A stretch of DNA of 64,000 nt from Thermorudis peleae (GTDB lineage Bacteria > Chloroflexota > Chloroflexia > Thermomicrobiales > Thermomicrobiaceae), in contig NZ_JQMP01000003.1 of the NCBI RefSeq assembly GCF_000744775.1, positions 1,178,001 to 1,242,000 of the forward strand. Direction: 5' to 3'. The position numbers and the translations under genes are program-made. The notes beneath the pieces were generated by a model, which saw nothing but the letters and a program-made list of their open reading frames with translations, did not search any database and was not told the origin of the DNA. Position 1 is the first letter of the stretch, and the number at the start of each line of letters is the position of its first letter. Of this stretch, positions 1-64,000 are shown one piece after another.

Positions 1-30
1 ATAGCGTGTGTGCCGGTAGCGGGCATAGTC

Positions 31-465
31 TTATCGATGTCGACGCAATCGATCCCAGTATTCTCGAATACGCCAAAGCGATGAACGGCGGGTAAGTGAA
101 ATGTCGCGTCCGCGCCACTGCCGGCTTGATGGATACGCTGGTCTGCGGAAGTTCAACAGAATCGGTATGTAGAGGGCAAGCAGGGACAGGAGGGCAAACA
201 CTTGAGCCAGCCAATGGATCCAGTTGGTGACGATGAGAGCAAGGAAGACAAAGACAAATGCCCCCACATATCCTGTCCAGGCTGCAAGGTTGGCTGTGCG
301 CCACCATCGAGGAGCGCGAATTGGATGAGTCAAACGGTAGCGATAGAAGCGGAGACGTAGGCTGGTAATCTGGCGTAGCCAGCGGCGCCAGCGTGGCTCA
401 TGCTCCGCTTTTTCAAGGATCTCCAGGATTTGCTCTTCGAGGCGTGAGCGCTGTTTGTTTGCCAT
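31..465 (-). CDS. Small membrane protein of unknown function
   Basis: A 144-residue protein that I do not recognise. The start is the ATG at 465, with a GGAGG Shine-Dalgarno about 7 bases upstream; the frame stays open further upstream but that part overlaps the desulfurase gene. The N-terminus is charged and amphipathic (about residues 1-55, rich in Arg). Two hydrophobic segments follow at roughly residues 62-80 and 85-105, then a basic Arg/Trp-rich tail. This suggests an inner-membrane protein with both ends in the cytoplasm. It lies 13 bp after the cysteine desulfurase gene and is probably co-transcribed with it, but nothing in the sequence ties it to sulfur chemistry. Confidence 0.65.
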   Translation of the reverse strand: MANKQRSRLEEQILEILEKAEHEPRWRRWLRQITSLRLRFYRYRLTHPIRAPRWWRTANLAAWTGYVGAFVFVFLALIVTNWIHWLAQVFALLSLLALYIPILLNFRRPAYPSSRQWRGRDISLTRRSSLWRIREYWDRLRRHR

Positions 466-478
466 CGTGCTGCCTCCG

Positions 479-1642
479 CTAGCGCAGCTGAAGCGGTGTT
501 CGGGCAAGCTCCGCGACTGCTGCGATCGCTTGATCGATTTCTTCTTCAGTGGTAAAGAATCCCGGCGAAAAACGAACGGTGCCTCCAGGGAATGCACCAA
601 GCGCTTGACAGGCTTCTGGAGCACAATGAAGCCCAGTGCGACAGGCAATGCCGAAGGCCTGATCAAGGACTGTACCAATATCGACCGGTTCCCAGCCATC
701 GATCAGGAACGAGACAACAGCTACGCGGTGAACTGGATCGCGCGGGGCGAGAACGCGAACACCAGGAATGTCTGAGAGGCCATCGATAAGCCGTGCTGTA
801 AGCGCGCGTTCGTGGGCGGCAATACGGTCAATCCCAACTTCGAACAGGAAGTCGAGGGCAGCACCAAGGGCTGCAAGACCAACCGTGTTAACAGTGCCCG
901 CTTCGTAGCGAGCTGGCAGTTCACGAGGTTGCACGTCTTCTTCAGAGTTGATTCCCGTTCCACCCTCACGAATTGGTGAAAGTTCTGCGGGATCAAGCCA
1001 GGGGGCAAGTACCAACGCTCCGGTACCAGGAGGACCCATCAGAGCTTTGTGCCCCCCAAATGCCAGGAGATCTGCTCCTAGTGCTTCGATCGAGAAGGGC
1101 AGTGCACCGATCGTCTGCGCCGCGTCAACGAGCAGCAGTGCACCATGTGCATGCACAACGTCGGCGATTTCGCGAATCGGTTGGACTGCCCCGTTAACGT
1201 TCGAGGCATGCGTGACAACCACCAGCCGGGTGTTCGGCCGAAGTGCTGCCTTAATCTGTTCAGGTGCGACAAACCCTTCAGGGTCAGCTGACACTTTCGT
1301 CGTTGTCACGCCAATAGCCTCGAGCGCCCGCAGCGGACGCCGCACAGAGTTATGCTCCATTACCGTCGTGACTACGTGGTCGTTTGGTGAAAGGACGCCC
1401 TTGATGCCGAGGTTGAGGGCGTCAGTGGCGTTAAGTGTGAAGACGATCCGCTCTGGCTGGCTGAGGCCGATGAGCCGTGCCAGCTTCCGACGCGTCTCTT
1501 CAACAGCACGGCTCGCCTCGAGAGCCATCCGGTGCGCAGATCGACCGGGATTGGCTCCCGCTCGCTGCAAGAAAGAGCCAAGTGTCTCATAGACGGCTGG
1601 AGGCTTTGGCCAACTGGTAGCAGCATTGTCGAGGTAAATCAT
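479..1642 (-). CDS. Cysteine desulfurase-like PLP enzyme (class V aminotransferase fold)
   Basis: A 387-residue protein of the NifS/SufS/CsdA superfamily. These cytosolic PLP enzymes take sulfur from cysteine as an enzyme-bound persulfide. The N-terminus MIYLDNAATSWPKP is typical of the subfamily often annotated simply as cysteine desulfurase family protein. The PLP-binding lysine is in GGHKALMGPPGTG, the cofactor Asp/Gln/His region is in VDAAQTIGALPF, and a C-terminal Cys that could carry the persulfide lies in RTGLHCAPEAC. The length is normal. The gene follows the ThiF/MoeB-like gene by 9 bp on the same strand, which suggests a sulfur-transfer pair. The substrate carrier is unknown. Confidence 0.88.
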   Translation of the reverse strand: MIYLDNAATSWPKPPAVYETLGSFLQRAGANPGRSAHRMALEASRAVEETRRKLARLIGLSQPERIVFTLNATDALNLGIKGVLSPNDHVVTTVMEHNSVRRPLRALEAIGVTTTKVSADPEGFVAPEQIKAALRPNTRLVVVTHASNVNGAVQPIREIADVVHAHGALLLVDAAQTIGALPFSIEALGADLLAFGGHKALMGPPGTGALVLAPWLDPAELSPIREGGTGINSEEDVQPRELPARYEAGTVNTVGLAALGAALDFLFEVGIDRIAAHERALTARLIDGLSDIPGVRVLAPRDPVHRVAVVSFLIDGWEPVDIGTVLDQAFGIACRTGLHCAPEACQALGAFPGGTVRFSPGFFTTEEEIDQAIAAVAELARTPLQLR

Positions 1643-1651
1643 GGTTGCGAT

Positions 1652-2689
1652 TCACATTCCGATGTAACGCGCGTAGACGCTGCGTGCTTCGGTCGGATCG
1701 GTTGTGCCTTTCACGATCGCGCGGCCATCGGGGAACACAGTAAGTTCATACCGATCTGCCCGCAGTCGCAGCACGTACCGGTTATAGCTTACCGCACCAA
1801 CCTGGGTAAGGCGTGTGGCAAGTGCTGAAAGTGAGAGCGTGGCTGGGGGATACGGGACGACTTGGACGGCATCACGCCCGCACAGGTGCACCGTTTGGCT
1901 GGGGGTAGGGCCGGTGAGAAAATCAAACGTGTGTAGTCCACAACAAGGGCACTGGGGATCAGGGGAATTGAGAGGAATACGTGAACATTCAAGTGTCCAG
2001 CCATCTATTTGGAGTAATGATCCGTGGCAGGCTGCCGTATCCTCAATAAGAATTTTTATTGCTTCGCTCGCCTGAATCGCTGTTATCAGTGTAACCGCCG
2101 GACTGAAAACACCCACGGTATCGCACGTTGGAGCACTGCCTGGTGGTGGTGGATCACGAAAGAGGCAACGAAGACATGGAGTAATGCCGGGACGAATCGT
2201 CATCGTTGTTGCCATCGTTGCAACAACTCCACCGTAGATCCAGGGAATGCTATATTTTACCGCTACATCGTTTACGAGATAGCGCAGTTCAAAGTTGTCG
2301 CTGCCATCGATGATCACGTTGACGTCGCGCACAAGCTGTTCGATCGTATTCGAATTGATATCGACCACGATTGGCTCAATCACCACATCGCTGTTCACTC
2401 TGGCAAGGTGGTTCGCTGCAGCGACAGCTTTGGGCAATCCTTCTTCGAGGTCTTGTTCGTCATAAAGCGCTTGCCGCTGAAGATTCGTAAGTTCCACAAC
2501 GTCGCGGTCGACGAGGCGCAAAAACCCAACACCTGCACGGGTAAGCAGTTCCGCGACATGGGATCCTAATGCACCAACGCCGAGGATGGCGACGCGCGCC
2601 TGACGAAGTCGTTCCTGGCCAGCGAGACCAATCTGCGGCAGGATGATCTGGCGGTGATAGCGCTGTTGCGTTGATGAGGCTGTCGTCAT
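1652..2689 (-). CDS. ThiF/MoeB/HesA family adenylyltransferase (E1-like)
   Basis: A 345-residue E1-like enzyme. This family adenylates the C-terminal Gly-Gly of a ubiquitin-fold sulfur carrier such as ThiS or MoaD. The nucleotide-binding loop GVGALGSHVAELL lies near residue 36 and is followed by RLVDRDVVELTNLQRQ, the family's ATP-binding signature. The zinc ligands are CLRC (about residue 180) and CPCC (about residue 250). The last 90 residues or so form an extra C-terminal segment that is not a rhodanese domain; it has no obvious catalytic Cys. It heads a minus-strand cluster with the cysteine desulfurase. No ThiS or MoaD gene is in the window, so thiamine versus molybdopterin use cannot be decided, although mobA occurs elsewhere in the window. 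Confidence 0.88.
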   Translation of the reverse strand: MTTASSTQQRYHRQIILPQIGLAGQERLRQARVAILGVGALGSHVAELLTRAGVGFLRLVDRDVVELTNLQRQALYDEQDLEEGLPKAVAAANHLARVNSDVVIEPIVVDINSNTIEQLVRDVNVIIDGSDNFELRYLVNDVAVKYSIPWIYGGVVATMATTMTIRPGITPCLRCLFRDPPPPGSAPTCDTVGVFSPAVTLITAIQASEAIKILIEDTAACHGSLLQIDGWTLECSRIPLNSPDPQCPCCGLHTFDFLTGPTPSQTVHLCGRDAVQVVPYPPATLSLSALATRLTQVGAVSYNRYVLRLRADRYELTVFPDGRAIVKGTTDPTEARSVYARYIGM

Positions 2690-2733
2690 ATTCGCTCCTT
2701 ACAACTCGCTACGTATATGGTACAGTTGCCAAT

Positions 2734-2755
2734 GCCTTTGCCCAACGGCAAAGGC
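2734..2755 (+). promoter_or_regulatory. Hairpin covering the Shine-Dalgarno of the next gene
   Basis: Arms GCCTTTGCC (2734-2742) and GGCAAAGGC (2747-2755) are perfect complements separated by a 4-base loop. The 3' arm includes most of the AAGGCGGT Shine-Dalgarno (2751-2758) that serves the ATG at 2765. In RNA this would mask the ribosome site. That is seen directly; a regulatory role is inferred. Confidence 0.5.
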
Positions 2756-2764
2756 GGTAGAAAC

Positions 2765-3280
2765 ATGTCATTTGGGAGGCCATTCCTCGTGATGAATAGC
2801 TCACTTGTGCGTTTTACCGTTGTTGATCCCAATGGGGCAACGAGCTTTCTCGGACCGGGTCATGTGATCAAGATGCTTGCTGCAGCGTGCAGCCGCAACC
2901 CTCGCACGCTGCAGGACTTGCTTGAATTTACCCGGCCGTATGATCCCGATTTTGTTAGCGAGGTCCGTCGGGGACTGGCTATTTTCGATGAACACAATAC
3001 GCCCGATGATCTGTCGGCCTTTCAAGCCGTTGTCGAGCGGCAGTCTCCTGATACACTGCCGCCATTTCGGGTCTTTGATGACCTGACACGTGATCTGAGT
3101 CTGCGTCCGGCGCGATTAGGACTAGTTCTCTATAACTTGAAGGCACGCCGCATCGTCCAGCTCGTCAATTCCTATGGCGCGCTGTTACGTGAGGATCGAG
3201 GTCGTATTCGGCGCTCCGGTCAGCCAACGCCTGTCCTCTACTCCTATCAATTACCGCATGAATGGCAAATTGTGCCTTAA
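2765..3280 (+). CDS. Conserved-looking protein of unknown function
   Basis: A protein of 171 residues that I do not recognise. The ATG at 2765 is chosen because AAGGCGGT sits 6 bases upstream; an ATG at 2792 (FLV-MNSSLVRF) with GGGAGG before it is an alternative. There is no signal peptide and no membrane segment. The body looks alpha-helical and charged, with helices such as GHVIKMLAAACSRN and PARLGLVLYNLKARRIVQLVN. It ends in QLPHEWQIVP. It is transcribed away from the ThiF-like gene, and its stop overlaps the end of tyrA by 4 bp in a convergent arrangement. Confidence 0.65.
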   Translation: MSFGRPFLVMNSSLVRFTVVDPNGATSFLGPGHVIKMLAAACSRNPRTLQDLLEFTRPYDPDFVSEVRRGLAIFDEHNTPDDLSAFQAVVERQSPDTLPPFRVFDDLTRDLSLRPARLGLVLYNLKARRIVQLVNSYGALLREDRGRIRRSGQPTPVLYSYQLPHEWQIVP

Positions 3281-4341
3281 GACCGCTCTTCTGCCGCGCG
3301 TTCGTCGTCACGACGCTGACTTGGCGGCTGCCGTGACTGGCGGGTGTCAACCCGTGGACGCCGAAAGAGGCTCCCAAGGAACATCTGCTGCATTTGTTGG
3401 CCGAGGGAGAGCGAGGCGAGCTCATTCGCGGTCTGCTGCGTGAGTTCGCCTGGCCGACGTTCTTGCGTAGCCCACTCAGCACGGGCATCGCGCACAGAGA
3501 CAAAGAGTTGGTGGAGCTCTTGTTGTGCCTCTTCAGTGTTTTGGGCAATGAGGTCGCGAAGGTGTGAAAGCTCGGTAATCGTTCGGTCGAGCCATCGGAC
3601 GATCTGCTGCGAGTTCGTGGCACAGATGTCGCGATACATCTCGGGGCTCCCCCCGGCGAGGCGTGTGGCGTCCCGAAAGCCGCTGGCCGTGAGTTTCCGG
3701 ATATCCCGCCATGCGGGGTCTTGGCTCACTGTATGCATGAGACCGACAGCTAACAAAAATGGAACGTGGCTAATTGCTGCAACGTAGCTATCGTGTTCCT
3801 CGGGATCGATGAAGAGCGGTTCGGCTCCGAGTGCACTGATGAGTCCAAGGACCGTTTGAATTGCTGTCTCACTCGCGGTTACAAGTGGACTCACACACCA
3901 GGTTGCGCCCTGAAACAGGTCGGCATCGGCACCCTCAATACTCTGGGTTTTGCCAGCCATTGGATGTCCACCGACGAAGGGGATCGTTGGCGGCAAGATG
4001 GTTTTTGCCCAATTCAGAACTGCCGCTTTTGTGCTCGCTGTATCAGTAACAACCGTTCCTTCACGAGCATGATCAGCGATGGCGTGAAACAGTTCGGGAA
4101 ATGTGCTGACTGGTGTTGCAAGGATGATCAGGTCGCCCTGCTCAAGAGCTTCGCTGAGTCGCCAAACAGTTCGGTCGACGGCGTGAATCTTTTTTGCATA
4201 TTGCTGATGGGCTAAATCGATATCAAATCCAATGACTTCAAGCGTTGCCGGTCGTTTTCCGCCGTCACTTGCCCATCGTCGGAGGCCAAGCCCAATCGAA
4301 CCGCCAATCAATCCAAGGCCAATAATCGTCACACGTTGCAT
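3277..4341 (-). CDS. tyrA: Prephenate dehydrogenase
   Basis: A 354-residue NAD(P)-dependent dehydrogenase of tyrosine biosynthesis, oxidising prephenate to 4-hydroxyphenylpyruvate (possibly also arogenate). The Rossmann motif GLGLIGGSIGLGLRR starts at about residue 8. The TyrA-typical segments ILATPVSTFPE, VVTDTASTKAAV and VGGHPMAGK (with the conserved His) follow, and EEHDSYVAAISHVPFLLA is the substrate-side helix. The C-terminal 35 residues are basic and probably disordered, with no ACT domain. No other aromatic-pathway gene is nearby. The SH3-domain gene lies 18 bp upstream on the same strand, so the two may share a transcript. Confidence 0.93.
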   Translation of the reverse strand: MQRVTIIGLGLIGGSIGLGLRRWASDGGKRPATLEVIGFDIDLAHQQYAKKIHAVDRTVWRLSEALEQGDLIILATPVSTFPELFHAIADHAREGTVVTDTASTKAAVLNWAKTILPPTIPFVGGHPMAGKTQSIEGADADLFQGATWCVSPLVTASETAIQTVLGLISALGAEPLFIDPEEHDSYVAAISHVPFLLAVGLMHTVSQDPAWRDIRKLTASGFRDATRLAGGSPEMYRDICATNSQQIVRWLDRTITELSHLRDLIAQNTEEAQQELHQLFVSVRDARAEWATQERRPGELTQQTANELASLSLGQQMQQMFLGSLFRRPRVDTRQSRQPPSQRRDDERAAEERS

Positions 4342-4359
4342 GGTTCCCTCGCTTCGTGT

Positions 4360-4869
4360 CTAGGGATTCAGCGATTCAAGGTCAATACTGCGGATCCACC
4401 CCTGGGTGCCGTCCTGGAGTGCAAGATGGAGCCACGTTGCTCCTCCAGCTTGCTGGGTTTCTCCCAAAAACTGAAGCGGAGTTCCTGGATCGAGGACACG
4501 AACAACGTCGAAGTTTGTTCCCGGGCCTGCTCGCAGATTCACCGCCTCGTTACCAGCGACGCGATGCGTGGCTTTCCACGCCGCTGCCGTTGGTGTTGCC
4601 GGAGGGCGTGAGGGTGTTGGCGTGGAAGCCGTACTTGGGATTGGCGTGGGGCTTGCAAGCAGCGTCGCTGAACGTGTTGCCGTTGTCGGCGTAACGACTG
4701 GCGCTCGTGGTACGAAGTCACGAAAGAGTGGATCAAGTCGGACGTATGCCCAAATAAATGCGAACAAGGCGACAGCAATGGTGATCACAAGCGTTATGGC
4801 GATGAACAAACCCGACTGGCGTGAGCGCTGGCGAATTCGGCTGCTCAGGTCTTGCTCAATCATGGACAT
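4360..4869 (-). CDS. Membrane-anchored SH3-domain protein
   Basis: A 169-residue protein. The N-terminus has a short basic cytoplasmic part and one transmembrane helix (about residues 19-42, LFIAITLVITIAVALFAFIW). A Pro/Thr/Ala-rich linker runs to about residue 100. It ends in a bacterial SH3 (SH3b) domain with the typical AVNLRAGPGTNFDVV and GTPLQFLGE motifs and a final WLHL...GWIRS. Such domains bind peptidoglycan or other surface ligands, so an extracytoplasmic position is expected. An in-frame ATG at 4863 is an alternative start. The actual ligand is not evident. Confidence 0.8.
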   Translation of the reverse strand: MSMIEQDLSSRIRQRSRQSGLFIAITLVITIAVALFAFIWAYVRLDPLFRDFVPRAPVVTPTTATRSATLLASPTPIPSTASTPTPSRPPATPTAAAWKATHRVAGNEAVNLRAGPGTNFDVVRVLDPGTPLQFLGETQQAGGATWLHLALQDGTQGWIRSIDLESLNP

Positions 4870-4937
4870 CGTGCTGCCCCAGTACTCCTTGCAGCGCTAC
4901 ACGACGCTCAACAGGTGGAGTATATGACAGTCTGCTG

Positions 4938-5714
4938 CTACTGTGCTTGTGCAACTGCTAACATAATCGGACTCTCGTCAACGAGCGGATCGAGTTGGTA
5001 TGAGCCATATACCGCTTCAAGCGCAAAGCCCGTTTCTTCAAGGAGCAATACTAACTCGTACCGATGCACATAACGAAGCTGATACTCGACTGCCTCACGC
5101 GAAACCGGACCTCCGCTGACCGGATGTCGATCATAGAGAAGCGTAACGGCGATGCGTTGCTCAGCAGCAATGACACGGCGGGTACTCCACCGGTATACCA
5201 GCTCATTTGGCGCACGATGCCATGGTCCTTCAAGTTCGCTTCGCCCATCCCAACTGGTAAGCTGGGAGGGGGTTGGGTGCAGCACATCAAGAAGCAGTAA
5301 CCCACCAGGAACAAGAACCCGGTGCACTTCGCTGAGGGCTTGACGCTGTTCCTCCAAAGTAAGCAGGTGCAGGAATCCGTTAATTGCCCAGATAGCTAAC
5401 CGAAATGTTCCTGATGGAAGTGGCTCGAGATGTACGACATCAGTTTGATACAAAGCGATGTCAGCAAAACCAGCGGCATGGAGCCGTTGTCGTGCACGGG
5501 CAAGCATGGCAGGGGAACGGTCAACCCCGACAACCGTAAACCCTGCTCGCGCGAGCGGAAGGAGTAATCGACCTGTCCCACAGCCGAGTTCTAAAATTGG
5601 AGATCCAGTCCGTTGGGCAAAAGCCAAGTAGAGGTCGATATCCTCGGCAAAATCCTCGAACTCGAGATCATAATACAGTGCGATGCGCTCGTATGGATCC
5701 ACCATGCCATTCAT
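4938..5714 (-). CDS. Class I SAM-dependent methyltransferase
   Basis: About 258 residues. Motif I of the SAM-binding fold is ILELGCGTGRLLLPLA, the acidic ribose-binding position is in VVGVDRSPAML, and post-I/II segments include GTFRLAIWAINGFLHLL and VLVPGGLLLLDVLHP. The start is uncertain: the frame is open to a GTG at 5768, but the ATG at 5714 or 5705 begins where conserved sequence begins (DPYERIALYYD), and none has a clear Shine-Dalgarno. The gene is divergent from smpB. The methyl acceptor cannot be deduced; a small-molecule methyltransferase is the usual role of this subfamily. Confidence 0.82.
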   Translation of the reverse strand: MNGMVDPYERIALYYDLEFEDFAEDIDLYLAFAQRTGSPILELGCGTGRLLLPLARAGFTVVGVDRSPAMLARARQRLHAAGFADIALYQTDVVHLEPLPSGTFRLAIWAINGFLHLLTLEEQRQALSEVHRVLVPGGLLLLDVLHPTPSQLTSWDGRSELEGPWHRAPNELVYRWSTRRVIAAEQRIAVTLLYDRHPVSGGPVSREAVEYQLRYVHRYELVLLLEETGFALEAVYGSYQLDPLVDESPIMLAVAQAQ

Positions 5715-5792
5715 GTGCCGAAGTATACTCGAAGGATCATTCTGCGTTGTGTCTGGACGCGGCAACACCTGATGGAAAAACGCGGAGGGGGT

Positions 5793-6278
5793 ATGGCAAA
5801 AGGGACAACACCATCCCAGCGATCAGATGAGCGCGTTATCACCGTTAATCGTCGCGCGTTTCACGATTATGACATTGAAGAAGAGCTTGAGGCCGGAATT
5901 CAGTTAACTGGCTCGGAAATTAAGTCAATCCGGGCTGGCCGGGTAAATCTTCGTGATGCCTATGCTCGTATTGAGAATGGTGAACTCTGGCTCATTGGAG
6001 CGCACATCTCGCCCTACGCGCAGGCCAGCGGTCGCTTCCAACATGATCCCGATCGCCCGCGGAAGCTATTAGTGCATCGCAACGAGTTGGACTACCTCCG
6101 TAGTAAGACTGAGGCCAAGGGGTATACTCTCGTGCCACTCCGGTTAGCGATTCGGCATGGATTAGCAAAAGTGGATTTGGGTATTGCTCGGGGCCGGAAG
6201 AAGTATGACAAGCGTGCGGTGATCGCCGAGCGTGAGGCTCAGCGTGAAATGGAACGAGCACTGCGACATCGGTGGTAA
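5793..6278 (+). CDS. smpB: SsrA-binding protein SmpB
   Basis: A 161-residue protein that binds the tRNA-like part of tmRNA and carries it to stalled ribosomes. Hallmarks are VNRRAFHDYDIEEELEAGI, LTGSEIKSIRAGRVNLRDAYARI and the C-terminal GLAKVDLGIARGRKKYDKR with a basic tail. The ATG at 5793 has GGAGG 4-5 bases upstream; the frame extends further upstream but without family similarity. Its partner ssrA lies about 420 bp downstream on the same strand, so both parts of the rescue system sit together. Confidence 0.97.
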   Translation: MAKGTTPSQRSDERVITVNRRAFHDYDIEEELEAGIQLTGSEIKSIRAGRVNLRDAYARIENGELWLIGAHISPYAQASGRFQHDPDRPRKLLVHRNELDYLRSKTEAKGYTLVPLRLAIRHGLAKVDLGIARGRKKYDKRAVIAEREAQREMERALRHRW

Positions 6279-6622
6279 CGCCCGTCTCGCAACTAAGGTC
6301 GATACGTCTACGGCACAGTGCTGGGGCGGAGACGTTTTCCAGATTGTTGATAATTTTCTCTCCTGCATATGCATAATCACGAAGCGCCATCATTGCTCGG
6401 TTGAGAGGGTTAACTCCGTTGCGGTATGTCATGGATACTAAAAGCGACCTGCTGTCCAGCTATTTGTCCGTTTCCTCTGCTCACACCTTCCTGGTCGCTT
6501 GGGTTGCTGCACTGGCTCATAATGTTGGTTCTACTCGCGTTGTGGGCTTGGCTGGATAGCGACTGGATTACTTACAAAGCGCCAGCGTTGTCTGTTTGAT
6601 GGACAATGAGATGGAGAGGAAG
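6279..6622. other. Intergenic region between smpB and ssrA
   Basis: About 340 bases without a supported gene. Short open frames here lack Shine-Dalgarno sites and family-like sequence. I see no strong hairpin or repeat; the promoter of ssrA follows at its 3' end. Confidence 0.5.
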
Positions 6623-6652
6623 TGGACACACGGAAGAGGATTGCTGTATACT
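6623..6652 (+). promoter_or_regulatory. Sigma-70-type promoter of ssrA
   Basis: TGGACA (6623-6628) and TATACT (6647-6652) are separated by 18 bases, with a TG directly before the -10 box. Transcription would start near 6659, about 40 bases before the mature tmRNA 5' end, consistent with a leader removed by RNase P. Confidence 0.7.
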
Positions 6653-6697
6653 GGAGTGTGCTGCGCGAAGTGACGCGCTGTACTTGTGTCGAGACCT

Positions 6698-7052
6698 GGG
6701 GATGACCGGTTTCGACAGGGCTGTAGGTGCGAGGATTGCAGGCCGAGGTCGCCCACGAACTCGTAAAAAGGGGCAGCAAAGTAACTGGCGAGCCTGAACT
6801 GGCTCTGGCCGCCTAATTAACTGAGCGGCCACGTCTGCCCGAGCCCTTCCCCGGTGGGCGAGGAGCAGGCGTCGCAAAACCGGGGTGCTGTGTGCTCAAT
6901 GCCGGTGCGAGCACACCTACAGATTTCATCCGGCGTAGCTGAGCAAGATCCTGCCAGTGGGAGCTTGCCAGCGGATATGGGAACACTGGCTAAGCCTGTA
7001 GGATATCCTCGGCTGAACGCTCTGGACGGGGGTTCGACTCCCCCCATCTCCA
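6698..7052 (+). ncRNA. ssrA: Transfer-messenger RNA (tmRNA)
   Basis: About 355 nt. The 5' end GGGGATGACCGGTTTCGACAG and the 3' T-arm/acceptor GGGGGTTCGACTCCCCC-CATCTCC-A form the tRNA-like domain; GGGGATG pairs with CATCTCC including one G-U. The CCA is not encoded (the sequence continues CGA). The tag reading frame ends in CTG GCT CTG GCC GCC TAA (stop 6814-6816), giving a LALAA end. Reading back, the likely resume codon is GGC at 6772 and the tag GSKVTGEPELALAA; the exact resume codon is inferred. One-piece tmRNA, not permuted. smpB is immediately upstream. Confidence 0.96.
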
Positions 7053-7057
7053 CGAAC

Positions 7058-7106
7058 AACCCAGCGGCTGGAGAGTTATCCATCCAGCCGCTGGGTTTTG
7101 CTTTTA
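7058..7106 (+). terminator. Intrinsic terminator of ssrA
   Basis: A perfect 15-bp stem, AACCCAGCGGCTGGA (7058-7072) with TCCAGCCGCTGGGTT (7083-7097) and a 10-base loop, is followed by a T-rich tract TTGCTTTT. It begins 6 bases after the tmRNA. Confidence 0.92.
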
Positions 7107-7112
7107 ATGGGT

Positions 7113-7346
7113 TTAATGGGTCACTGCATGGAGTTCGATGATGTCACCATGACGGCGGACAGTGAACAGCGTACCGCCATAGTGGATACGTTCTCCATCT
7201 TGTATCGAAGCCGGGATACGAACGATCGGCGAGCTCACATGGATTCGCACGGGCCGACGGGCGCGGGCCGTACTGGTTGGTACACGGTTGATTCCCCAAG
7301 GGGGATTTTCGCCACATCGCGGACAATATCCCATTGCCCACCCCAT
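7113..7346 (-). CDS. Small CxxC protein of unknown function
   Basis: A 77-residue protein that I do not recognise. Near the N-terminus it has GYCPRCGENPPWG, a single CxxC knuckle that could be half of a zinc site or bind metal in a dimer. The rest is a short beta-rich segment (RRPVRIHVSSPIVRIPASI ... GGTLFTVRRHGDIIEL). The start at 7346 has GAGG 5 bases upstream; the next ATG at 7334 directly before the CxxC is possible. It ends close to the ssrA terminator in a convergent arrangement. Confidence 0.5.
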   Translation of the reverse strand: MGWAMGYCPRCGENPPWGINRVPTSTARARRPVRIHVSSPIVRIPASIQDGERIHYGGTLFTVRRHGDIIELHAVTH

Positions 7347-7393
7347 CCTTTCCTCGCCGTCCGTTTTCTATCATACATGTCAACCCTGACCCA

Positions 7394-7780
7394 TTAGGCA
7401 ACACGGCGTCGCTGGCTTGCCAGTGCGCCGAGGTATGCGCCAGTCATACTGAATACCCCGATGTAGAGCGCCCCAAAAATGCCAAAGAAAATGAACGCAG
7501 CGGTCTCGAGGCGAGGCAAAATATGAAGCATCCGAAGGAGAAACGGAGCAGGCAAGCCGATGCCGAGCGCGAGGACGATGCCAAGAATCACGGCTTCGCT
7601 TGTCCGCAGCCGTAGCACTGCACCGGCAACAAAGCCCCCAATAATCGGGCCGAAGATGCCGGTAACGAAGTGAATGCCTGGCGGAAGAAGGGCAAGAAGC
7701 GAAACAGCAGCCCCAATCGCAATGGCCGCGATAATATGCAGGGGGCGGACACCACTCTGTGATTTTCTGGATTCATTCAT
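7394..7780 (-). CDS. Small multi-pass membrane protein
   Basis: About 128 residues with three or four hydrophobic segments, for example LHIIAAIAIGAAVSLLALL, GIFGPIIGGFVAGAVL, AVILGIVLALGIGLPAPFL and AAFIFFGIFGALYIGVFSM, and a short basic C-terminus. Glycine-rich helices suggest a compact bundle, but I do not recognise the family. The ATG at 7780 is preceded by GGAGGA at a slightly long distance. It is divergent from marR, and the 29-bp palindrome lies between them, so it may be a target of that regulator. Confidence 0.65.
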   Translation of the reverse strand: MNESRKSQSGVRPLHIIAAIAIGAAVSLLALLPPGIHFVTGIFGPIIGGFVAGAVLRLRTSEAVILGIVLALGIGLPAPFLLRMLHILPRLETAAFIFFGIFGALYIGVFSMTGAYLGALASQRRRVA

Positions 7781-7826
7781 GGCTTCATGATCCTCCAACC
7801 GCTACCAGCCTACAACACTTGTCATG

Positions 7827-7855
7827 TCAATTATATCGTATTACGATATAATTGA
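7827..7855. promoter_or_regulatory. Perfect 29-bp palindrome, candidate MarR operator
   Basis: The arms TCAATTATATCGTA and TACGATATAATTGA are exact reverse complements around a single central T. It lies between marR (start 7866) and the divergent membrane protein (start 7780), contains TATAAT on both strands, and its left edge overlaps TTGACA on the minus strand (7825-7830). Self-regulation by MarR is inferred from position and symmetry. Confidence 0.75.
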
Positions 7856-7865
7856 GGGGGTGGCG

Positions 7866-8291
7866 ATGAAGCTGCAGGACGAGCACTACCAGGCACTTGC
7901 CGAGTTCCGCTATCAGCTCCGCCGGTTCCTCAGGCGTAGCGAGGAGGCAGCGCGAGCGGTTGGGCTTGAGCCGCAGCAACACCAGCTGCTCCTTGCGATC
8001 CGAGGATTGCCATCGGACTACGAGCCAACAATTAGCGAGTTGGCTGAGCGCTTACAACTTCAGCATCACAGCGTGGTTGAACTGGTTGATCGGCTCGAAC
8101 AGCGTGGCCTTGTCCGCCGTGAGCGTAGTCAACGTGACCGACGACAGGTCTATGTGCGGTTAACGCCTGCTGGCGAGCGACTACTCGAAGAACTGAGCGC
8201 GTTTCACTGGCAGGAGTTACAAGAGACTGCGCCGCGTTTGATTGCCGCGCTAAGCCGTATTGCGGACCGGGCACAGCATGAGCTCTCGTGA
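7866..8291 (+). CDS. MarR family transcriptional regulator
   Basis: A 141-residue dimeric winged-helix regulator. The helix-turn-helix and wing are in PTISELAERLQLQHHSVVELVDRLEQRGLVRRERSQRDRRQVYVRLTPAGERLL (described here as residues about 55-110: recognition helix HHSVVELVDRLEQRGLV, wing with DRRQVYVRLT). N- and C-terminal helices form the dimer interface. The ATG at 7866 has GAGGGGGTGG just upstream. The gene starts 11 bases after a perfect palindrome and its stop overlaps the region before the ClC gene, so it probably controls itself, the ClC gene and perhaps the divergent membrane protein. The effector is unknown. Confidence 0.9.
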   Translation: MKLQDEHYQALAEFRYQLRRFLRRSEEAARAVGLEPQQHQLLLAIRGLPSDYEPTISELAERLQLQHHSVVELVDRLEQRGLVRRERSQRDRRQVYVRLTPAGERLLEELSAFHWQELQETAPRLIAALSRIADRAQHELS

Positions 8292-8337
8292 TCCAGCAGG
8301 GGAAGGCGTGACTGGAAATGGGGAGGAACAACGCGTG

Positions 8338-10284
8338 ATGCGCCAAACAGAATGGCGAAGCTGGATAAGCCAGTTCCTGCATCGTCTTGGCTATCCGGAA
8401 GATGGAAGCGTTCTTGGGGATTTCACGACAACATGGCGCATTGTGCCAATTTCGCTCCTTGCGCTTGTGGTTGGGGGCGTCGGTGCATGTGTGGCTTGGG
8501 TGCTCTTACGCCTGATTGGCTTCTTTACAAACCTCTTTTTCTTTCTTCGTTTGAGTACCAAGCTTGTGACGCCAAGCGATGCTGTACTGGGGCCGTGGAT
8601 TGTGATTGTGCCAGTCATCGGAGGGCTGATTATTGGACTCATGGCTCGGTATGGCTCCGAGCGCATTCGCGGTCATGGTATCCCCGAGGCAATTGAAGCA
8701 ATTTTGATCAATGGAAGTCGCATTCAGCCCCGAGTAGCGATCCTGAAGCCAATCTCATCAGCGATTTCGATTGGCTCAGGTGGACCATTTGGTGCCGAGG
8801 GGCCGATCATCATGACAGGCGGAGCATTTGGTTCGTTGATTGCGCAAAGCTTCCGCTTGTCCAGTGCTGAGCGGCGGACGCTGCTCGTAGCCGGGGCAGC
8901 CGCTGGCATGACCGGAGTATTTGGTACACCCGTTGCGGCAGTATTGCTGGCGGTCGAACTGTTGCTGTTCGAATGGAAGCCGCGTAGTTTTGTGCCGGTA
9001 GCCCTCGCGGCTGTTGTGGCGGAAATGGTGCGTACCTGGATCCTCGGTGTTCCTCCGCTCTTCCCAACGCCGCCCCATAGCGACTGTACAGCATTGGTGT
9101 GTCTCGGCGGGGTAGTAGTAACTGGTGTGCTTGGTGGCGCGTTGGCTGCACTATTAACAGCGGCAGTCTATGGAGCTGAAGATGCATTCCGCGCGTTGCC
9201 GATTCACTGGATGTGGTGGCCACTGTTCGGAGGTTTAGTAATTGGCATTGGTGGCCTTATCTTCCCGCCTGCGCTTGGCGTCGGCTATGACGTGATCGGC
9301 CAGTTGATCAACGGCAACTATACGCTTCGTCTTCTCCTTGGCATTCTCTTGGTCAAGTCAACAATATGGGCAATTGCGCTCGGTTCTGGTACATCCGGGG
9401 GCATTCTTGCCCCTCTCCTGATGATGGGTGGTGCGCTGGGCGGACTTGAATCGCTGGTATTTCCTGCGGAAGGAGCTGGATTTTGGCCTATTATCGCAAT
9501 GGGGGCAGCTCTCGGCGGCACGATGCGCTCGCCATTCACTTCGGTCGTCTTTGTCCTCGAGCTCACCCATGATGTCCATCTGCTCCTACCACTTCTCCTT
9601 GGCGCAACAATTGCGCATGGATTCACCGTTCTTACGCTCCGCCGCTCGATTTTGACTGAAAAGGTAGCGCGTCGTGGCTATCATCTCAGCCGAGAGTACG
9701 CGGTCGATCCGCTCGAAATTGTTTTCGTCCGTGAGGTTATGCGCCGCAATATCGTTGTCTTGCCCGCCAATGCTCCTGTGGCAGATCTTGCACGGCGCAT
9801 CACAGAAGAACCACAACCTCGTGGCCAACACCTTTTCCCGGTACTTGATGAGCATGGTTCCTTGATTGGCGTGGTTACTCGGAATGATGTACTGACTGCG
9901 GCACGATCATTGCCACGTGACGGCCAGGAACCAGCAACAATTTCCGCAATCATTCGAACTAATCCGGTTGTGGCCTATCCTGATGAGCCATTGCGGGTAG
10001 TGGTGTATCGTATGGCTGAGACAGGATTAACGCGTTTCCCAGTGGTACGGCGTGACAATCCTAAGCAGGTAGAGGGAATGGTGAGTCTAACCGATGTGCT
10101 TGTTGGCCGTGCTCGTATCCTCGAAGCTGAACGCCGCCGTGAGCGCTTTATCGGCGGGCGTCTCGTGTTCCCGCGCGGCCAAGGGCGGCGCCTATCTCAG
10201 CCCACCAGCGAGTCTGTGATATCAGTGCAACTGCCACCCGCGAACGAGGAAAAAGGCGCTACCGTATCGAGCGCGCGCGAATAG
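8338..10284 (+). CDS. ClC family chloride channel/antiporter with CBS pair
   Basis: About 648 residues with roughly ten membrane helices followed by two CBS domains. The ion-pathway motifs are GSGGPFGAEGP (about residue 147, containing the gating Glu) and GSGTSGGILAP (about residue 348). In the segment matching the proton-glutamate helix (GTPVAAVLLAVELLLFEW) the aligned position after the conserved Glu appears to be Leu, so coupling to protons may be altered; this is from alignment by eye. CBS1 starts near residue 463 (VREVMRRNIVVLP) and CBS2 near 538; they usually bind adenine nucleotides. Start by GGGAGGA upstream; GTG at 8335 is equally possible. It directly follows marR. Confidence 0.92.
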   Translation: MRQTEWRSWISQFLHRLGYPEDGSVLGDFTTTWRIVPISLLALVVGGVGACVAWVLLRLIGFFTNLFFFLRLSTKLVTPSDAVLGPWIVIVPVIGGLIIGLMARYGSERIRGHGIPEAIEAILINGSRIQPRVAILKPISSAISIGSGGPFGAEGPIIMTGGAFGSLIAQSFRLSSAERRTLLVAGAAAGMTGVFGTPVAAVLLAVELLLFEWKPRSFVPVALAAVVAEMVRTWILGVPPLFPTPPHSDCTALVCLGGVVVTGVLGGALAALLTAAVYGAEDAFRALPIHWMWWPLFGGLVIGIGGLIFPPALGVGYDVIGQLINGNYTLRLLLGILLVKSTIWAIALGSGTSGGILAPLLMMGGALGGLESLVFPAEGAGFWPIIAMGAALGGTMRSPFTSVVFVLELTHDVHLLLPLLLGATIAHGFTVLTLRRSILTEKVARRGYHLSREYAVDPLEIVFVREVMRRNIVVLPANAPVADLARRITEEPQPRGQHLFPVLDEHGSLIGVVTRNDVLTAARSLPRDGQEPATISAIIRTNPVVAYPDEPLRVVVYRMAETGLTRFPVVRRDNPKQVEGMVSLTDVLVGRARILEAERRRERFIGGRLVFPRGQGRRLSQPTSESVISVQLPPANEEKGATVSSARE

Positions 10285-10339
10285 CAATGCTGTGATCAAT
10301 AACTTCGTTGTCCTTCTTTGCCCAGTTGCTGGGAAACGG

Positions 10340-10370
10340 GCAGGCAGGTCACGATGAATGACCTGCCTGC
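10340..10370. terminator. Bidirectional terminator-like hairpin
   Basis: Arms GCAGGCAGGTCA (10340-10351) and TGACCTGCCTGC (10359-10370) are perfect complements with a 7-base loop. It lies between the convergent ClC and EVE genes. The T-tracts are short on both sides. Confidence 0.65.
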
Positions 10371-10376
10371 AGTTAA

Positions 10377-10841
10377 TTATGAAACAAGCGCATGCGCTTC
10401 GCGAAGCGCGGCGTGAATCAGCTGAAAGTCCCCTTCGTCGATACGATGCAGATTCCCCTGGAAGGCAAGGGTCCAGTGATCGGCCGGCCATTTGGCTGTA
10501 TATGCCATCTGGCGGGCAAGAGGTTCCGCCGGAACATACTGACCAGGTGGTAACACAATATCTGGTTTGATCTGGACACGCCAGGGGTAGTCTTCTGCTG
10601 CCTTCTTGGGATCACGGCTCCGCCAAATAACTGTATGATCCTCGAACATCGACGATGTTACTGTGGCGATCGCGGCAAAGGCTTTTTCCCCAGTAATATA
10701 GTAAACGAGTTTGTCGCCCGCTTGCATTTGTTCAACCTTCTTGCGATGCCGGCTCTTGAAGCCTTGAATTGTAAAGCCATGAGCTCGCGTGGCTTCGAAG
10801 TTCTCTGGTGAGCCGACGACAATCCAGTATCCTTGGGCCAT
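10377..10841 (-). CDS. EVE domain protein
   Basis: A 154-residue single-domain EVE protein (PUA-like fold). The N-terminus YWIVVGSPENFEATRAHGF, the GDKLVYYITGEKAFAAIATV core and WRVQIKPDIVLPPGQYVPAEPL match the family, whose members bind modified bases in DNA or RNA and occur in both housekeeping and defence settings. The ATG at 10841 has GGAAAGGA upstream; the longer open frame overlaps glcD and is not family-like. It stands divergent from glcD with no nuclease or methyltransferase next to it, so a defence role is not supported here. Confidence 0.88.
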   Translation of the reverse strand: MAQGYWIVVGSPENFEATRAHGFTIQGFKSRHRKKVEQMQAGDKLVYYITGEKAFAAIATVTSSMFEDHTVIWRSRDPKKAAEDYPWRVQIKPDIVLPPGQYVPAEPLARQMAYTAKWPADHWTLAFQGNLHRIDEGDFQLIHAALREAHALVS

Positions 10842-10968
10842 ATCTGTTCCTTTCCTATCTGGTCTGGCGCGCTGCAACTCTCTGTTTGAGTATGCCGCAA
10901 AGCCACGCGGTTGCCAAGATCTTTTGCGTACGTACGAAGTTTTTTGTGCTATTGCGCCGATGGCCAGT

Positions 10969-10988
10969 TTGCCGCATACTTGCGGCAA
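10969..10988. promoter_or_regulatory. Inverted repeat upstream of glcDEF, candidate operator
   Basis: TTGCCGC (10969-10975) and GCGGCAA (10982-10988) are perfect inverted repeats with a 6-base spacer, about 40 bases before the glcD start and in the divergent promoter region. The spacing is consistent with a dimeric repressor or activator site; the protein is unknown. Confidence 0.4.
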
Positions 10989-11025
10989 GAACGCCACAAT
11001 AGTGAATGGCAAGGAGCCCGGCGCG

Positions 11026-12483
11026 ATGGAGAAACAAGAGCTCGTTGATCGGCTCCGGTCCATTGTTGGACCAGACGGAGTCATCGCTGATCCAGATGAA
11101 TTACTCGTGTATGAGTACGATGGCTCGGATGAGGCATTTGCCGGAAACCACCGACCCGATGTCGCTGTCTTACCGACGTCGGCTGAGCAGGTGCAGGCTG
11201 TTGTGCGATTTGCTGTCGAGCAAGGTATTCCCATTACCCCGCGCGGAGCGGGTACTGGACTTGCTGGCGCTGCTGTAGCAGCTCGTGGCGGCATTCTGGT
11301 TGTGCTGACCCGGATGAACCGCATTCTCGAAGTCAACGAACGAGATGGCTATGCGATTGTTGAACCTGGGGTCATTAACCTGGAGTTGAGTACCTTTACG
11401 CAGCCGCGCGGCTATTTCTTTGCTCCTGATCCTGCATCGCAGCGTGCATGCACAATTGGCGGTAATGTCGCCAATAATTCGGGTGGCCCACATTGCTTGA
11501 AGTATGGCGTTACCACGAACCATATCCTTGGACTTGAAGTGGTCTTGCCTAATGGCGATCGAATCTGGACCGGGAGCCCTGCTCCTGAATCCCCCGGTGA
11601 TTTGACTGGTATTCTGGTCGGTTCTGAAGGTACGCTTGGGATTGTAACCAAGGTGCTTGTGCGCCTGACTCGGCTTCCTGAAACGGTCAATGTACTCCTC
11701 GCAGCATTTCCCGATATTCGCTCGGCGTCAGAGGCGGTTTCGGGGATTATCGCCGCTGGCATGCTACCAGCTGCCCTTGAAATGATGGATCACTTGACCA
11801 TTCAGGCTGTCGAAGCGGCCTTTCATGCAGGCTATCCGACTGAGGCAGGCGCCGCGCTCTTGATCGAACTTGATGGCTTAGCCGAGATTGTGGCGGAACA
11901 TACCGAGCAGGTCAAAGAGCTATGCCGAGTCCACGGAGCAACTGAAGTACGCATAGCACGCACCAAACAAGAGCGTGACCTGCTTTGGCTCGGGAGGAAG
12001 TCGGCGTTAGGTGCCATGGGACGGCTTGCTCCCAACTATTACCTCGTTGATACGACAGTGCCACGAAGCAAGTTGCCTGACACAATGAGCTATGTCGAAG
12101 ATCTCAGCCGTGACTATCGCTTGCAGATTGCTAACGTTTTCCATGCTGGCGATGGCAACCTGCATCCGCTGGTCCTCTTCGACCGCTATCAGCCGGGCTC
12201 CATTGAGCGCGTCTTACGCGCAACCACTGACTTGCTGCAGTACTGCGTCGATGTTGGAGGTACTCTCTCTGGGGAACATGGTATCGGCCTCGAGAAGCGC
12301 GACTATATGACGCTAGTCTTTACTACTGAAGATCTCTGTGCAATGGCTGGACTCAAGCGCAGCTTTGATCCGCGTGAGCTTTTCAATCCCGAAAAGGTCT
12401 TCCCCTCCGGCTTCTCGTGTGGTGAAGTGAATCAGTACTACCAGCAGGTGCAGGCGCGTCGCCTGGGGCTTGAATATGTGTAA
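11026..12483 (+). CDS. glcD: Glycolate oxidase FAD-linked subunit GlcD
   Basis: A 485-residue FAD-dependent oxidoreductase that oxidises glycolate (or a related 2-hydroxyacid) to glyoxylate. It has the PCMH FAD-binding domain (about residues 40-215) with ITPRGAGTGLAGAAV and the CTIGGNVANNSGGPHCLKYG motif, and the GlcD-type C-terminal domain with NVFHAGDGNLHPL and SGEHGIGLEKRDYM. The ATG at 11026 has AAGGAG 9 bases upstream. It opens the glcDEF operon, with glcE beginning at the base after its stop codon. D-lactate dehydrogenase is the main alternative, but the glcE and glcF neighbours favour glycolate oxidase. Confidence 0.92.
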   Translation: MEKQELVDRLRSIVGPDGVIADPDELLVYEYDGSDEAFAGNHRPDVAVLPTSAEQVQAVVRFAVEQGIPITPRGAGTGLAGAAVAARGGILVVLTRMNRILEVNERDGYAIVEPGVINLELSTFTQPRGYFFAPDPASQRACTIGGNVANNSGGPHCLKYGVTTNHILGLEVVLPNGDRIWTGSPAPESPGDLTGILVGSEGTLGIVTKVLVRLTRLPETVNVLLAAFPDIRSASEAVSGIIAAGMLPAALEMMDHLTIQAVEAAFHAGYPTEAGAALLIELDGLAEIVAEHTEQVKELCRVHGATEVRIARTKQERDLLWLGRKSALGAMGRLAPNYYLVDTTVPRSKLPDTMSYVEDLSRDYRLQIANVFHAGDGNLHPLVLFDRYQPGSIERVLRATTDLLQYCVDVGGTLSGEHGIGLEKRDYMTLVFTTEDLCAMAGLKRSFDPRELFNPEKVFPSGFSCGEVNQYYQQVQARRLGLEYV

Positions 12484-13797
12484 ATGAAAGTGAGCGAGCG
12501 GGCAATGGCGGCGACTCCAGTCTTGCAGCAGTTAACGCAGTTCGGTGAAGTCCTTGACCCGCAAGCGTATCAGCTTGACGGGCTCACTCCCCAGCTTGCA
12601 CTTGCCCCTTTGACCATTGATGCGTTACGTGACGTATTGCATGTGGCCGCCGAAGCTGGATTAGCCGTTGTTCCCTGGGGCGGTGGAACGCACATTGGCC
12701 TTGGGAATGTTCCCCGCGCATTCGATCTTGCGCTCGACCTTCGCCATCTTAACCATATCGTCAGCTACACACCTCACGATCTTACTGTCGCGGTCGAGGC
12801 TGGGGTAACTGTTGCCACGCTACAGCGCGAGCTTGGCCGTCATGGGCAGATGCTTCCACTCGACTGTGCGACCCCTGAACGTACCACCATTGGTGGGTTA
12901 GTCGCCTCAGGGTTGGGAGGGCCACGACGCTATGGCTATGGCTCGCTGCGAGATCTTCTCATCGGTATTACAGTCGCCCTCCCAAATGGCCAACTCTCTC
13001 GTGGTGGAGGAATGGTTGTCAAGAATGTTTCCGGTTATGACATGATGCGCCTCCATTACGGTGCACTTGGCAGTTTTGGTGTGATTGTGCAAGTGAATTT
13101 CAAGGTCTTGCCTGCACCACGAGCACAGCGGACAGTGCTTGCTGGCTATGCAACACTTGACCAAGCGGCTGACCTAGCAATGGCAGTCCGAACGTCGCAA
13201 TTGGCTCCAACGGCGCTGATTGTGCTCAATGCCTCGGCGCAGCGCACTCTTGGTGAACACGTTGAAGGCTGGAGCGTCGCGTTGCGTTGTGAGGGCCCGC
13301 CCCAAGCCGTGGAACGACAGGCTGAACGGATTTCTGCGCTCGTGCGTGAGCATGGTGGCCGAGAGTGGGTGTTGGACGATCAGCAAACAGAGCAGTACTG
13401 GGCACGCGTTGCAAGTCTCATCGACGCTGCCCCCTGTGAGCAGGGGCTCCGCGTTCGGATTGGCGAACGCCCGTCATCGTTCAGTGACATCATCCCAACG
13501 ATTGAAGCTGCCTGTACTGCTGTCAGGGTGCATCCGACGCTTGTTCTTGATGTTGGCTCTGGACTTGGGTACGTGACGATTGACGATGAGCTGCCTCCCG
13601 TAGCCTTCCAGCGATTGTGGGAGCGCCTGTGTACCCTTGGGCAACATGTCACGCTTTTGCGTGCTCCAGCTGCATTCAAGGCAGGCATCGATGTCTTTGG
13701 TCGCAGTCCAGCGAGTCTTGCTGTGTTGCGGGCGCTCAAGGCAACGTTCGATCCGAGTGCTGTCCTCAATCCTGGCCGCTACGTCGGAAAATTGTAG
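12484..13797 (+). CDS. glcE: Glycolate oxidase FAD-binding subunit GlcE
   Basis: A 437-residue FAD-binding subunit of the three-part glycolate oxidase. It has the PCMH domain with VVPWGGGTHIGLGN and ERTTIGGLVASGLGGPRRYGYG, and a shorter, GlcE-type C-terminal part ending in VLNPGRYVGKL. It is related to GlcD but lacks the GlcD HAGDGN motif, as expected. The ATG at 12484 abuts the glcD stop; an ATG at 12508 is a possible alternative. The cytoplasmic GlcD-GlcE pair passes electrons to GlcF. Confidence 0.9.
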   Translation: MKVSERAMAATPVLQQLTQFGEVLDPQAYQLDGLTPQLALAPLTIDALRDVLHVAAEAGLAVVPWGGGTHIGLGNVPRAFDLALDLRHLNHIVSYTPHDLTVAVEAGVTVATLQRELGRHGQMLPLDCATPERTTIGGLVASGLGGPRRYGYGSLRDLLIGITVALPNGQLSRGGGMVVKNVSGYDMMRLHYGALGSFGVIVQVNFKVLPAPRAQRTVLAGYATLDQAADLAMAVRTSQLAPTALIVLNASAQRTLGEHVEGWSVALRCEGPPQAVERQAERISALVREHGGREWVLDDQQTEQYWARVASLIDAAPCEQGLRVRIGERPSSFSDIIPTIEAACTAVRVHPTLVLDVGSGLGYVTIDDELPPVAFQRLWERLCTLGQHVTLLRAPAAFKAGIDVFGRSPASLAVLRALKATFDPSAVLNPGRYVGKL

Positions 13798-13812
13798 GAA
13801 GGTGCCACGACG

Positions 13813-15156
13813 ATGGCAGTTGCGACGGAAGCCCCAGATACGCGGGTGGTACATGGTTTTCATGGTAAAGATGCGCCGGATTTTGATCTCATCCGGCAAT
13901 GCGTGCACTGTGGATTCTGCTTACCCTCCTGCCCGACCTATCGCATCACTGGACGTGAACGCTCCTCTCCCCGAGGGCGCATCTGGTTAATGAAATCTGT
14001 CGCTGAGGGGCGACTCGATTTGCTTGATCCGCTTTTTGAAGAGGAGATGACCTTATGCCTGAACTGTCGCGCGTGTGAAGCCGTTTGCCCGTCAGGCGTG
14101 CACTATGGCGCGATTGTCGAGGCATCGCGCGCACAAATCGTGCAGCATCGCCCTCAGCGCTTCAAAGAGCGACTCTTTCGCTTTGTAGGCTTTCAGGTAT
14201 TGCTCCGGAACATGACACGGTTTCGGTTGGCGAACCGGATGTTGCGCCTGTACCAACGATCGCCCCTCCGATCGTTGGTGCGACGCTCTGGGATCCTGCG
14301 GCTCCTTGGCTTGGAACATGCAGAGTCGCTCATGCCGACGATAAGCCAGCATTTTGTTGTTCCTACGGGTCAGTTCTATCCTGCACAAGGGGAACGGCGC
14401 GGACGTGTCGCGCTTTTCACTGGCTGCGTGATGAGCACGGCTTATGCCCATGTCCATGAGGCGACGATTCGAGTGCTGACGCGTAATGGCTTTGATGTTG
14501 TCCTTGCACCTGGTCAAGGGTGTTGTGGAGCATTGCATGTCCATAGTGGAGAGCCAGAAACTGGGCGAATTCTTGCCCGGCAGAATATCGATGCACTTGA
14601 GAGCCCATATTTTGATGCGATTATTGTGAATGCCGCCGGCTGTGGTGCCATGCTGAAGGAATATCCGCAACTCCTGCGCGCAGATCATCGCTATGCTGAA
14701 CGAGCGCAGCGCTTTGCAAGCAAAGTACGCGATGCCATTGAGTTCCTTGTCGAACGAGGGCTGAGCGTATCGCCTGGCCCATTGCCATGGCGGGTGACGC
14801 TTCAGGAACCGTGTCACCTTGCACATGCCCAGCGCATTACGCAGCAGCCTCGTCAGTTGCTTGGCGCAATTCCAGGTCTGCAGCTTATTGAGATGGCTGA
14901 ATCTTCGTTATGCTGCGGTAGCGCTGGAATTTACAATCTCCTGCGACCACAGATGGCTTCGGCGTTACTCGACCGCAAGCTGCGCAATGCGCTTGCAACC
15001 GGTGCTGATGTCATTGTGTCAGCAAATCCTGGCTGTATGCTGCAACTTGAGGCTGGGCTCCGTGAACGTGGTGCTGAGGTTCCTGTCCTCCACCTGTTGG
15101 AAGTGCTTGACCGAGCATATGGGGCTGAACAGCAGGCTTCGGCTGCTACGGCATAA
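13813..15156 (+). CDS. glcF: Glycolate oxidase iron-sulfur subunit GlcF
   Basis: A 447-residue Fe-S subunit. The N-terminus holds two [4Fe-4S] motifs, CVHCGFCLPSCP (about residue 32) and CLNCRACEAVCPSG (about residue 82). Two CCG domains follow, marked by GQGCCGALHVHSGE and SSLCCGSAGIYNLL, which bind further clusters or haem-like cofactors in heterodisulfide reductase relatives. It passes electrons from GlcDE towards the quinone pool. It begins 15 bp after glcE with GGAAGG before it. A perfect 11-bp inverted repeat lies inside the gene at 14252-14279. Confidence 0.92.
   Translation: MAVATEAPDTRVVHGFHGKDAPDFDLIRQCVHCGFCLPSCPTYRITGRERSSPRGRIWLMKSVAEGRLDLLDPLFEEEMTLCLNCRACEAVCPSGVHYGAIVEASRAQIVQHRPQRFKERLFRFVGFQVLLRNMTRFRLANRMLRLYQRSPLRSLVRRSGILRLLGLEHAESLMPTISQHFVVPTGQFYPAQGERRGRVALFTGCVMSTAYAHVHEATIRVLTRNGFDVVLAPGQGCCGALHVHSGEPETGRILARQNIDALESPYFDAIIVNAAGCGAMLKEYPQLLRADHRYAERAQRFASKVRDAIEFLVERGLSVSPGPLPWRVTLQEPCHLAHAQRITQQPRQLLGAIPGLQLIEMAESSLCCGSAGIYNLLRPQMASALLDRKLRNALATGADVIVSANPGCMLQLEAGLRERGAEVPVLHLLEVLDRAYGAEQQASAATA
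14252..14279. repeat. Perfect inverted repeat within glcF
   Basis: ACCAACGATCG (14252-14262) and CGATCGTTGGT (14269-14279) are exact reverse complements with a 6-base loop, within codons for YQRSPLRSLV. It could form a strong mRNA hairpin or cruciform; no function is known. Confidence 0.6.
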
Positions 15157-15227
15157 AACGCCTGCTCGTATGCGCTACACTTGGCAGGGAGCACGTGGGT
15201 GCTCGCATTCAGTAAGGACGTGGTGGG

Positions 15228-16451
15228 ATGCGACGAATCGTCCTCTCTCTCCTTGCTGTGGCGCTTCTGTGGTCAGTCGGTGGAACGCATGCACTTGCAG
15301 CTGATACCGGTACGATCCAAGGCACAGTGAAGAACGGCACGCCAGGAGGCGGAAGTGTTGCCGGTCTGACCGTAACGTTGCGCCGGTTCAATGGTGCTGA
15401 TCTCGTGCAGCAGTATACCGCGACAGTGGATGAGCAAGGACATTTTGCATTTTCCGGACTACCTGTTGTTGATGGTGAAGCGTATATCGCAGTTGTGAAC
15501 TATAAAGGCGTTCAATATGTCAGCTCCATGCTGCAACTTACCCAGAACCCTAGTCAGACTGCTGATATTACGGTGTATGAAACATCTCGCGATGCCAGTA
15601 CAGTTCGTATCGATTCGCGTTCCCTTGTGATCGCCGGTGCGGTGCCTGAGCAACGGTTGTTGGAAATCATGGACATTATTATTGTCACCAATACTGGCGA
15701 TCATACCTATATTGGTGATGATACTGGCACAGTCTTGCGCATTCCTTTGCCCGAAGGAGCACAGGAGATTAGCCCACAGGCTGACCCTGCAGTTGATTTT
15801 GGCCAACCTCGGCTGGATAACGGCACGCTGGTAACAACTGGGCCAGTACCTCCTGGAACCCATAATCTTGTGCTCAGCTATGCAGTTCCCTACAACGGAA
15901 CACAAGCGACACTCGCAGTTGGGACAGCAATGCCAACCGGCACACTCCGTGTCCTCGTCCGCAACGGGACCTATGACCTCTCTTCGCGGTCCCTTTTCGA
16001 TAACGGGACCGTTAATGTCAGTGGTGTTGACTATCACGTTCTTGCCGTTGATGCGCCGATTGTTGGCGATCGTCTGGTTATTACGGTCAGCAAGCTTCCG
16101 CGAGCTGGGGGTGGTGGGCTGAGCCAGACGGTCACGCTCGCGATCGTTGGAGCAATTGGGGGCGCTGGCTTTGTTGTCGCGCTTATCTTGCTGCTCTTAG
16201 TGCTCCAGCGCCGACGTACACAACTGCATACTGCACCGGCTGGTTCGCAAGCAACTGAGGCTGAACCTCGCGAGGTTTCGCCCGACGATGAACGACTTGA
16301 ATTAGCCGCAGCCTTAAATCGCCTTGACATGCAGCGGGATGCTGGCGAGATTGATGAATCAACGTACGTACGTGAACGTGCTGCACTACAGGAACGACTG
16401 CGAGCCTTGCTCTTACGCGAGCGGGGCCTTGACGAGCTTGTGAGCCACTAA
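15228..16451 (+). CDS. Exported, membrane-anchored protein with carboxypeptidase-regulatory-like domain
   Basis: A 407-residue protein. A signal peptide covers about residues 1-25 (RRIVLSLLAVALLWSVGGTHALAA). The first mature domain (about 28-120) is an Ig-like fold of the carboxypeptidase-regulatory type, with GTIQGTVKNGTPGG and GHFAFSGLPV. A second beta-rich region runs to about 300. One transmembrane helix (about 305-328, VGAIGGAGFVVALILLLLVL) is followed by a cytoplasmic tail with a short helical segment (LNRLDMQRDAGEIDESTYVR) like those at the end of SHOCT/CcmI-type proteins. It starts 70 bp after glcF. The function is unknown. Confidence 0.8.
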   Translation: MRRIVLSLLAVALLWSVGGTHALAADTGTIQGTVKNGTPGGGSVAGLTVTLRRFNGADLVQQYTATVDEQGHFAFSGLPVVDGEAYIAVVNYKGVQYVSSMLQLTQNPSQTADITVYETSRDASTVRIDSRSLVIAGAVPEQRLLEIMDIIIVTNTGDHTYIGDDTGTVLRIPLPEGAQEISPQADPAVDFGQPRLDNGTLVTTGPVPPGTHNLVLSYAVPYNGTQATLAVGTAMPTGTLRVLVRNGTYDLSSRSLFDNGTVNVSGVDYHVLAVDAPIVGDRLVITVSKLPRAGGGGLSQTVTLAIVGAIGGAGFVVALILLLLVLQRRRTQLHTAPAGSQATEAEPREVSPDDERLELAAALNRLDMQRDAGEIDESTYVRERAALQERLRALLLRERGLDELVSH

Positions 16452-16498
16452 AAATAGCACGATCACTCCTGCATACGGAACCAGTTTGTCCAAAAGCG

Positions 16499-16538
16499 TG
16501 AGGGAACACGCGTCGTGGTGACTATGCGGGTTCCCTCA
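16499..16538. terminator. Hairpin after the exported-protein gene
   Basis: TGAGGGAAC (16499-16507) pairs with GTTCCCTCA (16530-16538) across a 22-base loop, 48 bases after the stop codon. No T-tract follows, so it is a weak terminator candidate or a processing hairpin. Confidence 0.35.
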
Positions 16539-16609
16539 TGTGTTACTGTGCGTTACGATCGTAGGTGCCTGTTGGGGCGTGACGAACGCGTGGAGGTGAA
16601 TGGAGGGAA

Positions 16610-18586
16610 GTGGTGACTGAGAAGCGGCCGCTCACGCCGGAGGACATTTACAACATCACGTTGGTCAGTGACGCGCAGATTGCTCCCAATGGTCAATGGG
16701 TAGCCTACGTCGAGACTCGCCTTGATCGTGAGGCAAATGACTATCGCTCCTCACTCTGGCTTCTTTCCCGTGATGGCCAAATGCGACGACGTCTGACGCG
16801 TCCTGATACACGCGTCAGCTCACCGCGGTGGTCGCCTGATGGGAAAGTGATTGCGTTCCTCTGCAATCGCTCTGGTACCGACCAGGTTTGGCGTATCGCG
16901 GTTGATGGCGGCGAGGCCGAACCGGTAACAGCCTTGAAGGAGGCGGTGACCTGGTTTGCATGGTTTCCAGATGGACAACGATTGGCTGTCGTCAGCAAGG
17001 TACCGGCTGAGCAAGAACCCTCAACTGATGTTGTGCATATCACCTGGACGCGGTATCGCAGCGATGGAAATCCTGGCTTTGTCGGCGACCGAAAGCGACA
17101 GATCTGGATCGTGCCGCTTGATGGTAGTGAGCCGCAAATGGTTACGGAAGAGGCATACGATCACGATTGGGTAGTATGGTCGCCTGATGGACAATGGCTT
17201 GCCTTTGTTTCCAATCGTACTGCGGATCGTGAGCGCAATACAGTTAGCGAGATATGGGCACTGCGGCTCGAAGACAAGACAATAGTGCCTGTTGCAACAG
17301 GTGAGCGCGCATACTTCCACCGACCCTCGTGGTCTCCTGATGGACAGCGGATTGCATTCACTGGCCACCAGGAGCCGTGGGCTGGCTCGGCGCGGAATGA
17401 CCGCTTATGGGTCGCGTCGCTTGGAGGCAACGACCTGCAATGCCTAAGTGAGACGCTTGATCGTGCAGTTGAAGATAGCCTCCTTACTGATACTGCGGCA
17501 AGCACGAAACCCGGCCTTGTCTGGTCGCCCGATGGACAATGGATTTATGCGCAAGTGAGCGATCAAGGCAGTGTGCATCTCTATCGCTTTGCTCTGGATG
17601 GGACGGCCCAGCAGGTCGTGCTCGGCGGGAAGCGTCGTATTGTCGATTTCAGCATGAGTCAGGATGGGCAAACGATTGCCTACACTGTTGCCGACCCCTT
17701 GAATCCGTGTGATGTCTATCTGTGTGCTGCTGATGGTTCAGCCGAACAACGCCTAACCGCCGTCAACACGTCTTTCTTTGACGGAGTATTTCTCTCGGTG
17801 CCTGAGGAGCATTGGTTTACCAGCGCAGCTGAGGATGCGCAACCGATCCATGGCTGGGTACTCAAGCCATTTGGCTATGAAGAGGGCAAGCAATATCCAT
17901 TGGTCCTTGAGATTCATGGTGGCCCTCATGCGATGTATGGCCATGCCTATTTTCATGAATTTCAGGTTCTTGCCGGCCAAGGGTATATCGTGCTTTTTAC
18001 GAATCCCCGTGGAAGCCAAGGATATGGTGAAAAGTTCCTCTCCTGTACCCGTGGGGCATGGGGAAAAGCTGACTTGCCGGACTTACTGGGTGCCGTCGAT
18101 GCTGTGATCGCGACTGGCATGGTTGATCCGGAACGACTTGGCGTGCTTGGCGGATCGTACGGCGGCTTCATGACGAATTGGGTGATCGGCCATACCAAGC
18201 GGTTTCGTGCCGCAGTCACGCAGCGCTGCGTGAGCAATATGGTGAGCATGTATGGGACAAGCGATATCGGTTTTCATTTCCTTGAATATGAGCTAGGGGG
18301 CACACCGTGGGAATTGCCCGAGCGATACTGGGAACTCTCGCCAATCCGCTATGTCCAAGACATGGAAACCCCGCTCCTGATCATCCACTCTGAGCAGGAT
18401 TATCGTTGTCCAATTGAGCAAGCTGAGCAACTCTACATTGCTCTGAAGCGCTTCGGTCGAACTGTTGAGTTTGTCCGCTTCCCGAATGAGAGCCATGGCT
18501 TAACGCGCTCGGGTAAGCCGCGGCACCGCGTCGAGCATATGGAGCATATTCTTCGCTGGTTTCAAACACATCTCGGTGCAAACTAG
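16610..18586 (+). CDS. S9 family peptidase (acylaminoacyl/dipeptidyl peptidase type)
   Basis: A 658-residue cytosolic prolyl-oligopeptidase-family serine peptidase. The N-terminal half is a beta-propeller made of repeated WSPDG blades (for example PRWSPDGKVIAFL and PSWSPDGQRIAFT). The C-terminal alpha/beta-hydrolase domain has the nucleophile in GGSYGGF (Ser near residue 515), the acid in HSEQDYRCP (Asp near 597) and the base in NESHGL (His near 628). The start is a GTG at 16610 or 16613 with GGAGGG upstream. There is no signal peptide, which fits peptide turnover inside the cell. Its stop overlaps the convergent sbcD-like gene by 4 bp. Confidence 0.93.
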   Translation: MVTEKRPLTPEDIYNITLVSDAQIAPNGQWVAYVETRLDREANDYRSSLWLLSRDGQMRRRLTRPDTRVSSPRWSPDGKVIAFLCNRSGTDQVWRIAVDGGEAEPVTALKEAVTWFAWFPDGQRLAVVSKVPAEQEPSTDVVHITWTRYRSDGNPGFVGDRKRQIWIVPLDGSEPQMVTEEAYDHDWVVWSPDGQWLAFVSNRTADRERNTVSEIWALRLEDKTIVPVATGERAYFHRPSWSPDGQRIAFTGHQEPWAGSARNDRLWVASLGGNDLQCLSETLDRAVEDSLLTDTAASTKPGLVWSPDGQWIYAQVSDQGSVHLYRFALDGTAQQVVLGGKRRIVDFSMSQDGQTIAYTVADPLNPCDVYLCAADGSAEQRLTAVNTSFFDGVFLSVPEEHWFTSAAEDAQPIHGWVLKPFGYEEGKQYPLVLEIHGGPHAMYGHAYFHEFQVLAGQGYIVLFTNPRGSQGYGEKFLSCTRGAWGKADLPDLLGAVDAVIATGMVDPERLGVLGGSYGGFMTNWVIGHTKRFRAAVTQRCVSNMVSMYGTSDIGFHFLEYELGGTPWELPERYWELSPIRYVQDMETPLLIIHSEQDYRCPIEQAEQLYIALKRFGRTVEFVRFPNESHGLTRSGKPRHRVEHMEHILRWFQTHLGAN

Positions 18587-19857
18587 TCTTCTTGTAGCAA
18601 AAGCTCCTGCTGTACTTGCGCGATAATGGCTTTTCCGCGCTCCAGAATAGCCTGCCGGCGATTGTCTGGCAGGCTTTTTTGTAATTCAAGCCAGCGATGC
18701 AGAACTGTGGCAGGATCAACCGCGTCCTTCGCGGAGATTGCGAGGCGTCTCGGCTGGTCGCGTGTTTCTTCGCGAAGAATGGCGCTCACGAATGATGCAC
18801 CGTGTTCAAGGAGCTGGCGGCGGACGTCGGTGAGTCGAATTGTGCGGAGCTGCTGCGATGGGCCAGTAACGATAACGCGGACGATCGCTCCCGCTATGCG
18901 TTCGGCATGCCGCGTAATTGTCCGGGTAATAGCTGCTGTGGGATCAGCCGTATCTTCTCGCAGTTCAACGCGCAGTGTGAGGAACGGGCGCGCAGGAACA
19001 GGATGGAAGGTCCATGAGACAGCGCGCGGGTACGGCCCATCGCCAATGTCAATAACCACAAAGCCCTTTTCTTCATTTTCCTCACCAAAATCAACCCGTT
19101 CAAGGCTGCCAGCATACACAGTTGGTGGATAACTGCTGATAACTTGGTGGGCATGAATATGCCCAAGAGCGACATAATCAAGTGGTGCGGCGTGAAGACC
19201 AAGTTCTGCTGTACTAAAGAAGATATCAGCGCCGAGCATGATATTGCGCTCGATGCCCAATCGTGCCCCTTCGAGACTAAGATGCCCAAGCAACACCGCG
19301 GGGTACGCTGGATCGAGTTTTTCTAGTTCTGCCTGTACTAATTGGGATACCAAATCCCGAAAGCGACGTTCCAACTCAAGCGGTGACAGCGCCCGAATGT
19401 CATCATGTGTGAGGAGCTGGTTGATGGGCTGCCAAGGTAAGGTAACGACCTGCAGCCGGGTGTTTGCGACAGCAATATTGAGCGTTGTAATGGTGCGGGC
19501 AACATAGATCTCCGGAATAGCCAAGGCCTGGTAAATATCAATTGCTGTAGCACGGTGTATGGCATTCGGTAAGTCATGGTTGCCAACGAGCAGCACGGTG
19601 GGGATACGCGCTTCGACGAGCCGTCGGATCCGCTCGGCGAAGAGCCGTTGCAGTGTCGGGCTGGGGTCACGATTTTTGAATGCATCCCCAGCGAAAAGGA
19701 CCGCATCGACTGGGGTGGTAACGGCATAGTCAATCAATCTGTCCAGTGTTGCGAGAAAGTCTTGTACGCGAGTCGAGAGCCCAGTTTTTGGATCAAGCGA
19801 GCCGTGATTTTCAATCCCGAGATGCAGGTCTGCGAAGTGAAGTAAGCGAATCGGCAC
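18583..19857 (-). CDS. SbcD/Mre11 family DNA repair exonuclease
   Basis: A 424-residue calcineurin-like phosphoesterase of the SbcD/Mre11 type. The metal-binding motifs occur in order: FADLHLG (residues 8-14), LFAGDAFKNRD (about 54), LVGNHDLPN (about 94), LLGHLSLEG and ALGHIHAHQV. The C-terminal 130 residues or so form a cap/adaptor region ending in an LLLQED tail. Family members process DNA ends with the SMC-like ATPase SbcC/Rad50. No such gene is nearby; instead a HerA-like ATPase gene ends 2 bp upstream. That resembles the archaeal Mre11-Rad50-HerA-NurA set, with two members missing from the window. Confidence 0.9.
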   Translation of the reverse strand: MPIRLLHFADLHLGIENHGSLDPKTGLSTRVQDFLATLDRLIDYAVTTPVDAVLFAGDAFKNRDPSPTLQRLFAERIRRLVEARIPTVLLVGNHDLPNAIHRATAIDIYQALAIPEIYVARTITTLNIAVANTRLQVVTLPWQPINQLLTHDDIRALSPLELERRFRDLVSQLVQAELEKLDPAYPAVLLGHLSLEGARLGIERNIMLGADIFFSTAELGLHAAPLDYVALGHIHAHQVISSYPPTVYAGSLERVDFGEENEEKGFVVIDIGDGPYPRAVSWTFHPVPARPFLTLRVELREDTADPTAAITRTITRHAERIAGAIVRVIVTGPSQQLRTIRLTDVRRQLLEHGASFVSAILREETRDQPRRLAISAKDAVDPATVLHRWLELQKSLPDNRRQAILERGKAIIAQVQQELLLQED

Positions 19858-19859
19858 GG

Positions 19860-21467
19860 TTACTCTCCATAAAGTAGCGAACGAGCTGTCTGCGGATCAA
19901 CAGGTGCTTTGCCTGACGCTCGCAATTCAGCCAGTAACTCATCGCGCTTATACTGGCGCGTACGGAGGAGGATCGGCATTGGAACAGCGTGACCAATGAC
20001 CAGGCATTCCTGCTGTGGTTGGAGATTAGTCAGGAATTGCCGGAGTTGATTACGGTCAGCGGTTCCGGTAAGCACTGCATCGATATCGTGCTGGTCAGCC
20101 AGTGGTCCAATAATCTTCGTGCCCAACTGTGAGAGCACTTCGGGGTCAATCCCCGAAGGGCGTTGATCCACAATAAGTAATGTTACAAGATATTTCCGCA
20201 TTTCCCGAGCAATAGTACCGAAGATTGATTGGCGAGCGGCTTCGGGGGCAAGGAACTTGTGTGCCTCTTCAAGCACGATGACAATGCGCCGTCCCTCACT
20301 GCTGCCATCGAAGGTAAGTGTTCGCTCAACATACCGCTCGTAGATCCGCCGAGTAATAAGGTTCGTGACGAGCATATAGTCAAGGAATGCGTTATAACGG
20401 CCAAATTGCAGAATAACATGTTGACCACGTTCGAGATTGGCAAGCAAGTCATCAAGTGTCGAGGGACTAGTCAACTCTGGCAGCAGGTAAGATCGACGCG
20501 CGAGGCGTTGGAGCCGTGAGCGCAGGGCATCAAGTGATGCTGCGTGCACTCCCGTTGCTTTGCAGAATTCTGCAGCGTCGTCGTCGGACATACTGAGTGT
20601 CTTATTGATCCACGTGTGTTTAAACTGCTTGTAAAGTAGCTCTGCCGTATTAAGAAACGTAGCTGGTAAGCTGAGTTCCTCTTGAAGGAGGGCGAGGTCG
20701 TCAGGTTCGATCTGATTCAACCCGATTTGGATCGTGCGGCTTCCGGCATGTTGGGCAAGTCGTTCATCGAGGGTGTAGAGCCGAATGCGCGAAGGGCCAA
20801 AGAGGTCAACAAGCCCAACGATCGAAGGTTCGTCGTGGGGGGCCCTTGCATACTCATTGTGCATGTCAAAGAGCAACACCGAGGCAAGATCTGCCTTGAT
20901 GATGCCAAAGAGGAGCAAGCGGGTAAGCACACTCTTGCCGCTACCGCTTTGACCAAAAACACCGTTGCTACGTTGGATCAGCCGCTGAAGATCGAGGGGG
21001 ACCGGGATATCCATACTTGGAGGAGTGCCAAGGGCGAAATGTTGGTCATCAGGCTGGCCGAAAACCAAAGCAACGTCATCCGGGTTTGCCAGTCGCAGCA
21101 AGGCGAAATGGTCAGGAATAGTCTGAATTGGCTGGGGGCCTCGCCCAACGGGTGAGGCAGATTCATGCAGCATCAGCGAGGGGCGAACGTCGACTGTTGC
21201 GTATGCCTGAATGCCTTTCAATACGCGTCGGGTAAAACGAGATGCGCTGAATGGTGGATCGGCGGAGATTGCGGCATCCGTGGTCCGAAGCTTGATATCA
21301 GTGATCGTGCCGAAATAGCGGTGATGTTCTCCTTCAAGGACGACAAAGCTACCGACTCGCAAGAGTTCCGGGGGACAATCGGGGAAGAGCCGCACAGTAA
21401 GCCCACCACTGAAGCTACCTTCGGTTACGACCCCGAGTGCTACCGGTAGGGTCGGTGATGATGACAT
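19860..21467 (-). CDS. HerA-like hexameric ATPase/DNA translocase
   Basis: A 535-residue DUF87/HerA family ATPase. The N-terminal beta-barrel (HAS domain, about residues 8-60) begins LPVALGVVTEGSFSGGLTVRL. Walker A is GQSGSGKS (about residues 172-179), and the Walker B-like segment is RIVIVLEEAHKFL (near residue 395), followed by an arginine-finger-type region around MRKYLVTLLIVDQRPSGI. HerA proteins form hexameric DNA pumps that work with NurA and Mre11-Rad50. The ATG at 21467 is chosen because family similarity starts there; the frame runs to 21593. It is directly upstream of, and nearly overlapping, the Mre11-like nuclease gene. Confidence 0.9.
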   Translation of the reverse strand: MSSSPTLPVALGVVTEGSFSGGLTVRLFPDCPPELLRVGSFVVLEGEHHRYFGTITDIKLRTTDAAISADPPFSASRFTRRVLKGIQAYATVDVRPSLMLHESASPVGRGPQPIQTIPDHFALLRLANPDDVALVFGQPDDQHFALGTPPSMDIPVPLDLQRLIQRSNGVFGQSGSGKSVLTRLLLFGIIKADLASVLLFDMHNEYARAPHDEPSIVGLVDLFGPSRIRLYTLDERLAQHAGSRTIQIGLNQIEPDDLALLQEELSLPATFLNTAELLYKQFKHTWINKTLSMSDDDAAEFCKATGVHAASLDALRSRLQRLARRSYLLPELTSPSTLDDLLANLERGQHVILQFGRYNAFLDYMLVTNLITRRIYERYVERTLTFDGSSEGRRIVIVLEEAHKFLAPEAARQSIFGTIAREMRKYLVTLLIVDQRPSGIDPEVLSQLGTKIIGPLADQHDIDAVLTGTADRNQLRQFLTNLQPQQECLVIGHAVPMPILLRTRQYKRDELLAELRASGKAPVDPQTARSLLYGE

Positions 21468-21591
21468 ATTCCTTTGGCCGAGGCCATTGTGGCTGAGCAT
21501 CTGGTCAAACCCCTCGTACGTGCGCAGCGTATGCGTCTGCTTGCTAGGGATTGTACCATCAACACGAAAGGACTTGAGTGAGGTTGTGACC

Positions 21592-23322
21592 ATGCTTGAT
21601 CAGGACTGGGAAACGCTCGCAGAACTTGCACGATCAGCAGGCCGGCCGGCGAGCATGCAAGGTCCAGAAGCCTTAGCCGGACCAGTAGGTCGCCTGCATG
21701 CCTTGCACCGCATTATGCAAGCAGCAACGCGGAGTCTCAATCTCGATGAGATGCTTACAACCGTGGTGCGGGTGTTGCGGCAAACGGTTGATGTCGATGT
21801 CTGCAGTATCTTTCTCTATGACCAGGCAACCGGCACGCTGACTCTCCGAGCAACTGATGGAATCAATCCTCATCCTCCTGGATCGGTCACATTGCCACTG
21901 GGCGTTGGTATTACCGGCCAAGCGGCAGTGACACAGCAGGTGTTGGTGGCAGCTGATGCCCCCAATCACCCTGCTTATCTTGACTATCCCCATGTGAACA
22001 ATCGTCCCTTTGCCAGTCAGGTTTCTGTGCCGCTGACGGCGCGAGCGCCTGGTGGATTGCTGGGTGTGCTAAATCTTATGAGCCTTGAACGCCGCGAATT
22101 TACTCCAGAAGAATTGAGTTTTCTCGAGACGGCAGCCGGTGAAATCAGCATCGCCCTTGAAAATGCTCAACTGTATCGCCAGACTGACGAGGAACTGCGA
22201 CGGCGAATCGCGCAACTTGAGCTACTGCAGCAACTCTGGCGTGCTATTGCATCAACGCTTGACTTGCAGCAGTTGCTGGAGTTGATCAGCACGAAGGCGA
22301 TTGCCTTAGCAAATGCGCAAGCTGTCGTGATTTACCGGAGGCCACGGAGCCGTCCTGCAGAACTTGAGCTTCTTGCTCAATCGCCCGAAGTGGCAGGTGT
22401 TGGTGCCCCACTAGATGAGGCGTTACGTGCGGTTGTCGCGCGTGTTCTCGAGGAAGGGCGGGCAATCTGGCAACGGCTAGAAAGTGCAGGTGTTACAGTC
22501 TACAGTTTACCCATGATTACCGGTCGTCGAGCAGTGGGCGCAGTCTGTTTGCTCTTCCCGTTGGATGCCGAAGAGCCCTCACAGCCACAGTTGCTTCACG
22601 CATTTACTGATACCGCGGCAATTGCTATCGAAAATGCTGAACTCTACGATGAAGCCCGCCGTGGCCTTTCGCGTGCCTCAGCATTGCTGCGCGAACTGCA
22701 CCATCGCGTTCGCAATAACCTGCAGACGGTTGCCGCGTTGCTCTCGCTCCAAGCTCGCCGAGCTGCGCCCGAAGTGCGTGAGCCATTGCAGGAAGCAGTG
22801 AGCCGTATCCGTAGCTTAACGATTGTCCACGACCTCTTGAGTGGCCATGATCTCGAGGGAACGAGCGTCGAGGCCCTGGCACGGACCGTGACGACAGAGG
22901 TCGTGCATACACTCTGTGGTGATGAGCCACGGATTCAGTGGTCCGTGAGTGGGGATGAGGTCGTTGTGTCTGCACGACAAGCAACAATCCTTGCCCTCCT
23001 CCTGAACGAGTTTGTGACGAATGCTATTCGGCATGGTTTCAACGAGGGCGAAAAAGGAACTGTTGCTGTACGGTGCCGGCGTGAGGGGAATTGGGCAGTG
23101 CTTGAGGTCGAAGACACAGGGCATGGCCTTCCGCCCTCCTTTGATCTGCGTACTAGTCGTGGGCTGGGCCTGCAAATTGCCCGAACGCTCACGGAAGTCG
23201 ATCTTCGGGGACAGCTCGCGATCATGTCCTCAGATGCTGGTACAACTGTCCGCATTCGTTTCATTCCCGATGCGCCAGTGCCAGCGGGTGAGGGCGCAAG
23301 TGCTGAGCCTGCGCGCGCTTGA
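21592..23322 (+). CDS. GAF-domain sensor histidine kinase (HisKA_2 type)
   Basis: A 576-residue soluble kinase. The first GAF domain covers about residues 45-190 (LNLDEMLTTVVRVLRQTVDVDVCSIF marks its start) and a second, more divergent GAF about 225-365. The dimerisation/phosphoacceptor helix is ELHHRVRNNLQTVAALLSLQ (HisKA_2, phosphorylatable His near residue 396). The ATPase domain has NEFVTNAIRHGF, EDTGHGLPPSF and SRGLGLQI. There is no membrane segment, so it senses a cytosolic ligand. No response regulator gene is adjacent. The start has GTGAGG upstream and the gene is divergent from herA. Confidence 0.9.
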   Translation: MLDQDWETLAELARSAGRPASMQGPEALAGPVGRLHALHRIMQAATRSLNLDEMLTTVVRVLRQTVDVDVCSIFLYDQATGTLTLRATDGINPHPPGSVTLPLGVGITGQAAVTQQVLVAADAPNHPAYLDYPHVNNRPFASQVSVPLTARAPGGLLGVLNLMSLERREFTPEELSFLETAAGEISIALENAQLYRQTDEELRRRIAQLELLQQLWRAIASTLDLQQLLELISTKAIALANAQAVVIYRRPRSRPAELELLAQSPEVAGVGAPLDEALRAVVARVLEEGRAIWQRLESAGVTVYSLPMITGRRAVGAVCLLFPLDAEEPSQPQLLHAFTDTAAIAIENAELYDEARRGLSRASALLRELHHRVRNNLQTVAALLSLQARRAAPEVREPLQEAVSRIRSLTIVHDLLSGHDLEGTSVEALARTVTTEVVHTLCGDEPRIQWSVSGDEVVVSARQATILALLLNEFVTNAIRHGFNEGEKGTVAVRCRREGNWAVLEVEDTGHGLPPSFDLRTSRGLGLQIARTLTEVDLRGQLAIMSSDAGTTVRIRFIPDAPVPAGEGASAEPARA

Positions 23323-23404
23323 CGGGGGACAATGGCAAGCACAGAATCCCCTTCGTGAATGACAGGTGATTGGACGAGTGCGTGTGATACAGGAGGGAGA
23401 TCAC

Positions 23405-24202
23405 GTGACAGCAGAATCAGCGACAGTTGCTGGAAGCTGGGCAGTCATTCTTGGGGCTTCAAGTGGCTTTGGTGCTGCGACCGCACGGGCACTGGCGCGT
23501 GGTGGCATGCACATTTGTGGCATCCACCTCGATCGCCGGGCCACGTTGCCACAAGCGCAAGCTGTCATTGCTGATGTTGAAGCGGCAGGTGTGACTGCTC
23601 TGTTCTTCAATCAGAATGCTGCTGATCCTGAAACGCGCCGTCAGGTGGTGGAAGCACTCCAGGCTCGTCAGGCACGTGTTCGCGTTCTGATGCATTCGCT
23701 CGCCTTTGGCACATTACGTCCGTATATTGATCGTGATCCAGCACAACAAGTCACCCAGAAGCAGTTGGAAATGACACTTGATGTCATGGCGAACTCGTTA
23801 GTTTATTGGGTCCAGGATCTTTTCCAAGCTGGTCTTTTTGCACCGGATGCCCGGATCTTCGCGATGACGAGTGAGGGATCATCGCGTGTCTGGCAAGGTT
23901 ATGGTCCCGTTTCTGCAGCGAAAGCTGCGCTTGAGGCTCACATTCGTCAGTTGGCCGTTGAACTCGCGCCCTACCAGATAACGGCCAATGCCATCCAGGC
24001 AGGGGTGACGGATACCCCAGCACAGAACAAGATTCCGGGTGCGCAGGAGATGCTTGAGCATGCGGCTCGGCGGAATCCTGGCGGTCGTCTAACGACACCC
24101 GATGATGTAGCCCGGGCAATTTATGCGCTTAGCCAGCCGGGGCTTGGCTGGATTACCGGCAATGTGATTCGCGTCGATGGCGGTGAAGCCCTCGTGCCGT
24201 AG
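23405..24202 (+). CDS. SDR family oxidoreductase, FabL-like enoyl-ACP reductase candidate
   Basis: A 265-residue short-chain dehydrogenase. The nucleotide-binding motif is GASSGFGAATARAL (about residues 16-30). The active-site pattern is YGPVSAAK, with Tyr and Lys six residues apart; this Y-x6-K spacing is typical of enoyl-ACP reductases (FabI, FabL) rather than the Y-x3-K of ordinary SDRs. The C-terminus GWITGNVIRVDGGEALVP is normal. The GTG at 23405 has GGAGGGAG upstream. The last step of fatty-acid elongation is the likely role, but no other fab gene is close, so this remains probable rather than certain. Confidence 0.75.
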   Translation: MTAESATVAGSWAVILGASSGFGAATARALARGGMHICGIHLDRRATLPQAQAVIADVEAAGVTALFFNQNAADPETRRQVVEALQARQARVRVLMHSLAFGTLRPYIDRDPAQQVTQKQLEMTLDVMANSLVYWVQDLFQAGLFAPDARIFAMTSEGSSRVWQGYGPVSAAKAALEAHIRQLAVELAPYQITANAIQAGVTDTPAQNKIPGAQEMLEHAARRNPGGRLTTPDDVARAIYALSQPGLGWITGNVIRVDGGEALVP

Positions 24203-24247
24203 AGACCATGGTTGCTGCTGTTGGAGTGGTTCGCTAGACTTAACGAT

Positions 24248-24516
24248 GGCCGTGCTAGGTGGGGAGCTAGCGGTGCCCTGTACCCGCAATCCGCTTGAGC
24301 GGGGCTGAATCCCCTCCCGAGGCCCGGCATTGTGGGACTGCCCCGATCACGTGGCGAGGATGGTCGGGTCCCACGCGGCAAGGAGCCGTGAACCTGGTCA
24401 GGTCCGGAAGGAAGCAGCCATAAGCGGTGACCCTTGGGTGACGTGGGAGTGCCTGGCCGGAGCAGGCGGATCGAGGGTAAGCCGGAGTGCCGACGGTCGA
24501 CGGAGGGTGCACGGCC
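24248..24516 (+). ncRNA. ffs: Signal recognition particle RNA, long (Bacillus-type) form
   Basis: The Ffh-binding loop sequence GGTCAGGTCCGGAAGGAAG (24396-24414, continuing CAGCC) is diagnostic. The 5' GGCCGTGC (24248-24255) pairs exactly with GCACGGCC (24509-24516), closing a molecule of about 269 nt, and the 5' part GGTGCCCTGTACCCGCAAT resembles the Alu domain of long SRP RNAs. A T-run follows directly. The ends are inferred from this helix. Confidence 0.93.
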
Positions 24517-24544
24517 TTTTCTTCTGGCACAATACGCACATACA

Positions 24545-24577
24545 AAGGTGGGGAGGAAATTCCCACCTTGTTTTTTT
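24545..24577 (+). terminator. Intrinsic terminator after SRP RNA
   Basis: AAGGTGGG (24545-24552) pairs with CCCACCTT (24562-24569) and is followed by GTTTTTTT. On the other strand it could also end the sdh transcript. Confidence 0.88.
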
Positions 24578-24597
24578 ACCATTTGCCGATATTGCTG

Positions 24598-25083
24598 TTA
24601 CTTGTTACTACGACTCGCCGCTTTCGCCTGCTGACTGCCTGCTGTCGTCTTCTTCCGACGCACAACAGCCTGGCGTGAAAGATATTGTCGTCGCTCACGT
24701 TCAGCGCGGTAAGCAGCCAACTGTTTCGGATAGCGTTCACGGAATTCGTAGATGAAGTACCCGATCATGATAGCAGCAGCCAGTGCGCAGAGGTAGAGCC
24801 AAAGTCGCATATACAGACCATATGCACTAATTCTGAGTAAGCGAAACAGGAAGAAGAAAAGACCAAGGCCGAAAATGACCAAGGCAACACCGCTCCATCG
24901 CCGGAGAAAGCGAGCGAGGACAGGGTTGCGGGATCGGAGATAACGCCCCGGATCATTGTAGCAGTAGAGCGCGACAAGAAAGCCAAGCAAAAAGAGCACA
25001 AGATATGTAATCGAAAATGGTCCCCACGTTGGCGTTTCATAGAGTGGCGCGGTGAGATAGTGCCAGCTGAGTGGGTTCTGCAT
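24598..25083 (-). CDS. Membrane protein of unknown function downstream of sdhB
   Basis: A 161-residue protein that I do not recognise. Three hydrophobic segments are visible: about residues 22-42 ([19 protein letters not shown]), 67-85 ([17 protein letters not shown]) and 93-115 ([21 protein letters not shown]). The C-terminal 45 residues are strongly basic, with many Arg and Lys, and probably lie in the cytoplasm. The gene follows sdhB by 14 bp on the same strand and may be the last gene of the sdh transcript. It shows no haem or quinone motif that would make it a dehydrogenase subunit. Confidence 0.7.
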
Positions 25084-25097
25084 TGCTACTCCTCGGC

Positions 25098-25793
25098 CTA
25101 GACTTGCTCAGCCAAAATTCGGCGCTTGACTTGCTCGATTGCATTGGTCACTTGAATACCTCGCGGGCATGCCTCAGTGCAGTTGAAGATTGTCCGACAC
25201 CGCCAAACGCCGAACCGCTGGTTGAGAATCGCGATACGCTCTTGGGTTGCCCGATCGCGGCTATCAAAGAGGAATCGGTGTGCATTGACAATGGCCGCAG
25301 GCCCAAGCCATTCTGTTGTCCAGTAGATAGGGCAGGAGGCTGTACAACACGCACAGAGAATGCACTTCGTCGTATCGTCATAGAGCTCGCGCTCTGCTGG
25401 AGACTGAAGCCGCTCACGTACTGGCGGCGGTTCGTCGTTAATGAGGTAGGGCATGACCGAACGGTATTGTGCGAAGAACGGCTCAAGGTCAACAACAAGG
25501 TCTTTAATTACCCGGAAGCCAAGTAATGGTTCAATGGTGATCTTTGGGCCGCAATCTTTAACCAGCACCTTGCAGGCGAGTCGATTGCGCCCGTTGATGC
25601 GCATGGCATCCGAACCGCAAACGCCGTGTGCGCAGCTACGCCGATAGGTGAGTGTTCCATCCTGATACCACTTCACCTGGTTCAGTGCATCAAGCACACG
25701 ATCGGTTGGTTCAACTTCAACCGTGTATTCACGATAGTAGGGCTTCGTATCTGTTTCAGGATTAAAGCGCTGAATACGCAGTGTGACCTGCAT
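25098..25793 (-). CDS. sdhB: Succinate dehydrogenase iron-sulfur subunit
   Basis: A 231-residue SdhB/FrdB. The [2Fe-2S] motif is [10 protein letters not shown]...LAC (about residues 53-73), with Asp at the third ligand position as in several known SdhB proteins. The [4Fe-4S] ligands are [12 protein letters not shown] (about 143), and the [3Fe-4S] ligands include the [12 protein letters not shown] segment (about 198). It sits at the cytoplasmic membrane face and passes electrons from SdhA to the quinone site. It is the fourth gene of sdhCDAB, 2 bp after sdhA. Confidence 0.95.
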
Positions 25794-25795
25794 AG

Positions 25796-27529
25796 CTAGT
25801 ACTTCCGTTCCTTTGGCTCGAACCGAGTAATCACGACAGGCTTGTAGGAAAGCTCAAGCCCTCCTGAGGTGCGGGTGACAAGCGTATGCTTCAGCCAGTT
25901 CACATCGTCGCGCTGTGGAAAGTCTTCGCGGTAATGGGCGCCACGGCTTTCCTGCCGGGCGAGGGCACTGATTGCAATTGCTTCAGCGCAGTCAAGCAGG
26001 AAGCCCAGTTCAATAGCTTCGACGAGGTCCATGTTGAAGGCTTTGCCGTGATCGTCGATACGAATGCGTGTGTAGCGGCTTCGCAGCTCAGCGAGCTTCT
26101 GTTGCAAGTGGCGGAGCCCCTCACCAGTCCGGAACACGCCAGCATCTTGCATCATCGCTTCCTGTAGCTCCGCGCGAATCGTCGCGACTCGCTCATCGCC
26201 GTCGTTTTCGAGGATCCACGCAACCTCGGCCTTGGCACGATAGTCTGGTTCTTTTGGCAAGGGGTGGAAATCATTTTCCTGCACAAACTGCAACATGTGC
26301 TTGCCAGCACGGCGGCCAAAGACGACGAGGTCAACGAGCGAATTAGTCCCAAGACGATTCGCTCCGTGCACGCTTACGCACGCGCATTCACCGGCCGCGT
26401 AGAGGCCAGGAACAGGTGTATTCTGCGCATCAACCGTGACCCGACCATCAACGTCGGTAGGAATACCGCCCATAGCGTAGTGGGCTGTAGGTTGGATCGG
26501 AATTGGGTCTTTGATCGGGTCAAGACCAAGGTACGTGCGGACAAAATCGGTGATATCCGGAAGTTTGGTCTCGATAACCGTTGCTGGGAGATGCGTCAAG
26601 TCAAGATAAACGTAATCTTTCCCTTCAACGCCACGTCCTTCGCGAATTTCCGTGTAAATTGCTCGGGAGACCATATCTCGCGGGGCAAGATCGAGTAGGG
26701 TTGGTGCATAACGTTCCATGAACCGCTCGCCGAGGCCATTACGCAGGATTCCGCCTTCTCCTCGACAGGCCTCAGAGAGCAGAATGCCCATTTTATAGAT
26801 ACCAGTTGGGTGGAATTGGTAGAATTCCATATCTTCAAGCGGAAGGCCGCGGCGGAAAACGAGCGCACACCCGTCACCCGTGAGGGAGAGTGCATTGCTC
26901 GTGACTTTGAAGACGCGGCCAAAGCCACCAGTCGCCAGCAACACTGCTTTAGCATGAAAGATGTGGAACTCACCTGTTTCGATATCCATCGCAACGATGC
27001 CAGTGCAGACGCCGTCATCAGTGAGCAATAAGTCGAGCATCATGTACTCATCGTAAAAGACGACCTGGTGCTTGATCGCGTGCTGGTAAAGCGTCTGCAA
27101 AATCATGTGGCCGGTGCGGTCTGCTGCGTAGCACGAGCGTCGGACTGGCCCTTCACCGAAGTTCTTGGTATGACCGCCGAATCGGCGCTGATCAATTTTT
27201 CCGTCAGAGGTTCGGTTAAATGGAAACCCCCAGTGTTCGAGTTCGATGATGGCATCGATGGCTTCGCGCGCAAGGACTTCAGCAGCATCTTGGTCAACAA
27301 GGTAATCCCCACCTTTGACAGTGTCGAACATATGCCAGATCCAGTGGTCTTCTTCCAGGTTCCCAAGTGCTGCTGCAATGCCACCTTGCGCGGCACCGGT
27401 ATGGGAGCGTACGGGATACAACTTACTAATGACTGCGACATTGCATTTTCCGGCTAGCTGTGCCGCGGCCATTAAGCCGGCGCCACCCGCTCCAACGATG
27501 ATTGCATCGTAGCGATGATACGTTGCCAT
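25796..27529 (-). CDS. sdhA: Succinate dehydrogenase flavoprotein subunit
   Basis: A 577-residue flavoprotein that oxidises succinate to fumarate. The FAD-binding N-terminus has [16 protein letters not shown], and the covalent-FAD His lies in [16 protein letters not shown] (about residue 42). Catalytic-region motifs include [24 protein letters not shown] and the substrate-site segment [13 protein letters not shown]. The C-terminal helical domain includes [19 protein letters not shown]. It is the third gene of sdhCDAB. Fumarate reductase activity cannot be excluded, but the CDAB order with two anchor proteins fits aerobic succinate oxidation. Confidence 0.96.
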
Positions 27530-27532
27530 GGT

Positions 27533-27943
27533 TTAACTCCCCATTGCTGCTTGTCGGAATGCCTCGGGATTGAAGGTAAGGATAGCAATTGAACCAATGA
27601 CAAGGAAGATAATAGCAACGGTCCAGAGGACGGAATACGCAGCAATCCGCCATGGACGCGGACGAATGTAATCGTCAATTGCCAGGCGTGCGCCGTTCAA
27701 GCCGTGAAGCAGTGCCAGAAAGAGCATGAGCCAGTCGAACCCTCGCCAGAAGGGCGAGTGCCATCGGTTGGCAACGAAGTTCCAATCAATCCGATCAACT
27801 GTGTTGATGACGTGCATGATGATCACGTGGGTAATGGCGAGGAAAATCAGCAAGAGCCCACTGATCCGGAAGAAATACCACGAATAGAGCTCAAATCCCC
27901 CACTAGGGCGTTCACGCCCAACTGATGGACGTGGCGTGCTCAT
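27533..27943 (-). CDS. sdhD: Succinate dehydrogenase membrane anchor SdhD
   Basis: A 136-residue anchor with three transmembrane helices: FFRISGLLLIFLAITHVIIMHVI, FDWLMLFLALLHGLNGARLAI and AYSVLWTVAIIFLVIGSIAI. Conserved His residues in the first two helices (ITHVIIMH and LLHGLNG) are candidate haem b or quinone ligands. The ATG at 27943 has GGAGCAGAG upstream. It lies between sdhC and sdhA. Confidence 0.9.
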   Translation of the reverse strand: MSTPRPSVGRERPSGGFELYSWYFFRISGLLLIFLAITHVIIMHVINTVDRIDWNFVANRWHSPFWRGFDWLMLFLALLHGLNGARLAIDDYIRPRPWRIAAYSVLWTVAIIFLVIGSIAILTFNPEAFRQAAMGS

Positions 27944-27961
27944 CACTCTGCTCCTTCTGCC

Positions 27962-28384
27962 TTAAAAGAACGATCGCAGCATGAGTATCGCAGTTGGCAC
28001 GAACGCAATAACGGTGACAGCGAGAACAGCGTAAAACAACTCCCGCTGATAGTGATAGGCGCGATCCCAAAAATCGATCAGAATAATACGAACACCATTT
28101 GCGGCATGGTAGTAGAGCCCAGCGATGAGGAGAAGTTCTGCAACGCGGAAGACAGGGTGACGGTAAATCACGAGCAAGCTATTGAATGCATCTGGGCCAT
28201 AGCCAACGGTAAAGATGTCAACAATATGCAAGAGCAGAAAGAGAAGAACACCAAGACCACTAATACGATGAAATGCCCAAGCGAGCATGCCGGGAGGAGG
28301 GCGATAGCCGCGATAGGCAGAAAGCGTGTGTCGTGTAGCTGGAGGTTGCGTTACGTCCTTCGGTTCAACTACCTCGGTCGTCAC
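27962..28384 (-). CDS. sdhC: Succinate dehydrogenase cytochrome b subunit SdhC
   Basis: A 140-residue anchor with three transmembrane helices. The first carries AFHRISGLGVLLFLLLHIVD, a common SdhC signature with His haem ligands; the second carries LLIAGLYYHAANGVRIIL and the third AVLAVTVIAFVPTAILML. The first 40 residues are cytoplasmic and Pro-rich. The start is a GTG at 28384 with AGGGGG upstream. It is the first gene of the sdh operon, with a well-formed promoter about 90 bases upstream. Confidence 0.9.
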   Translation of the reverse strand: MTTEVVEPKDVTQPPATRHTLSAYRGYRPPPGMLAWAFHRISGLGVLLFLLLHIVDIFTVGYGPDAFNSLLVIYRHPVFRVAELLLIAGLYYHAANGVRIILIDFWDRAYHYQRELFYAVLAVTVIAFVPTAILMLRSFF

Positions 28385-28475
28385 TACCGAAGCCCCCTTA
28401 ATCCCACGGTTCTCTCACGCCGCCCGCCGGACGAGGCAGAAATGATATGCATCAACGGTAGTCCGACCGCCGTTA

Positions 28476-28504
28476 AGTGTACCGGGTTGTATTCTTCTTC
28501 ACAA
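28476..28504 (-). promoter_or_regulatory. Sigma-70-type promoter of sdhCDAB
   Basis: On the minus strand TTGTGA (28504-28499) and TACACT (28481-28476) are spaced by 17 bases, giving a start near 28469 and a leader of about 85 bases before sdhC. Confidence 0.65.
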
Positions 28505-28618
28505 GATTGCCACTTTCGATACTCTTCAGATTGCTTGATGGAAAACTGAGGCGTCCATGGTACACTGACAGCCGCAGTACAGCCTTGAGAAGGCGCGCTG
28601 CACGATGCTGGCTAGTGG

Positions 28619-29782
28619 ATGTTTCGCGTATCGAAAATAATGCGTGGTATTGCGCGTTGGACTCCTGAGCAACAGACACGTATTCGCGAGCGAGCGGCCG
28701 CACTTGCTGAAGCGATTTGTCGTATTCCTGCTCCCACCTTTGCTGAGCAGGAGCGAGGCCGCTTCGTGGCTGCAGAATTTGCTCGACGAGGACTGGCCGT
28801 CGAGGTCGATGAACTGGGCAATGTCATTGCTCGACGCCCGGGATCTGGTACTGCGTCCACCCTTCTCCTGGCTGCTCATCTGGATACAGTCTTTACCGAT
28901 GTCACAGCGATTACGGTAACGCGTGATGGGATGCTGTTAAGAGGGCCGGGTATTGGTGACAATAGTCTAGGGATTGCTGCATTACTTGTCCTCGCAGAAT
29001 TGCTTGATGAGCTTGGCATAACCACTCCGGGCGAGTTAATTTTGGCTGCTAACGTCGGAGAGGAAGGATTAGGCAATCTGCGAGGCATCCGCGGGCTGGT
29101 TGATCGCTTTGCGGACCAGCTTGGAGGCGTGATCGCTGTTGAGGGGCACAACTTTGGCCGGGTAACGCATGTCGCTGTTGGCTCGCGCCGGTATCGTGTG
29201 ATTGTTCAGACACCGGGGGGGCATAGTTGGGGAGCGTTTGGGGCGCCGAGCGCTATTCATGTTCTTGCACGGATCATTGTCGATCTTACAGCGATCGCTG
29301 TTCCTCACCAGCCAAAGACGACCTATAACGTCGGCTTGATCGAAGGCGGAGTCTCGGTAAATACGATTGCGCCACGTGCTTCAGCTGTCGTCGATTTACG
29401 CTCGGTCGATCCTCACGAGCTCACGAAACTTGCTACCCGGTTTGAGGATCTTGCCCTGCGGCAAGCAACTGATCGTGTTCAGGTGAAACTTGAGCTGCTC
29501 GGCGAGCGTCCGGCTGGACAAACTTCGCCAGAAACCCCTCTCGTGCGGACTGCTATCGCTGTATTACGGGAGCTTGGGCGTGAGCCTATCCTCGATGCCT
29601 CGAGCACCGATGCGAATATTCCGATCGCACGCGGTATCCCGGCAATCTGCATTGGCATTACCACTGGCCAGGGCAGCCACACCCTTGAGGAGCAGATTGA
29701 TCTTGAACCTGTTCCACTTGGGATCCAGCAACTTGTCGAACTCGTACGGCGGTTTCCTGTCTCGTCAGGGTTGCAGGATTAA
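28619..29782 (+). CDS. M20 family metallopeptidase
   Basis: A 387-residue zinc amino/carboxypeptidase or deacylase of the M20 family. Metal and catalytic residues are visible in AAHLDTVF (His and Asp), GPGIGDNSLGIAAL (bridging Asp), NVGEEGLGNLRG (catalytic Glu-Glu) and DASSTDANIPIARGIPA (metal-ligand Asp region), with a dimerisation domain in between (GGHSWGAFGAPSAIH). The substrate is not evident; tripeptidase-like enzymes and acylamino-acid deacylases share this pattern. The start at 28619 has a poor ribosome site; ATG 28640 is an alternative. It lies 12 bp before the DinG-like gene. Confidence 0.88.
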   Translation: MFRVSKIMRGIARWTPEQQTRIRERAAALAEAICRIPAPTFAEQERGRFVAAEFARRGLAVEVDELGNVIARRPGSGTASTLLLAAHLDTVFTDVTAITVTRDGMLLRGPGIGDNSLGIAALLVLAELLDELGITTPGELILAANVGEEGLGNLRGIRGLVDRFADQLGGVIAVEGHNFGRVTHVAVGSRRYRVIVQTPGGHSWGAFGAPSAIHVLARIIVDLTAIAVPHQPKTTYNVGLIEGGVSVNTIAPRASAVVDLRSVDPHELTKLATRFEDLALRQATDRVQVKLELLGERPAGQTSPETPLVRTAIAVLRELGREPILDASSTDANIPIARGIPAICIGITTGQGSHTLEEQIDLEPVPLGIQQLVELVRRFPVSSGLQD

Positions 29783-29794
29783 GCAGGACGAATC

Positions 29795-32737
29795 GTGAGT
29801 GAGATCTACGTTGCCCTTGATATTGAAGCGACCGGCATGGATCCGGAGCGCGACGACATTCTGGAAATTGCTGCTATGAAATTTCGCCCGGATCGCGTGC
29901 TTGATCGTTGGGAGACGCTCGTCCGTCCACGAGGTCCAATCCCGCTCGCCATTGCCAGCTTGACTGGGCTCTCCGCGCGCGATCTTCGCCAGGCGCCGCC
30001 AATTGATGCGGTTTTGCCACGGCTCCGCAGTTTTGTTGGACAGCATCCCATCGTCGGCCAGTCTCCACAATTTGACCTCCAGATGCTTGAAGCAGCAGGA
30101 TTGCGCTTGCAGAATCCAATCTACGATACGTTTCAGTTGGCGACGATACTCTTGCCTGACCTACCCGCCTATAGTCTGGCCAGTATTGCGTCGCGACTTG
30201 GCGTTTCCGTGACGCAGCAGCACCGGGCGATGGCCGACGTTGAGACGACTGTCGCAGTTTTCCTGGCGCTGCGCGACATGCTGCTCGAATATGATGCCCA
30301 GACGTTGCAGCACCTCGCCGAGTATCTACAACTTGCCGAGGTTCCGCTTGCGCAGCTTTTCCGCGATGTTGCACGTGAACTGAGCTTACAGGGGCAAGGC
30401 ACACTTGGTGCGATGCTTACTGAGCGGCTCCATACTGCACTGCCCGCAGTACAGCATGCTGCGGAAGTCGTCTTCTTGCTTGATCGTGATGTGCCGACAC
30501 GCCTTGAACCACGTCCAAACCCGCCGGCCCTTGATCTTGCTCGTATCCGTGCCTTCTATGCAGCTGATGGTCCGTTTGCCCACGTTCTGGGTGATCGGTA
30601 TGAACTTCGCCCGCAACAGGTGCAAATGGCTGAAGCAGTGGCCCACACACTGAATCAAGGTGGGCATCTCCTTGTTGAAGCAGGTACGGGAACTGGGAAA
30701 TCGCTTGCGTACCTTTTACCTGCAGTGCTGTATGCGGTGTCACACGGGGAAACAGTTGTCATTTCGACAAATACCATCGCGCTCCAAGACCAGCTCTATA
30801 AAAAAGATATTCCTCTCCTACGGCGTGCACTCGAAGCTGCCAGTCAACGCTGGCCAGAGCTTGCGGAAACAGCTAACTTTCGGGCGGCTATCCTGAAAGG
30901 CCGTGGAAACTACCTCTGCCTACGTCGCTGGTTTCTCCGGCAGCGTGAGCCTGCTCGTACATCTGCTGAAGCCTTGCTGTTCGCGAAGGTTACAGCGTGG
31001 TTACCACAGACAGCGACTGGCGATCGCGCCGAATTGCATCTTAGTCCCGAGGAGCAGGCGGCGTGGAGTCAATTGGCTGAAGAGGAAGGGTCGTGTGTCC
31101 CACGCCGCTGTCTTTTCCATCGCCGACGCCAATGCTTTCTCTTTCGCGCTCGTGCCGAGGCAGAGGCTGCGCACATCGTCATTGTGAATCATGCTCTGCT
31201 CTTGTCTGATGTGTTAACCGAGAACCATGTGCTTCCTCCCTATCATACCCTCATCATCGATGAGTCCCATAACCTGGAGGAGGAAGCGACAGACCAGTTT
31301 GGTGCTCAGCTCAGTGCTGAAGTATTTCGTGACTTCTTCAATCGTACCTTGATGCTCGATCACCTTGGACGACTTACTGGAGCGCTGAGCGACCTTGCTC
31401 TGGCGCTCAGTGAAGTTCCCACAGAACAAGCGCGGCAATTGAGTCGCGAGCTCGATGAACGCATGCAGGAGATGATTCCCCATCTTGCTCGGCCACGTGA
31501 ACTCACTGATCAATGCTTCCAGGTGCTCGCAGACTTTGTCGATCGGTATGATACGCAGCCTGCTGGAGGCTATGAGCGCCAAGTGCGACTGACGGATGCT
31601 GTCCGTCATGATCCTGCCTGGACGCTCGTCGAAGAAGCTGCCGAAGCACTACTCGTCGAAATGCGCACTTACCAGTTGCTTCTGTCCTGGATCAATACTC
31701 GACTGCGAGATATTCCAGAGACTGACCTGGCAAAGAGTGAAGACGTAGTGACAGAGCTCGACGTGCTCGCACGGCGAGGAGATGCTCTTCGCACTGCCAT
31801 GGATGAAATCATCCATGCTCCGAAACCAGACAGGATTTACTGGATCTCGCAGCAAAGCAATACTGGGCAACTTACTCTTCACATGGCACCGCTCGACGTT
31901 GCTCCGCTCTTGCAACAGCACCTCTTTAACCGCTGTGATCGGGTCGTATTGACGTCCGCAACCTTAACAGTTGGTGGTACGTTTCAATACATTCAAGAGC
32001 GACTTGGGCTTACTGACGCGACGACACTTCGGGTGCCTTCTCCTTTTGACTATCAGCGGTCGACGTTACTCTGTGTCCCGGAGGATATGCCAGAACCCGG
32101 AGCGCCCGGCTATCAGCGTGCTGTGAATGATTTGCTGATTGCCTTGTTTCGCGCGACACGTGGCCGTGGGTTGGTGTTGTTCACGTCCCACAGTGCATTA
32201 CAAGCGACCTATCGAGCGATCAAACGGCCGCTTGAACGCCAGGGCATCGTTGTCCTTGGACAGCGGATCGATGGGACCCCGCGTCAGTTAATCGAGCGCT
32301 TGAAAGCACGACCCGGCACAGTTGTCCTCGGCACGAACAGTGTCTGGGAAGGAGTTGATGTTCCGGGAGAGGCGCTGAGTGTCCTGGTCATTGCCAAGCT
32401 GCCATTTGCAGTGCCAACGGATCCAGTCTTTGCTGCACGTAGTGAACGGATGGCCGATCCATTTGGTGATTACGCGGTTCCACAGGCTGTCTTGCGGTTT
32501 AAACAGGGCTTCGGGCGACTCATTCGGAGTGCAACCGATTATGGTGTTTGTGTCATCCTTGATCGACGGGTATTGCATCGTCGGTATGGCCAGCTATTCC
32601 TTGCGTCGCTGCCCGAGTGCACAATAGAAATCGCTCCTGGTATGCAACTTGTCGACGCAGCGGCGCGGTGGCTCGCTGAAGGGATAGCACCTGAGCGGGT
32701 GGCTGAGTGGGAGGGAGACCATGGAACTCGACCGTAA
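29795..32737 (+). CDS. dinG: DinG-family helicase with N-terminal DEDDh exonuclease
   Basis: A 980-residue fusion protein. The N-terminal exonuclease (about residues 1-165) has LDIEATG (catalytic Asp and Glu), SPQFDLQML and [10 protein letters not shown], so the DEDDh residues are intact. The helicase part has Walker [16 protein letters not shown] (about residue 297), a [10 protein letters not shown] box II and C-terminal motifs such as [13 protein letters not shown] and QGFGRLIRS. Four Cys in NYLC, SCVPRRC and QCFLF are spaced much as the Fe-S ligands of XPD/DinG. It starts at a GTG with AGGACG upstream and overlaps glpX by 17 bp. A repair role on damaged or R-loop DNA is likely. Confidence 0.92.
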
Positions 32738-33692
32738 TTTAGCGATGGAACTCGTGCGAACAACTGAAGCCGCAGCCCTTGCAGCGGCGGCCTGGGTTGG
32801 CCGTGGCGATAAGAACGCGGCTGATCAAGCTGCAGTGTCTGCCATGCGGCGGATGCTTTCCACCGTCCATATGCATGGCGTTGTCGTGATTGGTGAAGGG
32901 GAAAAAGACAAGGCTCCGATGCTCTATATTGGCGAAGAGGTTGGTACCGGGGAACCTCCCGAAGGGGATATCGCAGTTGATCCAATTGACGGTACGCGGC
33001 TATGCGCGAACGGGATGCCAGGGGCTGTCTCTGTGATCGCATTAGCCGAACGGGGCTCGATGTACTATCCACCGGGCATTGTTTACATGAACAAGATTGC
33101 CGTCGGCCCTGAAGCCGCACATGCCATTGACATTCGCCTGTCGCCAACTGAAAATCTGCATCGGATTGCCGAAGCAAAGCGGATGAACATCAAGTTGTTG
33201 ACGGTCGTTGTCCTTGATCGTCCTCGCCACCAAGACCTCATCGCGGAAATTCGCCGGACGGGGGCGCGCATTCGCTTGATCACGGATGGCGATGTCGGTG
33301 GTGCCATCATGACTGCCTTGCCACATACTGGGGTTGATGTCCTCATGGGGATTGGTGGCTCTCCTGAAGCTGTTGTCGCTGCCGCAGCGCTCAAATGCGT
33401 TGGAGGTGCAATTCAATGCACGTTGTACCCTCGCGATGAGGAGGAACGACAAAAGGCAGAAGCAGCGGGGCTTGACCTGAACGCGGTTCTGCATACGGAT
33501 GATCTTGTCCGTTCAGATAACGTCTTCTTCGCCGTTACCGGCATCACGACTGGTGATTTGGTTCAGGGGGTTCGTTTCACCAAGCATGGAGCACGGACGT
33601 ATTCCATCGTGATGCGCTCGCGAACCGGAACCATACGCTGGATTGAGGCCGAGCACCAGTTGGCGAAGATTCAAGAATATGCCCAGCTGTGA
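32721..33692 (+). CDS. glpX: Class II fructose-1,6-bisphosphatase
   Basis: A 323-residue GlpX enzyme that hydrolyses fructose 1,6-bisphosphate in gluconeogenesis. Metal and phosphate-binding motifs include [38 protein letters not shown] and [16 protein letters not shown]. Class II FBPases may also act on sedoheptulose bisphosphate. The ATG at 32721 has GGGAGGGAG upstream and lies inside the end of dinG, so the two are translated from one message. The rho promoter starts directly after its stop codon. Confidence 0.95.
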
Positions 33693-33693
33693 G

Positions 33694-33722
33694 TTGACGG
33701 AGTTGATCATGTGCAGTACAAT
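33694..33722 (+). promoter_or_regulatory. Sigma-70-type promoter of rho
   Basis: TTGACG (33694-33699) and TACAAT (33717-33722) are separated by exactly 17 bases. It starts two bases after the glpX stop codon and would begin the rho message near 33729. Confidence 0.8.
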
Positions 33723-33728
33723 ATCACT

Positions 33729-34044
33729 GGCTCCTCTTGGAGCATGGAGTAGCGTTCTCCTCACTCTTCCTCTCGTGACCTAGACTGCTGGATCCATACG
33801 AGCGTGCAGGTTTGCAGCACACGATCAAACGATTACGAACAACCCGAATATGCCACTCTGCCGAGCCTGGATTCTGCTGGGCAGATGGTACCTTTCCGAG
33901 CAAACGTATTCCTGCAGTAGCTGCCTTCTCTGGCGGGTAGCGATCACGCCTTTGCGGCAGAGTGCTGCGCTTCTGCGGTGCTGTGTCGCCGAGTAATGCG
34001 ATAAATGCGATCACACTTTCTTTGGTTAAGGGGGTTATTGGATC
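33729..34044 (+). promoter_or_regulatory. Long untranslated leader of rho
   Basis: About 315 bases lie between the inferred start point and the rho ATG. No supported reading frame is present. Long leaders are known to serve Rho autoregulation in other bacteria by Rho-dependent termination; that role here is inferred. A Shine-Dalgarno AAGGGGG lies just before the ATG. Confidence 0.55.
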
Positions 34045-35364
34045 ATGAAAACCACAACAACGACCGTTCCTCCGGTTGAGCCGACAGTTACTGAGGAGGC
34101 TCCCGAGGTTGCAGCGATCAATGTAGCGGAGCTTGAAGCCAAGTCAATTGATGAATTGCAGACCATCGCCCGTGACTTCGGGATTACCAATGCGGCTCGT
34201 CTCAAGAAGCCTGATCTGATCAATCGCATTCTCCAGGTCCAAGTGGAACGCCAAGGTGGTGTTTTTGGTCAGGGTGTGTTGGAAATCGTCGAGGAGGGGC
34301 ATGGATTTTTGCGCGGTGAGCGCTATCTTCCAGGCCCGAACGATATCTACGTTTCGCCGTCACAGATTCGACGCTTTGGTTTGCGAACTGGTGACTGGGT
34401 AGCCGGACACATTCGGCCACCGAAGGAGAACGAGAAGTTCTACAGCTTGCTTCGGGTTGAGACCGTCAATGGGATGGATCCGGAAACTGCTCGCCGCCGA
34501 CCGAACTTCGATACCCTCACACCCATTTTCCCAATGGAACTGATTAATCTTGAGACTGAGCCACACATCCTTTCGACGCGGCTTGTCAACCTTGTTGCTC
34601 CCATTGGGCGTGGTCAGCGTGGTTTGATTGTTTCGCCACCGAAAGCCGGTAAGACAATCTTGCTCAAGCAGATTGCGAATGGCATCACGACTAATTATAA
34701 AGACATCTACCTGATTGTTCTCTTGATCGGTGAGCGCCCCGAAGAAGTAACCGATATGCGACGCTCGGTTGAGGGCGAAGTTATCTCGTCGACCTTCGAT
34801 GAGCCGGTTGAAGACCATATCAAAGTTGCTGAAATGACGCTCGAGCGGGCCAAGCGGTTGGTAGAGTGTGGTTGGGATGTGGTAATTTTGCTCGATTCCA
34901 TCACTCGCCTTGCACGAGCCTACAACCTCGTCGTTCCGCCGAGCGGACGTACGCTTTCCGGTGGTATCGATCCTGTAGCGCTCTATCCGCCCAAGCGCTT
35001 CTTCGGTGCGGCGCGCAATATTGAGGGCGGCGGTAGTCTCACGATTATCGCAACCTGCTTGATCGATACGGGTTCCCGCATGGATGATGTCATCTACGAG
35101 GAATTCAAAGGTACCGGTAACATGGAACTTCATCTTGATCGAAAGCTCGCCGAACGCCGGATCTATCCTGCAATCGATATTCAGCGCTCTGGTACCCGCC
35201 GCGAAGAGTTGCTGCTGGATGAGCAGACACTTCGCCAGGTCTGGACGATGCGCCGCATGGTTTCGATGCTGGGCGGCACTGATGGGACCGAATTGGTGTT
35301 GGGCCGCTTAGCAAAGACAGCAAACAATGCCGAGTTTTTGGCTACCTTGCACAAGGACATCTAA
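34045..35364 (+). CDS. rho: Transcription termination factor Rho
   Basis: A 439-residue RNA-dependent hexameric ATPase. The first 25 residues are Thr/Val/Glu-rich. The Rho N-terminal helix bundle follows ([14 protein letters not shown]) and the RNA-binding CSD is at [15 protein letters not shown]. Walker A is PPKAGKT (about residues 200-206), Walker B is in [17 protein letters not shown], and the Q/R-loop region is PSGRTLSGG followed by [18 protein letters not shown]. The secondary RNA site and C-terminus match the family. There is no large insertion domain. It has its own promoter and a long leader. Confidence 0.98.
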
Positions 35365-35398
35365 CACGTCGTATTCTCACTGAAACATGGAGTACTCA

Positions 35399-35430
35399 AC
35401 ACGACGACCAGGGATCCCTGGTCGTCGTGT
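35399..35430. terminator. Perfect 32-bp palindrome after rho
   Basis: ACACGACGACCAGGGA (35399-35414) is followed immediately by its exact reverse complement TCCCTGGTCGTCGTGT (35415-35430), with no loop bases outside the palindrome. In RNA it would give a 14-bp stem. It lies 34 bases after the rho stop. No T-tract follows, so it may be a terminator of unusual type, an RNA-stabilising hairpin or an operator for the next gene. Confidence 0.55.
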
Positions 35431-35469
35431 CACATCTCGCCATAGTCTCGGCATAGTAAGGAGGAAACG

Positions 35470-37200
35470 GTGCGCGATATCGCCACATTGCGCGTGATTT
35501 TGCAGCGTATTGACCGTCGTGGCTACAAAGCGTATGAAGAGATCCGCGGACTCTATCGCGCAGACTGGATTACGCTGGCAATCGATCACGTTCAAGGCGA
35601 TCCATTTGCTTCTCCTTCACGTGTGCGCCTCATCGTGCCACGTTCACGATTGCAGTTGCCTGCCTGCACAAACCGCATTCGGCGCGTTGCTCTTGAAAAT
35701 GTCCTGGCGCGACGTGCTCGGCAGATTGCTGCTGAACATGCACCCCGTCGCATGGGGACAGGGAAATCTGGCTTGGTGTTCATTGATGCTGGTGGCCAGG
35801 AAGTCCTTGAGCGGACAGCGTGCCGTATTTTCGACGACCATATCGAATTACGTCTCAGCGTCGGCTTGCCTGCTGCCGGCCGAACAATCTTGGGGAAGGC
35901 TGCCGAGCAATTGCTTGTTGATTTTCTGCCGCACCTTGCAAAAGAAACGTTTCTCCTCTCGCCAGTCGAGTATCAAGAAGCTGAGCAGTTTACCGCGCTT
36001 ATTGAGGATGCTGAATCATTACGTGAGCAACTAGGGGAGCATCGTCTTGTAGCGTTTGTCGCGGATGGAGCTATTCTCCCGCGACGCAGTGGGGTCAGTC
36101 AGGAACCACTCCTTGGTCCGGCAGTCGTGCGTTTCCAGAGCCCTCCCGATCTTCAACTTGAGCTTGCCACGCCAAACAGTGGACGCGTGCGAGGGATGGG
36201 CATTCCGGAGGGTGTTACGGTAATTGTTGGCGGCGGATTTCATGGTAAATCAACGTTGCTGGAGGCGCTTGCCCGAGGGATCTATAACCACATTCCCGGC
36301 GATGGACGGGAACGGGTTGTAACCCGCGCAGATGCCGTCAAGATTCGTGCAGAAGATGGGCGCCGCATTGTTGGTGTGGACCTCAGTGCCTTCATCCGCA
36401 GCTTGCCGTTGGGGCAATCAACCCAGTTCTTTACCACTGATAACGCCAGTGGTTCAACATCGCAGGCGGCCAATATTCTTGAGGCCCTTGAGGCCGGATC
36501 ACGGTTGCTGCTGATGGATGAAGATACCTGTGCGACAAACTTTATGATTCGCGACGAGCTTATGCGAGAGCTTGTTCCAGACGACGCTGAGCCGATCGTG
36601 CCGTTCATTGATCGTGTTCGTCAGCTTTATCGGGACGTCGGCGTCTCAACGATTATTGTGATGGGTGGGGCAGGAGATTATCTGCGTGTTGCTGATACAG
36701 TCATTTGGATGCATGCGTACCGGCCTGAGCACGTAACCGAGCGTGCTCACCAGATTGCCTCATCTCGCCATCACGTGACGTTTGTGCCGCCTGATCCGTG
36801 GCCTGGTGTTACTGAACGTGTGCCACTACCCGAAAGTATTGACCCCCGACGTCGGGATCGCACCCGTGTCCGTTCACATGGTACGGAAGAGGTCACGTTT
36901 GGCTTTGAGACGATTGATCTGCGCCAGGTCGAGCAAATCGTGGATCCAAGCCAAACTCGAGCCATTGGCGATGCGCTGGTTCTCGCCTTGCAACGTGGGA
37001 TTATCGATGGCAAACGAAGCATGGCAGAAATCCTCGATGTGCTTGAACGGGTGCTTGATGAAGAAGGCCTTGATGCTCTTTCCCCCTTTCGTGGGCATCC
37101 AGGCGACTACGCACGTCCGCGGCGGTACGAACTTGCCGCGGCGCTGAATCGACTTCGAACGTTGCAAGTTAAGCAACGTCGCTCGAAACCGCAGCACTAG
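35470..37200 (+). CDS. Predicted ATPase of the ABC class (COG3044/PF09818)
   Basis: A 576-residue soluble protein. Walker A GGGFHGKSTLLEALARG lies near residue 254, in the middle of the protein, with LLLMDEDTCATNFMIRDELM as the Walker B region near 340. The N-terminal 200 residues are specific to this family (LQRIDRRGYKAYEEIRGLYR). Such proteins lack transporter helices and their function is unknown, although RNA-related roles have been suggested for relatives in trypanosome editing complexes. The start is a GTG with AAGGAGG upstream. It ends inside the convergent rsmE gene by 32 bp. Confidence 0.88.
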   Translation: MRDIATLRVILQRIDRRGYKAYEEIRGLYRADWITLAIDHVQGDPFASPSRVRLIVPRSRLQLPACTNRIRRVALENVLARRARQIAAEHAPRRMGTGKSGLVFIDAGGQEVLERTACRIFDDHIELRLSVGLPAAGRTILGKAAEQLLVDFLPHLAKETFLLSPVEYQEAEQFTALIEDAESLREQLGEHRLVAFVADGAILPRRSGVSQEPLLGPAVVRFQSPPDLQLELATPNSGRVRGMGIPEGVTVIVGGGFHGKSTLLEALARGIYNHIPGDGRERVVTRADAVKIRAEDGRRIVGVDLSAFIRSLPLGQSTQFFTTDNASGSTSQAANILEALEAGSRLLLMDEDTCATNFMIRDELMRELVPDDAEPIVPFIDRVRQLYRDVGVSTIIVMGGAGDYLRVADTVIWMHAYRPEHVTERAHQIASSRHHVTFVPPDPWPGVTERVPLPESIDPRRRDRTRVRSHGTEEVTFGFETIDLRQVEQIVDPSQTRAIGDALVLALQRGIIDGKRSMAEILDVLERVLDEEGLDALSPFRGHPGDYARPRRYELAAALNRLRTLQVKQRRSKPQH

Positions 37201-37945
37201 TTGGATGCTGGCAAGCAAAGGCTGCCTGCACCATTGCAATGGCAGTAATTGCTGCGGTTTCGCTGCGAAGCGTGAGTGGACCAAGCGAGATCGTTTTGGC
37301 TCCCCAGCTGCGAAGCCGCTGAATTTCCCCTTCCGTCCAACCGCCTTCTGGCCCAACCAAGAGAAAAATGTTTGCGTCTTGAGGGAAACGACAGGTAGTG
37401 AGATGCTGACTGGTTTCGTGTTCCCAGCAGACAAGCGACAACGACGTCGTCAACTGGCTTCGTATCGCATCAAGTGGGCATGGCTCGGTGATTGTCGGCA
37501 ATTCAGTGCGTCCTGATTGTTCAGCGGCTTCAATAGCGATCCGCTGCCAACGCGAGTGTTTCATTGATTCCCGCTGCGCATCAAGCCTGACAACCGTGCG
37601 CTCAGTGAGGAGTGGAACGATGTGTTGTACGCCGAGTTCGGTTGCCTTTTGAATCACGAACTCAAAATGCTCGCGTTTGAGCAGTGCAAGGCCAAGGGTT
37701 ATCGATGGTGCAGGGAGGTGGCGCCCAAGAGATGGTTCACCAAGCTGTACGATGACCTGCTTTCGGGAGACAGCAGTAAGCGTAGCTGACCATTCCCTGC
37801 CGTCTCCGTTAAAGACGGTGATTTGGTCGCCTGGCTCAAGACGAAGGACGAGATGCACCTGGTGTGCCACGTCAGGAGGCAGCGACAGCTCTTGACCAGC
37901 CGAAAGTAGGGAATTAACGTAGAACCGATGCCCATGTCGGCTCAT
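37169..37945 (-). CDS. rsmE: 16S rRNA m3U1498 methyltransferase RsmE
   Basis: A 258-residue SPOUT-class methyltransferase that methylates U1498 of 16S rRNA. The N-terminal PUA-like part starts HRFYVNSLLSAGQELSLPP. The C-terminal SPOUT knot has ELGVQHIVPLLTERTVV, AIEAAEQSGRTELP, FLLVGPEGGWTEGEI and LGPLTLRSETAAITA, the hallmark motifs of the family. Its start overlaps the prmA stop by 4 bp, so the two ribosome-modification genes are translationally coupled. Confidence 0.95.
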   Translation of the reverse strand: MSRHGHRFYVNSLLSAGQELSLPPDVAHQVHLVLRLEPGDQITVFNGDGREWSATLTAVSRKQVIVQLGEPSLGRHLPAPSITLGLALLKREHFEFVIQKATELGVQHIVPLLTERTVVRLDAQRESMKHSRWQRIAIEAAEQSGRTELPTITEPCPLDAIRSQLTTSLSLVCWEHETSQHLTTCRFPQDANIFLLVGPEGGWTEGEIQRLRSWGAKTISLGPLTLRSETAAITAIAMVQAAFACQHPTSAAVSSDVA

Positions 37946-38898
37946 AGGTCGTCGTTTCGCTGGAGTAACAGGGTTACCCAGTCGCCTTCTTGCCGCTGAT
38001 CACGCACGGTGAAGCCGAGATGGCGGTAGCGCTGAACGACATCGTCACGTGCCTCAGTAATAATGCCACTTAAGATCATCAAGCCGCTGGGCATAAGCGC
38101 TCGACGAAAACGTGGGGCGGCTTCGATGAGGACTCGGGCAAAGATGTTGGCGACAATGCAGGAATAGCGTTGAGGAAGTGGCAGTGACAAGATATCTCCT
38201 TGGTGCACGGTAACAGCCGATGCGACATTGTTGCGAAGCAGGTTTGCTTTGAGTACGTCAATCGCGACTGGATCAAGTTCAACAGCATCAACGGCTTGTG
38301 CGCCAAGCTTTATGGCCGCGATTGACAAAATGCCTGATCCTGCCCCCGCATCAAGCAGAATTGCACCTTGGAGTGACAGGTCTTCAAGCAACTCCAAACA
38401 ATGCCGGGTTGTTGGGTGTAACCCAGTGCCGAATGCCATTCCGGGATCGAGGTCGATCACGATCTCGCCTGACTGCGGTGTATAATCTTGCCAACTCGGG
38501 CGAATAACGATGCGCTTGCCGATATGCAGAATGGGGAAAAATTGTTTCCAGCTCTCTGCCCAGTCTTCTTCTGCAATCACTCGAATATGAAGTTCACCGA
38601 TCGGCTGAATCTGCTCCAAGTGCCAGAGCCCTTGTCGAATTGCTTCAACACGCTGGTCAGCGAATTCATCAAGTGGCAAGTAAGCGGCAACACGGGCAGG
38701 CTTCGTCTCATCGATTGTGCCGCCTTCCTGGTCAGGTGCAGGAGCGACGGCGTGGGAAACAGCTACCCCGCCCTGATAGCTGTAGCGACTAAAGAGATCG
38801 ACGACAGCATCGACTGCTTCAGCCATGGCTTCAACACTGAGTTCTAGCCAGCGTCCTCGTTGTGCTGAGGGTTTACTTGTTGTTTCGCGCAGTTCCAT
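37942..38898 (-). CDS. prmA: Ribosomal protein L11 methyltransferase
   Basis: A 318-residue SAM-dependent enzyme that trimethylates ribosomal protein L11. The N-terminal L11-binding domain begins RGRWLELSVEAMAEAVDAVV. The diagnostic catalytic segment is DLDPGMAFGTGLHPTTR, followed by LLDAGAGSGILSIAA (SAM motif I) and CIVANIFARVLIEAA (NPPF-like region). The ATG at 38898 is chosen because similarity begins there; the longer frame upstream is shadow of the neighbour. It overlaps the nucleotidyltransferase gene by 26 bp and rsmE by 4 bp. Confidence 0.94.
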   Translation of the reverse strand: MELRETTSKPSAQRGRWLELSVEAMAEAVDAVVDLFSRYSYQGGVAVSHAVAPAPDQEGGTIDETKPARVAAYLPLDEFADQRVEAIRQGLWHLEQIQPIGELHIRVIAEEDWAESWKQFFPILHIGKRIVIRPSWQDYTPQSGEIVIDLDPGMAFGTGLHPTTRHCLELLEDLSLQGAILLDAGAGSGILSIAAIKLGAQAVDAVELDPVAIDVLKANLLRNNVASAVTVHQGDILSLPLPQRYSCIVANIFARVLIEAAPRFRRALMPSGLMILSGIITEARDDVVQRYRHLGFTVRDQRQEGDWVTLLLQRNDDL

Positions 38899-39886
38899 CG
38901 GTACGCTCAAACCTGATCTGCGACGAATCGCCGACGTTGACCTGCATGAAGTCCCCTTGCACATCGGCCCATCGGCCAACGATCGAGCGAGTGAGGGTCG
39001 CCATGGTGATTCGCGCTCCTTCATCAATAATCGAGTCCGTGATGATCGCGTGTGAAACATTCGCCTTTGGGCCGATACTGACATAGGGGCCGATCACGCT
39101 GTGTTCGACTGTAGCTGTTGGATCAATCACAACTGGTGGAATAATGACTGCGTTTGCCTGAACATTGGTTGTGACAGATTGCTGTTGGCGGCTAAGCAAA
39201 TACCGATTGGTGGCAAGCAGTGCTTCGACTGTGCCACAGTCTTCCCAAACGGAAACGGGGAGCCAAACGAAGCGCCTGCCGGCATCGATCATCAATTGAA
39301 GTGCGTCGGCCAGATAAAACTCATTGCCCTTCTTGAGGTCACGAGCGATTTGCTCCTCGATAGCCTGGAAGAGGTCTTGGATTTCGCGAAGGTAGTAGAT
39401 TCCGACAACTGCCAACCGCGAGACAGGGGTTTGCGGTTTTTCGACCAGTCGCGTAATTCGTCCATCTTCGAAAACAACGACACCGAACCGTCTTGGATCC
39501 TCGACCTCTTTCACAAAGATCGCACCATCGGCGTTGCACTCCGCTAGTGCGGCAAGATCAGCTTCAAAGATCAAGTCGGGGAAGACGATCAAGGTTGGTC
39601 CCTCAACCAGTCCTTTTGCCTGCAAAATCGCGTGGGATTGGCCAAGCGGCTCTGGTTGCTCGACAAAGCGAACGTTGAGGTCGTAGTGCTCGCGGACATA
39701 TTCTTCGATCTGCTCACCGAGAAAGCCAGTGATAAAGACGACGGTTTCGAGCGGCAGAGAAAGCAGATGATCGAGCACATGTCCAAGAATAGGCTTTCCC
39801 GCTACCGTGACGAGCGGCTTGGGCTTGCTCCACGTATGGGGACGCAGCCGTGTGCCAAGCCCCCCAACTGGGATGATGACGTGCAT
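38873..39886 (-). CDS. Sugar-phosphate nucleotidyltransferase with left-handed beta-helix tail
   Basis: A 337-residue enzyme of the NDP-sugar pyrophosphorylase family. The N-terminal nucleotide-binding signature is IPVGGLGTRLRPHTWSKPKPLV, the sugar/nucleotide site includes QPEPLGQSHAI and FPDLIFEADL, and the acceptor region includes VWEDCGTVEALLATN. After about residue 245 hexapeptide-type repeats appear (PPVVIDPTATVEHSVIGPYV), forming a beta-helix as in GlmU and long RmlA proteins. It would make an NDP-glucose or a related activated sugar; the substrate cannot be fixed. It precedes prmA on the same strand. Confidence 0.88.
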   Translation of the reverse strand: MHVIIPVGGLGTRLRPHTWSKPKPLVTVAGKPILGHVLDHLLSLPLETVVFITGFLGEQIEEYVREHYDLNVRFVEQPEPLGQSHAILQAKGLVEGPTLIVFPDLIFEADLAALAECNADGAIFVKEVEDPRRFGVVVFEDGRITRLVEKPQTPVSRLAVVGIYYLREIQDLFQAIEEQIARDLKKGNEFYLADALQLMIDAGRRFVWLPVSVWEDCGTVEALLATNRYLLSRQQQSVTTNVQANAVIIPPVVIDPTATVEHSVIGPYVSIGPKANVSHAIITDSIIDEGARITMATLTRSIVGRWADVQGDFMQVNVGDSSQIRFERTDGTARNNK

Positions 39887-39986
39887 CGTCCGTACTCCTT
39901 GCCTTTACTTTATTGAGTGTAGCTGGATGTAAGCGTCTTCCTCTGCCCGACCGGAATCGCTCGGCATATTCCAGTGTATTGTTCAG

Positions 39987-40060
39987 TGCCCCCAGCGGGA
40001 TTCGAACCCGCGATCTCCACCTTGAAAGGGTGGTGTCCTAGGCCTCTAGACGATGGGGGC
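39987..40060 (-). tRNA. tRNA-Glu (anticodon TTC)
   Basis: A 74-nt cloverleaf. The acceptor stem is GCCCCCA with TGGGGGC, the anticodon arm is CCACC-CTTTCAA-GGTGG with anticodon TTC, and the T arm is CGCGGGTTCGAATCCCG. The discriminator is A and CCA is not encoded. Confidence 0.97.
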
Positions 40061-40080
40061 GCTTCGCGCCAATCCGCTGA

Positions 40081-40110
40081 AGTGTATGCATAACACCTCG
40101 GCTCTGTCAA
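40081..40110 (-). promoter_or_regulatory. Promoter of tRNA-Glu
   Basis: On the minus strand TTGACA (40110-40105) and TACACT (40086-40081) are separated by 18 bases. The start would be near 40074, about 14 bases before the mature tRNA. Confidence 0.75.
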
Positions 40111-40244
40111 TCTCCTTCGAAGCGGGGTGATCCCTCAGCTTTTCCAGTGGCTCTTCCTTCACTGCCGTCTGCCGCTTTACACTAGAGCAGCGTGATAGGT
40201 TCTCGCGATGAACTGGCGCGTAAAACAAAAAGCAGAGGAATGCG

Positions 40245-41462
40245 ATGGTTCGGGTGCTTCGTGATCGCCGAATCGTGCTTGGTGTAACGGGAAGCATTGC
40301 AGTGTACAAAGCGCTCGACTTCGTGCGACAGCTGACTCAGGCTGGTGCGCAAGTCGATGTCGTTATGACTGAGGAAGCTCAAGCTTTTGTCACTGCGCTC
40401 ACGTTCCAGACGCTGACGCGTCGGCCAGTCCACACAACGGCATTTGAAGCCTGGGACGCTGAGCAGGCAGGACATGTTACGCTTGGGGCGAATGCTGACA
40501 TAATGATCATCGCACCGGCTACTGCCCAGAGCATCGCTCGGCTTGCCCATGGCTTTGCCGATGATGCCGTCTCCTTAACTGCGCTTGCCTGTCCAGCCCC
40601 GTTGATTGTTGCTCCAGCCATGGATCATTACATGTATTGGCATCCAGCGATGCAGGCTAACCTGGAGATCCTCAAGTCGCGAGGCGTCATTCTCGTTGGA
40701 CCAGATCACGGCCCACTTGCTTCAGGGATGGTTGGAGATGGGCGCATGGCCTCAATTGACGAGATTCTCGCGGTAACACGGAAAGCTCTTGGCCGTACTG
40801 GGCCGCTCGCTGGGCGGCGTGTTGTCGTCACGGCTGGACCCACCCGCGAGTTCATCGACCCTATTCGGTTCTTAACCAATGCTTCCAGTGGACGAATGGG
40901 ATACGCGCTCGCTGAAGCCGCGCGCGATGCTGGTGCTGACGTCCTCTTGATTACTGGGCCAACTGCGTTACCTGACCCGAAGGCGCTGGACGTTGTGCAT
41001 GTGACAACGGCTCAGGAAATGTACGGAGCAGTTAAGCACGCTGTGCAAGCGGCTGACGTGCTGATTATGGCTGCAGCTGTATCCGATTATCGACCGCGGC
41101 ATGTTGCTCGCGAGAAGATCAAGAAAGAAACGCCGATACAGGTGCTTGAGCTTGAGCGAACGGTCGATATTCTGCGCGAGATTAATCAGCCAGGGTTACT
41201 TAAGATCGGGTTTGCCGCTGAGACTGAACAGCTTATTTCATATGCCCAAGAGAAATTACATGCCAAAAACCTTGACATGATTGTTGCTAATGATGCTCGT
41301 GAGGCAATGGGAAGTGAGTTTTCCAGCGTTGTGCTTATCACCGCCGAAGGCATTATTGACCGGATTGAGCGTCAGTCAAAAGTAGCCTTAGCAGAAGCTA
41401 TCATTGATCATGTTGCTGCCATGCTCCGTACTCGCGTGGCAACGGACGAGAGGACGCCCTGA
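40245..41462 (+). CDS. coaBC: Bifunctional phosphopantothenoylcysteine decarboxylase/synthetase
   Basis: A 405-residue two-domain enzyme of coenzyme A synthesis. The N-terminal flavoprotein CoaC domain (about residues 1-190) has [32 protein letters not shown] and [14 protein letters not shown]; in the last motif the usual Asn is Asp, a variation seen in some lineages. The C-terminal CoaB domain has [33 protein letters not shown] and [10 protein letters not shown], then the KIKKETP lysine segment. It joins cysteine to 4'-phosphopantothenate and decarboxylates the product. The following small membrane gene starts 2 bp after the stop codon. Confidence 0.95.
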
Positions 41463-41464
41463 TC

Positions 41465-41839
41465 ATGTTACGTTTGCCTCCTCGACGTCCAGCACGGCAT
41501 GAACGTGTTGAAGGTGCGTTGTTAAGCTGGGGTATCCTCTATGCAGTGAGCATCTACTGGACAATTATCTGTGTGTTCCTTGCTTTTTATGCTCTTCCGT
41601 GGCGGCAAGGACCAGACTGGTTTGTGTGGCTAAACCGGTTCGCTGTGATTGTCATCCCGTTTCGTCTAACAATGCTTGGGCGTCTCTCTCTCCTTGGCGG
41701 TGTAACGGTAGCCGATGTTGCAAGTCTACTTGCAAGCGGTATCCTTGCTTGGCTACTTTTGGCGATACTCGCCGGCTGGCGCTCAGAGGCATTATGGTTT
41801 CAACGGTCTGCAGTGCGCCGGTCTCCACCGAGGCAATGA
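41465..41839 (+). CDS. Small membrane protein downstream of coaBC
   Basis: A 124-residue protein that I do not recognise. Three hydrophobic segments are visible, about residues 20-42 (LSWGILYAVSIYWTIICVFLAF), 55-75 (RFAVIVIPFRLTMLG) and 80-105 (TVADVASLLASGILAWLLLAIL). Both ends are basic. It starts 2 bp after coaBC and is probably translated from the same message, but nothing suggests a role in CoA synthesis. Confidence 0.65.
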   Translation: MLRLPPRRPARHERVEGALLSWGILYAVSIYWTIICVFLAFYALPWRQGPDWFVWLNRFAVIVIPFRLTMLGRLSLLGGVTVADVASLLASGILAWLLLAILAGWRSEALWFQRSAVRRSPPRQ

Positions 41840-41970
41840 TGGTCCGAAGTGCTATCAATGGGCTCGGCGACTGAGCGAAAGTAGGTGGTAGACTCGAGAA
41901 GGCGGGAATACGTAGCGTTCGACATCATCTTGGTGGTAAGTAGACTGAGTGACGAGAGGGGCGGAGAATC

Positions 41971-42081
41971 ATGGTAAAGAACCTTGTGCGGGGAATTTTA
42001 GGACTCGTCTTGGCCGCTGCTGCAACGTGGCTCGCTGATTACATTGTTGAGCGGATTTTCGGCAAAGAGGAAGCTGTATAG
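41971..42081 (+). CDS. 36-residue single-pass membrane peptide
   Basis: A short open frame of 36 codons starting MVKNLVRGILGLVLAAAATW and ending in a charged tail, ERIFGKEEAV. Residues 6-26 or so are hydrophobic and could form one transmembrane or amphipathic helix, with Lys/Arg before it and Glu/Lys after it. GGCGGAG lies 5-8 bases before the ATG. The gene stands alone between a small membrane gene and the eRF1-like gene, 42 bp before the latter's start. Coding status rests on the ribosome site and amino-acid pattern; conservation in relatives would decide it. Confidence 0.55.
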   Translation: MVKNLVRGILGLVLAAAATWLADYIVERIFGKEEAV

Positions 42082-42123
42082 CCACGACGAGACATTAGTG
42101 CGGGGGTGTTGGAGGGGGTGCCA

Positions 42124-43290
42124 ATGGCAATTACGCGAACGGATATTGAGGCGCTCGCGAGCATTCAGCCGCAACCATGGCCGGTCATCAGTCTGTATGT
42201 GCAGATTGCGCAGGAGCACGTGACTGATGACCATTACTCTATTCGGGTCAAGAACCTTCTGAAGCAACTCAGTGAACAACCTGGAATCGCGCTCAGTCAC
42301 GAGCAGGATGCTGCTTTCCGGGAGGATCTTGAACGAATACGACTGTTTTTCCGTGATCATGGCGACGATTATGGCGATGCTGTGGCACTCTTTTGCTCAT
42401 CACGCGCAGGCATCTGGCATGTGTATGGCGTCCCGCGAGCAGTAGGCAATCATGCTGTAGTAGATTTTCGGCCGATGATTGCGCCGCTTGTTCATGCCCT
42501 TGATCATATTGAGCCATTTTGTGTGTGCTTGATTGCTCGTGATCGTGCCCGGATCTTCCTTGGCAATGTCAGTGAGTTTCGTGAGGTGGCTGTCCGTTTG
42601 GATCAGCAAGTGCCAGGCCAGCATGACCAAGGTGGGTGGGCACAAGCGCGCTTTCAACGGCATATTGATGAGCACGCGCGACAGCATTTCAAAACCATTG
42701 CGAATGTGCTCTTCGAGTTATTCAACCAGGAGCCTTTTCGTTTTCTGGTCGCCGGTGGCACGGACGAAGTCGTCGCAGCATTCGTTGAGACGCTGCATCC
42801 GTATCTCAGCGAGCGCTATGTCGGTCATTTCAACTGTGAACTTGATGCAAGTGTGAAGGAAATTAAAGAGGCTGCGTGGGGCGTTGTCCAGGACTGGCTC
42901 CAACGCGACAAGGCGCGTAATCTTGATTTGTTGCTCGAAGAGGCATTAAGTCAAGATATGGGTGTTGTGGGCTTACCCGCTGTTGCCGACGCAATCCAGA
43001 TGGGTAATGTCCTGACGCTGGTGCTCGACGATCGCCTCAGTGCCCCAGGTGCCTATTGTTTGGCGTGTGGTGCCGTTCAGCCGCTCGATCAACCGCCTGA
43101 AGATGAGCACTGTGTTTACTGTCAGGGTGCACTGCGGAAAGTTGCCAATATCGTGCCTGTGCTCTATGCCAATGCCTATCGCCAAAGTGCCAGTGTGCTC
43201 TTCTTGACTGAACGCGAATTACAGATGCGATTAGAGCCGCACGGTGGCATTGGAGCGCTCTTACGGTATCGGCTGGAGGCTGAGGGCTAA
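42124..43290 (+). CDS. Bacterial eRF1-like (baeRF family) protein with zinc ribbon
   Basis: A 388-residue protein related to the archaeo-eukaryotic release-factor superfamily that occurs in bacteria. The N-terminal domain covers about residues 1-125 and the middle domain starts with LIARDRARIFLGNV. The key loop is QGGWAQARFQRHIDE (about residues 169-183), where a GGQ-like loop would sit. The third domain has FRFLVAGGTDEVVAAF, and the tail contains CLACG and CVYCQ, a two-knuckle zinc ribbon. Such proteins are predicted to act at the ribosome or cleave peptidyl-tRNA, but most are uncharacterised. The ATG at 42124 has GGAGGGGG upstream. Confidence 0.8.
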   Translation: MAITRTDIEALASIQPQPWPVISLYVQIAQEHVTDDHYSIRVKNLLKQLSEQPGIALSHEQDAAFREDLERIRLFFRDHGDDYGDAVALFCSSRAGIWHVYGVPRAVGNHAVVDFRPMIAPLVHALDHIEPFCVCLIARDRARIFLGNVSEFREVAVRLDQQVPGQHDQGGWAQARFQRHIDEHARQHFKTIANVLFELFNQEPFRFLVAGGTDEVVAAFVETLHPYLSERYVGHFNCELDASVKEIKEAAWGVVQDWLQRDKARNLDLLLEEALSQDMGVVGLPAVADAIQMGNVLTLVLDDRLSAPGAYCLACGAVQPLDQPPEDEHCVYCQGALRKVANIVPVLYANAYRQSASVLFLTERELQMRLEPHGGIGALLRYRLEAEG

Positions 43291-43291
43291 T

Positions 43292-44182
43292 GTGCGATCT
43301 CGTGCGCTCTTCGTTGTCAACCCGCAGGCAGGACGCCTTCAGCCCGGTGCCATTGCTACTGTGCAGGCTATCCTTGCGCAACGCTATGATCTCACGACGA
43401 TTGACTGCAGTGTCGTACCGGCTGAGCGCTTACCAGCGCTGATTGCCGATCAGGCGCCGTCGTATGAATGTGTCCTTGCGCTTGGCGGTGATGGGACGAT
43501 CAGCGTAGTTGCGAGTGGACTCGTTCATACCGGAATTCCGCTTGGGGTCTTACCAGGCGGATCAACGAATCATTTTGCTCGCATGATTGGCATGCCGGGT
43601 GCCTTGGATGCTGCAGCCCATGCGCTCATTCACCCAATGCGCGTTCGCTATCTTGATACCGGACAAGTGAATAATCGGGTGCTGATTTACCTTGGAGGAA
43701 TCGGCATCGATGCACTCATCGTGCGGGATGCCCCACAACGCGTGAAGAAAGTGCTTGCCTGGCTTGGATATATCCCGCCCGGAATTCGGCACTTACAGAG
43801 TGCTTCCTGGCAAGTGACGGTTACCGTTGATGGGCAGCAATTCCATTCACGGGCACGGACAGCGTTAGTAGCAAATGGTGGCTTCCTTGTCCATCCACGC
43901 TTCCGCGTTGGTCAGGGGATTCGCCCCGATGATGGATTGCTTGACCTCTGCCTTTACGCTCCAGAGAATCTCTGGCACTGGTTTACCCTTGTCTGCTGGA
44001 TGATGCTTGGGAAAATTCACCGTTCGCGATATGTACGGCAGTTTCGTGGCCGGGAGATAACAGTCGTCGCACATCCTCCGGCTCCTGTCGAAGTTGATGG
44101 CGACTTCATCGGTTTCCAGCCACTATCGGTACGTGTTTGCCCACAATCCCTTGCTGTCCTCGTTCCCGCTTCGGCTCAGTGA
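43292..44182 (+). CDS. Diacylglycerol/sphingosine-kinase-like lipid kinase (YegS/DagK family)
   Basis: A 296-residue lipid kinase-like protein. The N-terminus is RALFVVNPQAGR, the ATP-binding GGDGT motif is in ALGGDGTISVVASG (about residue 68), and GVLPGGSTNHFARM is the second family motif (GTxND-like with Thr-Asn-His). The C-terminal beta-sandwich includes VDGDFIGFQPLSVRV. It probably phosphorylates a lipid alcohol at the membrane; the substrate is unknown. The GTG at 43292 begins right after the stop of the eRF1-like gene, with GAGGG 6 bases upstream. Confidence 0.88.
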   Translation: MRSRALFVVNPQAGRLQPGAIATVQAILAQRYDLTTIDCSVVPAERLPALIADQAPSYECVLALGGDGTISVVASGLVHTGIPLGVLPGGSTNHFARMIGMPGALDAAAHALIHPMRVRYLDTGQVNNRVLIYLGGIGIDALIVRDAPQRVKKVLAWLGYIPPGIRHLQSASWQVTVTVDGQQFHSRARTALVANGGFLVHPRFRVGQGIRPDDGLLDLCLYAPENLWHWFTLVCWMMLGKIHRSRYVRQFRGREITVVAHPPAPVEVDGDFIGFQPLSVRVCPQSLAVLVPASAQ

Positions 44183-44192
44183 TTGCAGAGCG

Positions 44193-45011
44193 CTATGGAT
44201 ACGTTTGGCTCTCGCTCCACGTTGAGCCAAGCGGGCCACGATCCTGTCCGTCGACATAGACGCGAACTTTTGGCGCGTTTCCTGACGTTACTGACAGTGT
44301 TTTCCCCTGGAGTGTAACGCGCTCGCCTGGGCTCATAACTTTTGCAAGCGCTACGTTGCCATCAACGCTCGCTTCAACCCAGACGCGGTCTGTTGCAGCA
44401 ATAACGAACGTGTGGCTTGTCGGCGTTGGACTCGGCGTTGGCGACGGTGGAGGAGAAGTAGGTGAGGGAGTAGCTGATGATGCAGCAAGGGTCGGTGATT
44501 GTATTGCTGTTGGTGTTGCTGTTACGACGAAAGCGGGCGGCGTTGCAAGAGCTGCAGCTGGCGTTATCGCTGCGGTTGGTCCATTTGTTGCCGTCGGTGT
44601 GTCCGCAAGGAGCAGGGTTGGAGCTTGCTTCGGGTGTGGACTCAGGGCGCTATAAATCCAGGCAAAGACAACAGCGGAGATCACAACCATAAAAGCGATA
44701 ATAGCAAAGTTGGGTGCCCAGTGCCCCGTTCGTGGTACTGACTTCACTGCCGGGACAACCCGGAATCCTCCGCTCCGTTGGCCGTGTGCTTCTTCAAACT
44801 TCGCAAGGACAGTAACGGGATCAAGGCCAAGATATTGGGCATAGGCCCGGACAATCCCCCGAGCATAGGTGAGTGGGGGAAGGACGTCAAACGCTTCTTG
44901 TTCAAGTGCAGCGAGATAACGCCGATGAATGCGCGTGGCGCGCTCGGCATCCGCAAGCGTCACTCCCCGATAGGCGCGAGCATTCCGTAACAAGTCGCCG
45001 AATTCGCCCAT
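44193..45011 (-). CDS. RodZ-like helix-turn-helix membrane protein
   Basis: A 272-residue protein. The N-terminal HTH_25-type domain (about residues 1-75) starts GEFGDLLRNARAYRGVTLADAE and includes YARGIVRAYAQYLGLDPV, as in RodZ. One transmembrane helix is at about residues 105-128 (FAIIAFMVVISAVVFAWIY). A Pro/Thr/Ala-rich linker of about 65 residues follows. The C-terminal domain (about 190-272) resembles the DUF4115 beta domain with VWVEASVDGNVAL, SPGERVTLQG and VRVYVDG. RodZ helps to hold the MreB cell-shape machinery; no mre gene is in the window. ATG at 45011 preferred; TTG 45020 possible. Confidence 0.85.
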   Translation of the reverse strand: MGEFGDLLRNARAYRGVTLADAERATRIHRRYLAALEQEAFDVLPPLTYARGIVRAYAQYLGLDPVTVLAKFEEAHGQRSGGFRVVPAVKSVPRTGHWAPNFAIIAFMVVISAVVFAWIYSALSPHPKQAPTLLLADTPTATNGPTAAITPAAALATPPAFVVTATPTAIQSPTLAASSATPSPTSPPPSPTPSPTPTSHTFVIAATDRVWVEASVDGNVALAKVMSPGERVTLQGKTLSVTSGNAPKVRVYVDGQDRGPLGSTWSESQTYP

Positions 45012-45041
45012 AGCCTCCAACGTAACAGATATGATCCTTGC

Positions 45042-45902
45042 CTATGCTGAACGACTTCGCCGCGTCCGCGTACTATCGCGCGCAGCGAGTAACTGCCGCA
45101 AGTATTCATCGACGTTCGGCGTTGGTCGACCATGATGGGAAATGTCTGCTTGTTCCAGCCACCATTCGTCGTGAGGTGTCCACCATGATCCCAGTGAGCT
45201 TGCACACGGCAAGGCATTCGCCGCTACCTTCGTCCGCTCAGGAAATGCGAAGGCGTTGGCACACCAGCCGGTTGTGCCGTCGCCAATAGGACGGAAATCA
45301 CGGCATGTGCGGCAGCAGCGTGGCAAATTGCTGAGTGCAGGAGGGATCGGCTCATCAAGGAGCGGTTCCTCCAGTCGATGTGCTTCGGTGACAGCTTCCT
45401 GATCTTCTCGGTCAAGCTGGGGCAATGGCTCGGTTAAGCCACTTTGGTGAGCGGGTATCGCATCAGTCTCAATGGTCTTTCCGGTGTCAGGAGCGTGGGT
45501 ACTGGGGCGCACGCGCTGCGCACGCTGTTTGTGCGGGGATGACTCAGCGGTTGTAGCCTGCCCAGTGACAGGGGACGCCGATAGTGCTGAAGGTGATGCA
45601 GTAGTAACAGTCGTTGGTGGCACTAATGTTGGTTGTTGCTGTTTGCCCACGTCACGATGCGGAAGGTGCTGGGGAGGCATTTCAGCGAGAAAGGCCGAGG
45701 AGTCGTCGTGTATGGCGCCGTGTACGGTGCTCTCTCGTGGTTCCCAAAGGTCATTATCCCAGCCTGTTTGGCAAGCAAGCTCGTTTTTCCGGACAAGTAC
45801 CATGTGATGGAGCTCACGACGAAGCGGATGTCGGCACCACCCAGCCCCTGCGAGCGAACCTTCTTCGAAATAGCGGCATGTTCCACAGCGACGCTGTGGC
45901 AC
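45042..45902 (-). CDS. Protein with a duplicated Cys-motif domain and disordered linker
   Basis: A 286-residue protein that I do not recognise. Two copies of a short domain of form CxxC-x(about 13)-GWC-x(about 20)-C...W are visible. The first (C6, C9, C23, C44) contains RRCGTCRYFEEG and the second (C197, C200, C214, C233) contains CRTCRDFRPI. Between them are about 140 residues rich in Pro, Thr, Ser and Gln. Each domain probably binds zinc or an iron-sulfur cluster. The GTG at 45902 is chosen because AAGGAGG lies 7 bases upstream; the frame continues to 45989. It follows no obvious operon partner. Confidence 0.7.
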   Translation of the reverse strand: MPQRRCGTCRYFEEGSLAGAGWCRHPLRRELHHMVLVRKNELACQTGWDNDLWEPRESTVHGAIHDDSSAFLAEMPPQHLPHRDVGKQQQPTLVPPTTVTTASPSALSASPVTGQATTAESSPHKQRAQRVRPSTHAPDTGKTIETDAIPAHQSGLTEPLPQLDREDQEAVTEAHRLEEPLLDEPIPPALSNLPRCCRTCRDFRPIGDGTTGWCANAFAFPERTKVAANALPCASSLGSWWTPHDEWWLEQADISHHGRPTPNVDEYLRQLLAARDSTRTRRSRSA

Positions 45903-46370
45903 CCTTGTGCCCTCCTTAGGTAAAGCGTATTGCAAAGCATAGAACGAGACAGGACGCTCATAGGAATGAAGCAACACTCTCGCGTCCACCGTCTCGCGTG
46001 TTACCTCTTGATGGTAGCACCCTGCATTGGTTGGGAAAAGGGCTGCGGCAGGACGAAGAGCTGCTTGAGCAATGCAACGCTAAAGTGTATGAACGCAAGA
46101 ACATCGTGACGCTGAGAAAATCGCTGGGACGCAGTACCGGTGATCGCGGTATTAAACAACGAAGGGGGCGCATGAATGCGCCCCCTTCGCCCGCTCCCCC
46201 TAACCGGAGCAGGTTACTCCCCTTCCCCGACGCGAGCGTTGCCTCACGTCCTGCTCCCACTATTTCATAACGAATGGGCTGGCGAAAGGTTACGCAGTGG
46301 GCTGAAGGCAACCCAAATCGTTATACTTGCCATGTTGTGATAGGCTACCCTACCCTGAGGTGGAGGAGCC
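45903..46370. other. Structured intergenic region upstream of miaB
   Basis: About 468 bases without a supported gene. It holds a perfect 14-bp-stem hairpin (46160-46189) and a second stem, GGAGCAGG (46206-46213) with CCTGCTCC (46250-46257). A TATACT at 46322-46327 could be the miaB -10 box. No known riboswitch class could be assigned. Confidence 0.5.
46160..46189. terminator. Perfect GC-rich hairpin, terminator-like
   Basis: CGAAGGGGGCGCAT (46160-46173) and ATGCGCCCCCTTCG (46176-46189) are exact complements with a 2-base centre. On the minus strand it is followed by TTGTTTAAT, a weak T-tract; on the plus strand by a C-rich stretch. If it is a terminator, it would end a minus-strand RNA from within the intergenic region. 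Confidence 0.5.
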
Positions 46371-47759
46371 ATGACGAGGTCTGTGTTCCCGACATCCTTG
46401 CCGGTTGAACGTCCTGTGGATGGAGTCAAACGCTTTCATATCTGGACCATCGGCTGCCAAATGAACGAAGCCGAGTCTGCCAAAGCTGCGGCGCTGTTAC
46501 GGCAGGCAGGATACGTCAGTGCGCTCCGTGAAGAAGATGCCGACATCGTTATTGTCAATACGTGTGTTGTTCGGCAGCAGGCTGAGGAGAAAGCCGCAGG
46601 ACATATTGGCGCACTTGCTCGCTTAAAGCAGCGAAACCCCAATGTACGAATTGCCGTAACCGGTTGTATGGTCACCGGTCAGGAAGAGAAGCTTTCAGCA
46701 CGATTCCCGCATGTCGATCTCTTTTATGGACCGTCGGAATTTGAACGACTTGTTGAAATTGCCCCTGAGCTGCGTGATGTCGATTTCGATCTTGCTGAGC
46801 TGCCACATTACTATGATGAGGGGACAAGTGACCCCGAAGTTACCGCGTTTGTGCCGATTATCTATGGCTGTAACTTTGTCTGCTCGTACTGCATCGTACC
46901 ATATCGACGTGGGCGAGAGCGAAGCCGGCCAATGGCTGATATCGTGGCCGAGGTTGAGCGTCTAGCAGCCCGTGGTGTTCGCGAAATTACGTTGTTAGGG
47001 CAGACTGTTAATGCCTACGGCCACGACCTACCAGGCCAGCCGGATCTGGCTGACCTCTTAGCTGCGGTGCATGAGGTTGATGGCATTGAGCGTATCCGTT
47101 TCCTTACATCGCATCCCAAGTACTTCTCGGACAAGCTCATCGCAGCAATTCGTGATTTGCCGAAAGTCTGTGAACATGTTAACTTGCCGGTTCAATCTGG
47201 CGATAATGAAGTCCTTCGACGCATGCGGCGCAACTACACGGTCGAGTACTATCGCGAGCGTATTGCCAAGATTCGCGAAATGATTCCCGACGTGACACTC
47301 TCTACTGATATCATCGTTGGTTTTCCAGGAGAGACAGAGGAACAATTCCAACATACGTACCAGTTACTTGAAGATATCCGTTTTGACAAAGTACATGTGG
47401 CAATGTATTCGCCACGGCCGGGCACACTTTCCGCGCGCTGGGAAGACGATGTGCCACGTGCTGAAAAGCGGCGCCGTCATCAAGCGATTGAAAAGTTGCA
47501 AGAACAAATCTGCCGCGAGCGGAATGAGCGCTATCGAGGCCAAGTTGTCGAGGTCCTGGTGGACGGTATGGCTCGCGGTCGATGGCGTGGGCGAACGCGG
47601 GGCAACACGTTGGTCTTCTTTGAGTCGCCTGACTCATGGAAAGGCAAGCTCGTCCACGTTCGCATCACGCAGGTAAGTCCATGGTACCTCCTTGGAGAGC
47701 TGATAGAACCACAAACATCGCATGGAGGGGTACAGCAGTATGTTGCAGTTTCCCGGTGA
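46371..47759 (+). CDS. miaB: tRNA-2-methylthio-N6-isopentenyladenosine synthase MiaB
   Basis: A 462-residue radical-SAM methylthiotransferase that adds a methylthio group to i6A37 in tRNA. The N-terminal UPF0004 domain has its three Fe-S cysteines in TIGCQMNEAES, VNTCVVRQQAEEK and VTGCMVTGQEE. The radical-SAM cluster motif is GCNFVCSYCIVPYRRGRE. The C-terminal TRAM domain has RYRGQVVEVLVDG and WKGKLVHVRITQV. The length is normal. GGAGGAG precedes the ATG. It overlaps the TPR gene by 20 bp. Confidence 0.96.
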   Translation: MTRSVFPTSLPVERPVDGVKRFHIWTIGCQMNEAESAKAAALLRQAGYVSALREEDADIVIVNTCVVRQQAEEKAAGHIGALARLKQRNPNVRIAVTGCMVTGQEEKLSARFPHVDLFYGPSEFERLVEIAPELRDVDFDLAELPHYYDEGTSDPEVTAFVPIIYGCNFVCSYCIVPYRRGRERSRPMADIVAEVERLAARGVREITLLGQTVNAYGHDLPGQPDLADLLAAVHEVDGIERIRFLTSHPKYFSDKLIAAIRDLPKVCEHVNLPVQSGDNEVLRRMRRNYTVEYYRERIAKIREMIPDVTLSTDIIVGFPGETEEQFQHTYQLLEDIRFDKVHVAMYSPRPGTLSARWEDDVPRAEKRRRHQAIEKLQEQICRERNERYRGQVVEVLVDGMARGRWRGRTRGNTLVFFESPDSWKGKLVHVRITQVSPWYLLGELIEPQTSHGGVQQYVAVSR

Positions 47760-48618
47760 AGGTGCACAAGAGCGTCGATTAATCCGTCGCTTAACCAACG
47801 CAGCCAAGCAGTACGCGTTGCATGGCGAGTGGGAACGAGCAGTAGAGGCAAATCGAAAGCTACTCGAATATGCTCCGCGCGATGTTGCTGCATATAACCG
47901 ATTAGGTCGAGCCCTCGCTGCCCTTGGTCAGCTGGATGCTGCACGCGAAGCCTATGAAAAGGCGTTAGAGATTGATCCTGGAAACACCATTGCGCAACGT
48001 AATTTGAATCGCTTGCAGTGGTGGAATGGCGATAATGGTGGCAGCGTTGCGCTGCTTCAGCAGCCGGCACGTGCTGATGTTTTTATCGAAGAAGTAGGTC
48101 GGACGTATGTGACCGATGTGCTTGAACCAGCCGATTCAGCAATCTTGGCACAGCTTTTTCCAGGCCAGGAGTTGCTCGTTGAGGTTCGGGATAATGCTGT
48201 CGTTGTCTGTGATCCAGTCGGTCGTTGTCTTGGCCGACTCGATGCGGAGCTTACCCGTCGTCTTCGTGACCTGATCCAGCAAGGCAATCAGTACCGCGCG
48301 TACGTGGTCGCATTGAATGGCAGCACAGTGCGTGTGATCTTGCGGGAGGTCTTCCGGACAGCGAGCTTGCTCGAGCGCCCTTCCTTCCCGCCGCAGCCCA
48401 AAATTGCAGCGCCTCGGCCGTATTTGCCCGAAAGTGGCCTCCAAGAGGAAGAAGAACTTGGGGAAGAAGAGGTTGCCGAGTTGCTTGAGGAGACTGAGGA
48501 AGAGGAAGAAGAAGCGGTCTTGTCCGAGGAGGTTACTCCCGAAGAAGAATTACTTGTCGAGGATGAGCCACTTCTTTCTGACCTCGATTTCACCGACGAC
48601 TCTCCTTTAGATAGCTAG
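47740..48618 (+). CDS. Tetratricopeptide-repeat protein with acidic tail
   Basis: A 292-residue protein. Two TPR units are at about residues 14-82, including EWERAVEANRKLLEYAPRDVA and LDAAREAYEKALEIDP. A middle domain (about 105-215) includes TYVTDVLEPADSAIL and PVGRCLGRLDAELTRRL and has a beta-rich look similar to an RNA- or protein-binding fold, not assigned. The last 65 residues or so are strongly acidic with runs of Glu. The ATG at 47740 has GGAGGGG upstream; the start lies within miaB, so the two are coupled. The role is unknown, probably as a scaffold. Confidence 0.8.
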   Translation: MLQFPGEGAQERRLIRRLTNAAKQYALHGEWERAVEANRKLLEYAPRDVAAYNRLGRALAALGQLDAAREAYEKALEIDPGNTIAQRNLNRLQWWNGDNGGSVALLQQPARADVFIEEVGRTYVTDVLEPADSAILAQLFPGQELLVEVRDNAVVVCDPVGRCLGRLDAELTRRLRDLIQQGNQYRAYVVALNGSTVRVILREVFRTASLLERPSFPPQPKIAAPRPYLPESGLQEEEELGEEEVAELLEETEEEEEEAVLSEEVTPEEELLVEDEPLLSDLDFTDDSPLDS

Positions 48619-48639
48619 CTTGCTTCCGAACGCATAGTA

Positions 48640-48676
48640 CCCCTGGGGCAACACACCCCAGGGGCTTCGTTTCTCT
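48640..48676. terminator. Intrinsic terminator between convergent genes
   Basis: CCCCTGGGG (48640-48648) pairs with CCCCAGGGG (48656-48664) across a 7-base loop and is followed by CTTCGTTTCTC. It serves the miaB-TPR transcript and perhaps the opposite strand. Confidence 0.75.
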
Positions 48677-48687
48677 CAATTCGGCTG

Positions 48688-48963
48688 CTAGCGGAGGACA
48701 AACGTAAGGGCGATTAAGACAGCAATAATCAAGGCAGTAAGGATCAGCAGGCGCCGCAAGTCCGAGCGAATCATGGAGAACTCTTCGTCAACGCGTCCCC
48801 ACGGCGAGACAATACCAGTCGGGTGATTTATGCTGGCAGCCTGCGTGTTTGATACGCGTGTCGGCGCTGCTGTCCGAGGCATTGGCTGTGGTGTTACTGT
48901 GTTCGGGGCTGGCCTTCTGGTTTGTGCTGGTCGCTGTCCTGATCGCGGTCGGCGTTGTGCCAT
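48688..48963 (-). CDS. Small tail-anchored membrane protein
   Basis: A 91-residue protein. The first 55 residues are Pro/Arg/Thr-rich and probably disordered. A segment VDEEFSMIRSDLRRL precedes one C-terminal transmembrane helix, LILTALIIAVLIALTFVL, leaving almost nothing outside. The ATG at 48963 has GAGGGAG upstream. I do not recognise a family. It may be co-transcribed with nothing else, as the next minus-strand gene ends 65 bp upstream. Confidence 0.6.
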   Translation of the reverse strand: MAQRRPRSGQRPAQTRRPAPNTVTPQPMPRTAAPTRVSNTQAASINHPTGIVSPWGRVDEEFSMIRSDLRRLLILTALIIAVLIALTFVLR

Positions 48964-49028
48964 GCTGCTCCCTCATGAACCGATCACACATGTACACCAT
49001 GGCAGTATACCAGAGGATGCTGTACTGT

Positions 49029-49835
49029 CTAGGCTGACGTAATTTCAACAAGATCGCCACGACGGAGGCCAAGTTCGTGTGCAGCGTTTCCGTTGCGAAT
49101 TGCAATCTCAAGGCCGCCGTGGCTGCCGAAAAGTGCAAGTGGTGACCCCGGTTTGACATCGCCATATGTCGTGTGAATACCATGAATTACCACACTCCCA
49201 CACCGAACAAGCGCAGTTTCATAGGCAAACGGAATATCCTCGGGCCGGATCAGCGTTCGACAATTGCCGAAGTGGTCGATTGACAACAGTGGGCCTTGCA
49301 CACGTTCCGGTGTCCGTACCACAGGCGTAAGCGAGAGCTGGACAATCTCGCTTGGTGCGATTGGTGTGCCAAGGAGTGCAAGGTCAGTACCCGATGCAAG
49401 GTGAGCTGCTACAGGTGCGAAGATATCACGGCCATGAAATGTCCGTGAGACAGGATGACGGAAAAATTGGGGGCGATCGAGTGCCACGACCATGTGGGGC
49501 GGTGTCTCACGAAAAACCAGGGTTCCTACCCCATTGTCTGGCAGCACGAAGTACTGCTCGCCGGCAAGACACGCGAGAGCACGCCGTGCCGTCCCGACTC
49601 CTGGATCGACCACTGCGACATGCACTGTTCCTGGTGGGAAGACACGCCACGCTGTCGCAAGCTGAAAGCTTCCTTCGAGAATATCTTGTGGTGGAACAGC
49701 GTGGGTCAGGTCAACAAGGCGAACCTGTGGGGCAAGACTGAGGATCACGGCTTTCATCTGTCCCACATAGGTGTCGCGCTCGCCGAAATCTGTCAGGAGT
49801 GTAATCAAGCCACTGGGTCGAGGAAAGCGGTTCAT
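49029..49835 (-). CDS. S-adenosyl-L-methionine hydrolase (adenosine-forming), DUF62 family
   Basis: A 268-residue protein of the SAM hydroxide adenosyltransferase family, relatives of the fluorinase and chlorinase, which split SAM into adenosine and methionine using water. Family motifs are LLTDFGERDTYVGQMKAVI (N-terminal domain), VVDPGVGTARR, LPDNGVG, FHGRDIFAPVAAHLASG and DHFGNC in the C-terminal barrel. The halide-specific loop cannot be judged by eye. The ATG at 49835 is chosen because similarity starts there; the longer frame overlaps mobA. It follows mobA by 13 bp on the same strand. Confidence 0.9.
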   Translation of the reverse strand: MNRFPRPSGLITLLTDFGERDTYVGQMKAVILSLAPQVRLVDLTHAVPPQDILEGSFQLATAWRVFPPGTVHVAVVDPGVGTARRALACLAGEQYFVLPDNGVGTLVFRETPPHMVVALDRPQFFRHPVSRTFHGRDIFAPVAAHLASGTDLALLGTPIAPSEIVQLSLTPVVRTPERVQGPLLSIDHFGNCRTLIRPEDIPFAYETALVRCGSVVIHGIHTTYGDVKPGSPLALFGSHGGLEIAIRNGNAAHELGLRRGDLVEITSA

Positions 49836-49848
49836 TGCGAGTCCAATC

Positions 49849-50487
49849 TCATCCCTGAAGGCGTTCTGCAGCATCGAAGGCCTGCACATGCGCAAGCGCC
49901 CAGGCATAAGCCTCTGGTGTGTTCGCATTAAAGAAGCTGAGTAACTCGGGATCAAATTGTCGAACAGTCGACTCAGGAATGCGCCGGACATGAACTCGTG
50001 GGAAGAAGCCGATAACCTGGTATCGCCCCTGGGCGAGTTGCTGTTCAATTGCAGGAATGCAGGCTCGGCTGTAGATCGCGTGGAGCGTTTGCAGCGTTTC
50101 TTCACCACCCTGAGCGCTTGTGCCACGAAGCGCAGGAATGAGGACGTCATAATCTCGAGGAAGGCTGATCATATAGCGGAGCAATTGCACGTTAACAAAG
50201 GGGAGATCACACGCTAAAACGAGGCAGTAGGGATGTTGCGCAGTTGTAAGCGCGGTGTAGATCCCGCCTAATGGTCCAGCTTGTGGGACAAGATCGTCGA
50301 CTCGACGGGCGGCAAATTGCTCATATCCTGGACGTGCTGGGGCAATGAGCAGGAGATCATCTGAAAGCGGAGCAACCCGCCGGAGGACACGTCCAAGCAG
50401 TGGCTCACCCCCAACATCAAGCAGAGCTTTATCTTTCCCCATACGACGACTCTGGCCTCCGGACAGAATCGCAATCGAAAGATCCAC
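49849..50487 (-). CDS. mobA: Molybdenum cofactor guanylyltransferase MobA
   Basis: A 212-residue nucleotidyltransferase that attaches GMP to molybdopterin. The N-terminal signature is AILSGGQSRRMGKDKALLDV, followed by DLVPQAGPLGGIYTAL and ACDLPFVN, the GTP- and metal-binding motifs. The length is typical. No moa or moe genes are adjacent, although a ThiF/MoeB-like gene occurs near 2 kb. The DUF62 gene follows on the same strand. Confidence 0.93.
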   Translation of the reverse strand: MDLSIAILSGGQSRRMGKDKALLDVGGEPLLGRVLRRVAPLSDDLLLIAPARPGYEQFAARRVDDLVPQAGPLGGIYTALTTAQHPYCLVLACDLPFVNVQLLRYMISLPRDYDVLIPALRGTSAQGGEETLQTLHAIYSRACIPAIEQQLAQGRYQVIGFFPRVHVRRIPESTVRQFDPELLSFFNANTPEAYAWALAHVQAFDAAERLQG

Positions 50488-50669
50488 GATCGCACTACCC
50501 CTCTTGTGCTCTTTTCTCCGTCCGAAGTATACTGGTCTCGTACTTCCAGCAGTGTAGCGAGCAAAGTGGTGATTCGAGCAGAGCGGCGTATTGAACGGAG
50601 GCCGGTGGACTCTTCAGCGAGGTCTTGTGGCAGTGGGTAGGGTTGCGTCGCTAAAGGAGGGCAGCACCC

Positions 50670-50945
50670 ATGAATTCGGCACTCATCGGGAAGATCGAGA
50701 AAGCTCGCCGATACGCTGAAGAACCAGAGCGTGCTCAGCTCCAATCACTTCATGTTCGTTTCCGTGGCGACCACGACGTCTATGACGTGCGGTTCGAAGA
50801 TCAGCACTGGAGTTGCACGTGTCATTCGTTCTCTGCTCTTGGGCTTGGTACGTGCAGCCATATCATGGCGCTTGAACGGCTGCTTGCTCCAATGATTCCA
50901 GCAGAAGTGCCAGCAAGCGGGACGCAACCCCTTGGTTCCTCTTAA
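50670..50945 (+). CDS. SWIM zinc-finger protein
   Basis: A 91-residue protein that is almost only a SWIM finger. The zinc ligands CxCx(n)CxH are in WSCTCHSFSALGLGTCSHIMALE (Cys pair near residue 50, Cys-His near 63); the motif is described here in parts because of its length. SWIM domains bind DNA or proteins and usually occur within larger helicases or Sws1-type repair proteins. AAAGGAGG lies upstream of the ATG. It is transcribed between mobA (divergent) and the c-di-AMP-receptor-like gene (convergent), without an obvious partner. Confidence 0.8.
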   Translation: MNSALIGKIEKARRYAEEPERAQLQSLHVRFRGDHDVYDVRFEDQHWSCTCHSFSALGLGTCSHIMALERLLAPMIPAEVPASGTQPLGSS

Positions 50946-50969
50946 AAAATCTGGCTATTAAAAGTCTGG

Positions 50970-51311
50970 CTATCGTGATACTCCGCTAAGGACTTGCTCG
51001 TAGCGTTCGACTGGGAGGATGAAGAGCGAGCCTCCTCCGACGACACGCGGTAATGGAACTGTTTGCCATTCGGATTCCTCTTCGAGACGATCAGGTGCTG
51101 GCGGTGCTGGTTGCTCCTGCCAGTATGCGTGCAAGAGTTGAAGCGCTTGACGAAGTTCATCTTCTGAAACCCCGAGCAGCAGTGCGGCGCTTCCAGGTTG
51201 CAGAAGTTTGCCGGTAGCTGAAATTTGCGTCACCTTCAAACCTGCTTCAACGAGCGTAGCCACAATCAGTGGGGCATCCTGCTCATGCACGATCGCAATA
51301 ATGAGGTGCAT
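50970..51311 (-). CDS. Cyclic-di-AMP receptor-like protein (DarA/PstA, PF06153)
   Basis: A 113-residue PII-like protein. The N-terminus MHLIIAIVHEQDAPLIVATL, followed by KVTQISATGKLLQPGSAALLLGV, matches the DarA/PstA fold, in which trimers bind cyclic-di-AMP between subunits. The second half includes GGGSLFILPVERYEQV, the usual C-terminal strand. The ATG at 51311 has AGGAG upstream; the longer open frame lacks similarity. No c-di-AMP cyclase is in the window, so signalling by this nucleotide is inferred from the family. Confidence 0.82.
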   Translation of the reverse strand: MHLIIAIVHEQDAPLIVATLVEAGLKVTQISATGKLLQPGSAALLLGVSEDELRQALQLLHAYWQEQPAPPAPDRLEEESEWQTVPLPRVVGGGSLFILPVERYEQVLSGVSR

Positions 51312-51603
51312 CCCGACTCCTGACTCTCTGACTATGACTCCTCTTGACAGAACCTTTCGCCACGATAAAGTGTCGCATACAACGCAGAGCTTCTGCTGAC
51401 CCGGCGCGGTTTTGTTTTGGCTTATGGTGCCGCCATTGGCACCAGGAATGAGTCCACACCCTGGCTTCTGTGGTGCAGGGCTCATCGACATGGTTGGTGG
51501 GCGTTTGTTACCCTGAACAAAAGGGTGAGAGCGTGCCCGTATCTCGCGTGTAAGCATATCGGGACAAGCACGATACAGCATGTTACGGGAACAGGGGGAA
51601 CAT
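51312..51603. other. Intergenic region before the ThDP enzyme gene
   Basis: A promoter-like pair TTGACA (51344-51349) and TAAAGT (51366-51371), 16 bases apart, would give a leader of about 225 bases for the plus-strand gene. A small hairpin ACCCT/AGGGT lies near 51511-51527. No supported gene is present. Confidence 0.4.
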
Positions 51604-53208
51604 GTGCGAGTTCGTGGTGGGCAAGCGGTTGTCCATACACTCGAGCGACTTGGCGTTGACGTCGTCTTTGGTATTCCCGGCGTCCATACGCTTGAAATTT
51701 ATGATGCCTTATATGATTCACCGATCCGCCATGTCCTTGCTCGCCATGAGCAGGGCGTTGGGTTCATGGCTGATGGCTATGCCCGCGTTTCAGGACGCCC
51801 TGGCGTAGCGATTGTTATTACTGGCCCGGGGGTCACAAACGTCGCTACGCCGTTTGCCGAAGCCTATGCTGATTCATCACCAGTCCTGGTGATTGCGTCC
51901 AATGTCGAGCAGGCGTGGCAGGGGCAGATGCTTGGCCATCTCCACGACCTTCGCGATCAGCTCGGCTTAATGCGAAGCATTACCCCTTGGGCGAAGCGTG
52001 CGCATACTGTTCAAGAAATTCCATGCCTTCTCCATGAGGCGTTGACCTTCATGCTTGGAGGACGCTCTCGTCCTGCCTATCTGGAAGTTCCCCTCGACGT
52101 CCTGAGTGCTGAAGCGGACATCGACGTTGCTTCACTCACGCCAATAACGCGACCCGTCATGGCGCCATCACCAGAGATCGTTGCTGTAGCGGCCAAGACA
52201 ATCGCCACGGCACGTCGCGTTGTGATCTACGCTGGTGGTGGGGCAGTTGCAAGTCAAGCTGGAGCTGAGCTGGCAGCATTGGCAGAGTGGTTGCACGCTC
52301 CAGTACTAACCAGCACGCAGGGTAAGGGCAGTATTCCAGATGACCATCCGTATAGTGTGGGAAACCTCTGGGAACCGGGCAATCCGGTTGAAAATCTTTT
52401 GCGTGAAGCAGACCTTGTCTTGATTTTTGGCTCCAAGCTTGGCGCAATGGAGACGAATTACCAACAGATGCCACTCCCACCCATCCGCATTCGCGTTGAT
52501 GCTGATCCGCAGGAGATATTACGCAACTATCCACCAACGATCCCCATCGTTGCCGATTGCCGGCTCACAGCACGTGCCTTACTCGAGGCTCTGCGACATG
52601 AGCGTCTTCAATGCGCAGGCTGGTCGCCGGATGAGGTTGCTGCAGTTCGGCAGAAGGCTCTGGCACGAGCGTGGGGGCATGAGCAGGCAGCCTACATACG
52701 TGCAATTCGCTCAGCTCTTCCGCGCGACGGCATCCTTGTGGTTGACATGACGATGATGGGCTACGTCGCGAATCGCTTCTATCCCGTCTATACACCGCGA
52801 AGTTACCTCTTCCCGACTGGCTACGGAACGCTCGGCTTTGCGCTGCCAGCAGCAATTGGTGCGAAAATTGCCCGACCTGATGTGCCAGTTGTGGCTTTGG
52901 TTGGTGATGGCGGATTCCAATACACTATGGAAGAACTCGGAGCAGCGGTACAACTTGGGATCGGTTTGCCGATTATCCTCTGCAACGATTCCGCATATAC
53001 CGCTGTCAAGGACGAGCAGGCGCGACGTTTTGATCGCCGTTTTATTGCGGTTGATCTCGTCAATCCCGATTTTCAGCGTCTTGCTGCCGCATATGGGATT
53101 CCATCGGTGCGCGTAGCCTCACCGGAGCAACTGCAAGACGCGTTGAGTGTTGCGCTTGAGCGCTCTGTGCCGACGGTGATTGAGCTTCCGGTTTCTTTTC
53201 CGGTGTAG
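51604..53208 (+). CDS. Thiamine-diphosphate-dependent enzyme, acetolactate synthase-like
   Basis: A 534-residue ThDP enzyme of the IlvB/benzoylformate decarboxylase superfamily. The N-terminal PYR domain has FGIPGVHTLEIYDAL and the catalytic Glu in LARHEQGVGFMADGYARVSG. The central domain begins near residue 185. The C-terminal PP domain has VALVGDGGFQYTMEELGAAV and IILCNDSAY, the metal/ThDP-binding motif. True acetolactate synthase is not shown: no regulatory ilvN gene is adjacent, and related families decarboxylate other 2-oxo acids. The GTG at 51604 has GGGGGA upstream; ATG 51580 is an alternative. Confidence 0.85.
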   Translation: MRVRGGQAVVHTLERLGVDVVFGIPGVHTLEIYDALYDSPIRHVLARHEQGVGFMADGYARVSGRPGVAIVITGPGVTNVATPFAEAYADSSPVLVIASNVEQAWQGQMLGHLHDLRDQLGLMRSITPWAKRAHTVQEIPCLLHEALTFMLGGRSRPAYLEVPLDVLSAEADIDVASLTPITRPVMAPSPEIVAVAAKTIATARRVVIYAGGGAVASQAGAELAALAEWLHAPVLTSTQGKGSIPDDHPYSVGNLWEPGNPVENLLREADLVLIFGSKLGAMETNYQQMPLPPIRIRVDADPQEILRNYPPTIPIVADCRLTARALLEALRHERLQCAGWSPDEVAAVRQKALARAWGHEQAAYIRAIRSALPRDGILVVDMTMMGYVANRFYPVYTPRSYLFPTGYGTLGFALPAAIGAKIARPDVPVVALVGDGGFQYTMEELGAAVQLGIGLPIILCNDSAYTAVKDEQARRFDRRFIAVDLVNPDFQRLAAAYGIPSVRVASPEQLQDALSVALERSVPTVIELPVSFPV

Positions 53209-53210
53209 CA

Positions 53211-55073
53211 ATGCGGTGTCAGGTTACCGGTCACGATCTGCAACTCTGGCGTTATCGGTGGTATGGCCGTCTCCTCGTTTCAGACGGGGTACGGAATTAT
53301 GCGCTGCCCATGACGGGAACGATTGCCCAGTGGTTTCAGCCTGGAGAAATCGTTGAATTCTCCCGTCTATCTGCAGACAAGGAGGAACCACTCGGGTTTG
53401 ATAACTATATGCTCGCACGCGTCAGCGATGATGGGCTCATACCAGTTTGGCCAGTATGGCAGGATGAGCAACAACTCGTTCGGACGCTACCACTTTCTGA
53501 CCAGCCGCTTTATACCTATCGCCTTCGTTTCCGCGAAGCGACGCGTGAATCGGACTTTCTCGCCATTGTCGACTTTGAACAGCACCACTACGCGGCTGAA
53601 GAAGCTGAAATCGCGCGATGGTACTGTCCCGACGATGGGCGCGTCGTTGTTGCAAATGCGCAGCCATTTTGCCCAGTATGTCATCGTCCAATGCGCTTTG
53701 CAGACCTCGTTGATGCCACACGAGCAAGTCGGTTTCTGCTTGCTGAGTTGCTTGACCGCGAGCCGTATGAGCCATCGGTGATTGGCTATGTCCGCGTTGA
53801 TCCTCCATTGCCGATCATGCATCGACGACTTCCTGATGGGACGATTGTCCGCGATATCCGTCGGCAGATCTTCCCTCCCGATTGGATTTCGCCGACGTAT
53901 TGGCCAGTTGTTGTGTACCGGCGTCTTCGTAAGGAACATCCCGATCGGCCAGCCCGTGAACTCTGGGCGATGGCAGAGGCCGAGGCGCTGGCTCAGTGCA
54001 ACACCCGTGGAGCACGGATTGCTCGCGTTGTCGTGCATCCCGACTATCGTGGTGATGGGTTAGGCGTTCGCCTTGTCCAGGCTGCCCTTCGCTGGATTCA
54101 CGATCGGCGCATTCCGGAAATGCGCCAAGCCAAGGATATCGTTGAAACTGTTGCCCTCATGGCTCGGTATAATCCATTTTTTGAACGGGTTGGATTCCGC
54201 TACCTCTGGGATACGGCGTCTGGCCGGCCTGTGCTCTACTATGCGCTGACGCCCGACGCGCAAACCCGCATCGACCATTTTCTTGCCCATGACGAAGTTG
54301 GGCAGCAGCATCGCGGACAGCTTTATCGCGCTCGGCTTGACCCGGTAGAACCATTGGCCGGCTCGATCGTTATCGATCATGTCACCAAGTTCTACCGCAC
54401 AACGTTAAGCCTTCGTGCCTTACCCATGTCGTTGCAGCAACTGCTCCGTGCTTTTGGTGTGGCCAGACGCACAATGACGAAAACCGTTTTCCGCCGCCTC
54501 AGTCTTGAAATTCCTCCACGCGCTATCGTTGCCCTTGTTGGTGCTTCCGGAAGTGGGAAAACAACACTCCTCCGCATGATTGCTCAAGCAGCTGGTGAAC
54601 CGTTTGGATCGGTTGCTCAGCCGGATACTGGACGCGTACTGGTGCCCGAGAACGTTCAGGTGGCCGTCTTCTTCCCTGGTGAGCGCGAACCACTGTTTGA
54701 AGGCGTAACACTTCTTGAAGCAGTATGGCGCCTTACGAATGATGAAGTTGCTGCGCTCGAGTTGCTCAATGCGGTCGGACTCGGCGATGCTTTGCTCTTC
54801 CGAGCAACTCCGGGACAGCTTTCAACTGGACAGCGGGAACGAGCACGGCTTGCGTTGCTCTTTGCGAGCCGTGCGAACCTGATCCTTATCGACGAATTTG
54901 CTGCTCATCTCGATCCATCACTCGCTCGCCGTGTGGCACGCAAGTTGAGTGAACTCGCTCGCCGGCTTGCAGTGACGGTCATCGTAGCGACTCATCGTCC
55001 TGAAGTTGTTGAGGCGCTGGCCCCTGATCATACATTGGTGGTGGGGTATGGCGGTGTTCGACCTTTAACGTGA
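53211..55073 (+). CDS. ABC-class ATPase fused to a GNAT acetyltransferase (COG2401-like)
   Basis: A 620-residue soluble fusion protein. The N-terminal 190 residues form an unassigned domain with a zinc-ribbon-like RWYCPDDG...FCPVCHRPM. A GNAT domain (about 225-345) has ARIARVVVHPDYRGDGLGVRL, the acetyl-CoA-binding motif, and ARYNPFFERVGF. The ABC ATPase (about 375-620) has Walker A GASGSGKTTLLRM (about residue 443), signature LSTGQRERARL and Walker B LILIDEFAAHLDP. There are no membrane helices. This architecture is best known from archaea and its role is unknown. The gene follows the ThDP gene by 2 bp and overlaps the convergent ASCH gene by 46 bp. Confidence 0.88.
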   Translation: MRCQVTGHDLQLWRYRWYGRLLVSDGVRNYALPMTGTIAQWFQPGEIVEFSRLSADKEEPLGFDNYMLARVSDDGLIPVWPVWQDEQQLVRTLPLSDQPLYTYRLRFREATRESDFLAIVDFEQHHYAAEEAEIARWYCPDDGRVVVANAQPFCPVCHRPMRFADLVDATRASRFLLAELLDREPYEPSVIGYVRVDPPLPIMHRRLPDGTIVRDIRRQIFPPDWISPTYWPVVVYRRLRKEHPDRPARELWAMAEAEALAQCNTRGARIARVVVHPDYRGDGLGVRLVQAALRWIHDRRIPEMRQAKDIVETVALMARYNPFFERVGFRYLWDTASGRPVLYYALTPDAQTRIDHFLAHDEVGQQHRGQLYRARLDPVEPLAGSIVIDHVTKFYRTTLSLRALPMSLQQLLRAFGVARRTMTKTVFRRLSLEIPPRAIVALVGASGSGKTTLLRMIAQAAGEPFGSVAQPDTGRVLVPENVQVAVFFPGEREPLFEGVTLLEAVWRLTNDEVAALELLNAVGLGDALLFRATPGQLSTGQRERARLALLFASRANLILIDEFAAHLDPSLARRVARKLSELARRLAVTVIVATHRPEVVEALAPDHTLVVGYGGVRPLT

Positions 55074-55438
55074 CGCCGCCGGACCCAAATGCGGGGCCCA
55101 GTTGGCCGTTCGAGCGCATACGGTGTTGGAAAGGGTTCTGGATCCTCAAGCACCCAAGCGTACAGTGGTTGCCCCTGAGCATACGCTTCGAGAAAGGTGG
55201 CGGGGGCCAGATGCTTCTCAATATGATCAAGCAATTCCTCGATGGTAAATGGCCCTAAGACATCAGTCAGTCGAACGGTGCCGATGAGTCCCCGGCTGCT
55301 GGCAATTCCGATGCGCCCACGAATCCGCGTTGGATAGCGCCGAATTTCCCAAAGTTTTCGCCCCTCCACGATGTGCGTTGCCCAGGGCTCACGGACAGTC
55401 AGAATATGCTCCGGTAGTTCGGGCTCGTCTTGTGACAT
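55028..55438 (-). CDS. ASCH domain protein
   Basis: A 136-residue protein whose core is an ASCH (PUA-like) domain, with HILTVREPWATHIVEGRKLWEIRRYPTRIRGRIGIASSRG in the typical position (residues about 12-50, quoted in parts: VREPWATHIVEGRKLWEIR). PUA-like domains bind RNA; some ASCH proteins are RNA-binding nucleases or amidohydrolases for modified cytidine. The ATG at 55438 has GGAGGGAG upstream. Its 3' end overlaps the GNAT-ABC fusion gene on the opposite strand. Confidence 0.82.
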   Translation of the reverse strand: MSQDEPELPEHILTVREPWATHIVEGRKLWEIRRYPTRIRGRIGIASSRGLIGTVRLTDVLGPFTIEELLDHIEKHLAPATFLEAYAQGQPLYAWVLEDPEPFPTPYALERPTGPRIWVRRRHVKGRTPPYPTTNV

Positions 55439-55471
55439 CGTGTGTCTCCCTCCACATGTCAGTATAGAGAC

Positions 55472-55500
55472 TTGACGGCGAGATGAATACCGCGTATTCT
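55472..55500 (+). promoter_or_regulatory. Sigma-70-type promoter of the cimA leader
   Basis: TTGACG (55472-55477) and TATTCT (55495-55500) are separated by 17 bases. Transcription would start near 55507, about 230 bases before the cimA ATG and about 23 bases before the leader ORF. Confidence 0.75.
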
Positions 55501-55529
55501 CTGAAGAAGAAGGGAAAGAGGCGCTGGAT

Positions 55530-55640
55530 ATGATGTCGCGCTCCAGCACGCAGGCTTTGCCAATCCGGATTCTCGCGATTATTCGGCCCCGCCTGGGCGG
55601 GGCTAGCCGGTGCTGGGGAGTGCTGTCATGTCGGCGCTAG
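55530..55640 (+). CDS. Candidate isoleucine-rich leader peptide for cimA attenuation
   Basis: A 36-residue open frame beginning MMSRSSTQALPIRILAIIRP. Four Ile codons (ATC at 55563, ATT at 55569, 55578 and 55581) fall within seven codons, along with a Leu codon (CTC at 55572). GGGAAAGAG lies upstream of the start. It sits between a promoter and cimA, an isoleucine-pathway gene. Starvation for Ile-tRNA would stall a ribosome just before the GCCCCGCC/GGCGGGGC hairpin (55586-55603). This is the standard design of a leader-peptide attenuator; the regulation is inferred. Confidence 0.6.
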   Translation: MMSRSSTQALPIRILAIIRPRLGGASRCWGVLSCRR

Positions 55641-55672
55641 GCCGATAACCAAAAGCGAACGCGAGGATGTCG

Positions 55673-55698
55673 GCGGCCTCCCCATGTGGGGAGGCCGC
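55673..55698 (+). terminator. Attenuator-like hairpin upstream of cimA
   Basis: GCGGCCTCCCC (55673-55683) and GGGGAGGCCGC (55688-55698) form a perfect 11-bp stem with loop ATGT. TGGGGAG (55614-55620) could instead pair with CTCCCCA (55678-55684), and AGGCCG (55639-55644) with CGGCCT (55674-55679), giving alternative structures. No T-tract follows, so the mechanism is open. Confidence 0.55.
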
Positions 55699-55736
55699 TC
55701 AGTATTGTGCAGTGGTCTTGCAATAGGGAGGGTACT

Positions 55737-57374
55737 ATGGCGGCAGAACCAATGACGTCCGGGCCAACAGTTGCAATCTATGACACGACGCTTCGTGATG
55801 GGACGCAAGGTTCTGGCATTTCCTTGACCACTGACGATAAGTTGAAGATCGCACGGGCGCTCGATCGCCTTGGCGTTGCCTATATCGAGGGCGGCTGGCC
55901 TGGTTCTAACCCGAAGGATCTTGCATTTTTTGAGCGGGCAGCTCATGAACACTGGGAGCATGCACGCATCGTAGCTTTTGGCAGTACACGAAGGGCGCAC
56001 GTCGCTCCAGAGGATGATGCTAATCTGCAATTGCTGCTTTCTGCCCAGACGCCGACCGTCACCATTGTTGGAAAAGCGTCAGCATTCCAGGTCGTACGCG
56101 TATTGAACACGACGCTCGACGAAAACTTAGCAATGGTACGCGAATCTGTCGCGTACCTGAAGGCTGCCGGGAAGGAAGTGTTCTTTGATGCAGAGCATTT
56201 TTTTGACGGCTACCGCGACGATCCCAACTATGCTCTTGCTGTCTTACGGGCTGCATGTGAGGCTGGAGCTGATGCTGTCGTGCTCTGCGATACGAATGGT
56301 GGGACGCTGACCGAGCCATTAACTGAAGCAGTGCGACACGTTGTGCGAGAAATTCCCTGTGTTGTTGGCATTCATACGCATAATGACTGTGAATTGGCGG
56401 TTGCGAACAGTATTGCCGCTGTGCGAGCTGGGGCGCGACATGTTCAAGGAACGATCAATGGCCTTGGAGAGCGTGTTGGCAACGCGAATTTGTGCTCAGT
56501 GATCCCAATTCTTGAATATAAGATGGGGTATCGCTGCTTACCACCTGGAAAACTTGCGCTCTTGACAGAGACCTCTCGCTATGTAGCGGAAGTAGCGAAT
56601 GTCGCGCACGATCCAAAGCTCCCATTCGTCGGGGCACATGCCTTTACCCACAAAGCTGGCCTCCACGTGAATGCAATTGCGAAGGAGCCGCGTGCCTATG
56701 AACACATGCCCCCTGAGGCAGTCGGAAACACGCGCCATGTCTTAGTGTCTGAGCTCAGTGGACGGAGCAATATTGTTCTTAAAGCTCAGACATTTGGCAT
56801 CGATTTAAGCGACAAGCCAGAGATCGTACGACAGATCGTTGAGCAAATCAAAGAGTTGGAATTTCTCGGATTTTGGTTTGAAGATGCCGACGCGTCACTT
56901 GAACTGCTGATCCGGCGAGCATTGCCCGGCTATACTCCGCCCTTCACTGTGCTCGATTACACTGTGCTCACTGAATATCGTGAAGGTCGTGGGATGCTGG
57001 CGGAGGCGATGGTAAAGCTTCAAATTCATGATCAGGTTTTCCATACTGCTGCAGAAGGCAACGGGCCGGTGAATGCCCTTGACGCGGCGACGCGCAAAGC
57101 GTTGCAAGCTTTCTACCCGCACATTGCCGATGTGCGCCTTGAGGACTACAAAGTGCGGGTGCTTGACGACCATCACGGCACAGGGGCAAAAGTGCGAGTC
57201 TGGATCCGCTCCGGGGATAACTTCCGCAGCTGGAGCACTGTTGGGTGCTCTACCAATATCATCGAAGCATCATGGATGGCGCTTGCTGATAGCTTGACGT
57301 ACCCGTTAGTTACGCCGTTACCAACTGGAACACAGTCAATTACTCCGGCAGTGGAAGCTAAGGCGTCTCGTTAG
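55737..57374 (+). CDS. cimA: (R)-citramalate synthase
   Basis: A 545-residue member of the isopropylmalate synthase family that condenses pyruvate with acetyl-CoA to citramalate, opening the threonine-independent route to isoleucine. The catalytic barrel starts AIYDTTLRDGTQGSGISL, with the metal-binding HTHNDCELAVANS and AFTHKAGLHVNAI. The C-terminal regulatory LeuA-type domain (about 420-530) has DALDAATRKAL and GTGAKVRVWIRSGD, the site of feedback inhibition, probably by isoleucine. The ATG at 55737 has GGGAGG upstream. It is preceded by a possible Ile attenuator. Confidence 0.93.
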   Translation: MAAEPMTSGPTVAIYDTTLRDGTQGSGISLTTDDKLKIARALDRLGVAYIEGGWPGSNPKDLAFFERAAHEHWEHARIVAFGSTRRAHVAPEDDANLQLLLSAQTPTVTIVGKASAFQVVRVLNTTLDENLAMVRESVAYLKAAGKEVFFDAEHFFDGYRDDPNYALAVLRAACEAGADAVVLCDTNGGTLTEPLTEAVRHVVREIPCVVGIHTHNDCELAVANSIAAVRAGARHVQGTINGLGERVGNANLCSVIPILEYKMGYRCLPPGKLALLTETSRYVAEVANVAHDPKLPFVGAHAFTHKAGLHVNAIAKEPRAYEHMPPEAVGNTRHVLVSELSGRSNIVLKAQTFGIDLSDKPEIVRQIVEQIKELEFLGFWFEDADASLELLIRRALPGYTPPFTVLDYTVLTEYREGRGMLAEAMVKLQIHDQVFHTAAEGNGPVNALDAATRKALQAFYPHIADVRLEDYKVRVLDDHHGTGAKVRVWIRSGDNFRSWSTVGCSTNIIEASWMALADSLTYPLVTPLPTGTQSITPAVEAKASR

Positions 57375-58153
57375 CGGCGCCAGGCCCGGACGATGAGTTT
57401 ATCGTCACGAAAACCGAGGATAGACCCCTCCTCCACGTGCGCACCGAGGTATGCGAGCAGGGCTGGTTGGCTGAGAAACCATGCCTCCAGCTCTGCTCGC
57501 TGGTCGGACGTCATCCCCGAACGCTCAGTCCACTCCTTCCAGTTGTGCCAACGTTGTACTTCCATCACAACGTCGGGGACAAGTCCAACTGTGCGAAGCC
57601 CGTCGAGCCAAGCCCGGCGTGAAAGACTGTGTACATGGCTGGGATCTCGTTGTCGTTCAAGCTCGTCAAGGGCGTGAGCTAACGCAGGATCATCAGGACC
57701 AAGATTGTCAACGAGAATGAAACGCCCGCCAGGTTGCAGGACGCGTGCGACCTCAGCAAGAAAGTGATGTGGCGAGGGAAAGTGATGGGGAGCAATGCGA
57801 CAGGTGACGAGCGCCATTGAGGCGCTGCGAAGTGGAAGAGCAGTCGCATCTCCTGCAAGAAACAGACAGCTGCCTTCGCTGTCAGCCTCTCGTAGGGTCT
57901 CTCGAGCAACATGAAGCATCGATGGGGTAAGGTCGAGCGCAATGACGTGCGCTCCGTGTTGCGCTAACAGCTTGGCGGTATGCCCAGCGCCTGTAGCCAC
58001 GTCGAGAGCGCGTTCTCCGGGGCGCACTGCTGCAAGTCTGAGCAGGAGTTCAAGATCAATGCCCGTCGCAAAGGTTGGACTCGTCTGGTAAGCGCGGGCA
58101 ACACGCCCAAACTGCTGTTGCACTCGTATCCGGATCTCTGCGTCTGTGTTCAC
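57371..58153 (-). CDS. Class I SAM-dependent methyltransferase (UbiE-like)
   Basis: A 260-residue methyltransferase. SAM-binding motif I is ALDVATGAGHTAKLLA (about residue 48), followed by VIALDLTPSML and the later CRIAPHHFPSPHHFLAEVARVLQPGGRF segment (quoted in parts: VARVLQPGGRFILVDN). It is UbiE/COQ5-like in layout, but the acceptor is not evident. Its start is divergent from the MMPL gene and its stop overlaps that of cimA by 4 bp. Confidence 0.85.
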   Translation of the reverse strand: MNTDAEIRIRVQQQFGRVARAYQTSPTFATGIDLELLLRLAAVRPGERALDVATGAGHTAKLLAQHGAHVIALDLTPSMLHVARETLREADSEGSCLFLAGDATALPLRSASMALVTCRIAPHHFPSPHHFLAEVARVLQPGGRFILVDNLGPDDPALAHALDELERQRDPSHVHSLSRRAWLDGLRTVGLVPDVVMEVQRWHNWKEWTERSGMTSDQRAELEAWFLSQPALLAYLGAHVEEGSILGFRDDKLIVRAWRR

Positions 58154-58255
58154 TTGTGCCTTCCTCTCTCGCTAAATTCCTCGTTTTAGGCAGCGTTGGT
58201 GTTATACCTTTTGGGTGGGTGAATAGAGTTGGCGGGAGAATGGAGGGAGTGCTGC

Positions 58256-60463
58256 GTGTTTCGGTGGTTTGGGCGCTTGGCGTACCGGTTCCGCTGGCCG
58301 ATTGTCGTGCTCTGGTTCGCCGCTGCCCTTGCAACACTTCCTGTTTTGCCACGTGTTGCTGATGTCCTTTCGCCTGGCGGCTTCTCGAGTTCGCAGACTG
58401 AATCAGCCAAAGCACGTGCCTTGCTGCAGCAGAATATCCCAGGATACAGCCCAAGCACAATCCTGGTCCTGTTTAGTCATCCGACGTGGAAGCCGACTGA
58501 TCCGCAATTCATTGCCGAGGCACAACGAGCGTTAAGCCGCGTCACTTCACTGCCGGATGTTGCAGGAATCGATTGGTTTATGCAGAACCCCCGGCAAATT
58601 GCGCCGGATGGCTCTCTTGCGTATGCAGTGATACGGCTGAAGCGCGATCCTGAATCGGCTGAAGGGACCGCACGGGAGATCCAACAAGCACTTGTCCCAA
58701 CCAATCTCACGGTCCAGCTTTCGGGCAGTCCTGTACTCTACGCCGACTTTGCCCATGTGACAGAACATGACTTGCGGCGTGCTGAAATTGTTGCGTTTCC
58801 TTTCGCCTTGGTCGCTCTCGTTTTCGTCTTTGGCAGTGTGGTGACGGCGATCATCCCGCTGATTGTTGGCGCAATTAATGTAGCGCTTGTGCTTGGCTTT
58901 CTCTACCTGCTCACGCACGTCATGTCGCTTTCGGTGTTCTCCCTCAATGTTGCGAGTATGCTCGGGCTTGGATTAGCCATCGATTATTCGCTCTTCCTCG
59001 TCAGCCGATTCCGCGAAGAACTTCTTCATGGTTCTGTCGTACAGGCTGTTGAGAAAACGGTTGCTACGGCCGGCCGGGCTGTCTTCTTTTCTGGCTTGAC
59101 AGTACTCATTGGGTTGAGTGGGCTGAGCTTTTTCGAATTTCTCTTCATGCGCTCCGTTGGTATTGCTGGCATGTTGGTCGTATTGACTGCTGTGCTCTCT
59201 GCGATGACGTTCTTACCGGCTATGCTTGCGATCGTCGGCCCGCGTGTCAATGCGTTAACGCTTCGCTCTCGGCCAGACCAGACAGGAGGCTTTTGGCATC
59301 AGACTGCAACGCGTGTTATGCGTCATCCCTGGTTCGTGGTGATTCCAGTAACGGCGCTTCTCATCGGCCTGGCATTGCCGTTCCGCAACGTACAGTTAAG
59401 CTCTCCGGATGCGACGATTCTACCGCGTAGTACCCAGTCGCGGCAGGCGTTCGATCGCTTGAGCCAGGCCTTTGGCCAAGGGGCCATCTCACCGATCGTG
59501 ATTGCAGTTCAAACCGACCAACTAGTAAACGACCCGCAGACCCTTGCCTCCCTCTATGCCTACACGCGGCAAATTGCTGCCGACACGCGTGTTGAACGTG
59601 TAACCAGCATTGTCACTGTCGATCCACGGATTACGCTTCCACAATACCAGCAACTCTACCATGACCCCGCGCACATCCCTGATCCAGTGCTCCAGGCCGC
59701 GTACCAGCAGCTTGCGGGCCAGAACGTAACGGCCATCTATGTCTATTTCAACGCCCTACCGGCCAGTCCAGAGGCTCGATCATTACTCCATGATTTGCGT
59801 CACATTCAGCCGCCAGCTGGTCTCCATGTGCTCATGGATGGTTCAACCGCTGAGATCGTTGATAATGTTCAGCGGATGTACCAGAAGTTTCCGTACGCTG
59901 CAGCAACGGTCATCCTGGCAACGTATGTCGTGCTCTTCGTCTTGCTGCGCTCAGCGCTGTTACCACTCAAAGCGGTTATCTTGAATCTCCTGAGCTTGAC
60001 GGCCAGCTATGGTGCTTTAGTCTATATCTTTCAGGAAGGCCACTTTCATCGATTGCTTCACTTTGACCCTCTCGGATTCACTGAATCGTCGCTGCCAATC
60101 ATCCTCTTTTGTCTTCTCTTCGGTCTGAGTATGGACTACGAGGTCTTCCTCCTGAGTCGTATCCGCGAGGCGTGGGAGCAGACGGGCGATAATACGCGTG
60201 CAGTAGTTGAGGGATTAGAGCGGAGTGGTCGGATTATCACTGGCGCTGCATTAATTCTGGTCATTGTTGCAGGTGCCTTTATTACTGCTGATGTCGTGCT
60301 CATTAAGGCTCTTGGTCTGAGTGTTGCGTTGGCCGTTGCGCTTGATGCTACGCTGGTGCGTGTCTTGCTCGTGCCGGCAACCATGCGCTTACTCGGGGAC
60401 TGGAACTGGTGGATACCACGATTCGCACTTCGGCTTGTGCCGGTCCGGGGTATGGAGCACTAA
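58256..60463 (+). CDS. MMPL/RND family transporter
   Basis: A 735-residue inner-membrane protein with about twelve transmembrane helices arranged as two copies of one + five helices, each with a large extracytoplasmic loop after the first helix. The N-terminal copy has FGRLAYRFRWPIVVLWFAAA and LGLAIDYSLFLVSRFREEL; the C-terminal copy has FGLSMDYEVFLLSRIREAWE, both with the Asp-Tyr pair of the proton pathway. Such proteins export lipids or other hydrophobic molecules. The GTG at 58256 has GGAGGGAG upstream; the frame runs back to a TTG. A lipoprotein gene follows by 4 bp. Confidence 0.9.
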   Translation: MFRWFGRLAYRFRWPIVVLWFAAALATLPVLPRVADVLSPGGFSSSQTESAKARALLQQNIPGYSPSTILVLFSHPTWKPTDPQFIAEAQRALSRVTSLPDVAGIDWFMQNPRQIAPDGSLAYAVIRLKRDPESAEGTAREIQQALVPTNLTVQLSGSPVLYADFAHVTEHDLRRAEIVAFPFALVALVFVFGSVVTAIIPLIVGAINVALVLGFLYLLTHVMSLSVFSLNVASMLGLGLAIDYSLFLVSRFREELLHGSVVQAVEKTVATAGRAVFFSGLTVLIGLSGLSFFEFLFMRSVGIAGMLVVLTAVLSAMTFLPAMLAIVGPRVNALTLRSRPDQTGGFWHQTATRVMRHPWFVVIPVTALLIGLALPFRNVQLSSPDATILPRSTQSRQAFDRLSQAFGQGAISPIVIAVQTDQLVNDPQTLASLYAYTRQIAADTRVERVTSIVTVDPRITLPQYQQLYHDPAHIPDPVLQAAYQQLAGQNVTAIYVYFNALPASPEARSLLHDLRHIQPPAGLHVLMDGSTAEIVDNVQRMYQKFPYAAATVILATYVVLFVLLRSALLPLKAVILNLLSLTASYGALVYIFQEGHFHRLLHFDPLGFTESSLPIILFCLLFGLSMDYEVFLLSRIREAWEQTGDNTRAVVEGLERSGRIITGAALILVIVAGAFITADVVLIKALGLSVALAVALDATLVRVLLVPATMRLLGDWNWWIPRFALRLVPVRGMEH

Positions 60464-60467
60464 CATC

Positions 60468-61595
60468 ATGCGGCGGTGGGTACCGATTATCATTGCCTTG
60501 CTCCTGCTGGTACTTCCGGCCTGCGCGAGCCATGCTGGTTTGGCACAAAACATGCCGCAGTCTTCGGTGCCGACTCGTGAGCGCACCGCCCAGCTTTTCC
60601 TGACACCTCCACCTACGCCAGGGCCGATACAATTGCCGGACGACGATGCTCCACATGATGTTTTGACAGAATGGTGGTACACAACAGGCCATCTCCAAGC
60701 GACAGACGGTCGGCAATTTGGCTTTGAGTTTGTCATCTTTCAATCCGAACGCTTTGGCTATCCGGTTGTCTACGCTGCCCACTTTGCCATCACAGATCAC
60801 CAGGCGCAGCAGTTTTCGTGGGCTGAACGTGTCGATAGCCATCCACGGCCGCCGTCGACACTTCCAGTTGTTCTCTCTGTTGCCGATTGGTCTCTCCAGA
60901 TTACTGACAATCAGCTTGTCCTTGCAGCCCGCATGGACAACTACGCGCTGCAGCTTGCTTTGCGCTCAATAAAACCCCCGGTGCTTGAAAGTCCCGGCGG
61001 TTTCTTCACCTGGGCTCCAGCAACTGGGTCATACTACTACTCGCGCACCCGCCTAGCTGTTCAGGGAACGTTGCGTGCCGGCACAGCGGATTTCGCTGTC
61101 CAGGGCCAAGCGTGGATGGATCATCAGTGGGGTAACTTTATTGTTGGGAACCAAGGAGGATGGAACTGGTTCGCAATTCAACTCGATGATGGCCGAGATG
61201 TGATGCTTTGGCAAACACATGACACTGAGGGATCGGTAGTGTTGGCGAGTGGCACACTTGTTGATCCGGAAGGACATCCCCAGTATTTGTCTGCCGATGC
61301 ATTCAGAATCCAGTCAACAGGCTCGTGGCAGAGTCCCCATTCTGGAGCGCTCTATCCCTCGGGCTGGAAAATTGCTATTCCCGCTGCCAGGCTTCAACTG
61401 ACAGTCACGCCCGTACTCCAGGATCAAGAGTTGCAAACAGTTCGCTCAACTGGCGTCATGTACTGGGAGGGTGAAGTCGAGATCGCTGGTTTCGCCGATA
61501 ACAGGCCAGTAAATGGCAAGGGGTATGTCGAGCTAACTGGGTATGCCCGACCCACGATCCAGCCCACACCTTCCCTTCCTGTGCCGCATTCATGA
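60468..61595 (+). CDS. CrtC/AttH-like (lipocalin-like) lipoprotein
   Basis: A 375-residue secreted lipoprotein. The N-terminus is a lipoprotein signal with lipobox LPAC (Cys near residue 18). The body has DVLTEWWYTTGHLQATDG and FGFEFVIFQSE, the hallmark of the CrtC/AttH family, and WMDHQWGNF with later GWKIAIPAARLQLTVTPV. Family members with known activity hydrate carotenoids, but most homologues, including those next to exporters, have no known reaction. It starts 4 bp after the MMPL gene, so the two likely act together at the cell surface. Confidence 0.85.
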   Translation: MRRWVPIIIALLLLVLPACASHAGLAQNMPQSSVPTRERTAQLFLTPPPTPGPIQLPDDDAPHDVLTEWWYTTGHLQATDGRQFGFEFVIFQSERFGYPVVYAAHFAITDHQAQQFSWAERVDSHPRPPSTLPVVLSVADWSLQITDNQLVLAARMDNYALQLALRSIKPPVLESPGGFFTWAPATGSYYYSRTRLAVQGTLRAGTADFAVQGQAWMDHQWGNFIVGNQGGWNWFAIQLDDGRDVMLWQTHDTEGSVVLASGTLVDPEGHPQYLSADAFRIQSTGSWQSPHSGALYPSGWKIAIPAARLQLTVTPVLQDQELQTVRSTGVMYWEGEVEIAGFADNRPVNGKGYVELTGYARPTIQPTPSLPVPHS

Positions 61596-62528
61596 TTTGA
61601 AGGCTGGCATGACCTCTTTGACAAATGCGTCGAGCGCTTCCCAGTCAATGGGTGGCCGAAGCGCGAGGTTGATGGCTGTTACTCCTTGCTCAACATAGCG
61701 ATAAAGTTGCTCGGCAATACTTTTCGGGCCACCGACGAGGTAACCCGGCTGCGTTGCAGCTTGCGGGCCAACTTGGGCAATGAGTCGCTGACGAAGGCGC
61801 TCGACTGCGTCAGGGGCATCACTCGTCGCCATGTAGAGTCCAAGCTGGACAGCAATGCGAATGGTGCGTGGGTCACGCTCTTCCTGCTCGCACCATCGTT
61901 CGAGAGCCGCCAGCTTCTGCGGCAATTCCTCAGCGCCAATATAGGGGATGTTCCAACCATCAGCATACCGGGCTGCGATCCGTGCGGTGCGTCGTTCGCC
62001 ACCACCACCGACCCATAAGGGGAGCTGTGCTTGGACTGGCTTCGGCAGCAGCCGGGCATTTTCAAGGTGGACGTACTTGCCGTGAAAGGTTACTGCATCT
62101 TCGGTGAGTAGGCGGCGCAATGCTTGGATGCCCTCTTCAAGTTGATCAAGCCGCTCGCGATTCGCGAGAAACGGATACCCGAAGGCCCGGTACTCTGGCT
62201 CATGCCAGCCTGCGCCGAGTCCAGCTTCGAGCCGCCCGCCGCTCAAGTGATCAATGGTTGTCAGGGACTTAGCGAGAAGGCCGATATTGCGAAATTGGAC
62301 GGCGAAAACCATGCAGCCAAAGCGAATGCGCTGCGTTTCGCTCGCGATCGCGCTCAGGAGAGCGACCGCTTCGAAGTGGGGAATCTCATCACTGGTTCGC
62401 GCATAGAAGTGATCCCAGACCGAAAACCAGCCAAACCCTTGTGTATCAGCAAAACGCCAGAGTCGGCGAAGTTCATCAATGGTAGTATTTTGTGGACCCA
62501 CGTGAATCCCAAATGTGACGCCTGCCAT
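61590..62528 (-). CDS. LLM class (F420-type) oxidoreductase
   Basis: A 312-residue luciferase-like monooxygenase-family TIM barrel. Motifs include FADTQGFGWFSVWDHFYA, TIDHLSGGRLEAGLGAGWHEPEYRAFG and PLWVGGGGERRTARIAARYADGWN, as in F420-dependent reductases and dehydrogenases. Whether it uses F420 or FMN cannot be seen. Its stop overlaps the CrtC-like gene by 6 bp. It lies 12 bp after the B3/4 gene on the same strand. Confidence 0.88.
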   Translation of the reverse strand: MAGVTFGIHVGPQNTTIDELRRLWRFADTQGFGWFSVWDHFYARTSDEIPHFEAVALLSAIASETQRIRFGCMVFAVQFRNIGLLAKSLTTIDHLSGGRLEAGLGAGWHEPEYRAFGYPFLANRERLDQLEEGIQALRRLLTEDAVTFHGKYVHLENARLLPKPVQAQLPLWVGGGGERRTARIAARYADGWNIPYIGAEELPQKLAALERWCEQEERDPRTIRIAVQLGLYMATSDAPDAVERLRQRLIAQVGPQAATQPGYLVGGPKSIAEQLYRYVEQGVTAINLALRPPIDWEALDAFVKEVMPAFKS

Positions 62529-62540
62529 TGCTGCTCTCTC

Positions 62541-63254
62541 CTACTCACTCACCGTTCGCTGATCGGGTGTAAGCCAATGGATACTGACAGTAGCGCCCAG
62601 CAATGAGGTCAGCATGTCTGCAAGTGCATGAGCAGCTTCACGGATTGCTGTCTCCGTCACGTCGACAAAGCCATCGATCGGAAAGAGAATGTCGCGCGAA
62701 GAGAACGTTACGAGTCCTGTCCGACTTTGACGCCAAACCCAACGGCGGGTTCGAATGTCATGTTCATGGGCGTAAACGATTTCGCCGGGTGAGGGGCACT
62801 CTTCCTCGTCGCTCCCCAGTGGGAGGAAGCGGTCAAGAGCTGGGTCAGCAAAGCGGACATCGATTCCTTGAGGTGCTGAAGCTAAATCATGCGCGCCGAT
62901 GGGAACGAGATAGCGCAACGAGATCGCATTGGCGAGGTCAACTGCTGGGTTAATATGGGGCGGTGGATTGCCTTTGACGGAGCGTCGCACGAGTGCTTCG
63001 ACAGAACTGAGGTATGTGCTGGGTGACCACCCAAGGGCCCGGAACGTTTCACGCCAAATCGCGATTGCCGGGTGGGCTTTCGGATCACTGCCGCTGAAAC
63101 GTTCAACCGTCTCCTGTACTGTATCTTGTAGGAAAGCTTGGACTTCGGTGTTCGGCTGGGTGTTCTCGACTCCATGAGCGACGACGGCGGCGAAGCGGGC
63201 ATGGGGAATACGAGAAAAGACTTCCGACGCAATTTCGAAGATTCGGCGTGCCAT
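62541..63254 (-). CDS. B3/4 (tRNA-editing-type) domain protein
   Basis: A 237-residue protein consisting of a B3/4 domain, the editing domain of phenylalanyl-tRNA synthetase beta chains. Segments include WRETFRALGWSPSTYLSSVEALVRR, PPPHINPAVDLANAISLRYLVPIGAHDL and FPIDGFVDVTETAIREAAHALADML (given as markers only). Free-standing copies may deacylate mischarged tRNA or bind amino-acid-like ligands; no function is proven. The ATG at 63254 has GGAAGGGG upstream. It follows the glycosyltransferase gene by 23 bp on the same strand. Confidence 0.82.
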   Translation of the reverse strand: MARRIFEIASEVFSRIPHARFAAVVAHGVENTQPNTEVQAFLQDTVQETVERFSGSDPKAHPAIAIWRETFRALGWSPSTYLSSVEALVRRSVKGNPPPHINPAVDLANAISLRYLVPIGAHDLASAPQGIDVRFADPALDRFLPLGSDEEECPSPGEIVYAHEHDIRTRRWVWRQSRTGLVTFSSRDILFPIDGFVDVTETAIREAAHALADMLTSLLGATVSIHWLTPDQRTVSE

Positions 63255-63277
63255 ACGGTATTTCCCCTTCCATATGG

Positions 63278-64000
63278 CTATGATGGTGTAGAGCAAATCG
63301 TGCCTTCGCGCTTTGACAGAATGCGTTCGTAGAATGTAAGGATCTCGTTGGTTACCCCATCCCAGGAGTATCGCACTGCCGCCTGTCGCGCGCCGACCTG
63401 AAGACGGGTGCGCAATTGGTGATCACGGAATCCTCGAAGGAGAGCTGCAGCAAGTTCCTCGCTATTGTCCGGCGGGACAACGAGACCTGAGATTTCATGT
63501 TCGACCGTGAATCGTAAGCCTCCAACGTGGGTCGCGATAACCGGAGTGCCGCATGCCATTGCTTCAACGGCCACCAGTCCAAAAGACTCGTAGCGTGATG
63601 GCACGACACAGAGGTCAGCAGCGCTGTAGTAGAGTGGCAGGATGTCACGCGGCTGTGATCCGAGGAACCTAACAAACGCGCTGATCCCAAGTGCATCGGC
63701 GTGTTGAACGACTCCTGCGAGATCGGCATCGTACTGCGGACCAGTTGGGGTATCTTGACGCTGGCCACCAATGAACACAAGCAACGGCTTTGGGGAGTCA
63801 ACAGGCCAGCGATCGAGCAGCCAACGCCAGGCAACGAGGAGCGTATCAATGCCTTTGATCGGGTCAATTCTGCCAACGTACAGCCCTATTGGTCCATCCG
63901 GTAAACCGAGTGCCTCGCGTGCTGCGCGCTGTGGAAATGGTCGGAAGCGCTCGAGATCGACGCCAGGAGGAACGGTACAGATTTTTTCTGGGGCAACTGC
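63278..64000 (-). CDS. Glycosyltransferase family 4 protein (partial, C-terminal part)
   Basis: The C-terminal 240 residues of a GT-B glycosyltransferase; the gene continues beyond the window end. It reads in frame from base 64000: VAPEKICTVPPGVDLERFRP, then GLYVGRIDPIKGIDTLL, LVFIGGQRQDTPTG and the donor-binding VPSRYESFGLVAVEAMACGTPVIA with the E-x7-E pattern. It resembles the D-inositol-3-phosphate/sucrose-phosphate-synthase-like group. It transfers a sugar from a nucleotide donor; donor and acceptor are unknown. Confidence 0.9.
   Translation of the reverse strand, partial: AVAPEKICTVPPGVDLERFRPFPQRAAREALGLPDGPIGLYVGRIDPIKGIDTLLVAWRWLLDRWPVDSPKPLLVFIGGQRQDTPTGPQYDADLAGVVQHADALGISAFVRFLGSQPRDILPLYYSAADLCVVPSRYESFGLVAVEAMACGTPVIATHVGGLRFTVEHEISGLVVPPDNSEELAAALLRGFRDHQLRTRLQVGARQAAVRYSWDGVTNEILTFYERILSKREGTICSTPS

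Follow-up and report, generated by a model that had tools for sequence, protein, structure and literature searches.

The stretch of DNA analysed here (the window) comprises 64,000 nucleotides of the Thermorudis peleae genome, and the gene under study encodes a protein that combines GNAT acetyltransferase and ABC ATPase domains (Table 1). Its start codon lies 2 bp downstream of the stop codon of a gene for a ThDP enzyme (51580-53208), and its 3' end falls inside a gene for an ASCH protein. The overlap with the ASCH gene, which had been claimed in an earlier sequence-only reading, is real, with the qualification that the two genes lie on opposite strands and converge, sharing 46 bp of antisense sequence.

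Table 1. Features of the ABC-GNAT and ASCH genes, in window positions
Feature	Position	Strand	Basis
ABC-GNAT protein gene (COG2401 type), 620 aa	53211..55073	+	ORF, Pfam, AlphaFold2
OB-like N-terminal barrel, residues 1-82 (approx.)	53211..53456	+	AF2 and weak structural matches
GNAT acetyltransferase region, residues about 99-380	53505..54350	+	Pfam, AF2 secondary structure
H126-Y127, invariant; common to viral/phage relatives	53586..53591	+	alignment
Zinc-ribbon-like insert, residues 139-157 (CPDD...CPVC), degenerate	53625..53681	+	alignment
Acetyl-CoA motif R280-G-D-G-L-G285 (R-x-x-G-x-G)	54048..54065	+	alignment
ABC ATPase domain, residues 383-620	54357..55070	+	Pfam and structure comparison
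Walker A GASGSGKTT, residues 444-452	54540..54566	+	alignment
ABC signature LSTGQ, residues 537-541	54819..54833	+	alignment
Walker B and catalytic Glu LILIDEF, residues 557-563	54879..54899	+	alignment
ASCH partner gene, 136 aa from likely ATG 55438; longer ORF from 55549	55028..55438	-	Pfam PF04266 over cut-off
ASCH motif GxKxxExR (GRKLWEIR), intact	55340..55363	-	alignment
Tail-to-tail antisense overlap of ABC-GNAT and ASCH genes, 46 bp	55028..55073	.	ORF coordinates

Pfam searches placed Acetyltransf_7/_1 at residues 264-330 and ABC_tran at residues 428-563 (E 5.7e-17), both above cut-off. The AlphaFold2 model of the whole protein, calculated with 55 sequences, was a single compact soluble chain (pLDDT 92.8, pTM 0.88), in agreement with the earlier claim that there were no membrane helices. 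As in COG2401, a GNAT domain with the R-x-x-G-x-G motif precedes the ABC domain within one chain, and archaeal homologues aligned to the window protein over their full length at 45-50% identity. The protein is a genuine soluble ABC-GNAT fusion of the COG2401 type.

Conservation was assessed in an alignment of 55 nonredundant sequences, consisting of the window protein and 54 homologues with 45-62% identity over the whole chain. R280, G283, and G285 of the GNAT CoA motif, E123, Q124, H126, and Y127, the LSTGQ signature, and D561-E562 were all invariant. The Walker A, signature, and Walker B motifs described by the sequence-only reading as sharing one chain with the GNAT domain were intact, and the acetyl-CoA motif, whose possible degeneracy it had singled out for checking, was preserved across the homologues. 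The motif residues of both domains were invariant or near-invariant with the exception of the H-loop His, which is present in the window protein and replaced by Asn in many Thermoproteota. The canonical Q-loop position was occupied instead by an invariant P-x-E-x-E-P. Among solved structures, the ABC domain aligned best with transporter ATPases and also resembled ABC-F translation factors; its best PADLOC match was Mad3 of the MADS defence system (E 1.4e-29).

Because structure searches with the full-length model were swamped by the ABC domains (the top Foldseek match, through these domains, was the methyl-coenzyme M reductase activation complex protein 8s7v), residues 1-106 were modelled separately. 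This structure prediction, which had been suggested as a check, produced a separate beta-barrel (pLDDT 96.4, AF2) whose top structural matches were OB folds, including Trbp111, MetRS-C, RPA, SSB, and Mop, all of them weak (Z 5-7; Foldseek E 0.04 or worse). From the model, the N-terminal domain looks like an OB fold and is best described as OB-like. The CxxC motif had been assigned to this domain, which proved incorrect: C154-C157 belong to an insert within the GNAT region. The cysteine motif reads CxxC...CPxC in most homologues, is lost in some of the DPANN type, and reads CPDD...CPVC in the window protein, where three cysteines are left. Because of this degeneration and loss, the zinc-ribbon-like insert is structural at most.

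The ThDP gene had been correctly positioned 2 bp upstream, but the link is not conserved, since only two relatives have an orthologue in front of ABC-GNAT. In other family members that position is taken by a different ThDP enzyme (26-34% identity), and no ThDP gene was found beside ABC-GNAT at the loci of other phyla. With its neighbourhood not conserved, the enzyme was ruled out as a functional partner. It scored barely above the cut-off for the NCBIfam 5-guanidino-2-oxopentanoate decarboxylase model (501.8 versus 500). Locus comparison revealed no conserved neighbours across phyla apart from ASCH, and no translation, permease, restriction/DNA-modification, or defence genes conserved beside cellular ABC-GNAT genes. 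Genes resembling PheT close to three Bipolaricaulota-type loci and TruA close to two Archaeoglobi loci, both identified by eye, were local occurrences. GC-rich stacked hairpins at 55560-55720 (z -3.5) lie at the start of the gene at 55686-57374, by eye a citramalate/isopropylmalate-synthase-like enzyme; Rfam gave no match to them or elsewhere in the interval searched (46000-62000).

The ASCH protein scored above the PF04266 gathering score and carries the GxKxxExR motif, both characteristic of the ASCH superfamily. It belongs to the same family as TTHA0113 of Thermus thermophilus (PDB 2dp9, 1wk2; E 7e-46), which is labelled uncharacterised in the PDB entry, and a PDB search also related this family to the ASCH domain of ASC-1. 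Among 400 Chloroflexota genomes, the ASCH family was present in exactly the six that carry ABC-GNAT (6/6), and among 21 genomes of the Thermomicrobiaceae in exactly the seven carriers (7/7). In the archaeal phylum of the Archaeoglobaceae (197 genomes), it was found in 11 of the 12 carriers and in none of the non-carriers; the twelfth carrier (G798), in which the ABC-GNAT match is in two pieces, is without the ASCH family and without reverse gyrase. The conservation of the ASCH neighbour, proposed earlier as a check, was thus borne out by co-occurrence in three genome samples.

A scan of genome contigs found 176 relatives of the ABC-GNAT protein, and among the best 80 the ASCH domain was fused to the ABC-GNAT C terminus at 16 loci (and also in G148) and was adjacent but unfused at 17, in three orientations. 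The genes converge in the Thermomicrobiaceae, Thermoflexus, and part of the Bipolaricaulota and diverge in Archaeoglobi; in one Thermoprotei genome and in DPANN-type genomes, ASCH precedes ABC-GNAT and reads in the same direction. Two Chloroflexota genomes (G264, G331) have both genes 73-79 kb apart, and both are present but unlinked in genomes of the Thermococcus type, in a single Archaeoglobaceae genome, and in a single Asgard genome. The linkage state has changed at least 6 times on the tree. Retention of the pairing through such repeated rearrangement is strong evidence for a joint function, and the ABC-GNAT and ASCH proteins probably work as a pair. The pairing is near-obligate in the three genome samples and in most lineages tested, the exception being the Desulfurococcales/Thermoproteales, where most genomes with the ABC-GNAT gene are without this ASCH family. 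At two Wolframiiraptor loci (L135:1179-1613, L137:5439-5924), a short gene weakly matching DUF3850 lies just upstream of ABC-GNAT and is perhaps a replacement for ASCH.

Judged by their names, nearly all organisms contributing the best 80 of the 176 relatives come from hot environments, among them Thermococcus, Archaeoglobaceae, Desulfurococcales, Thermoflexus, and Bipolaricaulota. The tree separated archaea cleanly from bacteria; the description of this architecture as mainly archaeal fits, with the amendment that there is a solid bacterial clade as well. One homologue (L057, G018:C151:1-14000) was broken into several reading-frame pieces, suggesting a pseudogene or an assembly error. In the Thermoproteota, a strong ABC-GNAT match was found in 10 of 200 genomes, and reverse gyrase was present in all 10 compared with 119/200 overall (p 0.005); in the Archaeoglobaceae phylum, the corresponding figures were 11/12 and 34/197 (p 9e-9). 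Both p values ignore relatedness, and the association is confounded by phylogeny. Most carriers are thermophiles, and because the gene is so patchily distributed (10/200 Thermoproteota, 7/21 in the family), ABC-GNAT is not a core tRNA enzyme.

Six Thermoproteota genomes encode a shorter protein (about 490 aa) in which the ABC domain comes before GNAT and which has the HY and M-A-R/K-Y-N-P-F-F (YNPF) motifs in common with the cellular form. Three of these genes (L167, L170, L171) are located in proviruses with portal, head protease, capsid, and ParB genes. A single viral scan with this ABC-then-GNAT family identified 361 relatives. Of the best 80 (L175-L254), 41 had the gene for the terminase large subunit (TerL) close by on their own strand, and 35 had it directly upstream. 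The cellular domain architecture was not found in viral contigs. PHROGs matches of the viral family were only to families named ABC transporter or unknown. In SSU5-like phages, ABC and GNAT are two genes that follow two ParB genes, and the linear record begins with the terminase. In Salmonella phage SSU5 (L142:9818-13238), the order is ParB, ParB, ABC, a small ORF, GNAT, and another small gene, this cluster ending the linear record that has terminase at its start. The window gene is not of the viral type, as it does not show the ABC-then-GNAT order in a late-gene cluster. Iyer and colleagues predicted acyl modification of a DNA base for GNAT coupled with an ABC ATPase, as quoted in PMC7824862; together with the TerL and ParB neighbours, this favours DNA as the substrate of the viral forms.

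For the cellular protein, we consider it rather likely that it acts together with ASCH as an ATP-gated nucleic-acid acyltransferase. In other soluble ABC ATPases, ATP drives the closing and opening of a dimer. By the mechanism we propose, the GNAT domain would bind acetyl-CoA; the nucleic acid would be held by the OB-like barrel, the zinc-ribbon-like insert, and ASCH, whether fused or encoded separately; an ABC dimer would close and open with ATP, presenting or unstacking the target; and an amino group, most likely the exocyclic amine of a base, would be acetylated. A role for ASCH in binding is consistent with the general ability of PUA/ASCH domains to bind nucleic acid (PMC7641849). The likelier cellular substrate would be a structured RNA (tRNA or rRNA), with a role in heat adaptation. 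Three points lead us to prefer RNA here, namely the thermophile bias, the similarity in architecture to TmcA, and the lack of DNA-modification or restriction partners, but we propose only tentatively that the module acetylates RNA in cells. The patchiness of the gene, the lack of conserved translation neighbours, the weak OB scores, and the ASCH-less Desulfurococcales/Thermoproteales all count against this proposal. It is a long shot that an acetylated base in the tRNA or rRNA of thermophiles, for example the N6-acetyladenosine of Methanopyrus kandleri tRNA, whose biosynthetic pathway is not known (PMC6313347), is made by this module; it would then be the missing enzyme, with a soluble ABC ATPase replacing the helicase, and the viral cousins would carry out this reaction on viral DNA during packaging.

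Owing to the viral context, DNA is a serious rival substrate. The cellular module might acylate a base of chromosomal DNA for protection or marking, with ASCH as the reader or targeting subunit, in keeping with the position of the viral relatives beside TerL, ParB, and capsid genes, with the published prediction of DNA-base acylation (PMC7824862), and with the suggestion that ASCH domains read modified DNA bases in some systems (PMC7641849). We nevertheless regard chromosomal DNA as an unlikely target, as restriction and other DNA-modification genes are not conserved around the cellular gene, the thermophile bias would be left unexplained, and the cellular architecture differs in its OB-like barrel, zinc ribbon, ASCH, and domain order. 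The acceptor could also be a ribosomal, chromatin, or RNA-bound protein, to which the ABC, OB, and ASCH parts would only deliver the enzyme by way of a ribonucleoprotein or DNA complex. Among characterised GNATs of similar sequence, most modify proteins or small molecules, the only GNAT that the A1 profile matched in the PDB, and that weakly, is a ribosomal-protein-alanine acetyltransferase (5isv, E 0.08), and the likeness of the ABC domain to ABC-F factors as well as transporter ATPases would suit such a role. That the enzyme is near-obligately paired with, and in places fused to, a PUA-type domain points to nucleic acid instead, making protein acetylation improbable in our estimate.

That the locus encodes a toxin-antitoxin or defence module, with GNAT as an aminoacyl-tRNA toxin, ASCH as antitoxin or sensor, and an ABC domain that resembles a MADS defence protein, appears very unlikely. 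There is a precedent in the proposed GNAT-EVE/ASCH operons (PMC7641849), and the Mad3 similarity and patchy distribution are compatible with it; however, fusion of ASCH to the enzyme is frequent, the protein is very highly conserved in both archaea and bacteria with a clean two-domain tree, and no other defence genes are conserved nearby. An ordinary transporter ATPase to which a GNAT domain became fused by accident would account for the best structural alignments of the ABC domain, yet this explanation is scarcely credible: it is already contradicted by retention of the fusion in 54 homologues, and the Q-loop replaced by an invariant PxExEP, the lack of a conserved permease neighbour, and the soluble AF2 model argue in the same direction.

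The protein family is already known, and the phage ABC-GNAT pairing is already published as a prediction. In the open literature, we found no mention of COG2401 or MK0520, no paper containing both 'ABC-type ATPase' and 'acetyltransferase domain', and no report of the ASCH partnership or fusions with ABC-GNAT, an earlier mention of which is possible in Iyer 2013. The few publications that mention ASCH, GNAT, and ABC alike do not seem to deal with this pairing. The window gene is one more member of this known family, and its interest comes from the ASCH pairing. A near-obligate and sometimes fused partner provides a defined two-protein system that can be copurified and assayed, so that its function is directly testable. 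The cellular COG2401-type enzymes, which are conserved in heat-loving archaea and bacteria, are also tied to a large set of virus-encoded relatives beside a DNA-packaging gene. If nucleic-acid acetylation is correct, we know of no earlier enzyme of this kind for which an ABC ATPase has been shown to be the driving part.

Among known systems, COG2401/MK0520, an ABC-type ATPase with a predicted acetyltransferase domain, matches the window protein in having GNAT then ABC in a soluble chain; the core is alike, whereas the zinc ribbon is degenerate in the window copy. The same name is also carried by a phage relative. The viral ABC-GNAT proteins (phrog_293 and phrog_886; SSU5 genes 127 and 129; archaeal proviruses) have homologous ABC and GNAT domains with the HY and YNPF motifs in common but place ABC before GNAT or split them between two genes, without OB or zinc ribbon, and adjoin TerL/ParB rather than ASCH. 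The (PIN)-GNAT-EVE systems with ASCH operons likewise tie GNAT to PUA-type domains including ASCH (PMC7641849). The window protein has an ABC ATPase instead, and neither EVE nor PIN was among its best 25 Pfam matches. The ASCH partner has the fold and the motif Lys and Arg in common with E. coli YqfB, an ASCH-domain ac4C amidohydrolase with the catalytic triad Thr24, Lys21, and Glu74 (PMC6972931). A YqfB-like deacetylase role was rejected, since in the motif alignment the nucleophile Thr24 is replaced by an invariant Glu31 and the triad is incomplete. TmcA/NAT10 is absent from this genome, and the window protein is not its equivalent, scoring 14.1 bits against PF13718 (GNAT_acetyltr_2; cut-off 24.6). 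TmcA/NAT10 nonetheless resembles the window protein in joining an NTPase module, a GNAT domain, and nucleic-acid or RNA binding, and differs in using an RNA helicase in place of the ABC ATPase and a GNAT domain of another family.

Follow-up and report, generated by a model that had tools for sequence, protein, structure and literature searches.

A candidate isoleucine-sensing leader-peptide attenuator upstream of cimA in Thermorudis peleae, with counterparts of other codon content before leuA and ilvB

Organization of the cimA leader

The window, that is, the whole stretch of 64,000 nucleotides of Thermorudis peleae DNA that was analyzed, carries on its forward strand at 55737-57374 (ATG at 55737) a gene that had been called cimA, and its identity as citramalate synthase was confirmed using model TIGR00977 (688 bits, cut-off 450). 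A Shine-Dalgarno-like site of cimA is located at 55725-55732, and an ASCH-domain gene (55028-55438, minus strand) lies on the other side of the leader described here. All leader features are on the forward strand. The leader is preceded by a promoter, TTGACG-17-TATTCT, at 55472-55500 (-35 TTGACG at 55472-55477, -10 TATTCT at 55495-55500), which was the one promoter-like site detected in the region 54900-55900; shuffled sequences contained 0.4 such sites on average (sd 0.7). A purine-rich Shine-Dalgarno-like site at 55511-55521 is followed by the leader peptide ORF of 36 codons plus TAG (55530-55640), which encodes MMSRSSTQALPIRILAIIRPRLGGASRCWGVLSCRR. Within seven codons, ATC CGG ATT CTC GCG ATT ATT (55563-55583), this ORF contains four Ile codons, starting at 55563, 55569, 55578, and 55581, and one Leu codon. 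At least four Ile codons in seven were present in only 2 of the 846 short ORFs of the window (15-60 aa, first start), the cimA leader included.

A hairpin directly 3' of the Ile codons (55586-55603) is possibly a polymerase pause site or a barrier to the ribosome. It is followed by segment 2 (TGGGGAG, 55614-55620), which was assigned as the 5' side of an antiterminator based on folds and arm-swap tests, and by segments 3 and 4 (55673-55698), which were identified from the sequence, folds, and alignment as a terminator-like hairpin of 11 Watson-Crick pairs (about -28 kcal/mol) without a U-tract in this genome. In the minimum-energy fold, segment 1 (55520-55553) pairs with about 55604-55637, giving the 1:2, or default-off, form. 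None of 200 dinucleotide shuffles of the region 55506-55740 folded as well as the native sequence (z -3.6). The initial annotation had described the promoter, the Shine-Dalgarno-like site with its 36-codon leader and Ile/Leu codon cluster, and both hairpins, and the sequence bears out each of these features and its position.

Conservation among cimA orthologues

A protein search for cimA was performed in 61 genomes (the window's own and 60 relatives). Close orthologues (70-100% identity) were confined to 15 genomes of the window's family, and the other matches were 23-37% identical. The 15 upstream regions compared were those of the window, of L002-L014, and of L174, the last representing a genome in which the gene start is on another contig. 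Loss of the leader ORF in relatives, or of Ile codons at this place, had been set beforehand as refuting the attenuator proposal, and neither was observed: an ORF was found upstream of cimA in all 15 orthologues. The order of parts was likewise the same in 15 of 15: the Ile-rich leader and its hairpin come first, then a segment containing GGGAG, and last a terminator-like hairpin that can pair through its 5' arm with that segment. The codons ahead of the first hairpin comprised 4-6 Ile, 0-2 Leu, and 0-2 Val in the open frame of every leader, with the Ile codons of the relatives in the same place and frame as those of the window; the other two frames held 0-1 Ile, and at least one of them was interrupted by a stop in 13 of 15. 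A promoter-like pair, TTGAC[AG]-17/18-TA...T, was found 5' of the leader in all 15 regions (with -10 patterns composed after the sequences had been seen), and it argues against a cimA transcript start downstream of 55640. Short ORFs are plentiful in this DNA, and the arrangement could in principle be a chance combination of an Ile-rich short ORF with unrelated hairpins; however, frame, codons, hairpins, and order were kept in all 15 orthologues, and coincidence is barely conceivable as an explanation.

A covariance model, R1, was built from 14 of the cimA leaders. Its strong matches, with E values of 1.7e-12 or lower, fell in 15 of 21 genomes of the family, all of them at cimA and in exactly those genomes that have cimA, and it recovered the leader of the fifteenth genome, which had been left out of the model, with an E value of 1.7e-12. 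No further strong match was obtained in 158 genomes of the class searched with stricter filters. A scan of 450 bases upstream of a wider set of cimA loci (the best 80 of 584, of which L031 proved to be the contig of L002, leaving 79) yielded at least five Ile codons in seven only at L043, and four in seven at L070 and L072. L043, from an Anaerolineae MAG, has the Ile-rich leader SIIIRIIAGISISIIRY upstream of position 4001, together with a U-run terminator and a 9-bp pairing of segments 2 and 3.

The peptide itself was conserved to a variable extent. In genera g3 and g6 the leader tails read IIxIIRPRVAGxxALGR with small changes, a near identity that would be expected if the short ORF encoded a functional small protein kept for its amino-acid sequence. 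The N-terminal parts, however, vary between genera, the conserved residues coincide with the first hairpin and segment 2, and leuA leaders of the same design (see below) have Leu in place of Ile. In the window, moreover, the frame slips two bases (net +2 nt) after the Ile codons, so that the peptide tail after RPR is unlike that of the relatives, yet the hairpin, segment 2, the terminator-like hairpin, and a nearby stop are all kept. What selection preserves therefore appears to be the codons and the RNA, not the tail of the peptide, and a small-protein function is considered highly improbable.

The hairpins were also examined in an alignment of 14 cimA leaders, as the initial annotation had called for their conservation to be assessed by covariation. 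Pairing was kept in 100% of cells for the hairpin at 55586-55603 and in 98.3% for the two hairpins together, and two terminator pairs showed replacement of both partners, an outcome reached by 8 of 500 shuffles. The covariation score was ordinary (138 of 500 shuffles).

Antiterminator pairing and co-evolution

Alternative pairing between the hairpins had been suggested from the window alone. Such pairing is predicted mainly between 55614-55620 (TGGGGAG), 3' of the first hairpin, and 55678-55684 (CTCCCCA), within the second, and not between hairpin and hairpin. Segment 2 was complementary to the 5' arm or loop of the terminator in all 15 cimA leaders over 7-14 contiguous pairs, the 7-bp 2:3 helix of the window being the joint shortest. 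The antiterminator was predicted in all 14 leaders tested when segments 1 and 4 were omitted from the fold. When the terminator hairpin was omitted, segment 2 was predicted to pair upstream (1:2) in 12 of 15 leaders, a leader being counted if three or more of six bases were so paired; this pairing was absent from the predicted fold in the remaining 3 of 15. Outside cimA, the 2:3 helix measured 13 bp before ilvB of the same genome, 15 bp before leuS, and only 6 bp before leuA of the same genome.

Co-evolution was assessed by exchanging terminator arms among leaders, the representatives being hand-picked and related. For 23 leaders, the helices formed with the leaders' own arms totaled 211 bp versus 172.6 (sd 6.7) with swapped arms, and the energies -548.8 versus -464.3 (sd 13.9); none of 5,000 permutations was as good on either measure, although a leader's own arm was unbeaten in only 8 of the 23. 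With 20 leaders (one per gene and group), 0 of 10,000 permutations were as good on both measures, and the same was obtained with 15 leaders after removal of cimA; removal of four of the longest, leaving 16 leaders, gave 86 and 1 of 10,000. The signal was weak within cimA alone (268 and 176 of 10,000 for five leaders; 481 and 440 of 10,000 for the nine cimA leaders of the family that were swapped). In the 14-sequence cimA alignment, 89.4% of antiterminator cells were paired versus 45.7-58.8% when slid; no antiterminator pair had changed on both sides, and covariation was not above that of shuffles (345 and 360 of 500). Pairing energies of individual leaders were often unremarkable relative to dinucleotide shuffles because the DNA is GC-rich. 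No terminator was recognized in the Escherichia coli control by the pattern used, and this control was dropped from the pairing tests.

On the strength of the complementarity in 15 of 15 leaders and the swap tests across families, the antiterminator appears to be mutually exclusive with the terminator. What sequence comparison shows is the leader with its codon content and frame, the segments that pair, and the co-evolution of these segments among related leaders.

Terminator hairpin and U-tract

A terminator-like hairpin was found before cimA in all 15 genomes, and the sequence following it differs between genera. In the three cimA leaders of g4, 6-7 T follow the stem directly (3 of 3), whereas no U-tract was present right after the stem in the cimA leaders of g1, g3, and g6: no after-stem T-run is longer than 2 in the window or longer than 3 in g6, and two members of g3 have TTTT some bases further on. 

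The absence of a U-tract could mean that the leader senses isoleucine by stalling but that the hairpin acts via Rho/NusG, another factor, or some other downstream step, an explanation that overlaps the attenuation reading set out below. It is favored by the T-run hairpins that follow both the tmRNA and the SRP RNA within the window. On the other hand, the same element in g4 does carry its T-run, and the hairpin leaves the Shine-Dalgarno-like site of cimA uncovered. The terminators of the T-box elements before leuA (described below) provide a further comparison, with T-runs of at most 3 in g1, g3, and g6, of 6 in g2 and g4, and of 4-6 in family f2; since those of g1, g3, and g6 are also U-poor, such terminators look like a habit of the lineage. 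Expressed as T per 10 bases after these T-box terminators, the U-poor and U-rich groups had 1-5 versus 5-8, or 2-5 versus 6-9, depending on where the stem is taken to end; with the longest stem the counts overlap at 5, as A-T pairs then absorb part of the T-run in some genera. The two groups do differ, then, but they are not sharply separated. An output dependent on another factor or step is considered rather unlikely. Helper factors aside, we regard the 55673-55698 hairpin as a probable terminator with moderate confidence.

Related leaders before leuA, leuS, ilvB, and pheS

Weak matches to R1 (E about 1e-4 to 0.02) were obtained in g2 and g3 directly before a leuA-type paralogue. TIGR00973 identified the leuA gene of the T. 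peleae genome, which has leuC behind it, as 2-isopropylmalate synthase; the copy in genome G004 passes the same model, and the other copies in the family were named by similarity only. Sixteen leuA upstream regions of the family show the design of the cimA leader, and the seventeenth (L160) ends at a contig end. Fifteen leuA leaders were scored: the 12 loci of g2, g3, and g6 had 4-8 Leu and 0-2 Ile codons, whereas the 3 loci of g4 had just 2 Leu codons. The leuA leader of the T. peleae genome, which is outside the 15 scored, reads ...RSLLAGLVLSQPRGG... Further weak matches to R1 lie before leuS in g3, where the protein is partial (best model TIGR00396 in L171) and just 2 Leu codons fall within the part of the leaders that was scored.

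R1 also gave a weak match before ilvB of the T. peleae genome (L173; TIGR00118, 767 bits, cut-off 538) and before ilvB in other families. An ilvB gene was found in 108 of the 115 class genomes searched. A short ORF with at least 8 Ile, Leu, or Val codons in 12 was located upstream of ilvB at 20 of 29 loci (omitting L204, which is cut by a contig end) and, by the same criterion, at 17 of 20 loci of a second set hand-picked for breadth. The base rate in the window was 13 of 1,044 short ORFs, or roughly 1 in 20 per 520-base stretch; single ilvB cases can therefore be due to chance. Within the family, a leader containing all three of Ile, Leu, and Val was present at 13 of 14 ilvB loci (best stretch per locus); L192 has 7 of 12 such codons, and no such leader ORF was found at L201. 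Ile/Leu/Val-rich short ORFs before ilvB were noted in many families of the class (L188-L212, L218-L237), and the measured loci often have a CCTCCC-type terminator, to which family f14 adds a T-box (L206, L208).

The codon content had been proposed to fit the pathway, and it does so beyond cimA, with Ile before cimA, Leu before leuA, and Ile, Leu, and Val before ilvB. As judged from their sequences, these leaders would constitute a natural codon-swap control. R1, although built on cimA leaders, weakly matches at leuA, leuS, and ilvB, which suggests that the leaders share an ancestor, and convergence may be the alternative. A weak match to R1 was also recorded before a pheS-like gene (PF01409) with Phe codons. 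At L177, in family f14, a short ORF containing a Phe run and a hairpin with TTTT lie upstream of a pheS-like gene and may make up a Phe attenuator; the start-like ORF there is in another frame than the PheS domain.

T-box elements in series with leader-peptide elements

A T-box core motif was present before leuA at 16 of 16 loci of the family and 3 of 3 loci of family f2. Of 10 leuA loci compared with the Rfam T-box model (RF00230), five passed the gathering score (L151 of the T. peleae genome, L152, L157, L161, and L169), and for leuS in g3, L171 passed and L172 did not. The specifier triplet, at positions read by the analyst, was CUC (Leu) in leuA L151, L157, and L161 and in ilvB L206 and L208 of family f14. 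The leader-peptide element is located 3' of the T-box before leuA (L151/L186 in the T. peleae genome, L152-L159, and L161-L167). A similar tandem design was observed at leuS L171 and L172, where the leader has few Leu codons and the antiterminator measures 15 bp. Among the titles and abstract openings listed, none described a leader-peptide attenuator placed behind a T-box.

At cimA, no cis-regulatory RNA was identified over the window at Rfam gathering scores. The possibility that the cimA element is itself a T-box (RF00230) was considered and rejected, as no core with a specifier and a GGGUGGUACC antiterminator was detected there at the gathering score. T-box-like motifs (motif only) were noted at two other cimA loci, L041 and L067.

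We give about even odds to the broader proposal that a single attenuator design was copied and recoded in this family, with Ile for cimA, Leu for leuA (sparsely for leuS), and a mixture for ilvB, and that a T-box stands in series before leuA and the g3 leuS, such that two leucyl-tRNA sensors would gate leuA, with U-poor terminators in three genera. For leuA, the question is then why sensing by T-box and sensing by ribosome should be stacked if both respond to the same tRNA.

Proposed mechanism

The initial annotation had put forward an isoleucine attenuator before cimA, and this proposal gains support from the leader, codons, frame, and pairing found in 15 of 15 orthologues of the family and from the recoded leuA and ilvB leaders. 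Based on these comparisons, the element is very probably a ribosome-mediated transcription attenuator that senses isoleucyl-tRNA, with an estimated probability of roughly 0.88. That the ribosome stalls, that transcription terminates, and which way the response runs are inferred, as follows. When isoleucine is ample, the ribosome would run through the Ile codons and the rest of the leader, 55614-55620 would be masked by the ribosome or taken by segment 1, the hairpin at 55673-55698 would form, and transcription would stop before cimA. When isoleucine is scarce, the ribosome would stall on the Ile codons and hold segment 1 and the first hairpin open, 55614-55620 would pair with the 5' arm of the terminator, and polymerase would read on into cimA.

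Stalling could also arise from the nascent peptide, an Ile-rich chain in the exit tunnel arresting the ribosome in place of slow decoding, and the conserved Ile-rich hydrophobic stretch followed by RPR would suit such an arrest. The codons nevertheless track the pathway product across cimA, leuA, and ilvB, which is predicted by decoding and not required by arrest, and peptide-mediated arrest is thus regarded as very unlikely. If attenuation through codon sensing is correct, codon-specific attenuation would act on the step that opens the citramalate route to isoleucine, and the Ile, Leu, and mixed leaders before cimA, leuA, and ilvB would offer a ready-made natural experiment in codon exchange.

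Comparison with known systems

The ilvL leader of E. coli K-12 (L183; ilvXGMEDA operon) is regulated by ribosome stalling. Like the cimA leader, it has an Ile-codon leader peptide, MTALLRVISLVVISVVVIIIPPCGAALGRGKA, before a GC-rich hairpin, and by eye both peptides proceed from an Ile run through a Pro-containing stretch to ALGR(G). The ilvL hairpin has a U-run. Unlike the cimA leader, in which the codons are almost only Ile, ilvL contains Ile, Val, and Leu codons and serves a whole operon. The T-box (RF00230), which was found before leuA in the same genome (L151), resembles the proposed cimA attenuator in that it senses the supply of aminoacyl-tRNA and controls a terminator, whereas cimA is preceded by a leader ORF that carries regulatory codons.

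In Actinobacteria, ilvB leaders have been described as comprising a terminator and a short ORF in which Ile, Val, and Leu codons occur in runs (PMC1262725), and a study of Corynebacterium glutamicum ilvBNC describes terminator, antiterminator, and antiantiterminator hairpins (PMC11857589). Those leaders differ from that of cimA in gene, phylum, and codon specificity. Codon changes before ilvB of Streptomyces coelicolor were reported to be without effect (PMC1262725), and therefore not all such leaders work in this manner. A 2010 survey lists leader-peptide systems as known only from Proteobacteria and Actinobacteria, besides its own Firmicutes case and ermC (PMC2965389). Among the titles and abstract openings listed, none reported cimA attenuation, nor did any describe amino-acid genes under leader-peptide attenuators in Chloroflexi, Chloroflexota, or Thermomicrobium; the 2010 comparative paper of Lopatovskaya and colleagues could already list cases from the phylum. 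The cimA attenuator would belong to a known kind, leader-peptide attenuation, and it is the recoded set and the leuA T-box that may surprise specialists.

Neighboring genes and the isoleucine route

The model for threonine ammonia-lyase, TIGR01127, had matches in 20 of 21 genomes of the family, none of them over the cut-off. In g4, a sub-cut-off match to threonine ammonia-lyase is located upstream of cimA on the opposite strand (G003:C179, G008:C210, and G015:C169). Within the window, the gene at 51580-53208 encodes a thiamine-pyrophosphate enzyme that scored 501.8 with NF005712 (5-guanidino-2-oxopentanoate decarboxylase; cut-off 500) and fell below the cut-off for biosynthetic acetolactate synthase (364.7 versus 538.35). 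The gene at 53211-55073 combines GNAT acetyltransferase and ABC ATPase domains in one chain, as determined with Pfam.
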